This document shows, piece by piece, positions 1-64,000 of a DNA stretch of 64,000 nucleotides (positions within the stretch are counted from its first letter, which is position 1; each line of letters begins with the position of its first letter). Made by a program: the position numbers and the translations under genes. The notes under the pieces were generated by a model. The model had not been told where the DNA came from, did no database searches, and saw nothing but the letters and a program-made list of their open reading frames with translations. Origin of the DNA: Hymenolepis diminuta (Eukaryota; Platyhelminthes; Cestoda; Cyclophyllidea; Hymenolepididae); assembly GCA_900708905.1 (NCBI GenBank), contig CAADRB010000005.1, forward strand, positions 2,075,689 through 2,139,688, given 5' to 3'.

Positions 1-766
1 TCTAGACTAAATAACTTTTGGTACTCCCAGATTGGAGAATACCTGGCAAAGGCAGTTAATGACTGTACCGTTTGTGACATAACCTCAGACCACTTTGAAT
101 ACGAATCAACCAGGATTAAAATAGAGATTCCTCGGAGAGATCCAGCAAGACTGAGAATAATATGAGAACGTTAGGTCCAAAACATATAAAATTCCGATGA
201 TAGGGAAATACAGTCTCGCCTGCATTTTGTGTGAGCGCTTTTGACACTATTCAACTGGGCAAGAAAGAGATCTAGCATAACCAGTCTCCTCGGATTGCTT
301 GCACTTATCATCCAACGGTGCCGATTGCTCAAAACGGAAATGAAGTTTGGTTAAACTCGAACGCTGTTGCATTGACCAGGAAATGTAGGAGGTTTGATCT
401 TGATGTACTGATAAGCAGGTCTGGAGGTGGCAAAAGTACAAAAGCCTTCTTTCTATCCTTTTAGACGGTATACTTGATTTGTCTGGTAATGAAGCAGAGG
501 GGATTTCGGCACTGGTTACTGCTTGGACACTTTACACATGTTCACTTGAAGACTCCATGGAGTACATGAAATTCGTTTCTTCTACACTCTCTCTGACTGA
601 TAAGTGCGATTTCATGACATTATTGTCCGCCTAATCTTGAGCTGCATTAGGAAACCCCTTGGGAGAGACAGGTACACCTGGAGAATTAGTCGAATTTTTA
701 GAAGAATTCAGAGAAACACTGGTAGTTGATGGGTTGAAAAAAGAGACATTTTGGACTCAATTTTAG
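1..766 (+). pseudogene. Decayed coding region of unknown identity, in three frames
   Basis: I do not recognise this sequence, but it reads like broken coding DNA. Frame 1 is open from base 1 to a TGA at 163-165. Frame 3 reads well from about 240 to 465 and includes a GGGKST stretch. Frame 2 reads from 461 to a TAG at 764-766, interrupted only by a TAA at 632-634 and a TGA at 638-640. The last part is acidic and looks helical (it contains GELVEFLEEFRETL). Amino-acid composition is more protein-like than in the surrounding AT-rich DNA. The first segment has a CTVC that faintly resembles an integrase zinc motif, but this is too weak to name a family. It could be a transposon fragment or a dead host gene. 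The region starts at the window edge, so it may extend further left. Confidence 0.35.
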
Positions 767-2224
767 GAGAAAGACCCTTTATTTCGACGGACAAACTCTG
801 AAACATTTTGTAAAGAATTGTTATAGCCTAAGAAACCTCCAAAATATTCACAAATTTTGGAACTCAATAATAACTCGTAATCTCCTTACAGATAGACTTT
901 ACTCCAAAATTCTAAAAATCAACGACCCTGCAACTTGGTACACTTTAAAAAATACGCAAATTTTATAAATAATTAACAATAAAGTGTAAAAAATACAATG
1001 AAACGAGATAATCTGTCATGAAAATTATAAACCCGATTATTATCTCAGAAATTTACTGATGTGAATTTATGCAATTTTCTGCGAGACATACACTGAGATA
1101 AAACTTTGAAATTCTGGAGCATAGAGCAGGGAAATATTCGATCTGGCTATACTCTTAATTCATTTCCGATTCCATTCTCTTTACCTCATTGAATTATTCT
1201 ACAATTTCCATTGCTCAGACGCTTTCTCAAGGTTAAATACCTTAGAATGCTTTTTCCCCTCTATCGTGGAAAATTATTAGCAACGATGAGGCCTTTATTC
1301 AGTTAATTAACTTAACTGAAAACAGAGTCGTTAAGAAAATAATTGGCACTTTTAAGACTGAGCCCAAAAGAGTTCTTTAATGGATAGAAATGTTTAAAGA
1401 TGCTTTTACTCCAGACCAATAATGAACAAATATTCCATTTGCACGTGTAATAAAGGAGCTTTAGAGCAATCAAATTCATTTCAAATGGAGTGTCAGAAAA
1501 TTAACTGTAAAAAGATAGGAAGCTTTCTGTGGAGAAGTAATAAAAAGCTCTATGAAACTGAGAATATAGAACAGGCACCACCAATAAACTGCATAGGTTT
1601 GTGCATTTTATGAGCATGCTTTCCTCTGGTGCCGAATGGGATGACATTGGTTGAGGAAATGTCAGAGAAATGAATGTATTCAACCTTCATTTTTGTGAGG
1701 CCGATATTGAGCTCAATTCTTTAAAAATCAATTTTCTAAACGAAATAGCTAAATATCTTAAAAACCAGAGAGCATTAAGGAGCTAGGAACACCTTCTTTT
1801 CCTCCTGTTATGATAACTCAAACCCTTTGGAATATAAACCGCTTATCTTCTTTAGGAAAATGAAAGTCAGTGATATTTTGTTTTATTGGAGATCTATGTC
1901 ATATTATTAGAAGTTCAATTATGCTGATTTTCCGAAAGTGGTATGAGATATCATTATCTATTTGTGATAATAACCGCACGAAATAATCGTGAGAGGATTG
2001 ATCGAGGAATATGTATTTAACTAATTGAAAATAACATAAATGAAATTATTTTCTAGAAATTAATAGCTGATTCAATACAATCATAATTCCCTACTTATTC
2101 ATACCCTATCGTTATCTAACTGTGCGATGCCAGTTTGACCTGAAGTTATTAACCACGAGGCCAAATGCCTTTGATTGGCTACTCTCACATAGCCAATGAA
2201 ATTGTGCAAACGAAGAGCATGTGA
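767..2224. other. Non-coding region upstream of gene A
   Basis: AT-rich sequence with short open stretches only (for example 1422-1613) and no recognisable domain. It should hold the promoter and 5' untranslated region of the gene that starts near 2225, but I see no clear core promoter. A further upstream non-coding or N-terminal exon cannot be excluded. Confidence 0.4.
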
Positions 2225-2698
2225 GTGGTAGCCATCTTAACCCCTCTACTCAACTCCTACGTACTATGTTCACATCCACACATGTTGGGCAGACGACGCT
2301 GGCAGAAAAATGTCATTTTAGGCAGACAGACTTCGTCAACCCCTTTGTCGTCCCAAGGTGTTTTTAAAAGGCGATGTCGGGTGGCTGGAAGAGTGGCATA
2401 TATTGGCGGTGCAATCATCCTCACCTGTGCAGTAATTCTTGAAGGAATATTCACACGGATTCTGCTCATCCCCTACCTGAACGAAGCCGACTTCTTACCT
2501 ACAAATTGCGTAGTTCATGATAGTTTTTATGAATCTCGTGCTGGTATGCAGAGATGTGAGGGTAGATGCGCAAAGCTGGTCTCCGCGTTTCCTTGTTTGG
2601 TGGTGAGGGTACAGTATCACAGACTAACGGACAACTCATGGCAAACAGGACACCTGTTTGATCAACTTTTGTCATATCAGAAACGAAATCCTTATTTG
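2225..2698 (+). CDS. BK-channel beta-subunit-like (KCNMB/TipE superfamily) gene A, exon 1
   Basis: First exon of a two-exon gene; the product is about 256 residues when joined to 10964-11260. It encodes residues 1-158. Residues 1-55 form a basic cytoplasmic N-tail (KRRCR just before the membrane). TM1 is about 57-85 (AYIGGAIILTCAVILEGIF). The first part of the extracellular loop then has C95, C111, C115 and C124. The CxxxC and FPCLVV motifs are the hallmark of auxiliary beta subunits of calcium-activated (BK) potassium channels, two-pass membrane proteins that modulate gating. The donor TTG|GTAGGC at 2698/2699 leaves phase 0, as in paralogue gene B. The start is uncertain: the ATG at 2225 is the first in frame, and the ATG at 2282 is an alternative. 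Family assignment is from motif memory, not a search. The nearby insect TipE family, which has the same topology, is the main alternative. Confidence 0.82.
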
Positions 2699-5600
2699 GT
2701 AGGCTATTTATAAATTGTACATTTACTAATTACAAAAATTATTATGCATTTCAGCAATTCATATATTTTTATTGATGGTGATTTCTTGAGATTTAAAGTG
2801 ATATAATTTTCTATATAATTGGGAAAAAAATTGAGATTAGAGGAAGCTTTTTTATCTAATTAAGCCAAACGAGACCTTGCCTAGATCTGTAGGCATTCAC
2901 AGTTCTTATTAACGCTTTTTCATCCTTAGCGTTCAAAATTTTGACATATCTGGGAGTGCATTGACGGGCAGGGGATTAGATTTGAGTGAAAATTGCACTG
3001 GGTAATGTAATGTAATACATATATATTTGCATTCATTTGTATTCCTCTGATTTCGTCGAACAGTTCTAGTTCAAGGTCGAATGCCTGCATTTAGACTTGT
3101 TTGGCGACAATGCAATTCCTAAATCTATAATGACGAAGTCGTTAGTTGGACAAAGATATATGTTTTATATCACTTAAATCATCCTCGATAAAAAAAGGTA
3201 ATTTCTAAGCGTCCTAATATTTCTACTAAATACAAACCGTCAATTATTCCAGAAAAACTTCAACTTTCTAAATAATGTTTTGTCGATACCTATCAACCAT
3301 TTTCCATCTTATTATGGCCGTTTTTCTCACAGGAAGGGGTCCTTATTACTCTATATTTTATCTCATATATTTTAGTTCTTAACTAAAGTTCAACTTCATC
3401 TAAGCTGACATAAATTTGTCCGTAAGCATGAATGAACATGGGCAAATCTATTTGTCAAAACGATGAAAAAGTGGATGTTACACAAAGAAGCAAAATTTTA
3501 CAGATGAACATCACAGAAGCAAAGGTACGTCTATTGGAGGACAAAGATGCACTTTGAAGATGCAGTGATCGATTGCTCTTTTGCCATATCTGTTTGCGAA
3601 AGTTGCAGTGATCTGATCTGACGATTAAAGAAATTAAAAATTTGCACATAGCATTAAATTTTTCTAAAATGACGCATGTTTTATACTAAAATCCTTATTA
3701 AAATAATCATAATATTTCGATTATGGACGAATGTGTATATATCCGAAGGAAAAATTGCCTAAAGGGATGGATTAGTGCCTTTATATTTATCCAGAAGCAC
3801 GTATGGCTGTAATTTAAAAAGTGCTTGCGGAACTTCAAACTAGGTGCAAATTAAAATAATTCCACTGTTGGAGAGGTTGGAAAATTTTAACCTTAACGAC
3901 TCTCGGAGCATTGATTAAAGTGGACGTCCGCCAAATTAGAGGCCAAGATATTGATGTTCGTCTAGGCAAATCTTGTATTGTAGTTGGGCACTAGCATAGA
4001 ATTATTTCTGAGAAATAAAAAGGGTTGTGAAATATGAATTTCCCATCAGAGTACCTTTTCATTACCTAAATCTGGTGTGATTAACATTTCCTCTAATGGT
4101 TTCGCCCTAGGGAAAATTTTTCAATCATATTCCTCCATAACATTTTAATAAATATTTGCTTTTGAATTTAGTTACTTGATGAATATTTAATAAGGGAAAA
4201 TTTATTGTGCTTGGAATAAATCTCGGCAGTTTTTAACCATAATTTTGTATTCTACATTATACACGACTTAAAGATTCTAATAGCATTTCGCTTTGAATCT
4301 CATGACCAATTTGTGCTTTCACGTAGTAAAGCGATGGATTTAAGCTCTAACTTCTCCACATTGTTGATTGATATTTACATTTTAAAATGAACGTTTTCAC
4401 CCCCATAGCTTTTAAGCTAATAATAGACCACTAAAGATTTATTCAGAATGGAAATGGATTTTTTGCGGGAATTTTATTTCCTTGGGCCATAAGAAAAGTT
4501 GTGCACTTTTGGCCTTGTTTCCTTTGGCTTTAAACTATCGTGTTTGATAGCTTTCAACCTGACATAAAACACAAGGATTCGGAGAAGAAATGCTCCATAA
4601 GGGAGTTGTATTCATTTTCTAATCAAATTAAGTGAATTATTTTAAGCTGTTAACGCTATAGGTAGAATTGATATCCACGAAATAATTTAAATGTTCGCCT
4701 GTTATTTATGGGCAAACTGTAACCACGTAAGTCATTTAAAGTAAACAAGTACTGAAGTTACTTCCGATTGCATCAACATTAAACTACCTTTAATTAAAAT
4801 ATATATATATTTTTTCATAACTTCCTGGTCTAATATGGCAAAATTTCAAATGAATCAAACAAATAAATCCACCTTTTGGATGAGGAATATAAAGCTCATT
4901 TTCCATTGTTAATATTGTTTCTTTATCTTGACTCTCATTAATTTCGTTGAAATTTCACAGCTTGACCTGTTTTCTTCCAATTCAATGATTAGAAAAATGG
5001 ATTGAATAGTTTTGTACAAAGAATATTGCAGTTTTTATAAATTAGTTTATATTCATCTTTTTTAATTTAGATATTTTAGCAAGAATTAAATGAAATATTT
5101 ATACATTTTGGATAAATTCTTTATTTTATGCATTCAAATTGACTGAGGAATGATTGGTCTGCCATTTTTATTATAAAACTCATTTTTAAAGGTGTTCGAT
5201 TTGGTGAAAAACAGCTTTTACCTGAACGCTGCAAACTATAAAATGACACATGGGGCTATACTGGTACCTATCAGAATGTCAACCTCGGGCTTTGACATTT
5301 AAATACCTGTACTTGCAAGTCCTTGAGACACCTTCGGGTAAAGAGTAAAATTAATTCTCAAATAAAAGTTAATGAAAAATCATAAAACATTTCCAAAGCA
5401 ATTCACTTCAATCTTTTATGGAGGTATTAAAACTGAGTATTCACTCATCTGATCCATGCAATGTATATTAACTGTACAAAACACACGGTCAAATGGCGTT
5501 AAAAACATCCAAGATTGACGTGACAATACCACGTTTAGCTACGCCGGTTAATACTCAACAGTAAGAGAGAGGATAAAGGGTGATTTTCCTAATTTGGCAG

Positions 5601-8600
5601 TTCTAGGATACCCTTTCTCTACCTATGTCACAAAATCTTATTTTAATGGACCTAGAGAATTTTAATTCAATTAAATCATATTTCTGATAGTCATTTAAAG
5701 CAACTTTTTGCATTTCGCTTTTCTGTTAAATTTTATCTTATTGAAATTGTCAAACACAGATATTTATTTTAGATATGACATGTAATATATTTCTGCATAG
5801 ACTATCACTTTTAGATCAAAGAAAATTCTAAAAAACCCAATTACTGCGCTAGTTTTCTGTGGAAATCTAGAAAATAAAGAAAAAGTTAAAGAAATTTTCT
5901 GCGTTAATTAGGAGAATAAAAAAAATTTATAAATACCGAAATTTGAGCTAAATGAAAGATTTTTCATTTGCGTTATAAAACATCAAATAGAATTTAATTT
6001 ATTTCGAAAGAATTGCGCTTAAACATATTAAAGAGGGCACCTGAAAATTAAAATCTCGCTCCTCGATTAAAACTTTTCCACATTCTACTTCAATCTAACA
6101 TTTCATTCCTATCTTTCATTACTCCGTCCAGTTATCTGATCAATTTTTGGTGTGTGATAAATCTTTTGTCGAATTATATATATGACCAGCTTTGTATTAC
6201 TGAATCTAATTGATATTAGAAAGATCTAATTGCTAGCTTTCAAGTTACTAAAAGAGAAGGAAATGTATTAAAAATTACGATGGTTTAGAGAGATATCTTT
6301 TAATTTTGATTTTTGCTTGGTATCTCTAAGTTTAGGATTTCTTTTAAGCTTGTTAAATCAATCCACACTAGGTTTGTTTATCGCTTCACTTTGAAGAAAA
6401 CCAGAAAACTATCCAACTTGGCGTAGTTCTTCATGACATTTCCGGTTGATACTTCACTCACTTCACAAATCAGTTCCTACTCTTTTTAAATCAGAAAAGA
6501 CTGCATTTCGGAATATATAAGTATAGGAAGTTAGATGATGAGGCCACTCCCTTCTTCACAGAGACAGATTTCTTTCCTCGTGGTTTTTGCATTAATTTCA
6601 ACTTTGGGGTAACGTCATTTTTAATAATTATAAATTGTTATTCTTACATATTTTTTATACACCGGATTTTAAAATAGGCTTTGAGGTCTTGTCAACAATT
6701 GTTAAAATTTGAATTGTTATTCTTCTTTTATTCTTTATGCCTACTCGTTGCAACTAATAATAACTTCGGTTTACACGAAATCGTTCTTATTTTATTCCTT
6801 TTTTATCGCCGTAAAATCAATACTGTCTTTAAATACTTTCAAATACCTACCATTTTGGCTTTCAATTTACTGTATTTGACGCTATTCAAGTGACATTGAA
6901 AGTTTTCTTAAATAAAGAGGCCACATTGGTCTCCTTATGTCGTTTTAAATCGTTACAATAAGTGTCAATATGTCAACCCTCCAACAAAAGAGTTGCATTT
7001 CTATCCTTGTACGCTTTCACTGCGCATATTTTATGCGATACGGGTAATAATTACATATGAGCGTTCGCTTAAAACAAGCAAAAATGAGGAACAATGAATT
7101 TACTTTGCTAAAGAAATTATATTTTGCCTCTATTCGTAAGCCACTTTATTATACGATTCCAGTATTAATATCACAGTTACTTCAATTGAAGCAAGATTCG
7201 AATTTATAGAATTTATTTAAATAGTTTTAAATTACCTTGGGCGCAATGATCAACAAGGACTTTCAGTCCCTGATTCCCGATTGTTGTTGGAGGCAAGGAT
7301 GGTGAAAACGCCGCACATCAGAATTTCATCCTTAAGGTTGGAATTAGATTCAGCGCAAACTTCTTCAAAAGATGGTTCAAAAGGTCGCAAAATATGTTCT
7401 TCGACCTGAGAAAAAGAAACAATAATCCCTAATTACACGGATCGAATCCCCCTATCATTTTCCCGAACCTTTCCTTCACATCCGCTTGTCCGACCAATGT
7501 AATGCATATTGTCTTAATCAATAAGAGATATGATTATTAAATTAATACTAGCTTTTTCCATTTTAGCAGTAGATTAAATAATTTGCACATTTGACAGCAA
7601 AAATGGAAAATTTTCGAAAAATATTTTCAACTGAGTCTCATGATTTATTTTCCTATTAGTCAAACTTCATTTCTTTCTCCACTCTAAGTCTAAATTGGCG
7701 CTTTATTTACAAGCCCTCTTTTCTCTGTTAAATGAACAATGATGCAGATTTGAAAATATCAAAATACAAAGGGCTTAAAGTACAATTTTGAAGTGTCTTC
7801 TCTCGAACTTTTAAGGTCATTCTAACTGAACTAATTCTTTTATACTTTAATATCACATATATGTATATATATCGAGCCAAAATGTGTTTGAAAGAAAAAA
7901 TAATATAATTGCAGCTATTTACCCCAAAATATTCACAAAAATAGTAATAGAGACGAAAGAGAAGACAAATTTGAAGATTTTAAAACGATATTCAGTTGCC
8001 TTGGAAAAGTTGTACAATGTACAAATTTACTCAATAGTTTGAGTAAATAATTTCTTAAGCAAATGTTATTTTCAATATAGAGGGTAGAAAATATAAAATA
8101 AGTCATTAATATCGTCAAGGTAAAAACATTCAATAATTAGCCTATTTTCGTTTTCTCCTTGACACCTCGACTTTCTTTAAGCTGTTCCTTCCTTGTATGA
8201 CTTCAGCTTCGAGTTCATCCGAAGTCCTCTGGGCTCTATATGACCCCTTTTTGAGTTCTACGTCTGTTTTCTAGAGTCCTTTCCTTGGCTGGAAGTTTGA
8301 AAGTGTCCAAGAGGAGTAAAGTAGGCTGATGCTGGTACTGATTTAGTTCCCGCAATATGTGGCCTCAATTAATTTCTATGCCCGACCCAAATAGCATTAT
8401 TTACGTGGATTTCATAGATGACAACATTTCCAACTGTCCAGGAGTGCTCGATTCGGAAAGCACGAGCGGACACGAGATCGCCAGCAGTTAAACACCTCTA
8501 TGAAATTTTGCTGGTTCATTTGTCTTGCCCTTCGGTATCTAATATGGCTAATGATTCGAACTGTTCTCTCCATTAATAATTCTGCAGGCGATTTACCACC

Positions 8601-10963
8601 CAGTATCGGATAAGTAGTCGTCCTATTGGTTCGTAGGAACTTTCAAATAAATTTCCCCCTCCCCTTTTGTTTTCATTAGAGCCCTTTTGAATGTGTTGAC
8701 AAATCGCTCAACCTGGCCGTTAGATTGTGGTGATATGGAGGCTTACGGATGTGATTAATAATTCTCTGTCCACAGTGTTCTTCGAACTGCGTCGAACAGA
8801 ACTGTGATTCGTTGTCCGACACTAGATTTTCTGAGAAGCAATGCGTCGCGATACGGTAAAGGATACTGACTGTAACTGCACAATTTGTTAAAAGCAATAA
8901 TATTATTTCTGGTCACATAGAGTGTGAATCCACCAATACTAAGTAGACAACGTCATTAATAGGACCAGTAGAATCAGCAGCATTCTACTTGATGGTGTCT
9001 CCGTTTAGCACCAGGACATTGGTTTTTCAAATAACAGCATTTTGAAATTTGAGACACCCTTTGACAAGTAGTTATTGTCTTTGTTCATTCTCGGCCAGTA
9101 TGTGCATTCCCCGGCTAACGTCTGCATTAAGTTTATTCCTAGATGACTAGAGCGAAAATTTCCAACAATTATTTGCTTGAGTGCTGCATGTATTAAAGCC
9201 CTTTTATTAAACGTCAAGCAGGATTGGACAATAGATAATGTCTTTTAATAGCGGAAGAGATCCGACAAGTCCTCATATTAATGATGAGGATGGCCATTTC
9301 GTTTTGAAAAATACCATGGCTATTCTGGTGACTGAGTCTTCCACTGAAGCGTAATTTATTTCTGCCACCGTGACAGGAATATTCCGGATAGAGTTGACAA
9401 GAATGCAGTGTACATTCTTTTCCAGAGATATGCTGTTGATAACCGTTTCTTCCAGAGGTGTTTGCTGACTGACAATAAACAGTGATAATCCATCGCCTTG
9501 CTCGAACTCAGTAGTCTTCCCACATTTGATTTTGAACTCACACCCTATCAAGGCCATTCCCCAGCACTGAAGACCATTAGCCAAACATGTTGAAGTGCCT
9601 TGAATTCATAAATAAATAGCAAAGATTTGTGGTCTATCAGAAGAAAGAAATGACGACCGCAGACAAATTTATGCGATATCTTCACTTCATAGACAATAGT
9701 AAGTGTTTCCCAATTTGTCCACACTTCTTTTCTGCTGATGTCACCAAACGGGGGCATGAGCCATTTGGAAAATAGGTGAGGTTACCGCTTCACCTGCTGC
9801 GATGACTATCGACAAAACTGGATCATAGTCAGAAGCATATCTGATAGCTGCGTGGATTTTAGTCTCTCAAACCAGCGCCAGGTAGTGCTTTTTTGGAGGA
9901 AACGATTCAGTGGTCTAAGAACCTCATACAATACGGAAAATTGCTGCAGTAACCTATTAATCCCAGGAATGAAAGAAGAATTTGGGCATCGATTGGAGGA
10001 GATAAGCATGACAAACTTCCGAGTCAAAAATGAAGCCATGATATTTTATGGGTTTCAAGAAACCACACTTTTCCGGCCTCAAGAGGAATCTTTAGTTGGT
10101 AACGCGTTCAAACAAACATTCTTTTCACTCTTTAAGCTTTTTCTCCGTTTGTCTAACTATTACGATATCATCCAAATATGCAGCTGCACCCTTTAATTAA
10201 CTAACTAGATAGTAGAAGCTGTTTTCATTCAGACTGGAAGCCTAGCAAATTGATACCCGATGTGTGTTGATGGTGAAATATTCTCAACAATCTAGTTCGA
10301 TCTTGACTTGCAGATAAAACAGTAATAAATTCAACTTTTCAAAACATGTGCCACCGTTGACAGTGGCAAAATATGTCTTCAGCAACTGGAGGAGGATGAT
10401 GGTAATCTTCAAGAGCTGCATTCAGACCAGTGGAAAGATCGGCACATGAACGAATTCTATCATTCTGTTTTGGCGAGGTCTATTTAGAGTAAAGTAAAAG
10501 GTCTTACACTACGCCAATTCCTTTAAGAAGTGACAACCACCTCCACTACGCATTTTATAACAGAGAAGGAAACTGGACGCTTAGGAGGGAAGAATGATTT
10601 TGTAGTTTCTTCCAGGTATAGGTTTGGTTTCATTTTCGTGCTTCGACCTAGGCTATCTCTGAAAATCGTTTGGTTATGTCCCGTTCGTCTTCAGTCATTC
10701 AAATACCAGATTCATTTCTCTTATCTGTTTTATTAAGAGATTAGCGGGAATTCCTCAGTTTAATTGACTTAAATTTACTAAACTCATCTTTTTACATGAA
10801 TATTTGTGAATTTTCTGCAGCCTTGAAATCATACCTGTTTACTAATGCATAAATGTGTGTTTTCGCTGCTTTAGAATAGAAAAATGGACAAAAATTCATT
10901 TGAATAAATTTCGTCAAAGTAGATTTACCAAAATAATAAGGGAGATATTTTCTGTCTTTTCAG
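2699..10963 (+). other. Intron of gene A (about 8.3 kb)
   Basis: The intron is bounded by donor GTAGGC at 2699 and acceptor TTTTCAG ending at 10963, phase 0. From 2699 to about 8150 it is AT-rich with no recognisable gene; there is a short AT microsatellite near 4800-4811. From about 8150 to 10490 it carries a decayed Ty3/gypsy pol in antisense. The remainder up to the acceptor is unremarkable. Confidence 0.75.
8150..10490 (-). mobile_element. Decayed Ty3/gypsy-type retrotransposon pol, antisense to gene A
   Basis: Read on the minus strand from 10490 down, the domains come in canonical gypsy order but in shifting frames. The reverse-transcriptase front is about 10490-10200 (ADLSTGLNAALEDYHHP, then INTHR). 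An intact YLDD catalytic box lies at 10178-10167. The distal RT is about 10060-9806. RNase H is about 9757-9548 (KFVCGRHFFLLIDHKSLL). The linker to integrase is about 9584-9356. The integrase zinc region is about 9217-9005 (SSHLGIN, TYWPRMNKD), with the expected CxxC cysteines replaced. The integrase core is about 8900-8520 (LVSDNESQF, then a GKSPAELL-like segment). The C-terminal chromodomain-like segment is about 8480-8340 (VNNAIWVGHRN, LRPH). Multiple frameshifts and stops make it non-functional. No gag or flanking LTRs were recognised. The element lies in an intron, which explains its tolerance. Confidence 0.88.
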
Positions 10964-11260
10964 TGTTCAATCAGACCCTGCAGTTTCCGAAAAGAAAGTA
11001 ACTCCCTGATGGTGTGGAGTTTTAACTGGAGTCTCAGCCACAAACACACCTTCCCATGCTATCTGCGTGAGAATGCGGTTATTTTAAACAAGGTTCACAA
11101 TTTCTCCACTACATCGCATGCTCTCCTTTGGCCTGTCTTTACCGCCTTTTGCAGCCTTGTTCTCCTTATTCTCCTGTGGCGCCTTGTCGGTTGTAACGTC
11201 TGGCATGAAGAGGACAACTTTCATAATTCAATTATTGTAGAAAATACAGAGATTATTTGA
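10964..11260 (+). CDS. BK-channel beta-subunit-like gene A, exon 2 (loop end, TM2, C-tail)
   Basis: Second and last exon, residues 159-256, ending with TGA at 11258-11260. The acceptor TTTTCAG|TGT at 10963/10964 keeps phase 0. The exon opens exactly at a cysteine pair (CSIRPC, C159 and C164) that corresponds to the CSYIPKC-like pair of vertebrate beta subunits. It continues with an NWS sequon (N179), FPCYLREN (C190), VILNK, an NFS sequon (N204) and TM2 at about 211-233 (ALLWPVFTAFCSLVLLILL). A short acidic C-tail follows. Of about 80 aligned residues with gene B exon 2, I count about 49 identical, with no gaps. Neither exon alone is a plausible protein; the two together have the length and topology of the family. 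No AATAAA was seen immediately downstream. Confidence 0.84.
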   Translation, partial: CSIRPCSFRKESNSLMVWSFNWSLSHKHTFPCYLRENAVILNKVHNFSTTSHALLWPVFTAFCSLVLLILLWRLVGCNVWHEEDNFHNSIIVENTEII

Positions 11261-14200
11261 GCTGAAGATTTTTCATCTACTCTTCTTTATGTAAAATATA
11301 ATACAACCGTTTATTTGCCTTATATTGTAGAAATCTTCTTAATTTCACCGATCAGAACGTCTATGACAGTTAAAATGAAATATTATTCAAGGTCAATCAT
11401 CAGTAACTTGGAGATGTACATCTAATACCTATGTACTCATGTTTTATAAATTCTATTAGGCAAATAGCTTGTCCATTGTCTCGGATATGTATCTTTCCCC
11501 AAGCTTTTGCCTTTTAAAAGTGCTTTTAGGAATAGAAAAATACCTGCAACGACAAAATTTTATGGGACATATTTAAAAGTGTTATACTACCTTACATTTG
11601 CAGGCTTTATTATTAAAACCATTCATATTAGTCTGATAAGAGAGTTTGTAGTATTGGTGGTGCCTTTGAAAGGACACTAATTTATCGATTAGCGATTTTA
11701 AACAGCAACATTTACTGCTTTTACGGCTAAACAGACAGCCAATCGATTTTCTTCATTACTAATAATAGAAACAATTACTTTACTAATCAAATAATTGATA
11801 AATATACCTGTAATTGTAAAACTGTAGATCTCTTTTAGCATTTAAAAACGGAGACTAGCATTCTTTTGTTTGTTTAATAGTGGATTTCTTTTAATTTAAA
11901 TATAAGATATAAATTATTACAATTAGAATCTGGAGATATTAAGAAATAATTTAATGAAGGGAGGGGATGAAAACTTTAAATCAATTTACCAATTTTGCAA
12001 AATGTAGAAAAAAATTGTATTCAGTTGTAATTTTTGTATTAAAGTAACTGATAAAGTTGTGAATGATTTAGGCTCAGTCCACAAACCCCTCCGTGTAAAA
12101 AGTGAGCAAACTAATGCTCAGAATTTAAATGAAGTAAAATTCTTTTGATGTCCGGATTTTGTTCTAGGCTTTTATTCAGTATCTTCCCTTTCAGTAACTC
12201 TATTCATTCAATCAGCTTTATTTCTGGTTTTTATTTTGTTTTACAGATCATTTTACGATTTTCTCAAGTCCTTGAAATAGCTTGTTTAACTTCTGGTGGG
12301 GTTCGTTAAAACATACATTTGCCGACACTTAAGAGATTTCAACAGTAATTAAAACAATTTTTGCTTCATTTCAATGTTTTTTTTTGATGAATTTCAATAC
12401 TCAACGAAAATTATATAAAATTCATAAATAATTAATTATTTACTACGTCATAATATGGATTCACTTTGTTCTGAAAATCTTAAGATGAGATGAGAATGAA
12501 CTTCTCAGAATTTGCGGATCGCGGAGTTCGAATGATGAATCTTATTTTGTTTTTCTTCGAATTTGTAAATTATTTTTAGGAAATGAAAGATTTCCATGAA
12601 CCTTTCGTATTCACACTTGAACAATAAAATGAAAAATCATTATTTCATTTTCCACTTGGTGGGCAGAACTTAAGGAACTGGGAAGGAGTTATTATTATCA
12701 ATCACCACTCACATTATTTGAGAAAGTTAGTCTTTATGCTATATATAATTGAGTCCCATCGGTAAACACACATTTTATATTATTTCAGCGTAGAATCTAT
12801 TTTTATCAGATATGTCCCACCCCAGAATCCTTTTAATCTGGTATTTTCCGCGGCCGCTTGATTTCAAAGAAGTAAAATTAAATAATTCTCCAAGGATCAG
12901 GTTCGCTGCAAAACAACTAGTGATAATAACACGCGTTAGCTTGGACGTGTTCCAACTGCGGCAGAAAATTTTTCTGTCTATTAAATTAGGTGGACCAATA
13001 GAGATCAACAAGAGGATGATTTTACCAGTTGTAGGTTGAATAAGGAACCGATCTAAAGTTAGTTTTCCACTTAATGGACTCATTAAAATTTACATGCAGA
13101 AAGTTAACATCTGCGTACTTGAGGTATTTTCAACTGCACCAATAAGAACTTCATTGGTATTATTATGATAACAAGATGGCATCCACGAACTAAACAGAAT
13201 AGAATAGAAAGCATGACTGAAGAATCGGTTAACACCTAAGATGTATTGATCAAAGTTACTGTCCGAAAACGTGAAGTAAGCAGGAAACTACACTTGATCA
13301 CAATTGCACACTGCTATTCATGCGTTTCTTTATACAGGGAATGAAATGAGGTAATTGAGACCAATAGGAGCTTAGCTTTACTTTGATGACGCTTATGATG
13401 GAAAATGTAACAAGCAATTAAATTAATATTATCATAAACTTAAAAGCACGGGATAAAAGATGAAATGTAACTAAGTTGACAGTGAGTTGACTAATTCAAG
13501 TATACTCTATTGTACTCAAAATAGTTTGATCAGTGTCTTATATTTCAGAACATTCTAGAAAATTCAAAATTTAACTATTCCGTTTAAATAAACGCATGGA
13601 TAATGAACTTTATTTTAAATATATCTTTTGTATTTAATTACAATTAACTTCAGCAACAGTAAACTCTGTTATTTTAAAATGGGCTACTGAAAGGACATAC
13701 ATCGAAATTTTTCGATCAGTTATATGAGCTAACCAGTTTGCAAATAAGTTGTGGACACAGGTGGCAGAAAGTCAGTTTAGGAACCTAGGGAAGCAAATGT
13801 GAAATTAGAATACTAGAATAATAAATTACGAAGTAATGATTTGTGATAACCTTGAATTGTGAATATGATTTGACTCCTGAGAAAATGGATAATCATCTTT
13901 CTTAATATTCAAAGATTATTAATTATTTTTTGTATTTGAATGATTGAACATGACACTATCGTGTGAACAACTACTTACCATGAATTCTGGGACGGTTTAA
14001 ATTCTCATCCCCGGTCGCTAAATTTCCAGCCAAATTGTGCTCAAAGTTATAAGATTAGAGAACAACTGAATGCGTCTATTCAGGTTAGGTACAATTAAGG
14101 CCGTGTCTTGAAGAGTCCCTTTCACATAGTATCACAGACAACTCATATGCTAAAGGTTTCTAAGGGTAAACTTTGCATTCTTAATATGAGACACGGATTA

Positions 14201-17152
14201 CGAAACTTATCAGTTCGAAATGGCGTCGCCACCAGGCGTTTCACCTCTTCGATTCATTGATAACTTCTTCCAGACCTGTGCAGGTAGATGAGGAAATTAA
14301 AAACCTTTTAAAAATAGTGGTAAAAGTATAAACTGGATGATAATTGTTTCATTTTCAAGTAAATAAAGTTATTTCATTGATCAGCAGAATATTTTATCAT
14401 TATGGTCGTTATATTACTAATGCTCCACTGGAAGACTGCAATCATGTAAAAATGCATGCATTGCTTTTAGAAAAACTCGCATTTCATTATGTTTGTCTCA
14501 TAATAGCATTTTACTTAGTGGTATCACGTTTTAATGCAGTTTTGGAGCACAAAGCTGTTTGACGCTAATATCCTCTTTTGAGTCCGTCATAAGCAAACCT
14601 TTGTATTAAAATATACCTAAATTCAAATCGCCTAACAGGACATGATGATAACAGGATTTAGAAGGAGTAAATAATAGCTTAGAATCATAGTCACTTCAAG
14701 GTTTAGATTAGCCATTATCCTTCTAACTGCATTTGATTCTCCCCAACACAAGAGGATGGAGAATGCAGAAATACCGTGTTAAAAGGTTCTATTGAGCACG
14801 AAGAGGAAGCTCAGAGGTATGACAGAAAGAGAAGCTTTATGAATATAAAGATGTGGGTCGTGGATAATGTTTAGGTTTACAGATGAAGTTTATACAGATC
14901 CGGTTGTTCACTTTCGGAAACTGCTCAAAGACTGACCGAACAGTTTCATCCAGGAGTGAGTTGTCGCTTAAATTGGGTTGGAATTATTCTCACAAATGTC
15001 ACTTCGCGGAGTTTGACTGGTGATCAAAGTGACTGCAGAAAAGGACGAAATGTTAGACAGATGTTTTCCAGATAAAAAATAAAAACCGTCGTTGTGTTCG
15101 GAGTTAACTCACATCACTGATTTGACTGACAGGAAGACGACCGTGAAATAGTATAATGATCGTTATTCTCACAAGGAGACAAATTTATTAAGATTCCTTA
15201 ATCACACCAAAAATGAAGGAGTAAATTTTATTAAATCTTTACAAAGGCCAAAAATCTAAAAATGCCCATTAAAAGTGAAACTTGAAATGAGATACAAACT
15301 GCTTAAATAATACTCATTAAATAAAGATGAAAACGTCATTCCTTCCGATTTTTTGGTCGGTACTTGGATCTCAAGACAAGTGATTGAAGATTTCGGTAGA
15401 TTTCGGTTTAAGAGCAAAAACATAGCACCCATTTGCATGTTCTAAATCTCTCATTTCACAATCCACCTCCTCCATACGCAGCCAACGCAAGCGCTCAATT
15501 TTCCACTTTTAGTAAATTTTATGGTGGTGTCACACCCATTTTAGCAGTAATGCAGACGTTAGTTGCAACTAGTTTGCGAGTATTTTACCTAATTTTCGAC
15601 ATAAACGAATGAAATTTGACTAAATTGTCTTAAGATGGTTAGATTGAATAGAATTTATTCAAAGTGAATTTCACGAGTCAAAGGATTTTTGGACATCGTG
15701 ACGGCGAACTCAATTAGAAACCAAAAGGGGATATCCAGAAAGTCAACTTTTGAAAATTCGGTCATGATGCAAAAAATTTTATTTATTCAGTATAATGAAA
15801 CTTTAGCTTAATCTTTAAAATTTTGCAATCCATGATAATGAAGTTGCAAATTTTAATAATGTTATGACATCTCAATAGGGAAGTAACAAGGCTGACGAAT
15901 GGAATATGGAATAGGCAGCAGAACAGAAGCTAATAATGAGATGAAAATATTGAGAGTTAAACTTTCTTTACATTCTAAAAGAAGTGAACTGTTCATTATC
16001 AAATTAGACTAATACTTTTCTTCGCATTATCCAAGTCCCCTGAAGACCAATTTTTAGAACATGCTGATCTTGCCCATTTCTTTTATTCCTATCTCCTTTC
16101 ATTTAAAAAAATTTAGACGAGACTATCGAAGAATTATAAGATAGATATTAACTCAAATTCAATCACTTAAATTAATTTTTTGTTTACTAGAAATCCAGTA
16201 GACGAAAATACTTTCCAATATCAAATCTCTATCAGGTATTTTCTCCCTGCTGTTCGATGAAATATTCATTAGAATACAATCCGCAACTTTTCTGTATTAA
16301 AATTTGTTCTCGTCTCTCTTCGGGAAATAATTTTAGTTGATGTAAAATTATTTCTGAAGGAAGCATAAGGGTGGTCTATATGAATGTCTAAGAATATCAA
16401 GGAAACATCTGCTCAAATCAGGAAGTTTATAATGATCAATAAATATTGAATATCAGTATGGAAACCTTACTCTCATTTCAGCTCTATTAAGCTAGATCAA
16501 TAGAAAAGCGAAAAATGTTTCACAGGACACTCACGGGCATGACACATCTACGTCACATCTTAGCAGATCAAATCAAATCAAAGGGGATTAAGACGTAGCC
16601 ATATTTCATCGAATTTTCATCGATTTATCCATTATCTGACTAATTATATTCTATCACATGAAAATTAATTAACAGTATTGTCTAGAACAGTCTTCTCCAC
16701 CCAATGAAAATATAGTTTATTGGTATAAAAAGGGTCAAAATTGGGCCAATAATCATCTTGGGGTAAGATCCTTTCCGTTTTCTCTCGCCTGAAATCCGAT
16801 GAAATATGATTTCATAAAAGTGGGGACTTGGTTTTACTGTAGAGCATATACATTTTATCTGCGAGTGACATTTATTAAAGTGCGTCTTAGGCAACGAAAG
16901 AAACAAATGAAATATGTGAAAAGATATTTGAACTATAAGAAAATGCCAGAATAATTTAAGATTGACAGTTACTTTTCAAAATTCATTTTTCTAATCACTT
17001 GCATAGCAATACCTTACAGTGACTTAATGGCTAGAGTTTGGATTTTGCGGGCAATTAAATAGGCCGTAAGATTGATAAAATTCATATAATCGGATAGACG
17101 ATGTTTATTGGCTGAGTTCACTTAACCAATGATATCAAAATTCCAATGAAAA
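11261..17152. other. Intergenic region between tandem genes A and B
   Basis: About 5.9 kb separate the two paralogues. The sequence is mostly AT-rich, with scattered short open frames and no recognised domain. The exception in texture is 12775-13083 (listed separately). A locally less AT-rich stretch around 14740-15130 may be an old repeat, but I could not assign it. The promoter of gene B must lie toward the right end. Confidence 0.5.
12775..13083. other. Dual-strand open stretch of unknown origin
   Basis: The minus strand is open for 102 codons (13083-12775) and the plus strand for 75 codons (12812-13039) over the same bases. The block is locally richer in G+C than its surroundings and contains an octamer GCGGCCGC (at about 12849), which is striking in such AT-rich DNA. 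I recognise no domain on either strand. It could be an exon, a fragment of an old element or chance. It lies between the two beta-subunit-like genes and has no matching block near gene B that I noticed. Confidence 0.2.
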
Positions 17153-17611
17153 TTGCTACTCACTCATTTAGTTCCACTTTGTCTCATTAGCTTGGTTAAG
17201 ACGGGCATGTTTAACAAATGTGACTTCTTGGAGAATTTAACAATCAAAACCTCGGCATACTTCTCAACCAACAAGAGGAAAAAAAGATGTCGCTTGTTAG
17301 CTAAAGCCCTTTATATCGGCGGAGCTACTATTTTCACTTGTGCATTGTTACTTGAAGGAATTTTCATTCGTATCTTATTCGTGCCCTACCTTCGAGAGTC
17401 GGATTTTTCCCCTACACAGTGCGTATTGTACAAGACTTTCTATGATAGGCGTGCGGGGATGCAGCGCTGTGAAAGTCGGTGCACAAAAGGCGCCTCTGCA
17501 TTTCCTTGTCTTGTTGTTTGGGTAATGTTTCTCAAACCGGGGAATAATTCTTGGCATTATGGATTTTTGTTTGATCAATTAGAGTCATTTCAGAAAAGAA
17601 AACCCTATTCA
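17153..17611 (+). CDS. BK-channel beta-subunit-like (KCNMB/TipE superfamily) gene B, exon 1
   Basis: First exon of the downstream paralogue, residues 1-153 of about 254. It has a cytoplasmic N-tail ending in a basic KRKKRCR cluster (residues 41-47). TM1 is about 52-80 (ALYIGGATIFTCALLLEGIF). The early loop has C90, C106, C110 and C119 and an NNS sequon at N131. The motif line RCESRCTKGASAFPCLVVWV combines the CxxxCTK pattern seen in TipE-type proteins with the PCL-V-V of KCNMB proteins. The donor TCA|GTAAGT at 17611/17612 is strong and leaves phase 0. From the basic cluster onward it aligns with gene A without gaps for 111 residues; the first about 42 residues do not align convincingly. The ATG at 17153 is the first in frame, and the ATG at 17207 is an alternative start. 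Confidence 0.84.
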
Positions 17612-20462
17612 GTAAGTTAAGAACCGACTAAATATAATTTTTAAATTATATTTCATAAATGCTCACATTTTAAAATAATAATTAAGCAGGTTTAAACAAC
17701 AAAACGGCAAATTCTTAATTAATCGAAGTAAAATTCAAAAACTATAGATATTTAGAATGATTTGCTTTCGGTGAAGTAGTAGTCAGTGGTTACGAGACTG
17801 ATTTTCATAGGTGAGCATCCAGTGATATCGGTGGCCAACTAACTCGTTAATTCTCCTCAACATGAGGATATTATAATATAATTTGCCCATAGGTTTGTCA
17901 CCAGAATACCTTCCGCTTACTTGAGTCAATCATTTTCAACCATTTTTGCAATGTATTTGAGAAGTTTAACTGTAGTGCTTTAAATTATTGCAAAACAGTC
18001 GTGAATGAATTTTTTTTCCAAATGGCCTTCAACTATATTCCGATCATCTCCGTGTCTGATTTAATAATAAGTCATCCTACATATGAGCTTCTTTGAGTTC
18101 AGGAGATTTTGCATACCGTTTCGTTATACTTATCAATTTGGTACGATGGTATAATATCTCACGGATTTTAGAATTTCACGACGTTATAGTACTCAAACAC
18201 TGGAATAAAATTCCAGAGAACAGAATAGAATATAATGACCTCTCGTAGGGTTATAATACGCCTTCCAATCTTTAAAAATAGCGTTCACTAAAATACCATA
18301 CTTTACTAGTAGACTGAAAATTAACCATGAAAGTTTGGGCATTTTTCAAGGGATGTCACTCATATCCGACGGTTAAGTAATGAATCTACATGAGGACGGA
18401 CTTGTAGAATATATTTATTGTGACTCACTATTTTTTAAAAGTCGAGAAATTGAAATATTCAAATCTAAAATTTATAACAAAAAAAATTTTCCATTTACTA
18501 TGGTTCTATTACTTCAAATTTTAATAAGAACACGATCACTTTACAAATATTAATAATAATTTTGACAATGCGTTATTTTTTCCCAATTATTCTTAAGGCG
18601 GTAGAGGTGAAATTACAGCCAGAAATATTTAAAGTCCAGTAAACTGAATTTTTTTATTAAATTAGAAAAGACAAACTATAGTGCAGTGTTTATCTTCCAG
18701 TTAATTTGCTCTTACATTCTTTCAGGTTGGCGATTTAAGGTTATCTTGGGTTCTGTTTAGCTGTCACATGCAATTACTTGTTAAACTTTCAGGCCAATCA
18801 GGCTTGATTTTGCTTAATGATATCTTCATCGATTTCGAACCTGTGTTTCATCACTTTTTAGCTTTTGATTTTTTCTTAACACGAGTCTTAAACTTTCTTG
18901 AAGGTTGTTTCTAAGTGCCCAATATTAATATTAATACTCGAGCGCCCATCGCTCCCGACAGCTTGGCAGTCATGTAGGACAATAAATGTTATCAGTCCTG
19001 CGGTGTTTTGATTACTGGACATCAAAAACGTGAAAACAACTCGCATTCCTACATAATACTTTTGTTTAGTCAATGAAATATCTTGGAGCAACTGCATTCT
19101 GTCTTATCTTTCTGCGTCTGAGTAAAATGTTGTCTAGTGATATCTAGTTGGTGAATATATTATAGCAGCAGAAACTGGACTTCGAAAAGTCCTAAAAAAA
19201 GAGTTAGTAGAGGTCAACTGAAATCAAGACGCCATGTTTCAAAACGGGCATGGCAGATATTTGCTGCCCTTTGTAAGACTTAAAAACTTTGCAATCGAGT
19301 TATGAAGGCGAAAAGGATCGTCTATTTTATATTGAAAAAAATATTTACATCTATTCATAATTCTAATGCTAAGGAAGTTTAACTGATGCCCTTCTATTTT
19401 GTACCCCGTTTTCATGCCCTATAATTATTATACAGGTGCGATATTTTGGTAATTTACTTCCGCAATATATTATCCAAAAAGGGTTGAAAACTTGGATATC
19501 ATCAGTTCGTTCGCAGTTAGAAACGCAAACGGGGAATTTTTCCACTTATGATTTTTTGCTTCAAAATGGGGTAGCCTAAAAAAATTTTTTCGTCGTTTCA
19601 GTTCTAGACAATAATTTCAGGATGAAGACGGGTGTAGCAGACGGTTAAAGAATTTAGTTGCAACAATAGTTATCACAAAAAACGAGATGAGAAAAGACCA
19701 ACACAAATGCATGTATTAATACGCCTTTATCTACACTGACATCTGCTAGAGAAACGTCCAAGACTAAGCCTGTTTGAACTGGGATATTTAGCAAAGTGGG
19801 CTAGAATGTTTTAGGAGAATGAAAGTAAATGAAATATGAGTAAATGGATACTGAGAGAACATCTACCATTGGCCCAAAACCATATTGGGGAGCTTAACTG
19901 TGAGGTCAGGTCAGCATGTCACCGTTGAAGTCGATCACAATTATTATAGATCTTAATTAGTCAAACATATTATTATGCTACCTATTATTTACCCTATAAA
20001 TGGGAAGTAATTTCTTAATACACTGGAGTGTTTTTTTCTCTAATTTAAAAATTAAATATTTCTAATTATGTTCAAGCCTATTAAAAGTGGAAAAATGTAG
20101 TTTACACTATGGAAAATAAGTTAAATCGGTTAGGAAAGAAGGAGTAGAAGATGGGAAAATGTTAAGATTTAAGTCAGACTCTGAAAGGACTCCTTTCAGA
20201 CTTCATTTGGTGTACTGAATTTGGATTTTAAATATAAACCTTATGGATCGTTCACTGACCCCAGTTCATGATTCATTCTCTGTATTACTAAACAGTTTCG
20301 GCCCATGAAATGCAGTACTAACTGACCATGAGCAATTAAAATGGTCAGCCTTAATAATAACTGAATTAGTTTCTGCATTCATTCCTAGATATGGTAATAT
20401 TTTTAAATACTCAAATAATTTCAATTACATATTTTCAGTCATCTCCGTTTTTTTATTTAAAG
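17612..20462 (+). other. Intron of gene B (about 2.9 kb)
   Basis: The intron runs from GTAAGT at 17612 to the acceptor TTTAAAG ending at 20462, phase 0, the same position as in gene A. It has no gypsy insertion, which accounts for part of its shorter length. A weakly tRNA-like segment around 17777-17830 (possible A box TAGTCAGTGG, possible B box GGTGAGCATCC) may be a decayed SINE. The rest is AT-rich with nothing recognised. Confidence 0.7.
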
Positions 20463-20768
20463 TGCTCGATTCGGCCATGTAAACTGAGGAGAGAGAAAAA
20501 TGCAATGAGTGTAAGATTATTCAACTGGAGTTTGAGTCAGGCGCATTCCTTTCCCTGCTACCTTCGTGATAACACTGTGATTTTAAACAAACTTCGCAAT
20601 TTTTCCGTCGCCTCACATGCGATCTTCTGGCCAGCTTTCACAGCTATTGTCAGTGCGCTTCTTCTCCTCTTTTTCTGGCATCTTGTTGGTTGCGGCTTTT
20701 GGAATGACGAAGGTACTCATGTAAGCAGTAGTGTGAACGAAATCAGTCTGACACATGCTAGAATTTAA
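20463..20768 (+). CDS. BK-channel beta-subunit-like gene B, exon 2 (loop end, TM2, C-tail)
   Basis: Last exon, residues 154-254, with TAA at 20766-20768. It begins with CSIRPC (C154, C159), as in gene A. It then has an NWS sequon (N174), SFPCYLRDN (C185), VILNKLRNFS (sequon N199) and TM2 at about 206-228 (AIFWPAFTAIVSALLLLFF). A C-tail of about 25 residues is rich in Ser and acidic residues. VILNK, followed about 13 residues later by FWP at the TM2 entry, closely parallels vertebrate beta2/beta3-type subunits. The reading frame is also open upstream of the acceptor (from an ATG at 20391). The alignment with gene A and the acceptor AAAG at 20459-20462 place the exon start at 20463. A candidate poly(A) signal AATAAA lies at about 20831. 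Confidence 0.84.
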   Translation, partial: CSIRPCKLRREKNAMSVRLFNWSLSQAHSFPCYLRDNTVILNKLRNFSVASHAIFWPAFTAIVSALLLLFFWHLVGCGFWNDEGTHVSSSVNEISLTHARI

Positions 20769-23700
20769 GTGAATCACTGAACTATACTGTATTTTTAAAA
20801 TGTATTATTCTTATTAATATTTTAATCAATAATAAATAATTTTTGGGTCATTAAGATTTGATTGTCCTTCTGTAAACTGGAATGTCCAGAGTGAGCTGCT
20901 AAATAAAAGCTTGGGACAGCCAAAATTTATCAATCCAAATTTACTCAAATTTAGAATTCTAAAAGTGAATGAACGGATCTGTTATGCAAATATAAGACTG
21001 ACTGAGTGATTTCAAGGTGCTATTAACGGATATTCGCCCAAAATTGAAATCACTTCATGAGTCCATTATAGAGACAGAGTAAATTTAAGATGGAGATGTA
21101 ACCACCAATTTTACTAACAATGGCAAATATTACTATAAAACAGAGTAAAATTTATTACTTTTAATTTTGTACAACATTTTAGAAAATCAAATAGGAGATC
21201 GTTTTCTATTTTCACTTGAATATGATGCTCCCATATCCATTAAACCCTTTCACTTAAGGTACTTAGGCATTAAAGTTCATCGGAAGGCTAAGTTCAGAAG
21301 TCATTGGGCGAATTAAGTCGACTCGTTGCCAGTTAATATAAACGGAAATCCAAATTCATATGAATTTTTGTAATCTTGCCTTTTACCGGAAATATTTTTG
21401 GAGGAATAAGAAAGTTGAAATTATACCCGCATGAAAGATTGGTCGACGGCATTCAATCTTCATTTATATCGATTTAAAAATGACAGCTTGACGAATTAAT
21501 AATAAAACTCTTTATGCTGCCTTAAACATTCGTAAACTTGACAGCATAATATTAGATTAAAAACTGATATTAGAATAGATGATACCGTGTTTTTTATTTA
21601 TATACACGGTAATAGTGGCAAGTGTCCTTCTGTTGTACTATCGAGTATACTGAACTTCTATAAGAACTGTTAAGGGCTCGACACAAGTTTAAAGCTGTCA
21701 TACTTTAACTAACAATCACTTTGTGGTTCCTTTGTGGTCATTGATGAAACTTAAAAAGGGTTTCGAATAGTCAGTTTAACTTTGAGTGGACAAATAAAGC
21801 ATGGTCTAAAAATAGAGTAAACTGAAACGAAGGGGGATAAAAAGTAGAGGATATAAAAAGGTTGAGGAAACAAATTCAAAGGGTAAAAAGGGCGAGAAGA
21901 AACAATCATCTTGTCATGATAGCTATTTTCGCTTAGTAGCAGCATTGGTCAATGGGTAGGTATATCTCAGGTTCTGTTTCTTATTACAGGGATCTTCAAT
22001 AGTAGTGCTGGTTTGTACACATTCTTGCAAGTGATCAATATTACTGACTCGGACAACTGAGTATGATGCTACAAACCTCTGTCTTGTTGTATCCAAGTAT
22101 TCGGGAGTATAAATGGAACCATGGATGTTTCATTATTAGCATATTTCAGATGATTAATAAATGTCATATTAAAAAAAACACTTAAAAAGCTGGATTTGAC
22201 TGATAATAACCTGCCAGTGAATATCAAACTACCTTGTTTGATGTAACATACAAACAACTAGTAAGTCCATGAAGATTGGCCAAAATCCTAGTAATAGTTG
22301 AAATCGATGACTAAATCTGCCAATGCTGTCTATATAAAGTTTTAAGAGATACCTTTTCTCCCTCTGCCAGAAAAGCATAGAACACTTTGATACTGCAATA
22401 TTTAAACAAGATTTATCTCATTTACGATAATGGAGGAATGAGACTTTAAAGCATTTAAAGTAAAAGTCGAGGTGCCTTTGGAGTCCAATCAAATTAGGCT
22501 AAGGGACATTTTCTTTCAAAATAAAACACCTTTCTAAAGCCTAACAGGATAAATAAGTTCTTTTTCCCTAATTCAAAATGCAAAGAGCTGAGGTAAATCA
22601 GAGGATTGTAAGAAATAAGGGAGTAGGTAAGTAAGTAAGGGAGTAAATGAGAATAGTAAGCCGATAATTAAAAGATTAGCAAGACTGAAAGGGGGATTAT
22701 GATGAAAAAGTTTAATTAAATCATATAGGAATGAATCGGATGTATCATAAGTTTTGATAGTTTGATGATAATTTAATTATATTATCGTCTAACATGACTT
22801 ATGTATTAATACGTGGGTTATTTTTAAACGATTTTACGGAAACGCCATTTACAGACACTCCATAGCAAAGTTCTCAATTTTTCCGAAATTTGATTGTTCC
22901 ATGCTTTTATTGTGGAGGCTGGGTAGATAAAAGCATTTTACGACAGGTTTCGATGCATACGAAGTTTCATTACAGGCATTTATGACTGTATAACCATGAA
23001 ATTCAAATAGCGTGGGATAATTGAATGCGAGATTTACCAAAAATAATGGATGATGTAAATATTATATAATGACTGTATTCACCCACTAACACTTGGGACA
23101 AAGTCTCTTCGTTTAAAAGCAAACATAACTAGATTAAATAATCAGACGTGAAAAATAAAGAACGGGGACAAATAATGAGATCATGATGTTAATTAATATA
23201 AACGGAACCCTAAAATGTGCCGATGGTGTCACCAAATGTACAGCTTATATAACTTGCAAAGTATATTATTATGCACAAAGCACACAGGCACTTTTAACAT
23301 TTATTTAAGAAGAGTTCATCGATGTTAGCTGAAATGCTCACAGAAGCCAATTAGACTCAGAGATTGGTATTCTAGCAGTCATTCTGACAATAATAACCAG
23401 CTTATATAAATATGCAATTAAGAGTAGTGTTTTGATGAGCTTTGACATCATGTCTTTCCCATTAATAAATTTTTGATCTTGTGGAGAGCTCACCTTTACC
23501 TTACTTTACGGACTCAATTACGTCAAAATGCAGGTGACCATGTGGTCAATGATTTCTGAGTAATGTATCTATGCTAAATATGCAGTTTTTTTCAAAACAC
23601 AAAATGAAAATATAATTTTATCTGACAGTTAGTTTATTCATTAAAATGCCTACGAATCCCTGTTGTGATAAAGTAAATTTATCGTATTTCCGATAGGTCA

Positions 23701-26700
23701 AAGGTTAGTGTATATTATGAATATTGAGAGACGTTATTATTCAATTGTCACCTATGTAATCAATAAGTTGCAGGTCAAATTTTTTTATCCAAAGTACAAG
23801 AGAACAATAATTTGTAGAAAAGCAAAAACAAGATCACCACATACACGTGTGTTCACACGTTTTCGAGATCAAATAGCGAATTGCGCGCTTTTAATGTCAA
23901 ATTCAAAATTTTATATTCCCTTTAAGACATGCAGACTTTTAAAGCATAGCTGTTTAAAGCACCACTCATGTAAATGACTTTAAACTATTGTAATGTTTAA
24001 AATAAATTGCACATCACATACATTGAAGGCAGTGATTGTCCGAAGTAGACAAATCTGGATGTATAGACCTAAACAACTTGATAAATGCTTAAAAGGAGCT
24101 TCTATTAAATGTGAATCAATTACATTCCTTAAATTCGTCCCTTTGCTAACTATGACCGACATGCAATTAATTTTACTTCTCGAGGAGCTACTTAGACCGT
24201 GACAGATTTGATTATTTGAAAGCCGATTAAAATGCTCTGGAATTCTCTGTGTATGCGATGTTGTGATTTATTTTAATACTATAAGTGCACTTAACAGAGG
24301 TGACCTGCGTTTTTATTGTAGTCATTAAAATATTAACTTGTACCAAATAGTTGCTCTAATTAGTGATATGTGGGAATCGGGTAATTCAAGAGAATGCATT
24401 CCTTCACAATTGAAAACATTCATCTAGCGCGATTGATTACCAGTCGCTTTTAACTAGATAGAACACTTTCGGATATACTAAGCCAGGCAGATCTGAGATG
24501 AAAATGGCACATATCGCACGCAGAGATATTCAAGAATCCACGATTTCAAGTCCGAAATGTTCATTTTTCTCACCCTCCGCTCCTACCCCCAGGGTAAAAA
24601 CTTATTTTTAGGGCTCTATGCTGCCCCATCCAAATCTAACCATTGATTTAAAAGTATGTCTAAAAGGGCGAAGGTTTATTAAGCCTATCTGATATCCAGT
24701 TCATTTACATTAATGTAGCATTCCTCTAATTCACAAATAAATTTCCATCAATTTATTTCCACTCTCACATGGCCCCATAACTTTAATTGCATTAGGCCTT
24801 GTTATTAATACTAATTATCCGCTTTGTTGGTTCAGTTTAGATATATTAGAATATACTATTTACATTAACATCATGACCTTTGCTTATTAATAAAGTCAGT
24901 TATGTGCTTTCATTCAGGCAGAAACAATATACTTTTATTTACTTTAGTACCAAGAGAATTAGGAAGCTGTAGTATTGATTCTTGAATCTCCTTTCTTCCA
25001 CTTCTCAGCTCCAGTATAAAACATCAGTTGGGATTTTTAACAACGCGAGTTTTCTATGCGTGAATTTTCTGCCGTATTGGTTGAATTTATGAATTCTAAG
25101 AAGTCTCTGGGGACGTACATTTTGTCCGAGTCTCTCTTATAACTGGAATTCATAGTAAACCTTTCTTTATATGATTAGAATATTATTAAAAGGAAATATT
25201 CTTATTTTGTAACTTATTACGAACTGCTTTCAGGTGTTCTAAAAGCAGAAGCTGCAAATAATTTTGTATTAATTATTAATTAACCATCGCACTTAGGCGT
25301 GTAAAAGACGCTTGAAGTTCCTTAAAAGGTGTCTAGTAATAGATGCGGCTTCAGGTGTAATTTTTAGACCATTTAATTCTTCTCAAAATACATCGATTAA
25401 GTGTAAATTACAGTACTGGCAGAATCAGTTTACTGAAACTATGATATATGAAAACATTCACAATAAAAGTTAATTTTATTTAAATTTTATTTTTGCTCGT
25501 GGTACTGCTAAAACCGACAAATTTTAATCGAAAATTTGAGAACAGCAAAGTAAGTGATCAAGGAGTGATAGAGCTGAGATTGAGTATAAGTTGAGAATAA
25601 ATACAAGGCATCAGGAGAGTTTTAATCCTTTGATTTTGTGTTGTATAATTAATAGGTAAGAGGTATAATTTGCCAATTTTATGACCTTATTTTAAAATAT
25701 CAGGATTTACTGCGATGTTAGGAGCTCCCTTAATGGTAGTTTAACCTAGATATCATCTTTAATATTATGTTTTATAAAACAATCGGTTAGAAAACTTCGT
25801 ATGTAAGTAATGTGGGTGACAAGTTGAAGGGATGCAAAATTGAGAAATTGGGAATCGATAAAGCAAACATTACTTGAAAAAGACCATTATGTTGCTATCT
25901 CAACTTTGCTTTGATAAGGTCACGTAAGCTGAATATCATGTAAGAATACTCGGACTTTTTCAATATCTGAACAAAAGTATTAAATTAATTATTGAATAAT
26001 TGATCATTCAGCACTTGATGTTTGGAAAAAACCAAATTAATGAACCGGGGAGTCGAATAATGAAGATTGAACAAAAGGCATTGCAAATTAACTCCTTCCC
26101 TTAAAAAAATATGGACACATAAAAATTGTCATGTTCTCACTTTAGTACCTAATTACAAACCCTTATTGGACCTGTTTGCTGTTCCTTCCTTCTTAATATG
26201 CTTTCCTAATGAATGATACGCAAAGGCTTTTCATCTGTCCCATATTAAATAACAATAACTACTAAATAGTGAATATTTTAATCGATCAAATTATTTTTTT
26301 TTCAACTGTTGGTTAATTTCAACCACAAAAAAGTCCTCCTTAGGAATTTTGAATTATTTTTTCTTACACTCTGAAATGTACTTGGCGGGAGTGATCCAAC
26401 TAGCAGGGGTGGTACACAATGGTCAACTTTACCTCTTTAGGAAGATGATTGTAGAGTGATTTGTTTACACCATAAAAAAATTTCCTTTTCATGAATTAAA
26501 GTAATCGCTTTGTCCCAGATTTAGATAACAAATAATCATGCAAAACACACTACTAAAACTTTGCTAGTGTTCTAGTTACTTAACGGAAAATTTCACATAA
26601 TTTGAGTTTTGTGTGTAATATATTCAAGAGTAATTCTGATGCGTCATTTCCTATTTTGCTGGAAATAATGTTATTTTTAGATATCGAATGCTATATGGAT

Positions 26701-27869
26701 ATATTCCGAGCAGTAGTGTGTATTAATCAGAAACGACCCAAATCACAATTAATCGTGGCCCAGGGAGACTTCAGTTTTACTAACCAGCTTTCTAAACACT
26801 AAATTATGAAAAAAGGTGATGAAGAAAGGGACAAAGATTAAGAATTAGATGGCCTTGGGCATTTACAAAAATTGGAATTATGTCTATGTATATGTATAAG
26901 TTGGGAAGTAATTAAATTTCAGTCAATGTTTGAAAATACACGGACCAATCACCTCGCAGTTACCTAAAATCTGATTAGTGACGACAGTGTCTCGAGCACT
27001 GATCTTGAGGGTTACGTACATAAGCAGTGGTATGATGAATGGGTTAACTACAAATCGAGAGAACTGCATGCTTACTGATTTGCATAACAATGCTTTCTTG
27101 CATCTTGTTCAACTTTTCGACACTTGAATAGATCAAATGTTTTAAATATGTGACAGACTTGCGTTAGCAATTACGTTCAAAATTTTAACGTGACGACTTT
27201 AAGGTGTTAGTTGATGAGTTGTTTCTTTTATACACACTACCTCCAGTTGGACTGAATCCAGATTCCCCCTGTGTGTTGGCATCAGTCTAAAATATATGCG
27301 GTGATAGTAAGACTTTAAAAACACTTTCCTGTGTCTTGGTCTCTCTCTCTCTCTCAGCTGGGTCTTAATGTCTTGCCTCTCACGCCAAAATGGGATTTCA
27401 GATAGACTCTTTAAGTCAAGAAAAGCAATAATTAAATTAGGCGTCTCAATATGGAGGCCAGTGTGGTCCTATTAAGTGATTTCAAATACGGCAATGAGCA
27501 AGTTGATACAGAAACGACAGAATGATAATCACCTTATACACGTACCACATTTGGCAAACATTAAATATCACAATCTCAAATCACCCAATTACACTTTCTA
27601 AGCTTTGATGGTTTAAAGGGGGTTGACCGAAATATAAAAATACAGATAATTCTGAGCACAAAATTACTCAGATGTTTCACCTCAGCCGTCACAGCTATAT
27701 ATACGATGTGTAGCAAATAGCGAGTAAAATTGACAGATTTCCATCGTAGTGGCGTTGAGTGCAACAACACTACCTTTAAAGGAAAGTGGCAACGTTGAAT
27801 TCTGTAGACTCTACAAGCAACGGGCTTGTCTGTAAGGTAGAAAAGGATCACGCTTTTTTATACACGGGT
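20769..27869. other. Non-coding AT-rich region downstream of gene B
   Basis: About 7 kb with only short open frames (for example 23708-23977 and 23993-24202) and no recognisable domain. The 3' untranslated region of gene B is at the left end. A CT microsatellite lies near 27343-27356. Undetected 3' exons of the minus-strand Shal gene could fall here or further right, but none was identified. Confidence 0.45.
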
Positions 27870-28403
27870 GCATATTCACTGCAAATAAGTTGATATTGAA
27901 GGATGAACCCCATCTCACCGAAATATTTTTCTATATTATCCCCATTCCTCATCAAACTTAACTATCTTGTCCTATTATTATGTCTGTAAGTTCTCACCCT
28001 TTTCCTGTTATCCACTGCACTCCAAAACAAACACCGTGTGTCCTCAACCGGCCTACTTTTCATCGATCGGAAAGGACATCGCTTAGTCAGCTTAGTTATC
28101 AATCGGTCCCGCCTGCACCGGCCTGTCCTTCCACCACAATCGTACCGACCAATCAAAACACGCATACATATCTCTATGCATGTCCTTACCCAAAGCGTCG
28201 ATAAAAAAAAGACCCATGATCCCGGACACACACACACACACACAAAAGGACACTAACAGTTCAATAAACGCCATACCCCTCTGCTCTTCCAAGCCGCTAC
28301 TTTCCTTTGAGGCTTTGTACCGAATTTTGTTCAATACATCTTGTCTAACACAATCCTTGGTGTCCTTTTCCTTCATCTGCTGTTAACCATTAGCCGCTAT
28401 AAT
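27870..28403 (+). mobile_element. LTR-like repeat, copy 1 (probable solo LTR)
   Basis: It is homologous over its whole length and in the same orientation to the copy at about 39870-40443. Shared blocks include CCGAAATATTT near the left end, TATCTTGTCCT, CCGACCAAT, the block TGTCCT-ACCCAAAG-GTCGAT before a TA-rich box, a CACACA tract, and GAGGCTTTGTAC followed by TTGTTCAATA and a TGTTA-CCAT-GCCGCTATAA right end. A promoter-like part followed by a GT-rich 3' part and a poly(A)-like hexamer is the usual LTR layout. No internal gag-pol sequence follows it, so a solo LTR is likely. The left boundary is uncertain by some 20 bases. Several short open frames on both strands here are incidental. Confidence 0.65.
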
Positions 28404-31400
28404 ATCATTTGGGAAGATTGAGAATCATGGTTATAACTTCAAAGGATCCATAAATGAGGCAACGGAAAATCAAGACCTGATAAAAGGAAATAGAGTCATG
28501 CAGCACACATTTCATCCAAAGCTACGGCTGATACAATGGCTTTCACAAATGGTAAACAATCGCAGTTTTCAAATTAGAAAGTCAAGCGTTGAGAATAAAC
28601 CAGATTACTTTGCACGAGGACAATGGAAGAAAGATGGGAAAATGTAGAAAGAGAGAAAAGAATAATATGCGGAATGAGGGGGAGTTTGAGTATTGACCGT
28701 CTTGTAACCACCGTGTTGTAAGATTTAGCATGTACAAATTATCAGTTATCGCGAGAGAGGTATGTACAAATCGTTAATCAATAGCCTCTGATTGAAACAT
28801 ATTGAAAACAGTTCAAGAAAACCCACTAAAGTAAACACGAGTTTCTTTGATCCAAATGAATTAACTAATATTACTCAAAATGCTAAGAAGTTTCTGGAGA
28901 ATCCTCCAATACCTTAAAATACATATATATGTATATATATATATATATTCTGTTATTCGGCCATATTAATTAAATGCTCGGGTTGAGGGAAAATTTATTA
29001 GGAAAATGTATTTCTTATGCAAAATAATACCTGCCAATACAATTCTACCTAACACAGGCTTCTTTCCGATAACATGACGATATTATATAGATACATTAAA
29101 AAGGTTATTTAAATCCCTTCGTTGTAGCAACAGCTTTAGTGGTTGAAGAAATTACAATGATGTATAAATTTAGAAAAAAATTAGAACGAAATGGCAGTTT
29201 TTCATTGATTGATATTTAGAAACCGAAATTTTTTGAGGAGGATGCCCAATTGACCGGGCACAGGAGGATAACGGGGGTATGTGATAAAGGGATGAATTTT
29301 AATCCTATGTTTGAAGAGTTTGAAAGTCTAGGCTACATATTTCACACTATTTTTTGATTGTCAAAGCCACAAACAATTTAACACACTGCTATGTTTAAAC
29401 GGCGTTTGGTTTGCAAATTTACATTCATGTATTGATGGAGACTTTTTCAAAAACATCAATGCAATTAATTCTACCGAAGTAATATGAAGAGTCTTTCTTA
29501 TTGCTTAAATAACTATCCAGAGAGCAACAAATGGGATATCGAACTATCCCGGTACGTGTGATTGAGTCTCTTTCTCATATTAAAATTTTACTAAAACGTG
29601 ATTTAAAGTGCATATCCGTATTTACTTTAAATTTCTATTAAAAGAACTTCCCAGTAGCTGCTTTAAGTTATTATAATTGCTAAAATTCAGCATAATATCC
29701 GATTACTTAGAAGCCCATTAATGTTATCTTAAGGTGTTGATTGACTTTTGACAACCAACAATGACAATTTTGCATTTTGTATAGCGGATGCTACACAAAT
29801 AAACCCTTTTGCTACAGCTAGGTAATCCTCCTAAGCAGTCCAGATAGCGTCTAACAGAGTCTGCTGCTCCCAAAGTAGTGAGAACACGAAAGGTGTTAAG
29901 TAGAGTGGGTTTATAGATTTGTAGGCGATAAGATAGTAAGAATTTTATTATGTTAACAGAGCACCGTATCAGATGAGATAGTAAGAAATTCAAGCGAAAG
30001 AGCTACTTATGGGTCGCTGTCCACGAGCTTGGTCCTTAAATACAAACAACGCTAAGTGGTGGGGATATTGATTACTGATTGGCTGAGGAGGCCTCTGCAA
30101 GCAAACTCCGCAAAGGTATAGTCAGCATCTTAGGAAGAATTTCTCTGACTTGGTTTTTCATAATATAAACTTACATATCTAGAATAAATAAAGTGAAATA
30201 AGTACAGATCTTTCATTATGTTATTTGTTATCTCGACAAATTAGCTTACCTTGATTTCGTCTTAGCATGCTGTTTTCTTGTTAAATGAAATTCCATTCCC
30301 ATTCTTGTTTAAATAGTTCTCAAGAGTGCCGTATTTCAAAATTCTCAAGAGAATTATTTTCATTAAAGTAAAGTATGTGCTTTGGGGAATTGCATAAATG
30401 GAAAACCGCTATCAATTATGATGAAGAAATGGAAAATAATAACTTTGTAACGAAATTATAGCGCTTTTTATGACTGATGAACCTTTTATGTGAGTTTTAT
30501 TTGAAATTTCATGCTAGTAGGACAGAGATTTAGCTAATTTTATGTTTACGAGTTCGCCTCTCATGTCTGTATATTTCATGATGTGAATGACCTTGAGAAA
30601 CTTCATTCTGCTTAAGTTAAGTATTTTAAAATTCAGTTTTAAATATAAAATTATCTACGTGGTATCAACACATAGTGTAATTTTTACTTCACTGTAACGT
30701 TTGAGTTATCAGAAGAATCGGTAATATATCTAAGACACTTTCTCTAAAACGGCTGATTTCATTTTTGGCAAATATAAGTTATTGGTTAGAATTAAAGGTC
30801 AGTTTTTTCAAATAATTCGGCATTTATAAGTATTCTAAAGAAATATGTGATTATAAAAGTTGAACTTTTGTGTTTATTTACAGCCCAGAATGTCCCTTTT
30901 ACAGTTTAAAATCATTACTGATTAAAAACTTATTTGAAAATGTTTATTTGTATGGATTGTATGTCAATTGTTGATGAGTTCTTTAAATTTACACTTATTT
31001 ACTTCAAATTATTTGTGCCAAATAAGATTAAATGAATTCTTCTTCATAATAAATAATTTAGATTCTTCGAACAGCCATTTTTTTATGTAAGGAGGAGATT
31101 TTTAAGTTAAATAATCCATAAACGTTTTGGTGAAGTTACAACCTTCTGGGAGCACGAATCTATGCACTTCTTGAGAAAAACCGGTCTATTAACCTAAGTT
31201 GCATGCATAAATTGCCTTTACTGTTGAAACATAAATAGCAGTTTTGCAGTAATAAAGGATTTATTGAAAACTGAATCACCGATTTGCAGTCAATTTAGCA
31301 AGGAAGCTTCACTACTATGCCACTTGTTTCATTCGCACAATTTTTTAAGATCTGTGAAAGGTAATTTTTTCTTCACATAAGTCAATCTTCATTGTAATCA

Positions 31401-32119
31401 AGACGTAAAGATTGAAGACCAACACTGAACCAATGGATGCGACCTTGGTATACATTATCAGATTATTAAGATATAGGATTGCGATATTTACAAAAGAAGT
31501 CAGAAACGGTTACACAATTTAAATAACATGAAGGCTACATCAAATCTGCTATGATAAAACTTTAGGCTGCTGCAATTCTGGGAACACATCTTGAAATTTG
31601 AACTCTGATATGTAAACCACTAATGTATTCACCTCATAGGTCTGTGAAAATAGAGAAGATTCGCCCCAAAACACTCAATATTTGAAGCGGATTAATAATT
31701 TTTGGGAAAAGTGTGAAGGAGTAAATAAGAATAAATATGAATGATGATATAGTCATCGCTTATGCGATCAGTAAGTTTGATTATTTAATAAAATAATCAT
31801 TATTAGTGTTATCTGTTTTGGCACACAATTCGGTGATAAAGAAAAAGATAAAAATTCAATTAATTATAACTTTGAGTAATTTATTTATTTTATCATTATC
31901 TCATTGCCATAGTGCATTAGAATTTAAATTATTCGTAGTTATTTAATTAAAATAAAATTCATTCAAAGCGTTGCCTTAATATTCCCCAGAGAACAGCAAT
32001 AAAATAATTTCATAAGAACTGATTGTTACTGAAACGAGTGAAAAAAAAAATATATCCCTTTCCATAATTACTATCAATTCGCAGTCTCAGTGATATTACA
32101 TCGGTATTTCATACACGAA
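28404..32119. other. Non-coding region with simple repeats
   Basis: AT-rich, no gene recognised. An AT/GT microsatellite lies at about 28920-28950. A stretch around 29724-30110 looks like a possible further minus-strand LTR (listed separately). Confidence 0.45.
29724..30110 (-). repeat. Possible minus-strand LTR-like repeat
   Basis: On the minus strand this block starts with a less AT-rich part, has a TATTTAAGG box near 30040, then an AATAAA hexamer near 29949-29944 followed by further transcribed-looking sequence. This order resembles an LTR (U3 promoter, R, poly(A) signal, U5). I found no second copy in the window, no terminal TG/CA pair that I trust and no neighbouring pol. The open frame across it (29993-29724) has no recognisable domain. 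Confidence 0.25.
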
Positions 32120-32134
32120 ATAGGAGTGACGTCT

Positions 32135-32219
32135 TTCATGTCCTTATGACGCATAATCCCCGTCTGCCGTGTCCAANTTCATGTCCTTATGACGCATAAT
32201 CCCCGTCTGCCGTGTCCAA
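32135..32219 (+). repeat. Exact 42-bp direct duplication separated by one N
   Basis: The 42 bases at 32135-32176 recur identically at 32178-32219, with a single N at 32177 between them. A perfect duplication across an ambiguous base next to a gap is most simply an assembly-joining artefact. A true short tandem repeat is the alternative. Confidence 0.85.
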
Positions 32220-32244
32220 ACGCGCCCATCGATTTTCCCCCCTC

Positions 32245-32341
32245 NNNNNNNNNNNNNNNNNNNNNNNNNNNNNNNNNNNNNNNNNNNNNNNNNNNNNNNN
32301 NNNNNNNNNNNNNNNNNNNNNNNNNNNNNNNNNNNNNNNNN
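32245..32341. other. Assembly gap (97 Ns)
   Basis: A run of 97 undetermined bases. Open frames drawn across it are meaningless. The true gap length is unknown. Confidence 0.99.
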
Positions 32342-32640
32342 CCCACACAAGAACAACACACGCTGGTCAGTTGCGGACTCCTACGCTTGCGGCTCATCTC
32401 CTCTCTTCCTCAGCACGCTCCCCTTCCTCTCTCTTTCTCTCTCTCCCTCTCTGTCACTCGTCTCAAACTCCTTGTGGTTTCCTTCAATACATTTTTGGTC
32501 TCATCAACTCTTGGTGTCCTGCTTCACAATTGTTGTTAGCTCTTACTCAAACAGCTACGAATTGGTGACTGTTATTGTTGTCGTAATTCGTTAGCTGCAA
32601 ACCGTTGGTTGTTATCTAACTCCAACACTCTGTTATAACC

Positions 32641-34035
32641 CAACTTTTAAGACTATACCATATTACTAGGCTTTTGACTTAAGGAAATTATATTTTTAAA
32701 AACAGTCCAACCGGATTCCCAAAAATTTGAAAACTTTTTGAACATTGGAGTTTAATAAAAACCATTTTCTAAATTCGAACAGATTTCATTGGGACTTATA
32801 GCTTTGAACTTTACACCTGAGTATCAAAGAGCTCTCAATGTCTATCCAAAGATCATTTTTTGCAGGACTCTTTTGTTGCGCATCCGCCCATTTCCAAGTG
32901 AATGATTTTTTGCAGCTAGTTTTTAGATGCTTCCACCCAATGAAATATTGTAATTTTTAACTAAGACATTGACTATTGTAGGCAACTGTTACAAATGCGA
33001 TCACCATAAAATTCTTGTAATAGTCGGTGATGAAACGATCTCATTTTATGGAGCTATTATTATTAAAATATTTATTTTTTAAATAAATACGCCAAAATCG
33101 GTTGGAAAAATGCTGGAAGATTCTAAAATCTGCGTATGAGAAATGACTGAACTAAAAATATAATAATCTTGCTTTATTATATTAAATGGTGTTAAATAAT
33201 GCCCAATAAAGGAATCTGAAAATTTATTTTCACCGCATCTTAGCACATTGCGGTTAAAATATATTACTCATACACATTACCTGGAAATCATTTATTGCGT
33301 AATTAATAAGGAAATATTATTTTGTTTGTTAAAAAAAATCCCTTATTTATTCGAAATTTTTTCCTGAAACATCAGTTAAAACAATCGATAAGTCTGAAAA
33401 TGTTGCAATAGTAACTGTGTGGTTATTTTAACATCACCGATAAAAATATGCCCAACTTTAATAATCCTCATGACAATTTTAAAATGTTTTATACCTCTGG
33501 AGACGCGTGGGAGGATTTAATACAATCAGAATGTCAAGAGATTTATTGTATTTAAATTATGGATGCACTGAGTTGATTGGTATTAAATGGGTTAAGTCAA
33601 TTTGAAATAACAAAGTCTCCTTTTACTCAATTTGCACGATTTGATACATGGATAAGTGGGTAATTTGATTTAGCTAATTTGATTGATAAGTCATGCTACC
33701 TCATTGATTTTTACAACAGAAGGCATTAAAGTTAAACTGGCGGTGACAATTGTCATGAGAGAGAACTTGCAAGTGTTCATTTAGAATACACTCTAATAAC
33801 AAGAAGATTACTCTGATAATTATTATTCGCAGTAGTACAAAAAATGATACCCTTCAGTTGTGGGAGGCAAGTGACTATATGCTAAATATGAGAAAATAAT
33901 ATTTTACCCAAACAGTTCTCATTTATTTTTCAACTTAAGAGACCACAACGCCAGCAAAACACAGGACAACGTCATGGCCGACCAAAGGGGTTGTCTTGAA
34001 TCTCCAAGATGGATATCTCATATTTCGATGGGAGA
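32641..34035. other. Non-coding AT-rich region
   Basis: No gene or repeat was recognised in this stretch, apart from the sequence leading into the LTR-like repeat at its right end. Confidence 0.45.
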
Positions 34036-34350
34036 TGCTATAGCTAGCGGATGTCTATCAACCTATAGCGATTAGAAATGATTAGCTGGCGACAAGATCT
34101 CCAATACCGTGTCCACGGGTGGTCCCGCTGTGTACTTACGTGTTTGCACATAGGTAGCTAAACAGATGTCTATCATCGACAACGGGACATGACTGACGTC
34201 TAACAAAGAAATGTTTTGTATATAAACCTAATTTACTTATTTATAAATTGGGGTGGCTTGCCTGCCACCTCCGAACTGATCTAGTGAGATGAGTGACTTG
34301 ACCTATTCCATCTATTCGATCGATGTGGGTCCGATAGACTATAACATTAT
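34036..34350 (+). repeat. LTR-like repeat of a second family, plus copy
   Basis: It is closely similar to the reverse complement of about 62560-62889. Shared blocks include GCGATTAGAAATGATT-GCTGGCGA, AGATCTCCAATA, GGTCCCGCTGTGTG, GGACATGACTGAC, AAAGAAATGTTTTGTATATA followed by AACCTAATTTACTTATT, GGTGGCTTG, CCACCTCCGAACT and CATTCGATCGATGT-like ends. GTATATAAA is a credible promoter box. The copy is followed by TGGGTCCGATA, which could be a primer-binding site, and then by a segment (34380-34560) also found at about 50720-50870. This suggests an LTR followed by the start of an internal region. Confidence 0.65.
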
Positions 34351-34379
34351 TACACTATATTTAACTATGAATCCAATAA

Positions 34380-34560
34380 CTGATAAAGGGGAGGGGACCA
34401 AAAAGATACTGAGAGCTACGTTCTGGTATCAAAGAGTCTTACTTCATTTGACTTTTGTACTCGAATTGTACGATATTTACTTAATGAGCCGTTTTTGCTC
34501 AAATTTCACGAATTGTACGCTAAATTGCAGCAAATTTTTGTCAAAAAATTTTATTAACTG
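34380..34560 (+). mobile_element. Retroelement leader or gag-start fragment, copy 1
   Basis: The segment with AGAGTCTTACTTCATTTGACTT, then TTGTACTCGAATTGTACGATA, then CAAATTTCACGAATTGTACG, recurs with changes at about 50720-50870. Because it directly follows an LTR-like repeat here, it probably represents the first internal bases of a gypsy-like element. The open frame over it (34289-34564) shows no recognisable domain. Confidence 0.45.
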
Positions 34561-37500
34561 GTAATTTTTTATTCAAGAAATATCAGGTTTGCCACTTTAA
34601 TGCACTCTTCAGTGGTTAATGGGGCAAATGATCCCACCTCTTACATTTTAACATGGCAGATAAAGAATATCTAAAATATTTAAAGTTAAAAGAGCTCTGT
34701 CTGCTGTGTAAACAGCCTGGTATTTAATTATGTGCATAAATGAATACAAGAAAGTTTTATTTTTCTGCCCAATTATGCCCTTTATCAACATAAAGACGGT
34801 CTTAATTAGAACCCTTGTAGGCAAAGAATTTCATAGAGACACATCTCATTTATTAATTTATCAAATTATAAGGTCAAATCACCACTAAGATATATGCGGA
34901 TTATAACATCATACCTACCGAAAAATAAGCGAATTTCAAAACCAAATCCACCATTAAAACGTCAAGTAGAAAAGTTTAGTTCTTCAGGAAATCGATTCTT
35001 GAGTTAATGAATATTTACAAATGTTTATTCTGTTTTAAAACAGCTATTTTATTTATTTTACTTAATTTTTACTCATATTTTAACTTAATAATATCATACC
35101 GAAATAGCTCAGTTCGAGATCTTAATTTGCAGTACATATCTATTTTGTTAGTCCTCAATTTGAACTCGATATAAAGAATTTTCATTGGCATTAGTTAATA
35201 AGATTAAATCAAATTATTTATCGATATAATATAACTGAAAACAATATTCTTTTTAAAAAAATTAAAGTGAGCATTTAAATAATTTCGGGACTTTCTAATA
35301 AATAGAGTTATTTGTGTGGTTCCTAACGTTTGAATCAAAGTCTTCCTTCGGAGCTTGTTCTCCCCCTTTTACCGCATTCGACGCCGTGGCAAAGAAAACG
35401 ACCCGCTTAAGTACAAATCGGAGTAAATAAATTGTTCGACAAAATTTAATTTTCTTCAGCTACAATTTGAAATATATTTTACTTACTAAGACATTATTAT
35501 ATTATTCTCTAAATGATTGTTCATTCAGACAGTATTTATTTTCCGGTTTTTATTATTTTTTAAAGTTATCCAAATATTCTATTTAATTCTGATGATTGAG
35601 TAGATTGTAATTAATGTATTCCAATAATTTTTAAACGGTGTAAATACGGGGCACGATAATCTCAATTGGTTCCTTTAAGATTAAATGTTGTTTCAAAAAC
35701 TCATGTTTACAATACACTGGTCCAAGTAAACATGAAATTTCACTTTTGTTAACCATAAGAACAAATTGAAATACTTCTGTTTCATCGTCGGGATGCACAT
35801 CGGAAAATCTGCCAAAATTCGATCATTTTGACATTGTTTCCGTGTCATTACTGGCAAAACAGACACTTCCATACATACATACTGCTCAGTTCATTTTGAA
35901 AAGCAGGCAAACCGAATGATCTGTAGCTTTTGATCTCCTCAGTGCTTTTTCATCATCCAATAAGAACTCCAAAAGCTGTCTTATCAAATAACCAAATCAG
36001 AGGTCAGAGAACCGACTAATAGCTTCACTTGTTAAACCGACTGCTGGCTACTTTCAGTTTAAACACCTATAATTACTGAAATATAATACTTTGTAAATAA
36101 AAGAAATTGTTATTTCTTATGGTAGAACCAATTTCCAGCCTATTTATAATAGCAGTTTCCGACGCTTATCATGGGTAGAGAGTGTCATCATGACGCCTCT
36201 CTATTGAGAAACTTGAATTCTGACATATTCTATGTTTAACCATTGCAGTTGGCCATTCTTCTCACTGGGCGTGCGCAGATAGCAATCAAACCTTGACCTC
36301 TAATATAATAGCCGTAGGATTATCAGATTGTTCAAAGCAATAGCTATCCCCCATGATTTATGCGTATAGAATTTGAAGTATTTTATCTTTTCGTGGGGTT
36401 ATCATATACTCAATTGTAATTGAAGCATGATCATATCTCATTTTGCTCATTCTGAATTGACATGAGTGTTGTGAATCTGTGTAACTACCTATTTGTTCAG
36501 TTAGCAATTTCGAGTAAATTATAACATATTTTTCATCCATTTCGTAGACAGTGACACAAAGATTATAAAATATTCATCTAAAAATAACAGTAATTTAGAA
36601 AATTCAAACAATTTTCCATTGCGGCAGAGCAACTTAAAGTTCAAAGAGGAATAAGTGGAGGGTATCAAAAAAAGAGCGGCAAAGTGTTAGTTCGGAAGAC
36701 TTTCAAATTCGTGTTGCAGAATATTCAATTTGATTGGCATTTGACTGTTACACAATTAAAATTTTATAATTTATCTCTTGGATTACTTACTAAACTTATA
36801 TCCACTTTTTTTAAGTGTTCGTTGGCCGGTTGTTTAATTAAAAATTACCTTGACACTTCAGTTCCTTTCTTCTTTCAAAGACCAAAAGACAGCACCTTAC
36901 ATGATCTTAATAAGTCAATATGAACTTAACAAAGCTGAGCTGACACAAAAGATTTTAATATATAAGTTATTATATTATATTTATTTGCAAATTTGATTGA
37001 GTAGGCAGTGACCTTAAGGTACTTTCATTCAACTATTGATTGTTTCAAAAATGAGGAGACTTCAGTGGAGGTGAGTCTGTAATGAGTAGGCTCTGAATAA
37101 GGTCATCCCGAAAATTACTATATAGAGGTCAGCAACATTGATCTGCTCCTGCATTCACAAAGTTTGCAACATGTGATATCTTAATGCTCAATCTTTATCA
37201 TTTAATTCCCAGTTCAATGGGTGAGGTTATGCCCTCTATAGAGAAAATCTGTTGAACGGTAAATTTAATTTTGTCAGGTCATTTCACTCCAATTACTCCT
37301 ACTGCCAAGGGCGGAAAGATAAGACAGCCAACAAACCAGTTAAAATTTTAAAATTCAACTTTGTAATAGTTTTGAATTTTACAAAATCCAAGGAGAATTG
37401 GCATAGTTACAATGATTAAATAAAAGCAGTCTTTAAAAATAGCCTAATTGCGTATCATTTATCGTTACGACTCCCCATAACTCCTCGTTATGCATATTTG

Positions 37501-39869
37501 TCAATAATAAAGTTAAATATCATTACAAAATTTTAATTCCGCTTTGAATACAAAAGCAAATTTAGTATTATTAAACATTTATATTTCATTAACTTGCGTA
37601 GTCATTAGTTATATATTTTTCAAGGTGAAAATACAAATATTAATAATTAGTAAATGTTTTACTTAAAAAATGTTTTATTTCGTGTTTTTTTTAAAATTAT
37701 TATTGAAAATAACATTTAGCTCTTGAATTATTTATGGAATTTAATATGAATTATGCTATTTTTACGTTGTTTAAGTTAAAATGTAATTTGTTTTCACTAA
37801 TAACAACGAGAACCTGTGTTTTCCTTTTTCTTCCGTTGGACTGTTGGCTTGTAGAAAGTAAAAATATTGAAACAGTCAATGTAAATTAATTTCTGTGAAT
37901 CTTAAGAAGCTATGATGCTCTCGAAATTATTGAATTAATAATAAACATTTGGAATTCAGAAATACATGAGACTTTAAATGCATTAGTTGGTAAATTGGGC
38001 CATCTGGTAGCAGTTTTTGAATTTATCTTACGATAAGGTGTAATTGAATTAAAACTTTACGTGATAACACATATTTGAAAACAAATTACAAAATATTTAA
38101 AATTTGCGCATTAATTTTAATTTCTAAAATTGTTTGATAGTAAATTATTTTTTTACAAAATCATATGATATATTCATGAAATAAGTTTTGTAAACCTTTT
38201 TATTTTGTAAAAATAAAACAATTCTTATTTTACTAACAACGAAAAATAATAAATGATGTTAAGTAATAAAATAAAGTGATTGAATTGCTTCCCTGTCATT
38301 TTTTAGTTAAAGAGGGCTGCGTTTGTTTTTTCGTAGACTTTTATTCAAGGAGGAGGAAATGGTTAACATTTTCTGTTGCCTAATTTCTGATTCGCCAAAA
38401 AATCAAGATTGCATTTGACGTTCTTGACTGGTGAAGCAGGGAAAATGGCTGTGCTGAGTTAAGGGAGAATCTGAAGCCCTAGTCCTTGCACGAATAAAAT
38501 ACAGTTAAAATGCATAATCGACATGAAAATATTATGAATCAGAAGGCTTCAAGGACAAAGATTGATAGGTTGTTTTTTGTTTAGGATAAAATAAGCGGTC
38601 CTGCTCAATAAATACTTGCTACCTCAAACAGGAAAAAACAGACTTTATTGGTAAGAGAAATGCGCTCTTAATTCATTTAATAGAGCAACTAATGAGGTTG
38701 CTCATGACCCTGGAGATGCAGTGGTATTACACTTAATCTCTGTTTTTCTTTGTGATGATTTATTTTTTCCATTTTAGTCCTATCTATATCTCCCTGGCAA
38801 CTAAACTATTTGCCAATATTCATCGTTATTTGCATTTTGCACCCCAAAGGAATCAATTTTGTAGTCAACCGGGTGCAATTTTGACCCATTTGGTTTATTT
38901 TTCTGATTTTATAAGTAGCCATCAATGATCATAACCCTCTCTTATCAAAATCGGAGTTCGGTAAGTTAGAAATTACATCAACTTCGCAAGGGTTATGCAC
39001 TTACTTTTGACATTCACCAAATTAGTACCTCACCAGCCATAAGAAGTCGGATAATAAGAACATTGTTTCAAATAACATGAAAATATTTTTTTGTAGCTTT
39101 GAGTAAATGATGGGACTAAGAAAAGAAATTATCGGGAAAATTTTGCGAGGGTGGGAATTAATAATAAAGGAGTCATAAATATTCTCCAGTCGAATCGTAC
39201 ATTATCAAACCCATCGGGCAAAAGTCGAGTGAATGTCCACGTGTCAAACAAAAGATATCTGTGAAAAAGATGAACATTTACTAAAGCGAGGTAAATTAAC
39301 ATAACCATTGTTAATTGATTTTACTTAATTGCCCGTAAACAAATTATTTAAGATTATTTATTAATTTTTATCATTAATTTAAGAGAAACTTACTATGGAA
39401 GTATATTACAACGGAGTGTATTTGATTAAACACCCGATTTCGTTTCACTAGTTGGTTTTCGACCCTGAAACATTAATAAACAAAATTAAACTATCTTTAA
39501 TTTTAATAATTATTAATTTTTATTTTTATTTTAATCCAGACTTAATCATTTAAGTAGAAATTGATAATAAGGAATTTTTTCAGCCAACTTTTTAATATAT
39601 TCTAAGTTTATCTATATGAAAACAGTGTAACATATAAAAATACTTTAAAAATGTAAAAAATTTAATGAAATGTTCATTGTTGCAAAGTTTCGCTCATATT
39701 AAACCTGAAAAAATTAAATTACCTAAGCATTTTGCATAGTTTATCAAAATCACAACAGTCTATTTACTAAAATAGAAAAAACGTACATTTATTTAAACTA
39801 TAAAGGTATTTACGACAGTTCCTGAAATACATTGTCAAATTTTCATATACAGATTCGTTTACCAATAGG
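34561..39869. other. Non-coding AT-rich region
   Basis: About 5.3 kb without a recognisable gene. Very AT-rich from 35000 and especially 37500-39700. Missing 3' exons of the Shal gene could be here, but I found no convincing coding segment on the minus strand. Confidence 0.45.
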
Positions 39870-40443
39870 AACAATGTTCGATATACGAATTGGTTTGAAG
39901 GATGAATTCTTTCTTCTCCGAAATATTTATCTTACATCATCTCTAATCATCACCAAATTTGATTATCTTGTCCTCATAAGCTATCTCTGTAAGCTTTTGA
40001 CCTTTCCTGACCCAAACACTCCTTAAACAAACGTCGTGTGTACTCAGCTGGTCTATGTCTCATCGACCCGGAAAAGGTAAGCATACCTCGGACGATAGTA
40101 GCAGACACCGCATGGTCAGCCCTGCTATTAGCCAGTCTTGTCTGCACTGGCCCTTCCTTTTCCTACAATCGTCCCGACCAATTAAAGCATGCATACGATT
40201 ATATCCTTATCCGTGTCCTCACCCAAAGTGTCGATTATAAATAGCCTCCATCAGACACACACGGACAACGCACACACACCGGACCCTAACTCGTCCAACA
40301 CATCCCTCGTTGCTCAATCCTTCTTCTCCAATTCCCTATTTTCCCTTGAGGCTTTGTACTGAGCTTTGTTCAATAAAACCTGGTCAACGCAATCCTTGTC
40401 GTTCTTTTTCTTTCATTTACTGTTAGCCATCTGCCGCTATAAA
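39870..40443 (+). mobile_element. LTR-like repeat, copy 2 (with primer-binding-site-like sequence)
   Basis: Second copy of the repeat at 27870-28403, in the same orientation. It has a candidate poly(A) hexamer (TTCAATAAAACC near 40370) and ends GCCGCTATAAAC, immediately followed by TGGTGGCCCCGTAACTAC at 40446-40463. That position and G/C content suit a tRNA primer-binding site, so this copy may be a 5' LTR whose internal region was lost. No gag or pol was recognised in the following bases. Short open frames on the plus strand at 40038-40244 are incidental. Confidence 0.65.
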
Positions 40444-40463
40444 CTGGTGGCCCCGTAACTACA

Positions 40464-41214
40464 GGTTAAGTGCATACATAGCTACAGCAGTAAGGAGATT
40501 GTTTTCGGAAAGAGCAGGGAGATTTAGCTCATAGAATAAGGGTTGATCACTTCTTTTCAGCTCTCAGCTCGAAGAACATCTTCAACTGCTTTTTTAACGA
40601 ATTCTGAGGAGTTGACGGTAGATTGGTGTCAACATTAGTGATGAAGTTTTGATGTGTGACATTTTGCAACCGCATGTAAAACTAATATAACAGAATATTG
40701 GCACTGGAATTCCTTGTTTATCATTACGTCCAAGAAACGGTGATTCCCGCCGAGGTGAATAAACATTGGTTTATTTTCCGCAAATATTCACAAAGATGTG
40801 GCAGCTTTGCACTTCACCGTTTTCGCTCGGTTTCCTTTAAGATGGGGAGTTACATATTTATACCAATTTAAACAACTGCATTCTTTCTAGAGGTTTTAAC
40901 CAAATATTAAACTATCGAAAAATCATATTTTTTGCAATTAAGCTAAGAAATATAAACAATTTATTTAAAAATTTCTTCGAGTAATTTTAGTCAAAAATAA
41001 GAAATAAATTTTGAAAAATTTTTTCCCTAATGATTTTTATTACTAAGCATTTAACACAACTTAGGTGTAATAAAATTTCTGAAGTATTATTAATTTATTC
41101 ATTTAAACAACATTTTATCCCTGGAAAATTTTAGTAAGTATAAAAGTTTAGCATTACATTAAGGTAACCGATTTGTGGACAGATCTGCGGTGTGTGGTTA
41201 ACGGATTAACTTAC
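40464..41214 (-). other. Start of Shal intron 3 (AT-rich)
   Basis: Sequence immediately 3' (minus strand) of the Shal exon 3 donor GTAAGT at 41214-41209. AT-rich, with no further exon recognised. Confidence 0.55.
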
Positions 41215-41622
41215 TATTAGCCGTTCGAGACAAACGAGAAGATGATAATGTTGCAGTTGAGGAGGACTCATAGTGATCTTTTCTGTAACTGGTAGGAGAT
41301 TCAGTATTTCTTCATGAGTAGTACTAATCAATTCTCCTTTATTATCCATTTCATCACCCAAATTTGATTTCGGCACAGGATTCCATCTATTTCGAACAAC
41401 ATTCATATGGTCGGTATGCATTTTATCCTCCATGGTGGCTGCATCGTTGCTCTCGTTAATAATTTTAATTCCGTCACGACCGCTATTACTCCGACTGCCT
41501 TGTTCACAGAAATCATTTTCTGCTTCCATTGCATTCATATGCAACTCCGCCAGCCGTTTTCCCATCAGAAAAGTGGATTTTTGCTCTCTTGCAATGATTT
41601 TAAATCGAGCTGCCTTTAAAGC
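41215..41622 (-). CDS. shal: Shal/Kv4 potassium channel, exon 3 (proximal cytoplasmic C-terminus)
   Basis: It encodes 136 codons in phase 0, residues about 419-554, directly continuing the S6-distal helix of exon 2. The acceptor is CTACTAG|GCT at 41623/41622 and the donor is ATA|GTAAGT at 41215/41214. It opens with the basic segment ALKAARFKIIAREQ, which parallels the KKARLARIR region of Kv4. The middle is poorly conserved and acidic to polar, with two Met-rich stretches. It ends with PQLQHYHLLVCLERLI, which closely matches the ESQHHHLLHCLEK segment of vertebrate Kv4 proteins that contains the dileucine motif for dendritic targeting. The channel C-terminus normally continues about 100-200 residues beyond this motif. 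The TAA reached by read-through at 41208-41206 lies past the donor, so further exons are expected. Confidence 0.9.
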
Positions 41623-44600
41623 CTAGTAGCGGAAAGAGGAAAATCATAAAATACACTTTAGGTTGCACGAAATTGTGAGTTCAGTTTTTTGTCTCCAAGG
41701 CTTAGAAACTCTACTTTGATATAAATAATAAATTTTATAGTATTGGAAATAGTACTTCAAATATATGAACAATAGATTAGGCAGAATCCTTGATTTCACC
41801 TTTATACAATTCCTATTGGTCAAATGGAATGAAAAACAGGAGGTCGAGTTTTTCAAATATAAAATATTATCTTTAATTCTTAATTTTTATTTCTGTAAAC
41901 TATCTTCACAAGGTCACTTTTCCTCTCATTTCTTTCATTCTTCTCTCTCATTTCAAAATTACTATGCAAATAAATACATCAGGCAGCATAATGTGTTAGA
42001 TAAGCGGTTACAGTCCCTATTTCTCTTGACCTTCTGGTATCTAATGAGAAGATTTCCAAGTTGTTTATTCCATGTTTATATACTTCCTGAAACCGAATCT
42101 TCAAAAACTTTCTGATCTAAAAACGGTCTTTTCGTAGAACTTAAACAAAAATTAAGAAGCAGGGTTATAAACAAATCAACTAGTTTCAATTCTTGAAACT
42201 GAATTTTATTTATATAATGAATAAGAAATACTTTATTTAGAAATAAAATGTACATAACAGCACTAAAAATTAGTGCTTACCTTTAAAATTAAAACCGAAA
42301 GTTATTGGGAGATTGGTTTTATCTCTTTTTATTGGCTTTTAAAATTCAAAAAATGTTGAAAAACTGCATTTTTTGTGAGCGCTGCAATGCAATTGGATGG
42401 AAACTTTCTCCGACATACTTTTGTTGACAACTTTCACTATACGTCTCTGGTGTCCTAATGCTCTTAACATACATTTGACATAAAATAATGGAATTTTTAT
42501 AATTGAATGAAGTTATAATGAACACCTCCATCGCTTTTAATTCATAGATCATTAGTATTAATATCAAGGGTTTTAATTTTGCACTTCTGGAGCATTTTGA
42601 GTTCCCTTTTAAAAGTGAAATGAAGTGAAATTTATCATATTCCCTCTTAGTTGCATTCTGTTTTTAATAAAAATATAAGTTTTTTTATTTCTTAAAAAAA
42701 AAACAAAAAAATATACACTTAAGTTTAGTTTTCAAGTTCATTCTTTAAAAGAGTTTATATTTTATAATTTGTTGCAAATAAGAAAATAGCACTTATGTAG
42801 ATGTAAATTTTGACAGCTCCAATGACAACTCAAATCTTGAGCTTAGCGAAAATTTTTGTTGACATAATTCTCAATAATGAATACCTTCAAATCGTCAAAA
42901 TGTGTAATCTCTGGAGTTCATAGACTGTTTTTGTTTGTTTGACCAATACTATTTACAAACTTTAATGTATGTTTAATCGCCTCTTTATTGATTTTAACAA
43001 ATCGATTAAATCGACAATATTACAAATATATTCATCATTCATATTTGTACACATTTATGCCAAATCAAGCTCTCGTAAATCAGTAAAAAAGCGTTCCCCT
43101 ATTGAAGTCCACTTGAATTAAAATTAGTGAGTACTGCTATTCTCAGTTTACTCAAGCTAAATACATTTTGCTAGCATTTTAAACCAATAAAGTAGCTTTA
43201 TCTTGATAAATCGGATCTATTATTTCATATAAACACCTAATCAATAAGCTCAGAACGCTTCACACATGAATTTTTTCAATAAATTAGGGAAATATTCTGA
43301 TATTCGACCGCTGAAACCACGTAGAATCTAATGTATGAAGCTACAAACTCTCCCAAGTCGCCAGAAGCCTTCATTCTGTTTTCAATTTCAACTTAATTTC
43401 CAGTCTTGACTGATTCTGAACTGCTTTCCCTTTCAAATATTTCTCCGATGTAAAAAATTTTACAGTTTGATGTGCAATCTATGCAAAGTATCGTTATAAG
43501 CACAATTTAATAGTAACTTTTTGATAAATGAGCATTTATTACGGGCGCTCATTAAAAAATTTTTCGAAATAAATTGTAAAGCTTACACCTTTTAATCTCT
43601 TTCCTTATTGTAACTTTATTGAATTGAAAAGAAATGTTCTAGTTCCGAATGTCGCATATTTTTAACGCTCTGAATGTCAACACCGCATCTGATGAGGTTG
43701 GTCGGCGGAGTGTGACAAATGACTGTCCAGAGTTTATGCTAATCTACAACTTTAGTGTTTGCTTTGATTGCACTCTCACAATCTCAACTGACTTATTTAA
43801 ACACAAAAATTAATATAGAATTTGATTAAAAATTGAAGTATTGTTTGCAGCCAATCAAATCAAAATTCAGATATGCTTATTCGTGGAAGCGTAATTTTGT
43901 TATAATAATGTCACTAATAAAGTGAGCCCGTTTGATCTCAGTTGTGTTTAAAATGTCTCTACTAATCATAATTATATGTCCTTTTTTGCAAGAGGATGAA
44001 ATACTTTGAGGTGGCATGACTAACCATGGAAATAAAACAGGGAAAAATCAATATATTTGAAAGTATGACATTGTCAAATGAGTACACTGGGATTTCGTAG
44101 TCTCTAGAATACGAATGAAATAAGCCTCTTATTACTCTCTATGCATACCTTATTAGTCACTGTTAATGTTTCCTTTATTCGGATTCTTTTTTATATCGAA
44201 ATTTTATCTATCTATTCAATAAGTGAGAAGGATACACAGATTGGCAATTGGTTTGTTATACAAAGTACCGAGCAGAATCGTAGACGCCATGATAAAGAAC
44301 TACGAAATGAAAAGTGATATAATTGAAGCCTAAATGCAGATTGAAATATGAATTAACAGATTAAATATAGTCGACAAAATCAAGTTAGATGAGTTAGTTT
44401 GTTTCTTTCAAATGCATTTTTAAATTATTTTCACTTTAAAAATATGTTTAATAAACATACACATAATAAAATGGAAACAAAAAAGTAATTTTTGTAGAAA
44501 AATATTAACCAATTATATTCGTCCATTTCGAAATTAATTAAATTGACTTTTAAGGTAAATACGACCTTCATTCAAATACACTGCGAATCCATTAAAATGC

Positions 44601-44777
44601 CGCAATAAATACCTTTTAAATAAATAAAATTGCTCAGAATAAATAAAAAAGATACCATTTCGTAAACGAACATTCATTTTTGTTATTCAGTTACCATTTT
44701 AACATATTTAAGTAAATAAAATTTTATATTTTCGTAAAAAATGTAAAACATAAAGTTGTCAATTTCACACGATTTAC
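41623..44777 (-). other. Shal intron 2 (about 3.2 kb)
   Basis: Phase-0 intron between exons 2 and 3 (donor GTAAAT at 44777, acceptor CTACTAG at 41623). AT-rich. Open frames at 41765-42115 (plus) and 42346-42567 (minus) show no domain and are judged fortuitous. Confidence 0.8.
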
Positions 44778-44940
44778 CTGCTGGCTGATCTTCTTGTCTG
44801 CCTGTTGACTCTGCTGGTAGATTCGTGCAAAGTTGGAGACAATAACAGGCACTGGAAGCGCGATGACAAGGACTCCGGAAAGTGAACAAATACCGCCGAA
44901 TATTTTCCCCATCACTGTCACCGGAACGATATCACCATAG
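44778..44940 (-). CDS. shal: Shal/Kv4 potassium channel, exon 2 (selectivity filter and S6)
   Basis: 163 bases: one base completing the split glycine codon of the filter plus 54 codons. The acceptor TTTCAG|C lies at 44941/44940 and the donor CAG|GTAAAT at 44778/44777. The exon supplies [13 protein letters not shown] (filter and turret exit), then S6 with the hinge glycine and the PVPVIVSNF gate of Kv channels. The [12 protein letters not shown] helix follows, matching RIYHQNQRADKR in vertebrate Kv4. With TTLG from exon 1 the filter reads TTLGYGD, the canonical potassium signature. Read-through past the donor gives a short meaningless tail. The exon is separated from exon 1 by about 15 kb and from exon 3 by about 3.2 kb. 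Confidence 0.96.
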
Positions 44941-47900
44941 CTGAAATGAGGATTAGGAATTCTTTAGATACTCTTTGCTATTTATAGATCAGTTTAATTC
45001 ATACTCTTTATCATATACGGTACCATTTTGATAGATAATAATGTAATTACTATTGAAGGTGGTGTATTTGCATTATGATTCAACACAGTGAAAATGCCTT
45101 TTTAAATTAACCTTAACAGGCCACGGAATTAGATCAATCTACAAGCAGGATCCAGATATCATGGATTTAAAAAAGTTATTCTTTGACATTAGTTTATTAT
45201 TTAATGAACTGTACTCCTTATGAGTAAATAGCCAATCCACAGCTTCTTGAAATCATTGCTAACTTCCTCCTTTTCTCTCTTTCTTTCTCTTTCTCTTTCT
45301 CCAGCACCTTAGAGATCTTATCAAAGATTTGGATCAAACAAAAGAATGCGCTAACGATAAATGATCTTCTCTGAATTTTGATTTTCTTCTCAATGTTTAA
45401 TATTTTAATGTCTAGTTAATGATTATGCCCATAGAACACTTTTCTCTTCAGTTAATTTGACAGTCGTTCACTAAAAATAAATATATGAAAGGAAAATGAG
45501 TGGCCACCTGGCTAATTTCTTCTCACGGTTGTTATTGTCGTATCCAAAGAGACGTTTTCAAGTTAACGAGAATCAGTAGTATAATAATACCCCTATGGAA
45601 CTATAAATTATTATAATATGTTTTGGCCTATTCAAAAATCAACTTTTCTGCCTCTTCAGTTAGTTGACAAATTTCAAGCATCGCGCCACACTTTGTGAAT
45701 AACTTTTGTATTTCCTATAGAAAACAGTTTTAGGTCAATTCAATCAGAAACAGGGTAAAATCGCTAAGCAACACTATTAATTCAAACACATTGTACCTAG
45801 AACTAGTTGAAAATATCACAAAAACTCCCATAACAATTAAATTAAAATTACAATTTTTTCATGATAACATATTCGTAAATATGAATGTTTGATTAATGTA
45901 GGGCATGAAATGATGTCAGAACAAATTACCCGTCTACCTTGAGAAAAGTGCATTAAATAAGATATTCATACGGTGATGCTTGAAAGAATCTGACTGAAAA
46001 TAACTAAGACCGGTTTTTAGTACTTGAATTTTGTACCGCAAAATTGAATTAATTATAAGTACAACTCCCTTATAATCTAATAATTTGAGGAAATTAGAGA
46101 ATAGATGAAAATTTTTTGAACTTCTACGTCCTCTAAGTCTGAAATGTCCTCAATGATCTAATCTACCTACTCAGAGATGTGTAGAGATGCATATCAATCA
46201 GTTGACCTTTAATTAATAACTTTCAGTTAAAGTGCGGACAGAAACCCAGGAATTTGATAACAAAAAAATATGACATTGGAAAATCTGGACACTGTATTCC
46301 TTACAAGGGATGAACAACTTGAATTCCTGATTTCATATACAGTCTTGATCACAATATTTTTGTGCAATCAAATTCCCATCCTATAACCCCGTGATGGACA
46401 CCTTTGTTATTTTCCGCGTTCCGATCCTATCCCATAATGTGGTTCACTTGCCCATCAATCATATCTAACCCACGGTATGGAAAAGAACTCTAAAACTTCT
46501 ATTATGGGAACACATCCAAACACGGGAATGCTAAATCTGTCTAGTAATTAGTTCAGAGGAAAGACCGAATTGTAGACAAGAGCATATTCCAAATAAAATA
46601 AATTGAATTTATCTCATTCCTCTTTCTTACTCCTTCTTCTATAAGTAGATGTTTTAATATTTCGAGTTTCAAATAATATAATTTTGTCTTCCAATTTCCT
46701 AAATGAATTCAAATCCAAGAATTCGTGAGCTCACGGATCAGTCAATTACTTCGTATAGTTGGGCTTACACTTCTCGTGTATTTTTTCTTCTAATGACTGT
46801 GACAAAGGAATGTTAAATTTAACATTATTTTAATAGGATAGAGTTCGATAGACTTCCCCCAAGGTAAACTACCAGGAATTAATATAATTTTTTAACAATA
46901 AATGAGACGTTCTACCATGAATAGTTATTGCATAATCCACAGAAAGGAAGAAAAGGATTACATTTTTAATTGTGGGAAACAAATAAAACCGATTAATAGA
47001 AATTCAAACAAATGATAACATGGAGAGGGAGTGAAAATGATTTGAGATTAAGCCAGGCTTTCAAGAGTTCTCTTTCATGCGGTTTTCGAATTCGAGTTTT
47101 ATAATATTTAATCAACGATTGGTTCAAATTTCAGTATTCAAATTTTATGATTCGCCACTTAAATAACTGTGCTAGTCTTTGTCAACTGTCAAGACAGACA
47201 CAATGATTGAATTAAAATTTTTGATTGTCAAGAACAGTTCAATAGATAGAATAAAATATTAATGGAGATATGCAAGAGTGAATGCATTTATAAAATAAAA
47301 TTAAAATAGACCCAAAGAGAATCGGACATTAATTTGAACACACTGTAATATGATTATGCCATCTAATCTGGATCTCAGTGTTGCACTGATAGCACACCAC
47401 TAAATGCAAGATATTGATGTGTACCTATTTCATCGTGGTCTTTTACTTAAACTGTAATATAATTCTGTATGAAATTTTCCGCCCTCATTTAATTCATGAT
47501 CCATCTCAATTTTTCACCTTCAACTTCACTTCAAATACTTAGTAATTTCATTTCAAATTCTGAGACTCCCCCACGTATTTAAGTCCGACGATAGTGACAT
47601 ACAGACTAAGTAATACCTGGCTTGTCGTTTACCCCAAAATTGGTGCGAACCAACAAAGCTGTCTGCAATCTACAATCATGAAATCCTTTTTAACTGTCAA
47701 AATAACCTCACTTCATATGCCTTCTTACACCAGCGCACGCCAGGCAGAGATTGCAATTGCTTTGTTTCTTAAATAAATTTAGATGAAATTGTGCATATCC
47801 CTTCTTCATCCTGCCGCTCTCTACGCATGATTATTGTTTAAATTAACTCATTCCCATTAAAACTAAGAATTATCACTTATTGCACTTCTGATTCACAAAA

Positions 47901-48282
47901 GGATCGCATCATAGAGTTACTATGTAATTTTACATTAGACGTTTAAATAATAGAGTTTTACTCAATAATACGACTATTTAACGTGAGCGGGGCTTATTAT
48001 TATATTAATTTTCCCAAAATAAATGCTTCCAGTTAAACAGAATTGAAGAAATTTGCTATATTGAATCCCAAAAAAAGCAGATAAGGAGACAAAGATGGAA
48101 ATAAGAAGGAAAATCGCATGCCGTCATAAAAAATCAACTGTCGCCGCACTGACAACAAAACGCCTCATTATTTGAATAAAATAGTACAAATTCTTCAACC
48201 GTAGAAACAATGGACTAACAAACCAAACGAAACAATATAAATAAATCTATTTCATATGGAGATTTAAAATATTACTATTGTC

Positions 48283-50165
48283 GCCGGGTTGTATTTGTGA
48301 CTAGTGCAATATTTTAGGGAATCAAAGGGTCAATTATGGTATCCCACAGAGAAGAGCAGTTTACTACAGATTGGCGGCGCAGTTATCGAATTACGCGGAT
48401 ATGGAATCCCGAATCTCTTTGACCGTTAGAAATACCTTTACTCAGATGAATTTCTCAACGTTGACAAAGGATCCCAAAGCATACTTGGAAAACGTGGGTG
48501 TTTTTCATCGTAATCCTCTTATATTTGAAACTTTTGCAACATAGTACACTTAATACTGTGATATTTATAAGAACAACATGGTAGATCTCCTCCACGCCAC
48601 TCAAATTACCATGCTGTTACAACAGAAGCGATCACGATCTGTCGTCCAAACTTCAATTGATGGATCCTACCGGCCTAACTTATGAAAAGATGATTAGTAA
48701 GTTAAGCCAGGTTGTTGGTGACAGCAATTCTCTCTCTAACTTGATCATACGTGGAGATGAAAATAATCACCAACATGTAGGTATCGTTAACCGACTTTGT
48801 ACTAGTTTCCGACTTCGTTCTCTCGAAAAAACCAAATCAGATGTCTCATTTTCATTCTTGGTTTTCAACCTCCTTGTCATGCTGAGATTCGACTCAGGAG
48901 TCTCGTAGCGGACCCGTTAACTTGAAAATGACCTATCATCTATCGACCGAGGGGAACCACTCCTCATTTGATAATTATCCAACGAATATCAGAATCTGTC
49001 ACCCCTAAGATGTTGATTTTGCGAAGGGCGTCGTTATCATTGAAACTGACCTATCGAAGAAGTCGCTGTCAGAAACGCAGCGAAAATGTCCATGAAGAGG
49101 GCTTCTACCGAAAGTCTTCTACAAGCACTTCAACGAGACAAAACCCGACAACATGAGAGCATTAAGTCAGACGAGACAGAACTGACTCATTAATATGGGT
49201 AAATGTTAACTCTAGAAAATTCGTTAAACTAAGTATTAATTGTGTACCATTTGAGCTCCAGATAGACGCTGGCTCCGATATCTAATATCGCGCAACTCTA
49301 CGTATCAATGCGATGCAAGGCTACATTCCAGGAAAATACGATCTTCAAGGGGTGTTATGTTATAGATCGAAATTATTAACCCCGAGGGCCTAGACTGGAT
49401 CAATGTGCTCAAACTTATTTATTTCTCAGATGAAAATGAAACCTGACAGATACCTATTCTTAAACCTATTTATGCTGAAAATCTTGTGAAAGAATGCAAC
49501 CAGTGTCTACATGTTACCGAAATGCATCATCCTTCTATTCATATTCGGTCGTCGAAACCAGATTTTCCAGGACTCAACTCTAACTTACCACTCCGGACCC
49601 ACTAAGTGTGCGACATTCACTACAGCGATAAATTAACATTCGAATGGGTCCGATGTTATTTTACTCTCGCTAACAACAAGCAGATCAGCTATCTCTATTC
49701 TCTGTAAACTCGTGTATCAAAAACGTTCGTTATGGACCCAAGTACACATTTTGCGAAATTTTGCTCCAATTGATTGATTATTCACCTTAGGAGATCTCTA
49801 GACGCGTTAAAAAATCCGCCCCCGTCGTAGATTTTAGAGGTCAAGATTTGAGGACAGCGTGTGAAGAGGTGTTGCTACCGTAACAACGTTGCCCCGACAA
49901 AATGTGACCCGAGACGCACATATACTGTGGACGATTTTGTGTATGTCCTCAACCATCATTTAAATCACCAATGGACAGCTGCCATAATCAACAAGCTGTG
50001 TAACGGTGATATCTACGAAATGGAGACTGGAATGGATACTTTATTTCGCAATCACAAGCAAATCAGACCAAGAGGGTTTGACTTGTCGAATTTTGAAAGA
50101 TATCCTTCTCTAAATAGTATTTACGCTATTAATTTTGTGTTCCATACCTTAGAGCTCTCTCACTG
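48283..50165 (+). mobile_element. Decayed gypsy-like LTR retrotransposon remnant
   Basis: A leader-like segment at 48283-48370 matches one at about 50515-50605. Broken gag-like frames follow (for example 48657-48908). Near 49250-49290 there is a retropepsin-like motif FELQIDAGSDI, in which the usual D-T/S-G active site reads DAG, followed by a stop. The RT, RNase H and most of the integrase are missing or unreadable. From 49861 to 50169 an open frame carries the integrase C-terminal, chromodomain-like segment (VDDFVYVLNHHLNHQWTAA, then a NHKQIRPRG end), the same domain as at 8480-8340 in the other element. So this is an internally deleted and mutated copy, in the opposite orientation to the Shal gene. 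Confidence 0.72.
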
Positions 50166-50514
50166 CTGAACAGCCTGTGATCCTCTGATTTAGTGCGACA
50201 ACGCGAAAGCAAAGGTCAAGATATTAATCTCCATGTGCTATCAGAACTCGATGGCATTTTTCTCGTCTCCTAGTCGATCTCAAATTTACGAACGGGCATT
50301 ACATATAAGAAAATGATTTTTCCCCCAAAATAATTCTTATATCTTAGATTCTTTACTTTCCACCTTTTGATTCCTGATTCTTTTAAGTCCCTTTTATTCG
50401 AATGGATAAATTTACATCACAGTAGCAAATGGCGCATAATGTAAGCCAACCTATCGATACAAAAACACGAACTTTATTTTGATATAGTGTTTCGGGTCGT
50501 TTCGTATTGCGGTG

Positions 50515-50870
50515 TTGTTGGGTTGCACTATTTGAAATTAATGCAAAGTCTTAGAGAATCTAAGATTCGGTTACGATATCCTATGGAGAAGAGCACATTA
50601 TAACAACAATTTCCCAAACTATTAAAAAAAGTGTTTGCAATTCTAATTCTAGGAAGCAACTGGAAATAGGTCAAAAGCAAACCAACAAACGATAAAAAGT
50701 GGGAGGTTCTAAGAGATGCAGAAGGTAGTGTCAGGGTATTAGAGTCTGACTTCATTTGATTTTTGTACTCGAGTTGTTTAATACTTTCCAAATGAGCAGT
50801 TCACGTTCCAAAATTCAAATTTCACGAATCATCTCTTGCATTGAAGCAAATGCTTTTCTATGATATCCAG
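50515..50870 (+). mobile_element. Retroelement leader fragments, second copy
   Basis: The left part (about 50515-50605: GGGTTGCACTA, then TATCCTATGGAGAAGAGCA) resembles 48283-48370 (GGGTTGTATTTGTGACTAG, then TATCCCACAGAGAAGAGCA). The right part (about 50720-50870: TAGAGTCTGACTTCATTTGA, TTTTTGTACTCGAGTTGT, AAATTTCACGAATC) resembles 34430-34540. Together they look like the leader and early gag of a gypsy-like element, truncated on the right. The minus-strand open frame at 50791-50528 is incidental. Confidence 0.45.
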
Positions 50871-53800
50871 TCCCAATTGACCCCTATTATTTACTCAAGA
50901 AAGGTCGGTCTTTTCATTTCATCATGCTTTTTTCCTCAAATGATCAAGAAGGCAAAATTTTCTCACACATAATTGATCAGCTCTCGGTTTTAATAGTATT
51001 AAATATCTAAATTAATGTAATAATATATTATTAATGATAATGGGATTGTAAGGTAAATGTACGTAGAATTTTAAATATTTGATGAGTGTGATTTTAGTAA
51101 GACCCAGAAAATCACGTTATCATAATTTTTGTAGTTTCTTAACAAATCAATGAAGAATTGTTTTCTAAATATAAGTTAAAAATCGTATTTGATATTAATT
51201 TTTAATTTTTTAAAAATTAACCTATTTGAAAGACTTTATTTGCAATTTTTAGTTTAATAAAATGATAATTTTACACGTGTTCTATCAGTAATTATATTTT
51301 CAAGCTTGAAAATTTTATTTATTATATAAGGAAATACCCGTTTCAAAATGTTATCAATTTTTATATACCCGCTCGATAAATTAAAGTTTGTTCTTTCCGC
51401 GTTACAAAATTTTAAAAAGGAAACCCTCCCTCTAGTTGTGGCATTTATTAAAACAAAAGCCCACATTTAAATTAAATTTCCTGACTCGTTATGTTTGATT
51501 TCCAGAACTATCTCTTGAGTTAAAGGCTAAAGTCAGAAGAAATTGCTTGTGGCCATAAAAAAATCGGTAATATTTTTAATTAAATGAAATCATTTAAGTG
51601 GGTTATTTTTATAACCTAAATATCTAGATTAGATGGAAATTTAATTTAGTTAATAAAATTGACCAAATTATTGGAAGTATAACCAATAGAGTAAGCATAA
51701 ATCAAGTCATTTTTGGACCAATTAAAACTGAACTCCCAAAAAAATTAAATAATTAACAGATTTATTTTCAATCTGAAATAATGATCCTGGAAAACGTATA
51801 TATTTTAAACTTCACTTTTTAGCTTTTTAAATGTCGCCATTTGCAGAAACGATTTTTTTTTATTTTACGATAAAAGATAGTGCTTAAGTATGTTTTTATT
51901 ACACATTTTCCGAATATTTTTCCAGTAGTGTTTTAGAGATAATTTCCTCAGCAATTTAAAAATATTCACTGCTTCCAGTAGTTATTCCACCGAAGTGTGA
52001 ATAAAACATTTTATTAATAAAATACTAACAAAATATCCACGAAGTAAAAAGCTCCAACTAATTTAAATAAGCCTCCATCTAATTAAGTTAAACTAATTAT
52101 TGAATAGCAGACTTTTGAAAATTTGTGCCACTTAATAATAAATAACATTTTAAATGGACCACTGGAGGTCACACTAATTTGCAAACATTGAAAGCTTTTT
52201 CCAATTTAGCACAATTGTCAACGATAGATAAATAAGTAAATTTTTTGCAAAAATTAATATTTATTAATAAAACAAAAATTTGAACAATCACATTATTAAA
52301 TACATTAATTAGAGAAAAAATATTTTAGAAGAAACTCAACTATTTTAGATATTTTGTCATTACTTTTATTTATTTGTTTACATAAAATACCTACTATAAG
52401 CTGCTCATTCCGTTGCCATTAGAAAGGCAAAAAATATACCTTTTTTATTCCCTAAGACGCAGAGATTAAGTATATATTGACTGAATTTATTATCCATTTC
52501 GCAAATATTTCATATTTTCTATGATAAAACTTGAATACGTAGACCATTTTTATTAAATAAATGTGAAATTTGTGGTAGTTGAATAAATATTTATCAAACG
52601 GTTTTATGTATACTTAAATCCCTTCATTTTCTTTCCAACTCTAAAAGCACATGATTTTTTATTGGCCAATACTACTCATTAGAAATTTACCTTTTTATAC
52701 GGCTAAAATGTATTCTGCAATTTGTTTTAAAGAATTTTAAAAAATTATAGAAAAAAATTAATTTACCAGAAATTAAGATTTTCATAACCGCTAAATGTCA
52801 AAATAAAACACTCTTCCGTTTGCCTTTCAATGTAGGAATCATTCTAACTTCATTAAATGATTGTATGGCTCAATTAATTCGATTGATTTATGAAAAAAAG
52901 TAGTTTTTGTGCAACAGCGAATGTCATTCATTTTCACAAATTTTATTACTGAAGAAATGAAGTCTACTCAATGCTCCTTTGTTTATTACAAGAAATTATT
53001 AAATTGTAATTATACGATCTAAATGGAATAGAGATTGAGTTTTTCATACCTCTTCGGATATATTGCAAATAAAAATCTGCTGATGTCATTAATGATTGGT
53101 TTACCTAAATTTGTGTAATCTATAATTAATTAATAAAATGTAATTTTATATTTTCCGAAACACGATTTGATATTATTTAAAATTTAGGAATAAATTCCAG
53201 CTTAAAACACAGTTTAATAATTTAACGACTTGAAGTTCGCATGGAAATAAATCCGTAACTACGTAATATCTACATCCATTTCAATAAATAAGGTTTCATC
53301 CATCGGAAGATGATACACAAAATGTAGGCATTAAAATATAATGAACAATTGCATTATTGTATAAATTGGCGTTACTGCAAGATGATTAGTGGGTCAAAAT
53401 TTGAGCATTCACTCAAATTGCTCAACCAAAATCAATATGGAGGAGTTATATTTAAACGAAAATGAAGGGTTTCCAAATATAAAAAGGAAAATAATTTTTC
53501 CATCTATATCTAACATTGGATTATTTAAGCGGGACAGCAATGCTACGTTTTTAAAAGTGCAATTAAATTTACCAATAAAGTCCAAACCTTATAGCATCCA
53601 ATCAATTCACGACAGATTTAAGTTGGCGTAAATAATTATTTGAAATCGAAACCACTAAAACAGAAGGCGTTAAGAGAGAGTTTGGTACAATCTAGTGAAA
53701 TAGTTTAAAATGCCAGATAAAATATCTGAAAATAAAGGTACAATAGAGATATTTTTTACCCTCAATTCAATAGACTTTAATAGCAATGACTCTGAGCTAA

Positions 53801-56314
53801 TCAAGCATTGTTAATAGCTATTAATCGACAGTATTTTTAAATACTATTAAAAGTTTTAAATTTAATGCTATAGCAGTAAAATGTAAAAATTTAAAAACAA
53901 GAAAATTGACATTTTAACGTAGTAAAATAAATTTTCAAATTAAGTTCTCATAAATAAATCAGGTGGAAAAAGAATTTAAACCTCTCATACGTTCCCCCTG
54001 ATTGAAAAGGAACATCCGATTAAAGACCTTTTGACTCATTACAAACAAACAAAAGGGGAAATTTTTGCAAATCTGCAAACACGCCGGCTTGATCACCGTT
54101 TAAAAATAATTACATATTTCAATTCCTCCGGTGAAATATCAAAAGATTATTTAACCAGCAATTATTATTACTTTCAGAATATGAAATTATTTATTTGTCT
54201 AGAACCGCTTCCAAAAAATTCGAATTTTTAATTTTGAAAACCACCAAAATTGATTAAAACAAATTTCTATTAATAAGTAATCCGATGTTAACTTTTTTAA
54301 AGCCTTTATGTTTCCACCTTAAAGGAGATCGAAAAATTAAAAAGAATATTTACCTAGGTGAATGTAAAAAATCCTCTTTTGAAATAATTTATTTATTATC
54401 TTGTCCAAGTAAATGGGAAATTTGTTTTTTAGCGAAGAACAAATTGAATTAATGTCATTATTTACAGCTTATTAAGTTCCTGGTATCTGTCGTCATCTAA
54501 TTTTGAATAAATTAAAGGGGACATTTTACTGCAAAATTAGTTAATAAATACAAAATTTACAAATTTTCACTAATGACTCCTTTAATCCGGTACATTTTTA
54601 CTCTGACATTAAAATTTATTCCCCCAATAGACTCTTATATAACTCGGATCAAGATTAACCAATTAAAACAATAATATTATAAACAATATATTACTCTGCA
54701 AATAATTTATTCCAATGAATTATCTGTTCGTTGTATTTTATACAAAATGATTTTGTATTAAATATCACTATTACTAAACAAATTAATCAAATAAATAATT
54801 TTCATATCCAACCCAATCAATAAAATGATCTCGCGGTTATCTTTAAACTAAAATAAGCCAATTTAATGTGGAATGTGCGTTGCAAAGTGCATGGCCACTA
54901 AGAATAGCAGAAACAATAATAAACATGTAGAAATTAATCTAACTGGGCATTGTTTTTCTGATTTTATTGACCAAATGTAATAATTATTATTATTGCTCAT
55001 GGGAGTACAATACATTTTGCAAATTTAAATTGCGGAAGAACTTCGGAATGTGGAGAGCAGCGACTGAGTCTAATATTTTAAGAAACGAGTTGGAGATCCG
55101 GAGAAGTAGCCAATGAATAAAGGGTCCAACTTTACTGGACTTTTTTAAGCATTGAAAAGTCCACATTCTCACAAAGAGTATGCTAAAACTATAATGTACT
55201 GATTTCAACAATCTGTCCATCGAGTTCACAAGTCAGGTAACATTTTTGATACCCTGAGTTTGTTGGCCTTTTGAATCATTTTGGTGCCTGGGCAACCCAT
55301 TTGTATTTATCGCGTCGTCTTACAGTCAAGACAGGTAATATAAGATTAGAAGCCACTTTTAACGTAATATAAAAATGAATAATTTTGAAAAATCCTAAAT
55401 TGTATAGAATTCTTTTATACAATTTATTTATTTATTAATTTAAGGAAAGTAAAGTTAATTTAAGTAAAAATGAAATTAAAATATCTGCATTTTTAGATGA
55501 AATTAAGCTGCTTCCTTTCGCAATCCGTTAAGCCCGGATTTGTCGCGAATGAATAAGCTCTTCGAGGGTCTAATTGCTTCTGGCCAGACAATGCAAATAA
55601 AAATCATGACAAACTTTACGCTAAGTTTGAAACTGAAATAAAAATGACAAACTAGGAGTTTAGAGTGTGGAAAACTTCCAGATAGATCAAGAAATATGCA
55701 AGGTTTACTAGTGGATAACAGGATGCATAGCCGTAAACTTCTGCATTTTCACATACTTTTCCTTCCACTTACATTTGATTTTGGCGGTTATATTTAGAGA
55801 AGTATTTCTCCTTCACTTCGTTGAGTAGCTTTAATTATGGAATAATTTTATTGACCTTTCGGAAATAATAATATATTACCACACAGAGCTGAAGTAGCCC
55901 AATCAATGATATATCTGATAATACAGTGTGTATTACCGAAAACTCTAACGAGTCCACCAGTAGAGATTATTAATCAAGTGTTTGAGTGTAAAGTCGATGT
56001 TAAAATTGTGACTAACAAGTAAATGATAAATAAGGTTTTCCAGTCTTGAATATTTGCTCATGACTGTGTGAAATGAGAGTATCCAAAGTGGCATCCCCAT
56101 TAATTTGACCTAATAAACCAGTCCTGAATATCACATATTTGAACTCACCCAAAACTCGAGGTGAACTTTGGAAAAATTCGGGGAAAAACTTAACTAAACA
56201 ACTTAGGGGGAAGTTGATATTTCAGCTTATTCGAAATTAAAAAAAATGACTTCATTATATGCTCATATTCGATAACCTGTTTAGCTATCTCTGTTGTTCA
56301 GATACCATCACATG

Positions 56315-56460
56315 TGGGTCGGTGGCGCAGAGGTCAACGCGCATGTTTACCATAATTAGAGATCAGGAGATCAATACCCACTGGCGCACATCCATCTCTG
56401 TGTGTGATCCTCCACCTTAGTTGTTTTTTATCAATAAAAGGATATTACAATGTGAGTTTC
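56315..56460 (+). repeat. Probable tRNA-derived SINE
   Basis: GGGTCGGTGGCGCAGAGG contains a near-perfect RNA polymerase III A box (TGGCGCAGAGG at 56323-56333). A B-box-like sequence AGATCAATACC lies at 56368-56378, about 35 bases further, the spacing of a tRNA. It is followed by an unrelated tail ending near TATCAATAAAAGG. The block is less AT-rich than its surroundings. No complete tRNA cloverleaf could be drawn by eye, so a SINE or tRNA pseudogene is more likely than a working tRNA gene. Confidence 0.5.
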
Positions 56461-59400
56461 TTGTAAGAGCGGCTCAAGGATACCTTTTCCTCTACCCAAG
56501 TTAAGTATTGTGAACACTTCTCCCAATTTACCTGGAAGATCAGAGGTAGTTATTTTAAAGGAATCTGTAGTGTTTAAAACGGTTTGTTCTAGGCTAAGTT
56601 GGTTTTTATGCATTTCTCTCTCGCTCTCTCTCATTTAAAATTCACTAATATACCCAACGTGGTTGAATGTTTTGTATTTGTTTTCCATTGAAGGTGGAAA
56701 AACGTGAATTTCCTCCTATTCAAAAAGTAAACTAGGTAATAAAATTTCATCCTGTCGGCGTTTTGTCGGCGAATAAGATTGATCACAAAGATTGCCTCGA
56801 TCGAACATAAAATCCGTGAATTTAATTAATTTTAAAATTTTGATCCTATGGAACGAAAAGTTGACATCTATAAATCAGATCATATCCTAAAAGAGCATTG
56901 TCGAATCGCTTGACTAAATAACCAAGAAGTTAACACACAATTAAAAAATATTTATTTACTGTTCCTCCAAAGAATCTGAGTGAATTTTTATTTATTTCTT
57001 CAAGAATATAATCAAACACATTGATCTCAAGACGGTTTTCTAGTGATTTATTTATTTAGAAATAAAGTTATTTTGTGTCTTTAGTTCAAAAAATTTTTTC
57101 TCCAATCTTTTCTTCACCCTTTAAAAGACCACATTTTATTCAATGAATATTTCAATATGTTAATAAAACGATTTATAAAAGGTCACGAAATAAAATGACA
57201 CATGATTTTTTCTTTGTTGAAGAAAGGGTGAGTCCATTAAACGAGTTTTTTGTAAATGCAAAAGAAAGAAATTTTCCTGCTGCATTATTCACCACCTTCT
57301 TTAGTGAGATAAAGTCTATTTGGTATCGAAGTCAGTATTATCCAACGAAATATTATTATATATTAACTTTTGGGATTTTAACTTTTGCTTGGAATAATAA
57401 GGTAATCAATTACAACTCATCACTCTTAAATAAAATCGACAAGAAAAATTGAATTTGTCTTAATTTTGTTTTAATGACCCCTATTTTATTAAATGGAGGG
57501 ACAATTGACTTTAATTTTGAGAGAGAGACCGGTTTTATTTTCATTTTTTATAATAAAAGTGATCGAAATAATTATAATTCTATTTTATTTATTGTAGAAT
57601 ATGAAGAGATAAGTGTTGGCTGAAGTACACGGCTATATGAGCTGTAAATAGGAACCGGTTTAATAGGAAACGAGAGTCTATAGGACCGAATCATCGCTGA
57701 CCAAAACCGGAGCTTCATTAGTAGACTCTTAAATAGTCTTCTACTTCACAATGTCATATCAAAGGATGTGTGTAGCTGTAAGGTCAGATAACTTGAGGAG
57801 AAGAGGAAAGTAAAATTCGGCGATTTCTATCTTAAAACCTGGAGCTTTTTCGAGTTGCTATAGCCGCCTCTATGAATCCTCAAAACCTCTATATCTTCAG
57901 TCGGAGCTGAAATTGGTGAAAATCGCACTAAGCGTTGGTTTTTCGTGCAATCTTTCGAAATTGCTATCTGGTGTCTGATTTAGTTGAGATTTCACTTTTC
58001 TTACTCATTGTCTATGTACTACAGCCATATCATTATATATTTTTCATTATCCCCTGATTCTGCTCACATGAATAAATTCAGACCGTTGACTTCTACCACA
58101 GTATTTCCGGCTAACGATAATTATGAAATCCCCAGTAAGAAAGGAAGACGGCCATCTATCATATTGCTCACTAATAGAAGGCGTCCAAAATTCTCTCATA
58201 AAAACACGGATACATATCCAATCGCCACATATTCTTCAGTTTTACATATGAAGAAGACTAATAAAACATGAACTATCAATTTTTACTGGAAATCTAACTC
58301 ATGCAGTAGAATATATAGTTGCATGGCGAAAAGTCAAAGATCTCACGTGACCTCATTTTTACAGAAATTAACGCAATAAAAAATTCATTTTGAACGATTT
58401 TCATAGACATTACCGTCTTACTGAGACTTAGGTAAGACGAATTTCACTCTGTCTGATCCTAAAGCAGAGTATCGGAAGTAGCGACTCTGTTTATTACTTA
58501 AGTAAAATGCTCCGTTGACTAAGTCTCACTATTACTACTGGAAGGTAGGTGGATTCAGGTTGGTAGAAAGTACGACGCTGACAGTGGGCGGAATTATTTA
58601 TGAGCTGCTATGGACTGTGGTGAGAATTCAGGAGGCTTGAGATAAATGTGAAATTGCCTCGGTTGTATTTCAGCTCTGACACGAAAGATGCCATTAGAAT
58701 TTGTTTAGTCATTTGGTGGATAGAATGCAAGGATGCTTTAATGTACGTATAAATTCACAAATCTAATGACAGTGGTACTACTATCGATATTGCTCCCTCT
58801 AAATTGGGAAAGCTATATTTTGTGACGAAATAAGCATTTATAGTGGTTAATAAATGAAACTTGATTTCTTCTTCCCACTTCCTCTTAAAATGCTAATGAA
58901 AAAAGGGATTCTCTTTCAGTATCAAGGAGATGTCACATGACTATAAGAATTCCATAGTAGAATGAACTTAGTTATATGTATGGCGTGAATTAATTGTGCA
59001 ATTTCCAAATATTCAAAATTATAATAAGCAAAAAACCCCAAGAATAAGTTAGCGGTTATTTTTAGCTTCCTTCTTCCATCAGATATGGCTTATCCACTTT
59101 CTTTGAAAGAGAAAATAATGGGCTTTCAAAACAAAACGAAGGTATTGCAGGTTGTGGTTGAATATTTTCCCTAGACAAATATTTCATAAGTATCGCATTA
59201 AATTTAACTGTGTGGCATATAAAAAGAATATTTATAACTTAAAATAAATGCTTATTTCTAATCCTATAGTAAAATTAATGAAATTTTATCAATTACATAC
59301 GAACGAACTTTTAAACATTTCTTATTTACCTTGATAAAGGTCCAATAAATAATTTTAATAGCGCTCTATCATATTAAAAAGGACCTTTCTTGAGGCAATG

Positions 59401-60217
59401 CTTCTTTGTAATAAAATTAGAAGGGGAAATAATTAGTGAAATAACCAATACAGTTACTGAGGAATACTATCTTTTATTTCTCGGGGATATGCATTCATTA
59501 TTACAAGGTAATAAGTATTAAATCACTAATTTTTAAAGTTATTGGAACTTAAATTTATTTTGTAGTTATCTAAAGAGAAAAAAAACATTTAACACGCCCT
59601 ATTATATCTGCAATTAAGGAAGTTTAATATAAACAATGTGGACTGAGTTTCCGCAAAAATTCATTTTACGTGATTCTAATATTGTTGCATCCTTTCATTC
59701 TGATGTAAATAAAAGAACTTGATATCAAAACCAATACTTCATGAACGTGAAACACAGATGAAACAATTCACCACTTTTTAAAAACGGAATTCAAATTTTT
59801 GAACCTACCAATTATCAATAACTGCTACACCAAATATACATATTTCAAATAATAAAACTCATATTTTGGGTAAACAGATAAACAATGCTATTGACACCGT
59901 AGTAACTCAAACGCAGTAGTTTATAAAACTAATGCTCCATGAGTAATGAAAATTTAACAATGAAGTGTTACTAAATAATATCGGTCTTCTAATATAATTT
60001 TAGATTTAAGACTTATATTATATAAAATAATAAATTTTGAAATATCTAAACTAACTGTGTATATATATTAAATAAAATAAACAATTAAATAATATTTAAT
60101 ATTCAGAACAGAATTAATTTAATATTCTCCAACCTAGCTCCTATTTTTACCATCAGTCACTCTTAATTAATACTGATTAATTTTTAGAAAATATAAAGAT
60201 GCACAATCCTTGCTTAC

Positions 60218-61308
60218 CCCAGGGTGGTCATTGTAACGATAGTATACCATGACGCTGCTGGTATACTAGTAAATTGGGAGGTCTCCGATTTTTCCGCATA
60301 ATACATAATTGTAGCAAATATAATAATTGCCATTGACATGCTGAATAGTAAGAATCCAAGCTCTGAAGCACAAGACTTGAGTGTATATCCCAAAATTCGA
60401 AGACCCTGGCTGTGTCGAGAGAACTTAAATATCCGAAACACTCGGAAAACTCTCAGTGTGGTAAAAGCTCCAGAGACATTGGTTGTCATAAAAAGACCGA
60501 TATAGTAAGGTAAGACAGCGGCCACATCAATAATGGACATTGCAGATTTCGCAAATTGGCAACGACTTGGAGCTGCATATAGTCGAGCAAAATATTCCAA
60601 AGTGAAGATTAATACACATCCTGTATCCAGGCAGAAGAAAGCGCGTTCAAACTGAACACCACAGGAAACAGATAAACCAGTATCAGGAGAGACGGAGCAT
60701 GTAACAGTTTCAACTATATTGGCTAGAACTGATAGAGCGATGAAGAATCCGGAGACATAGTAAAGAACTTGGCCAAGATTTGTAGAACGCGGATTTTCAA
60801 AAGCAAACCAAACTCTTTCCCGGAGGGAACTCAATTTGGTATGATCAAATGGTTCCTCCTCCTTTACTGTAACAAAACGATCAGCATCTTCCTTCTTTTT
60901 CTCCATATAATCTTCATAGCAACAAATCTCTAAAGCTTCTGGTCGAATGCCAAAAAAGTTTAGCTCCTCTTCATAAATGGACACGCATTCCTGTCTGGGG
61001 AAATGAAGCCTACCTGTTCGGTAATAATTAAGAATATATCGGAAAACTTGAGGATCTCGATCGAAGAAATATTCCTGTGTGACTTCATTATAAAAATATT
61101 CACGTTCTGATGATCCAAGTAGAGTAAATGGATATTTATCAAGGGTGGATTGCCAAGTTTCAAAAATAGTTCCGCTGACATTAATGCGTGCTTTCTTTTC
61201 TATCTTTTCGTTTTCATCTTCGGGTTCAGGTAAAGTGTACAGGGGATTGTCTAAAAGGGGTGTCCATCCCATTGCAGATGCTCGGATAAATAAAAGCCAC
61301 GAGTACAT
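60218..61308 (-). CDS. shal: Shal/Kv4 voltage-gated potassium channel alpha subunit, exon 1
   Basis: 363 codons plus two bases. It encodes the N-terminal and voltage-sensing part of an A-type potassium channel of the plasma membrane, which works as a tetramer. Residues 1-27 ([15 protein letters not shown]) match the Kv4 N-terminus that in vertebrates binds KChIPs and drives inactivation. The T1 domain is about 41-135, with the complete zinc site H102, C108, C129 and C130 (Hx5C...CC). S1 is about 177-199, S2 222-243 and S3 253-275. S4 is about 283-301 with R286, R289, R292, K295 and R298. S5 is about 315-337 and the pore helix about 346-363. [20 protein letters not shown] and SELGFLLFS are near-invariant in Kv4. 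The donor CTGGG|GTAAGC at 60218/60217 splits the filter Gly codon. The start at 61308 has an AAAATG context and is supported by the conserved N-terminus. Confidence 0.97.
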
Positions 61309-62559
61309 TTTAATTGTTTTTTCTTTTAAAAAACATTATGATCATTCTGCACAATCAAGATAAATTTGATTTCGTGCATGATTAAAAAGCAGCCAATAAG
61401 TAAGGCGACCTAGAAAGTTACAAACATAAAACCATTAAATAAAACAAAGTCGCTTTTATTTTAAAAGCTTTTAAGTTTAAAATTTATATTTATATTGACT
61501 AATACAAGTTTTATTTTATTTGGCATCATTTTTGTTCTCTACATGAGTAGACTTACTTTTTTTTATTCAATTCTTAAATTTAATATCTCTTGATAATCTA
61601 TATGAATTCCACAATTTATGTGACTTATATCATACCCTTTGTGCATTTGAAAATATTTAAAGAAAATATTTACTTTGTAATTATTGATACGAACGCAATT
61701 GTCCAGTGAATAATTCGGTTTGACAAAATTGGAAGATTTGAGAGTCAAATATCAAAGCGTAAAGCTAATCAAATGTTTAATGACACGAATATATGTTATG
61801 ATTTAATGGAAATTTTTACAATTTTATAATTTTTTGTTAAGAGTATCAATTAGGTTTTCATTTTACCTGAGACCCGTTATTCGTTGACGACATTTACGAA
61901 AATTCATAACAGGCTCTTGTCTTGTCATGGCCAACTATCCTTTATTTTCCTTTATAAATTTATCAAATCTGTCTTCTAAACCCCTTCAGAGTGGTCTTTA
62001 AACATTGCTTTAGGCTCTTAATAAGAAAAAGAACCGGAGAAAAATCGAAACTCATTGGGAAGTTTCACGAGAAACCTAAACAAAAAGACCGGTTAAATTA
62101 GTTGATGAGTGGAGCAAGAGTTTATTATGTAAGAAAATCTACAAGAAAATATTTCAAATCATATTTTGAATCAGCACAAGCTACGTATGGCATAAATACA
62201 GCCTATTTGACCTTACATGACATACGCCGACTCACGAGTGTTTAAAAGTGGCTATTTGGTGAAAATATAGTAATATAGTTATTGTAATCAAATTAATAAT
62301 AAAGTCTAAATATGAAGAAAAGAAACCAACTTATAAGTTTCTCAGACTCATTAGTTTATCAAAAACGTTTACTGAATTTTTATAAATACTAACTAAAATC
62401 GACTTTTTTCATAAATTCAATACAATACCTTTATTGAACATTCTTCCTGAATAACCTCTGAGGGATAGAATGACTATAATAGCTTTTCACACTATAATTT
62501 AAACTTATTGCCCTTCAATTCACGGAACTCGTATTAATAAAAACAAATTCCCGTTCAAT
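61309..62559 (-). other. Upstream region of Shal (5' UTR and promoter side)
   Basis: AT-rich sequence 5' of the Shal start codon. It should contain the 5' untranslated region and perhaps the promoter or an upstream non-coding exon. No convincing core promoter or conserved element was recognised by eye. Confidence 0.4.
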
Positions 62560-62889
62560 GTTAGTGTAATTACGTCGGGGCGACATCGATCGAACAGATG
62601 GAATGAGTCAAGTCTCTTATGTCTTCAGATTAGTTCGGAGGTAGCAGACAAGCCACCTCCAATTTATCAATAAGTAAATTAGGTTTATATACAAAACATT
62701 TCTTTATTGGATGTCAGTCATGTCTCATTTTCGTCGTCTCTGCGTAATGATAGGCACACGTTTAGGTATCTATGCCCAAACACGCAAACACACAGCGGGA
62801 CCAATTGAGGACACTATATTGGAGATCTTATCGCCAGCCAATCATTTCTAATCGCCATATATTGATAAACATCTGTTGGCTATAGCGGT
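62560..62889 (-). repeat. LTR-like repeat of the second family, inverted copy
   Basis: The reverse complement matches 34036-34350 closely over about 300 bases, including the TTTGTATATAAACC promoter-like box (here near 62695-62682) and the CTACCTCCGAACT block. It lies upstream of Shal in the same transcriptional orientation. In the minus orientation it is followed by TGTCGCCCCGACG, a candidate primer-binding region. No internal element sequence was recognised beyond it, so a solo LTR is likely. Confidence 0.65.
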
Positions 62890-64000
62890 TATTAGTATAA
62901 AATTTTTGGTATTTTCCATAGTTCTGCATTCTGAAAATGATGAATGCATTGGAAATAAAGGGAAAGCATTTTGATAAGGTCATTTTTGCAATAAATCATA
63001 ATTAACTAATTTTGTTAAGTCAGTATTTAGCAAATTCGAAGGACATATAAATAATTTCATATTAACTGAAATTTTCAGTTATGCCAAGTCATTTTCCGTT
63101 CCCGAGAACTTAAAAATGTCGAACATATTAATGCTACTATTCAACTGGCTATAAGCCGTATTTAATGGAAACGCTTAAATAAAGGAAGATTTTCCAATTA
63201 AATGTTCATGATTGAAATTTTCCAGTGTATTTTAGTTTACAGTTTAGATGATATATAAATCTTATAGTTATAGTTATAGGCGGCTGTCAGCTACAACACC
63301 CCATTTTCAAATTTCTAATCACATTCTTAACTGCTTGGCGTCAGGCTGGATCTTACACTTTCCTTTATTCATTAACTTTAAAAGTGTCTTAGCTGTAATC
63401 TTACTTCGGAATCGACTCCTTCAAAGCCCTATCAGCCAACTTCTAAGGTCAGCCCCATTCGATCTACGGTTCCACATATCTTCCGCTTTTGTAGCTCGGT
63501 CTCCTTCTCTGCTAAGTTTCGTAAAATTACTCTCCTAATGTAATCTTAATTTTTTTTCGCAATTTTTCTAATTTTACATTTAGCGATCCCAGGTATTTAG
63601 TGTTCAGTAAGACGAACACTTCATATAACTTCTCAAATATTTGAACAAATTTAGGTTTCGATTTTATGCTTCTGGGAAAACAGTTAAAACGAGTCGGAAA
63701 ATTTTACTAATTATTAACAGTGAATTGCACTAGTGAAATTTATGGGGAGAAATTCTAACAAAATCTAAATTTGTTCGGCATGAGATGAGATCAATTAATA
63801 TGAGGAAAGATATGAATGAAATATGTCCTAGAAAGAAGACTTTAAAATAGGGCATTGGTGAGGCTCTGAAACATTGCGACTATTAATTAACTAGACCTAA
63901 AATATGTTGAAATTAAAATTAAACAGCAGAATATTATTTCCATAAAAGTACATATTCAAAATGCAATTAATTTTTGATATTCTAGTTCATAATAGTCTAA
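62890..64000. other. Non-coding right end
   Basis: AT-rich. One open frame of 96 codons on the plus strand (63248-63538) has no start context, domain or splice signals that I recognise and is not called as a gene. Confidence 0.4.

Follow-up and report, generated by a model that had tools for sequence, protein, structure and literature searches.

Tandem BK β-subunit-like genes in the tapeworm Hymenolepis diminuta as members of a divergent, expanded cestode branch of the CaKB superfamily

Gene Structure of the Tandem Pair

The 64,000-nucleotide stretch of Hymenolepis diminuta DNA analysed here (the window) carries two tandem genes on its forward (+) strand, B1 and B2, each of which is built from two coding exons and encodes a membrane protein in which two transmembrane (TM) helices surround one large loop. 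As proposed in an earlier sequence-only reading, joining 2225-2698 to 10964-11260 (B1) and 17153-17611 to 20463-20768 (B2) keeps the frames open and produces two-pass proteins of 256 and 254 residues, respectively, if the count begins where the frame opens, each with two hydrophobic segments. The first in-frame Met of B1 is located at position 2282 and that of B2 at position 17207, which gives products of 237 and 236 amino acids, respectively. The 237-residue start of B1 is also the start used in a deposited H. diminuta record, P0001 ('unnamed protein product'), to which B1 is 100% identical over the full length.

The first coding exon of B1 (2282..2698, Met to residue 139) encodes a basic N-tail, TM1 (core at residues 45-63, 2414..2470) and the first half of the loop. 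It is followed by a phase-0 intron of 8,265 bp (2699..10963, GTAGGC...TTTTCAG) that ends immediately 5' of the first Cys of the CSIRPC motif, and by the second coding exon (10964..11260, stop codon included), which encodes CSIRPC, FPCYLR, VILNK, LWP, TM2 (core at residues 192-210, 11120..11176) and a C-tail. B2 consists of a first coding exon that runs from the Met to residue 135 (17207..17611; TM1 core at residues 30-48, 17294..17350), a phase-0 intron of 2,851 bp in the same position as that of B1 (17612..20462, GTAAGT...TTTAAAG), and a second coding exon (20463..20768, stop codon included) with CSIRPC, FPCYLR, VILNK, FWP, TM2 (core at residues 188-206, 20619..20675) and the C-tail. The TM cores were placed by hydropathy, and those of B1 lie within helices of its predicted model (residues 24-69 and 186-214); the two cores are separated by about 128-139 residues in B1 and B2. 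All the motifs that the earlier reading had named are present, i.e., CxxxC...FPCLVV, CSIRPC, FPCYLR and VILNK in both proteins, with TM2 beginning as LWP in B1 and as FWP in B2. Around the exon junction there are alternative GT/AG pairs that keep the frame, six for B1 and three for B2. The joins given here are preferred because that of B1 corresponds to the deposited protein and because both introns directly precede the first Cys of CSIRPC, as in four other genes described below.

Across 233 aligned codons, B1 and B2 share 53% of their residues, with a pN of 0.294 and a pS of 0.816 (dS being saturated), and 142 of their 285 base differences fall at third codon positions. The paralogues are strongly unlike in the N-tail, which contains 9 Lys/Arg and no Asp/Glu within the first 36 residues of B1, and 8 Lys/Arg and 2 Asp/Glu within the first 32 residues of B2. 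When window positions 1-11999 were compared with 12000-26000 by blastn, similarity was confined to the exons, and the duplication is therefore probably old. The B1/B2 gene pair is real, beyond chance. A Kv4 (Kv4/Shal) gene is located in the same window.

Family Assignment and Predicted Fold

Both joined proteins match the Pfam CaKB model (PF03185) above its curated cut-off of 25.1 bits, B1 with 44.4 bits (E = 2e-11, profile positions 13-182 of 195) and B2 with 47.5 bits (E = 2.2e-12, profile positions 9-180 of 195). They pass only when joined: an exon-by-exon CaKB search of the genome (170.6 Mb in 203 contigs) reported two other loci, C3 and C9, and not the exons of the window. A cestode profile searched against the PDB gave no chains other than BK β below E = 0.1. 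For a predicted model of B1, which has the fold of a β4 chain, Slo1-β4 and β2N-β4 chains were the sole matches at E <= 0.001. The fold match and the sequence relation are not independent lines of evidence, because 10 of the 32 rows in the alignment behind the model were KCNMB4. A single-sequence fold of P0001 was poor (pLDDT 50.4) and was discarded.

On these profile matches, B1 and B2 are members of the BK-β-subunit (CaKB, PF03185) superfamily. The sequence-only reading had described BK-β (KCNMB/CaKB)-like tandem genes in an invertebrate and had suggested profile searches with both CaKB and TipE. The Pfam, PDB-profile and predicted-fold results support that description, and both proteins exceed the CaKB cut-off; the TipE model (PF16972), for which there was no positive control, was unlisted at E <= 10 for B1, B2 and the further locus C96 and at E <= 1 for C3, C9 and C53. 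Neither the Echinococcus protein P0002 nor two KCNMB4 proteins gave a TipE match in searches whose HMMER filters drop weak matches.

Among the closest known counterparts is vertebrate KCNMB4 (BK β4; PDB 6v22, 6v35), which shares with B1/B2 the two TM helices, a similar loop length, the matching predicted fold and a TM2 that opens with (L/F)WP. Alike in KCNMB4 and the cestode branch are also a YPC/FPC motif and the loop cysteines C1, C2, C3, C5, C6, C7 and C8, which can be aligned. KCNMB4 differs from the cestode proteins in having loop cysteine C4 and in the charge before C2 (see below), and from B1/B2 in that these carry two extra residues between C1 and C2 and a basic N-tail before TM1. Insect TipE/TEH proteins are described as having, like B1/B2, a loop with putative disulphides that is flanked by two hydrophobic segments, with loops in TipE, Teh3 and Teh4 that are longer than those of Slo-β subunits and EGF-like domains in Teh3 and Teh4 (PMC3240667).

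Paralogues in the Genome and Relatives in Other Tapeworms

A translated genome search with B1 found four further loci, C3, C9, C53 and C96, which brings the family to at least six genes. All four are readable as genes of two exons whose phase-0 GT/AG intron directly precedes the Cys equivalent to C6, an intron position common to all six genes; for these four, start codons and exon limits are predicted from the sequence. The CaKB cut-off is passed by all of them, C3 and C9 with 56-59 bits, C53 with 44.1 bits and C96 with 38.5 bits. The modelled C96 protein is larger (338 amino acids) and has two loop insertions.

Close relatives of B1/B2 were found in Echinococcus, Taenia and Mesocestoides, so this type is not specific to H. 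diminuta. The sequence-only reading, which had suggested that a lineage-specific duplicated pair would be a new auxiliary-subunit family, needs correction on this point and on the number of genes. P0008 is related to B2 as a partial match, with 68% identity across 136 residues, and P0085, which was kept outside the tree, shows 65% identity to B1 across 47% of the latter. The genes C53, C9 and C3 also have relatives in several tapeworms, part of which are labelled 'calcium activated potassium channel subunit' (e.g., in Echinococcus multilocularis, Hymenolepis microstoma and Rodentolepis nana). These labelled proteins, to which the H. diminuta copies C53 and C9 are related, belong to the same superfamily and have the same loop pattern as B1/B2, but they take a tree position apart from the B1/B2 group and are only ~28-33% identical to B1/B2. 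By their names, the 120 of 192 proteins listed in the profile search were cestode or vertebrate, or came from sources without a name; such a search needs words in common with the query and says nothing on molluscs, annelids, trematodes or planarians.

In a 28-row tree, the B1/B2 group (90/84) stands apart from the other cestode-type rows, and a single branch (100/100) divides the cestode-type rows from five KCNMB4 rows. The tree consists of these two sets, with KCNMB4 as its only KCNMB type, and drew a long-branch warning from the program. A group formed by B1, P0003, the Echinococcus, Taenia and Mesocestoides proteins and two rows without a name (93/97, unstarred by the program) excludes B2 and P0008, at a fork that is drawn open.

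Loop Cysteines and Crown Charge

The six H. diminuta proteins contain seven loop cysteines with the pattern C-x12-15-C-x3-C-x8-C-x32-60-C-x4-C-x25-C, a count from which Cys inside TM1 of C9 and C96 were left out, whereas vertebrate KCNMB1-4 are characterised by eight. For human β4 these eight have been paired as C54-C148, C68-C119, C72-C76 and C84-C113 (PMC5854672), and for β2 a differing partial scheme has been deduced, C1-C5, C3-C7 and C6-C8 (PMC6298698). Because C1 and C2 of the C9 and C53 types have a spacing of 13, as they do in β4, the missing cysteine is most simply C4. Residues were compared in 27 cestode-type rows, i.e., the six H. diminuta models, 16 cestode-named rows and five rows without species name that resemble B1/B2 (P0003, P0007, P0008, P0009 and P0085), a set that includes near-copies and gene-model fragments. 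The set omits P0001, whose sequence equals the B1 model, P0005, which has the same N-part as P0002, P0017, which lacks the loop region in question, and rows that are short or without a name, among them P0015, P0018-P0020, P0029, P0031, P0033, P0035 and P0040. C4 is absent in all 27 rows, and C3 is kept in 26, being Leu in Mesocestoides P0004. On the β4 scheme, the C3-C4 hairpin disulphide would therefore be impossible and C3 would be free.

A second difference affects the charge of the extracellular crown. In the Slo1-β4 structure, the Glu residues E64 and E67 form two rings that point towards the central axis of the crown, and these positions are described as almost strictly acidic in β1-β4 (PMC6934384). 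Ten KCNMB4 rows, picked from many listed, have Glu at both positions without exception. The cestode rows depart from this acidic pattern: the residue before C2, which corresponds to E67, is basic (Lys or Arg) in 25 of the 27 rows and Met in the other 2, and the E64 position is acidic in only two (Asp in the protein of locus C3 and Glu in P0004) and Gly in B1 and B2. The residue that follows C2 is acidic (Glu or Asp) in 27/27 rows. Reading these substitutions as a charge reversal depends on equating the second loop Cys with C2, and the acidic residue after C2 could offset it.

Candidate Partner Channels

Searches with BK_channel_a gave four exon matches on three contigs, which define three Slo1-like loci. 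The exon on C199, which covers S0 to RCK1, matches BK channels in the PDB at 1.9e-107 (5tj6 at 2e-107), that on C158 at 8e-32 and that on C65 at 2.5e-13; entry 5tj6 is Aplysia Slo1 (PMC6934384). All three loci are known from exon matches. An exact degenerate DNA pattern for the calcium-bowl motif QDDDDDP had 0 matches in the genome, which may reflect an intron or divergence, and the Slo1 identity rests on the PDB matches of the C199, C158 and C65 exons.

Contig C63 contains Nav1-type exons with the sequences ITQDYWE (domain I), CGEWIE (domain II), TFKGW (domain III) and TSAG (domain IV), which we take to be the DEKA filter motifs of Nav channels, and with a LFMTEDQKKYYQAMKK inactivation gate. 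The domain IV exon scores 162 bits against Nav chains vs 136 bits against Cav chains, and it is on this comparison that the Nav identity of the C63 exons rests. The Na_trans_assoc model had no match in the genome, with controls equally silent, so this null result is uninformative. A review describes Nav1 as lacking in parasitic flatworms and names Schistosoma (PMC6259924); an absence of Nav1 as an argument for a BK partner is ruled out in H. diminuta by the exons on C63.

Proposed Function and Alternatives

In the solved Slo1-β4 complex, four β4 subunits are positioned between the voltage sensors and bind Slo1 almost only via TM1 and TM2; through contacts among themselves they build an extracellular crown, and the N-tail affects activation kinetics (PMC6934384). 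We consider it probable that B1 and B2, as part of a divergent and expanded CaKB branch, form a ring of four around tapeworm Slo1 and tune its gating. By analogy with human Slo1-β4, TM1 and TM2 of B1/B2 would be inserted between the voltage sensors of Slo1, with the loop, held together by disulphides, as a crown above the pore. Lys or Arg in place of the pore-axis Glu would make the throat of this crown less negative or even positive, and this altered charge is predicted to weaken the pull on cations and cationic toxins and possibly cause outward rectification, as ascribed to positive rings in β2. The differing N-tails may confer on each paralogue its own BK kinetics, as among mammalian β subunits. 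Points against this explanation, the best of those considered, are the low identity to KCNMB4 (~25-31%, in partial alignments), the KCNMB4 rows behind the predicted fold, the absence of the window's exons from the exon-by-exon CaKB matches, the missing calcium-bowl pattern, the acidic residue after C2, and the Nav1-type exons together with the action of the related insect TipE family on Nav.

Since Nav1-type exons occur in the genome, a role like that of the insect TipE/TEH proteins has to be weighed, in which B1/B2 would be sodium-channel helpers that likely raise the surface expression of tapeworm Nav1 and speed its kinetics. The four filter motifs, the inactivation gate and the domain IV scores of C63 are in its favour, as is the description of TipE and KCNMB4 as distant relatives (PMC3240667). 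However, B1/B2 match CaKB and BK β chains, and no TipE model was listed for them (a search without positive control and with filters that drop weak matches). We regard this role as unlikely. The insect TipE family acts on Nav and was reported to be without effect on fly Slowpoke in cell lines (PMC3240667). BK is preferred as the partner because the sequence and fold relation of B1/B2 is to BK β subunits.

Less likely still is that B1/B2 retain the CaKB fold but are gone from BK regulation, acting on another channel (e.g., the Kv4/Shal channel encoded in the window) or as independent surface proteins. Their CaKB scores (44-47 bits) are below those of C3 and C9, though like that of C53 and above that of C96, and they are without one loop Cys and the acidic ring, as are other cestode rows. 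Against this, the core motifs of the loop and TM2 are kept and relatives of B1/B2 persist in Echinococcus, Taenia and Mesocestoides; the shared contig neighbourhood with Kv4 is weak evidence for a common function. That the open frames are due to chance, or that one gene is a dead pseudogene, is hardly credible given the intact frames, the matching introns, the third-position excess, the identical deposited protein for B1 and the similarity of P0008 to B2, even if an alignment search including B2 gave no near-identical full-length record of B2 among 120 of 192 rows listed.

Evolutionary Context and Novelty

The β4 structure paper presents auxiliary subunits as a novel feature of mammalian vs invertebrate Slo1 (PMC6934384), and Li et al. 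(2011) proposed an ancestral subunit acting on an ancestral K or Na channel, with later specialisation on K channels in vertebrates and on Na channels in the invertebrate lineage (PMC3240667). If B1/B2 act on Slo1, BK-β regulation would predate the split between the vertebrate and invertebrate lineages. A wider scenario, which we regard as possible but rather doubtful, is that BK-β assembly is an ancestral bilaterian trait and not a vertebrate novelty, that tapeworms retained it, expanded it to six genes and altered the crown through a basic in place of an acidic ring and through the loss of one of four disulphides, with the Arg-rich N-tail of B1 serving as an inactivation ball, and that the Nav role of insect TipE is derived. 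With a minimum of six CaKB genes beside three Slo1-like loci and a Nav1-type channel, this tapeworm makes the question of the ancestral partner testable in one animal, and the acidic-to-basic change in the crown leads to a direct measurable prediction (toxin block, rectification).

As the superfamily is already known and some of its cestode members have been labelled automatically, B1 and B2 are not a new kind of protein. What is new is the expanded seven-Cys cestode branch with a predicted basic position in the crown. No paper on flatworm BK β subunits was found by title and start of abstract among the matches listed in the open-licence literature. The named relatives of B1/B2 in other tapeworms are uncharacterised or misnamed, some of them carrying the labels 'Seipin' or 'GP46-like surface antigen'.

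Related CaKB genes and candidate partner channels

A further CaKB (BK beta-subunit-like) paralogue lies on contig C96 of the Hymenolepis diminuta assembly, G000 (63157-67615, locus L019), and its 338-residue gene model has a much longer loop carrying two insertions, which superficially resembles the longer loops of TipE proteins. Two deposited cestode relatives of the window's CaKB genes B1 and B2 bear misleading database names, 'Seipin' for the Taenia asiatica protein (P0006) and 'GP46-like surface antigen' for that of Mesocestoides corti (P0004).

Three loci resembling the BK channel Slo1 were found in the H. diminuta genome, on C199 (154697 and 170519), C158 (398537) and C65 (2199598), which by sequence likeness would differ from the rule, as worded in one statement of PMC4270693, that a single gene encodes this channel in almost every animal species. 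Nav1-type exons of a four-domain channel, with DEKA filter motifs and a LFMTEDQKKYYQAMKK inactivation gate, occupy C63:444400-471400 (loci L056, L035, L055, L048 and L029); their presence in this parasitic flatworm is at odds with a general statement in the review PMC6259924 that such flatworms lack Nav1, where the sole genus named is Schistosoma.

Other features of the window and assembly

The window also contains a Kv4/Shal-type potassium channel gene on the reverse strand (60214-61335; top PDB matches to KCND2, 1.9e-151), with an additional Ion_trans exon at 44805-44939 (reverse strand). An ORF at 41206-41622, on the same strand, weakly matches DUF3399 (E 0.16), a Kv4 C-terminal domain.

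Ion-channel exon matches at C3:2216060-2219344 and C109:136028-139312 are identical in scores and spacing, possibly reflecting a duplicated or alternative-haplotype contig. The run of unreadable bases at about 32150-32594 of the window (X in translations), flanked by short repeated sequence, is an assembly gap or masked stretch.
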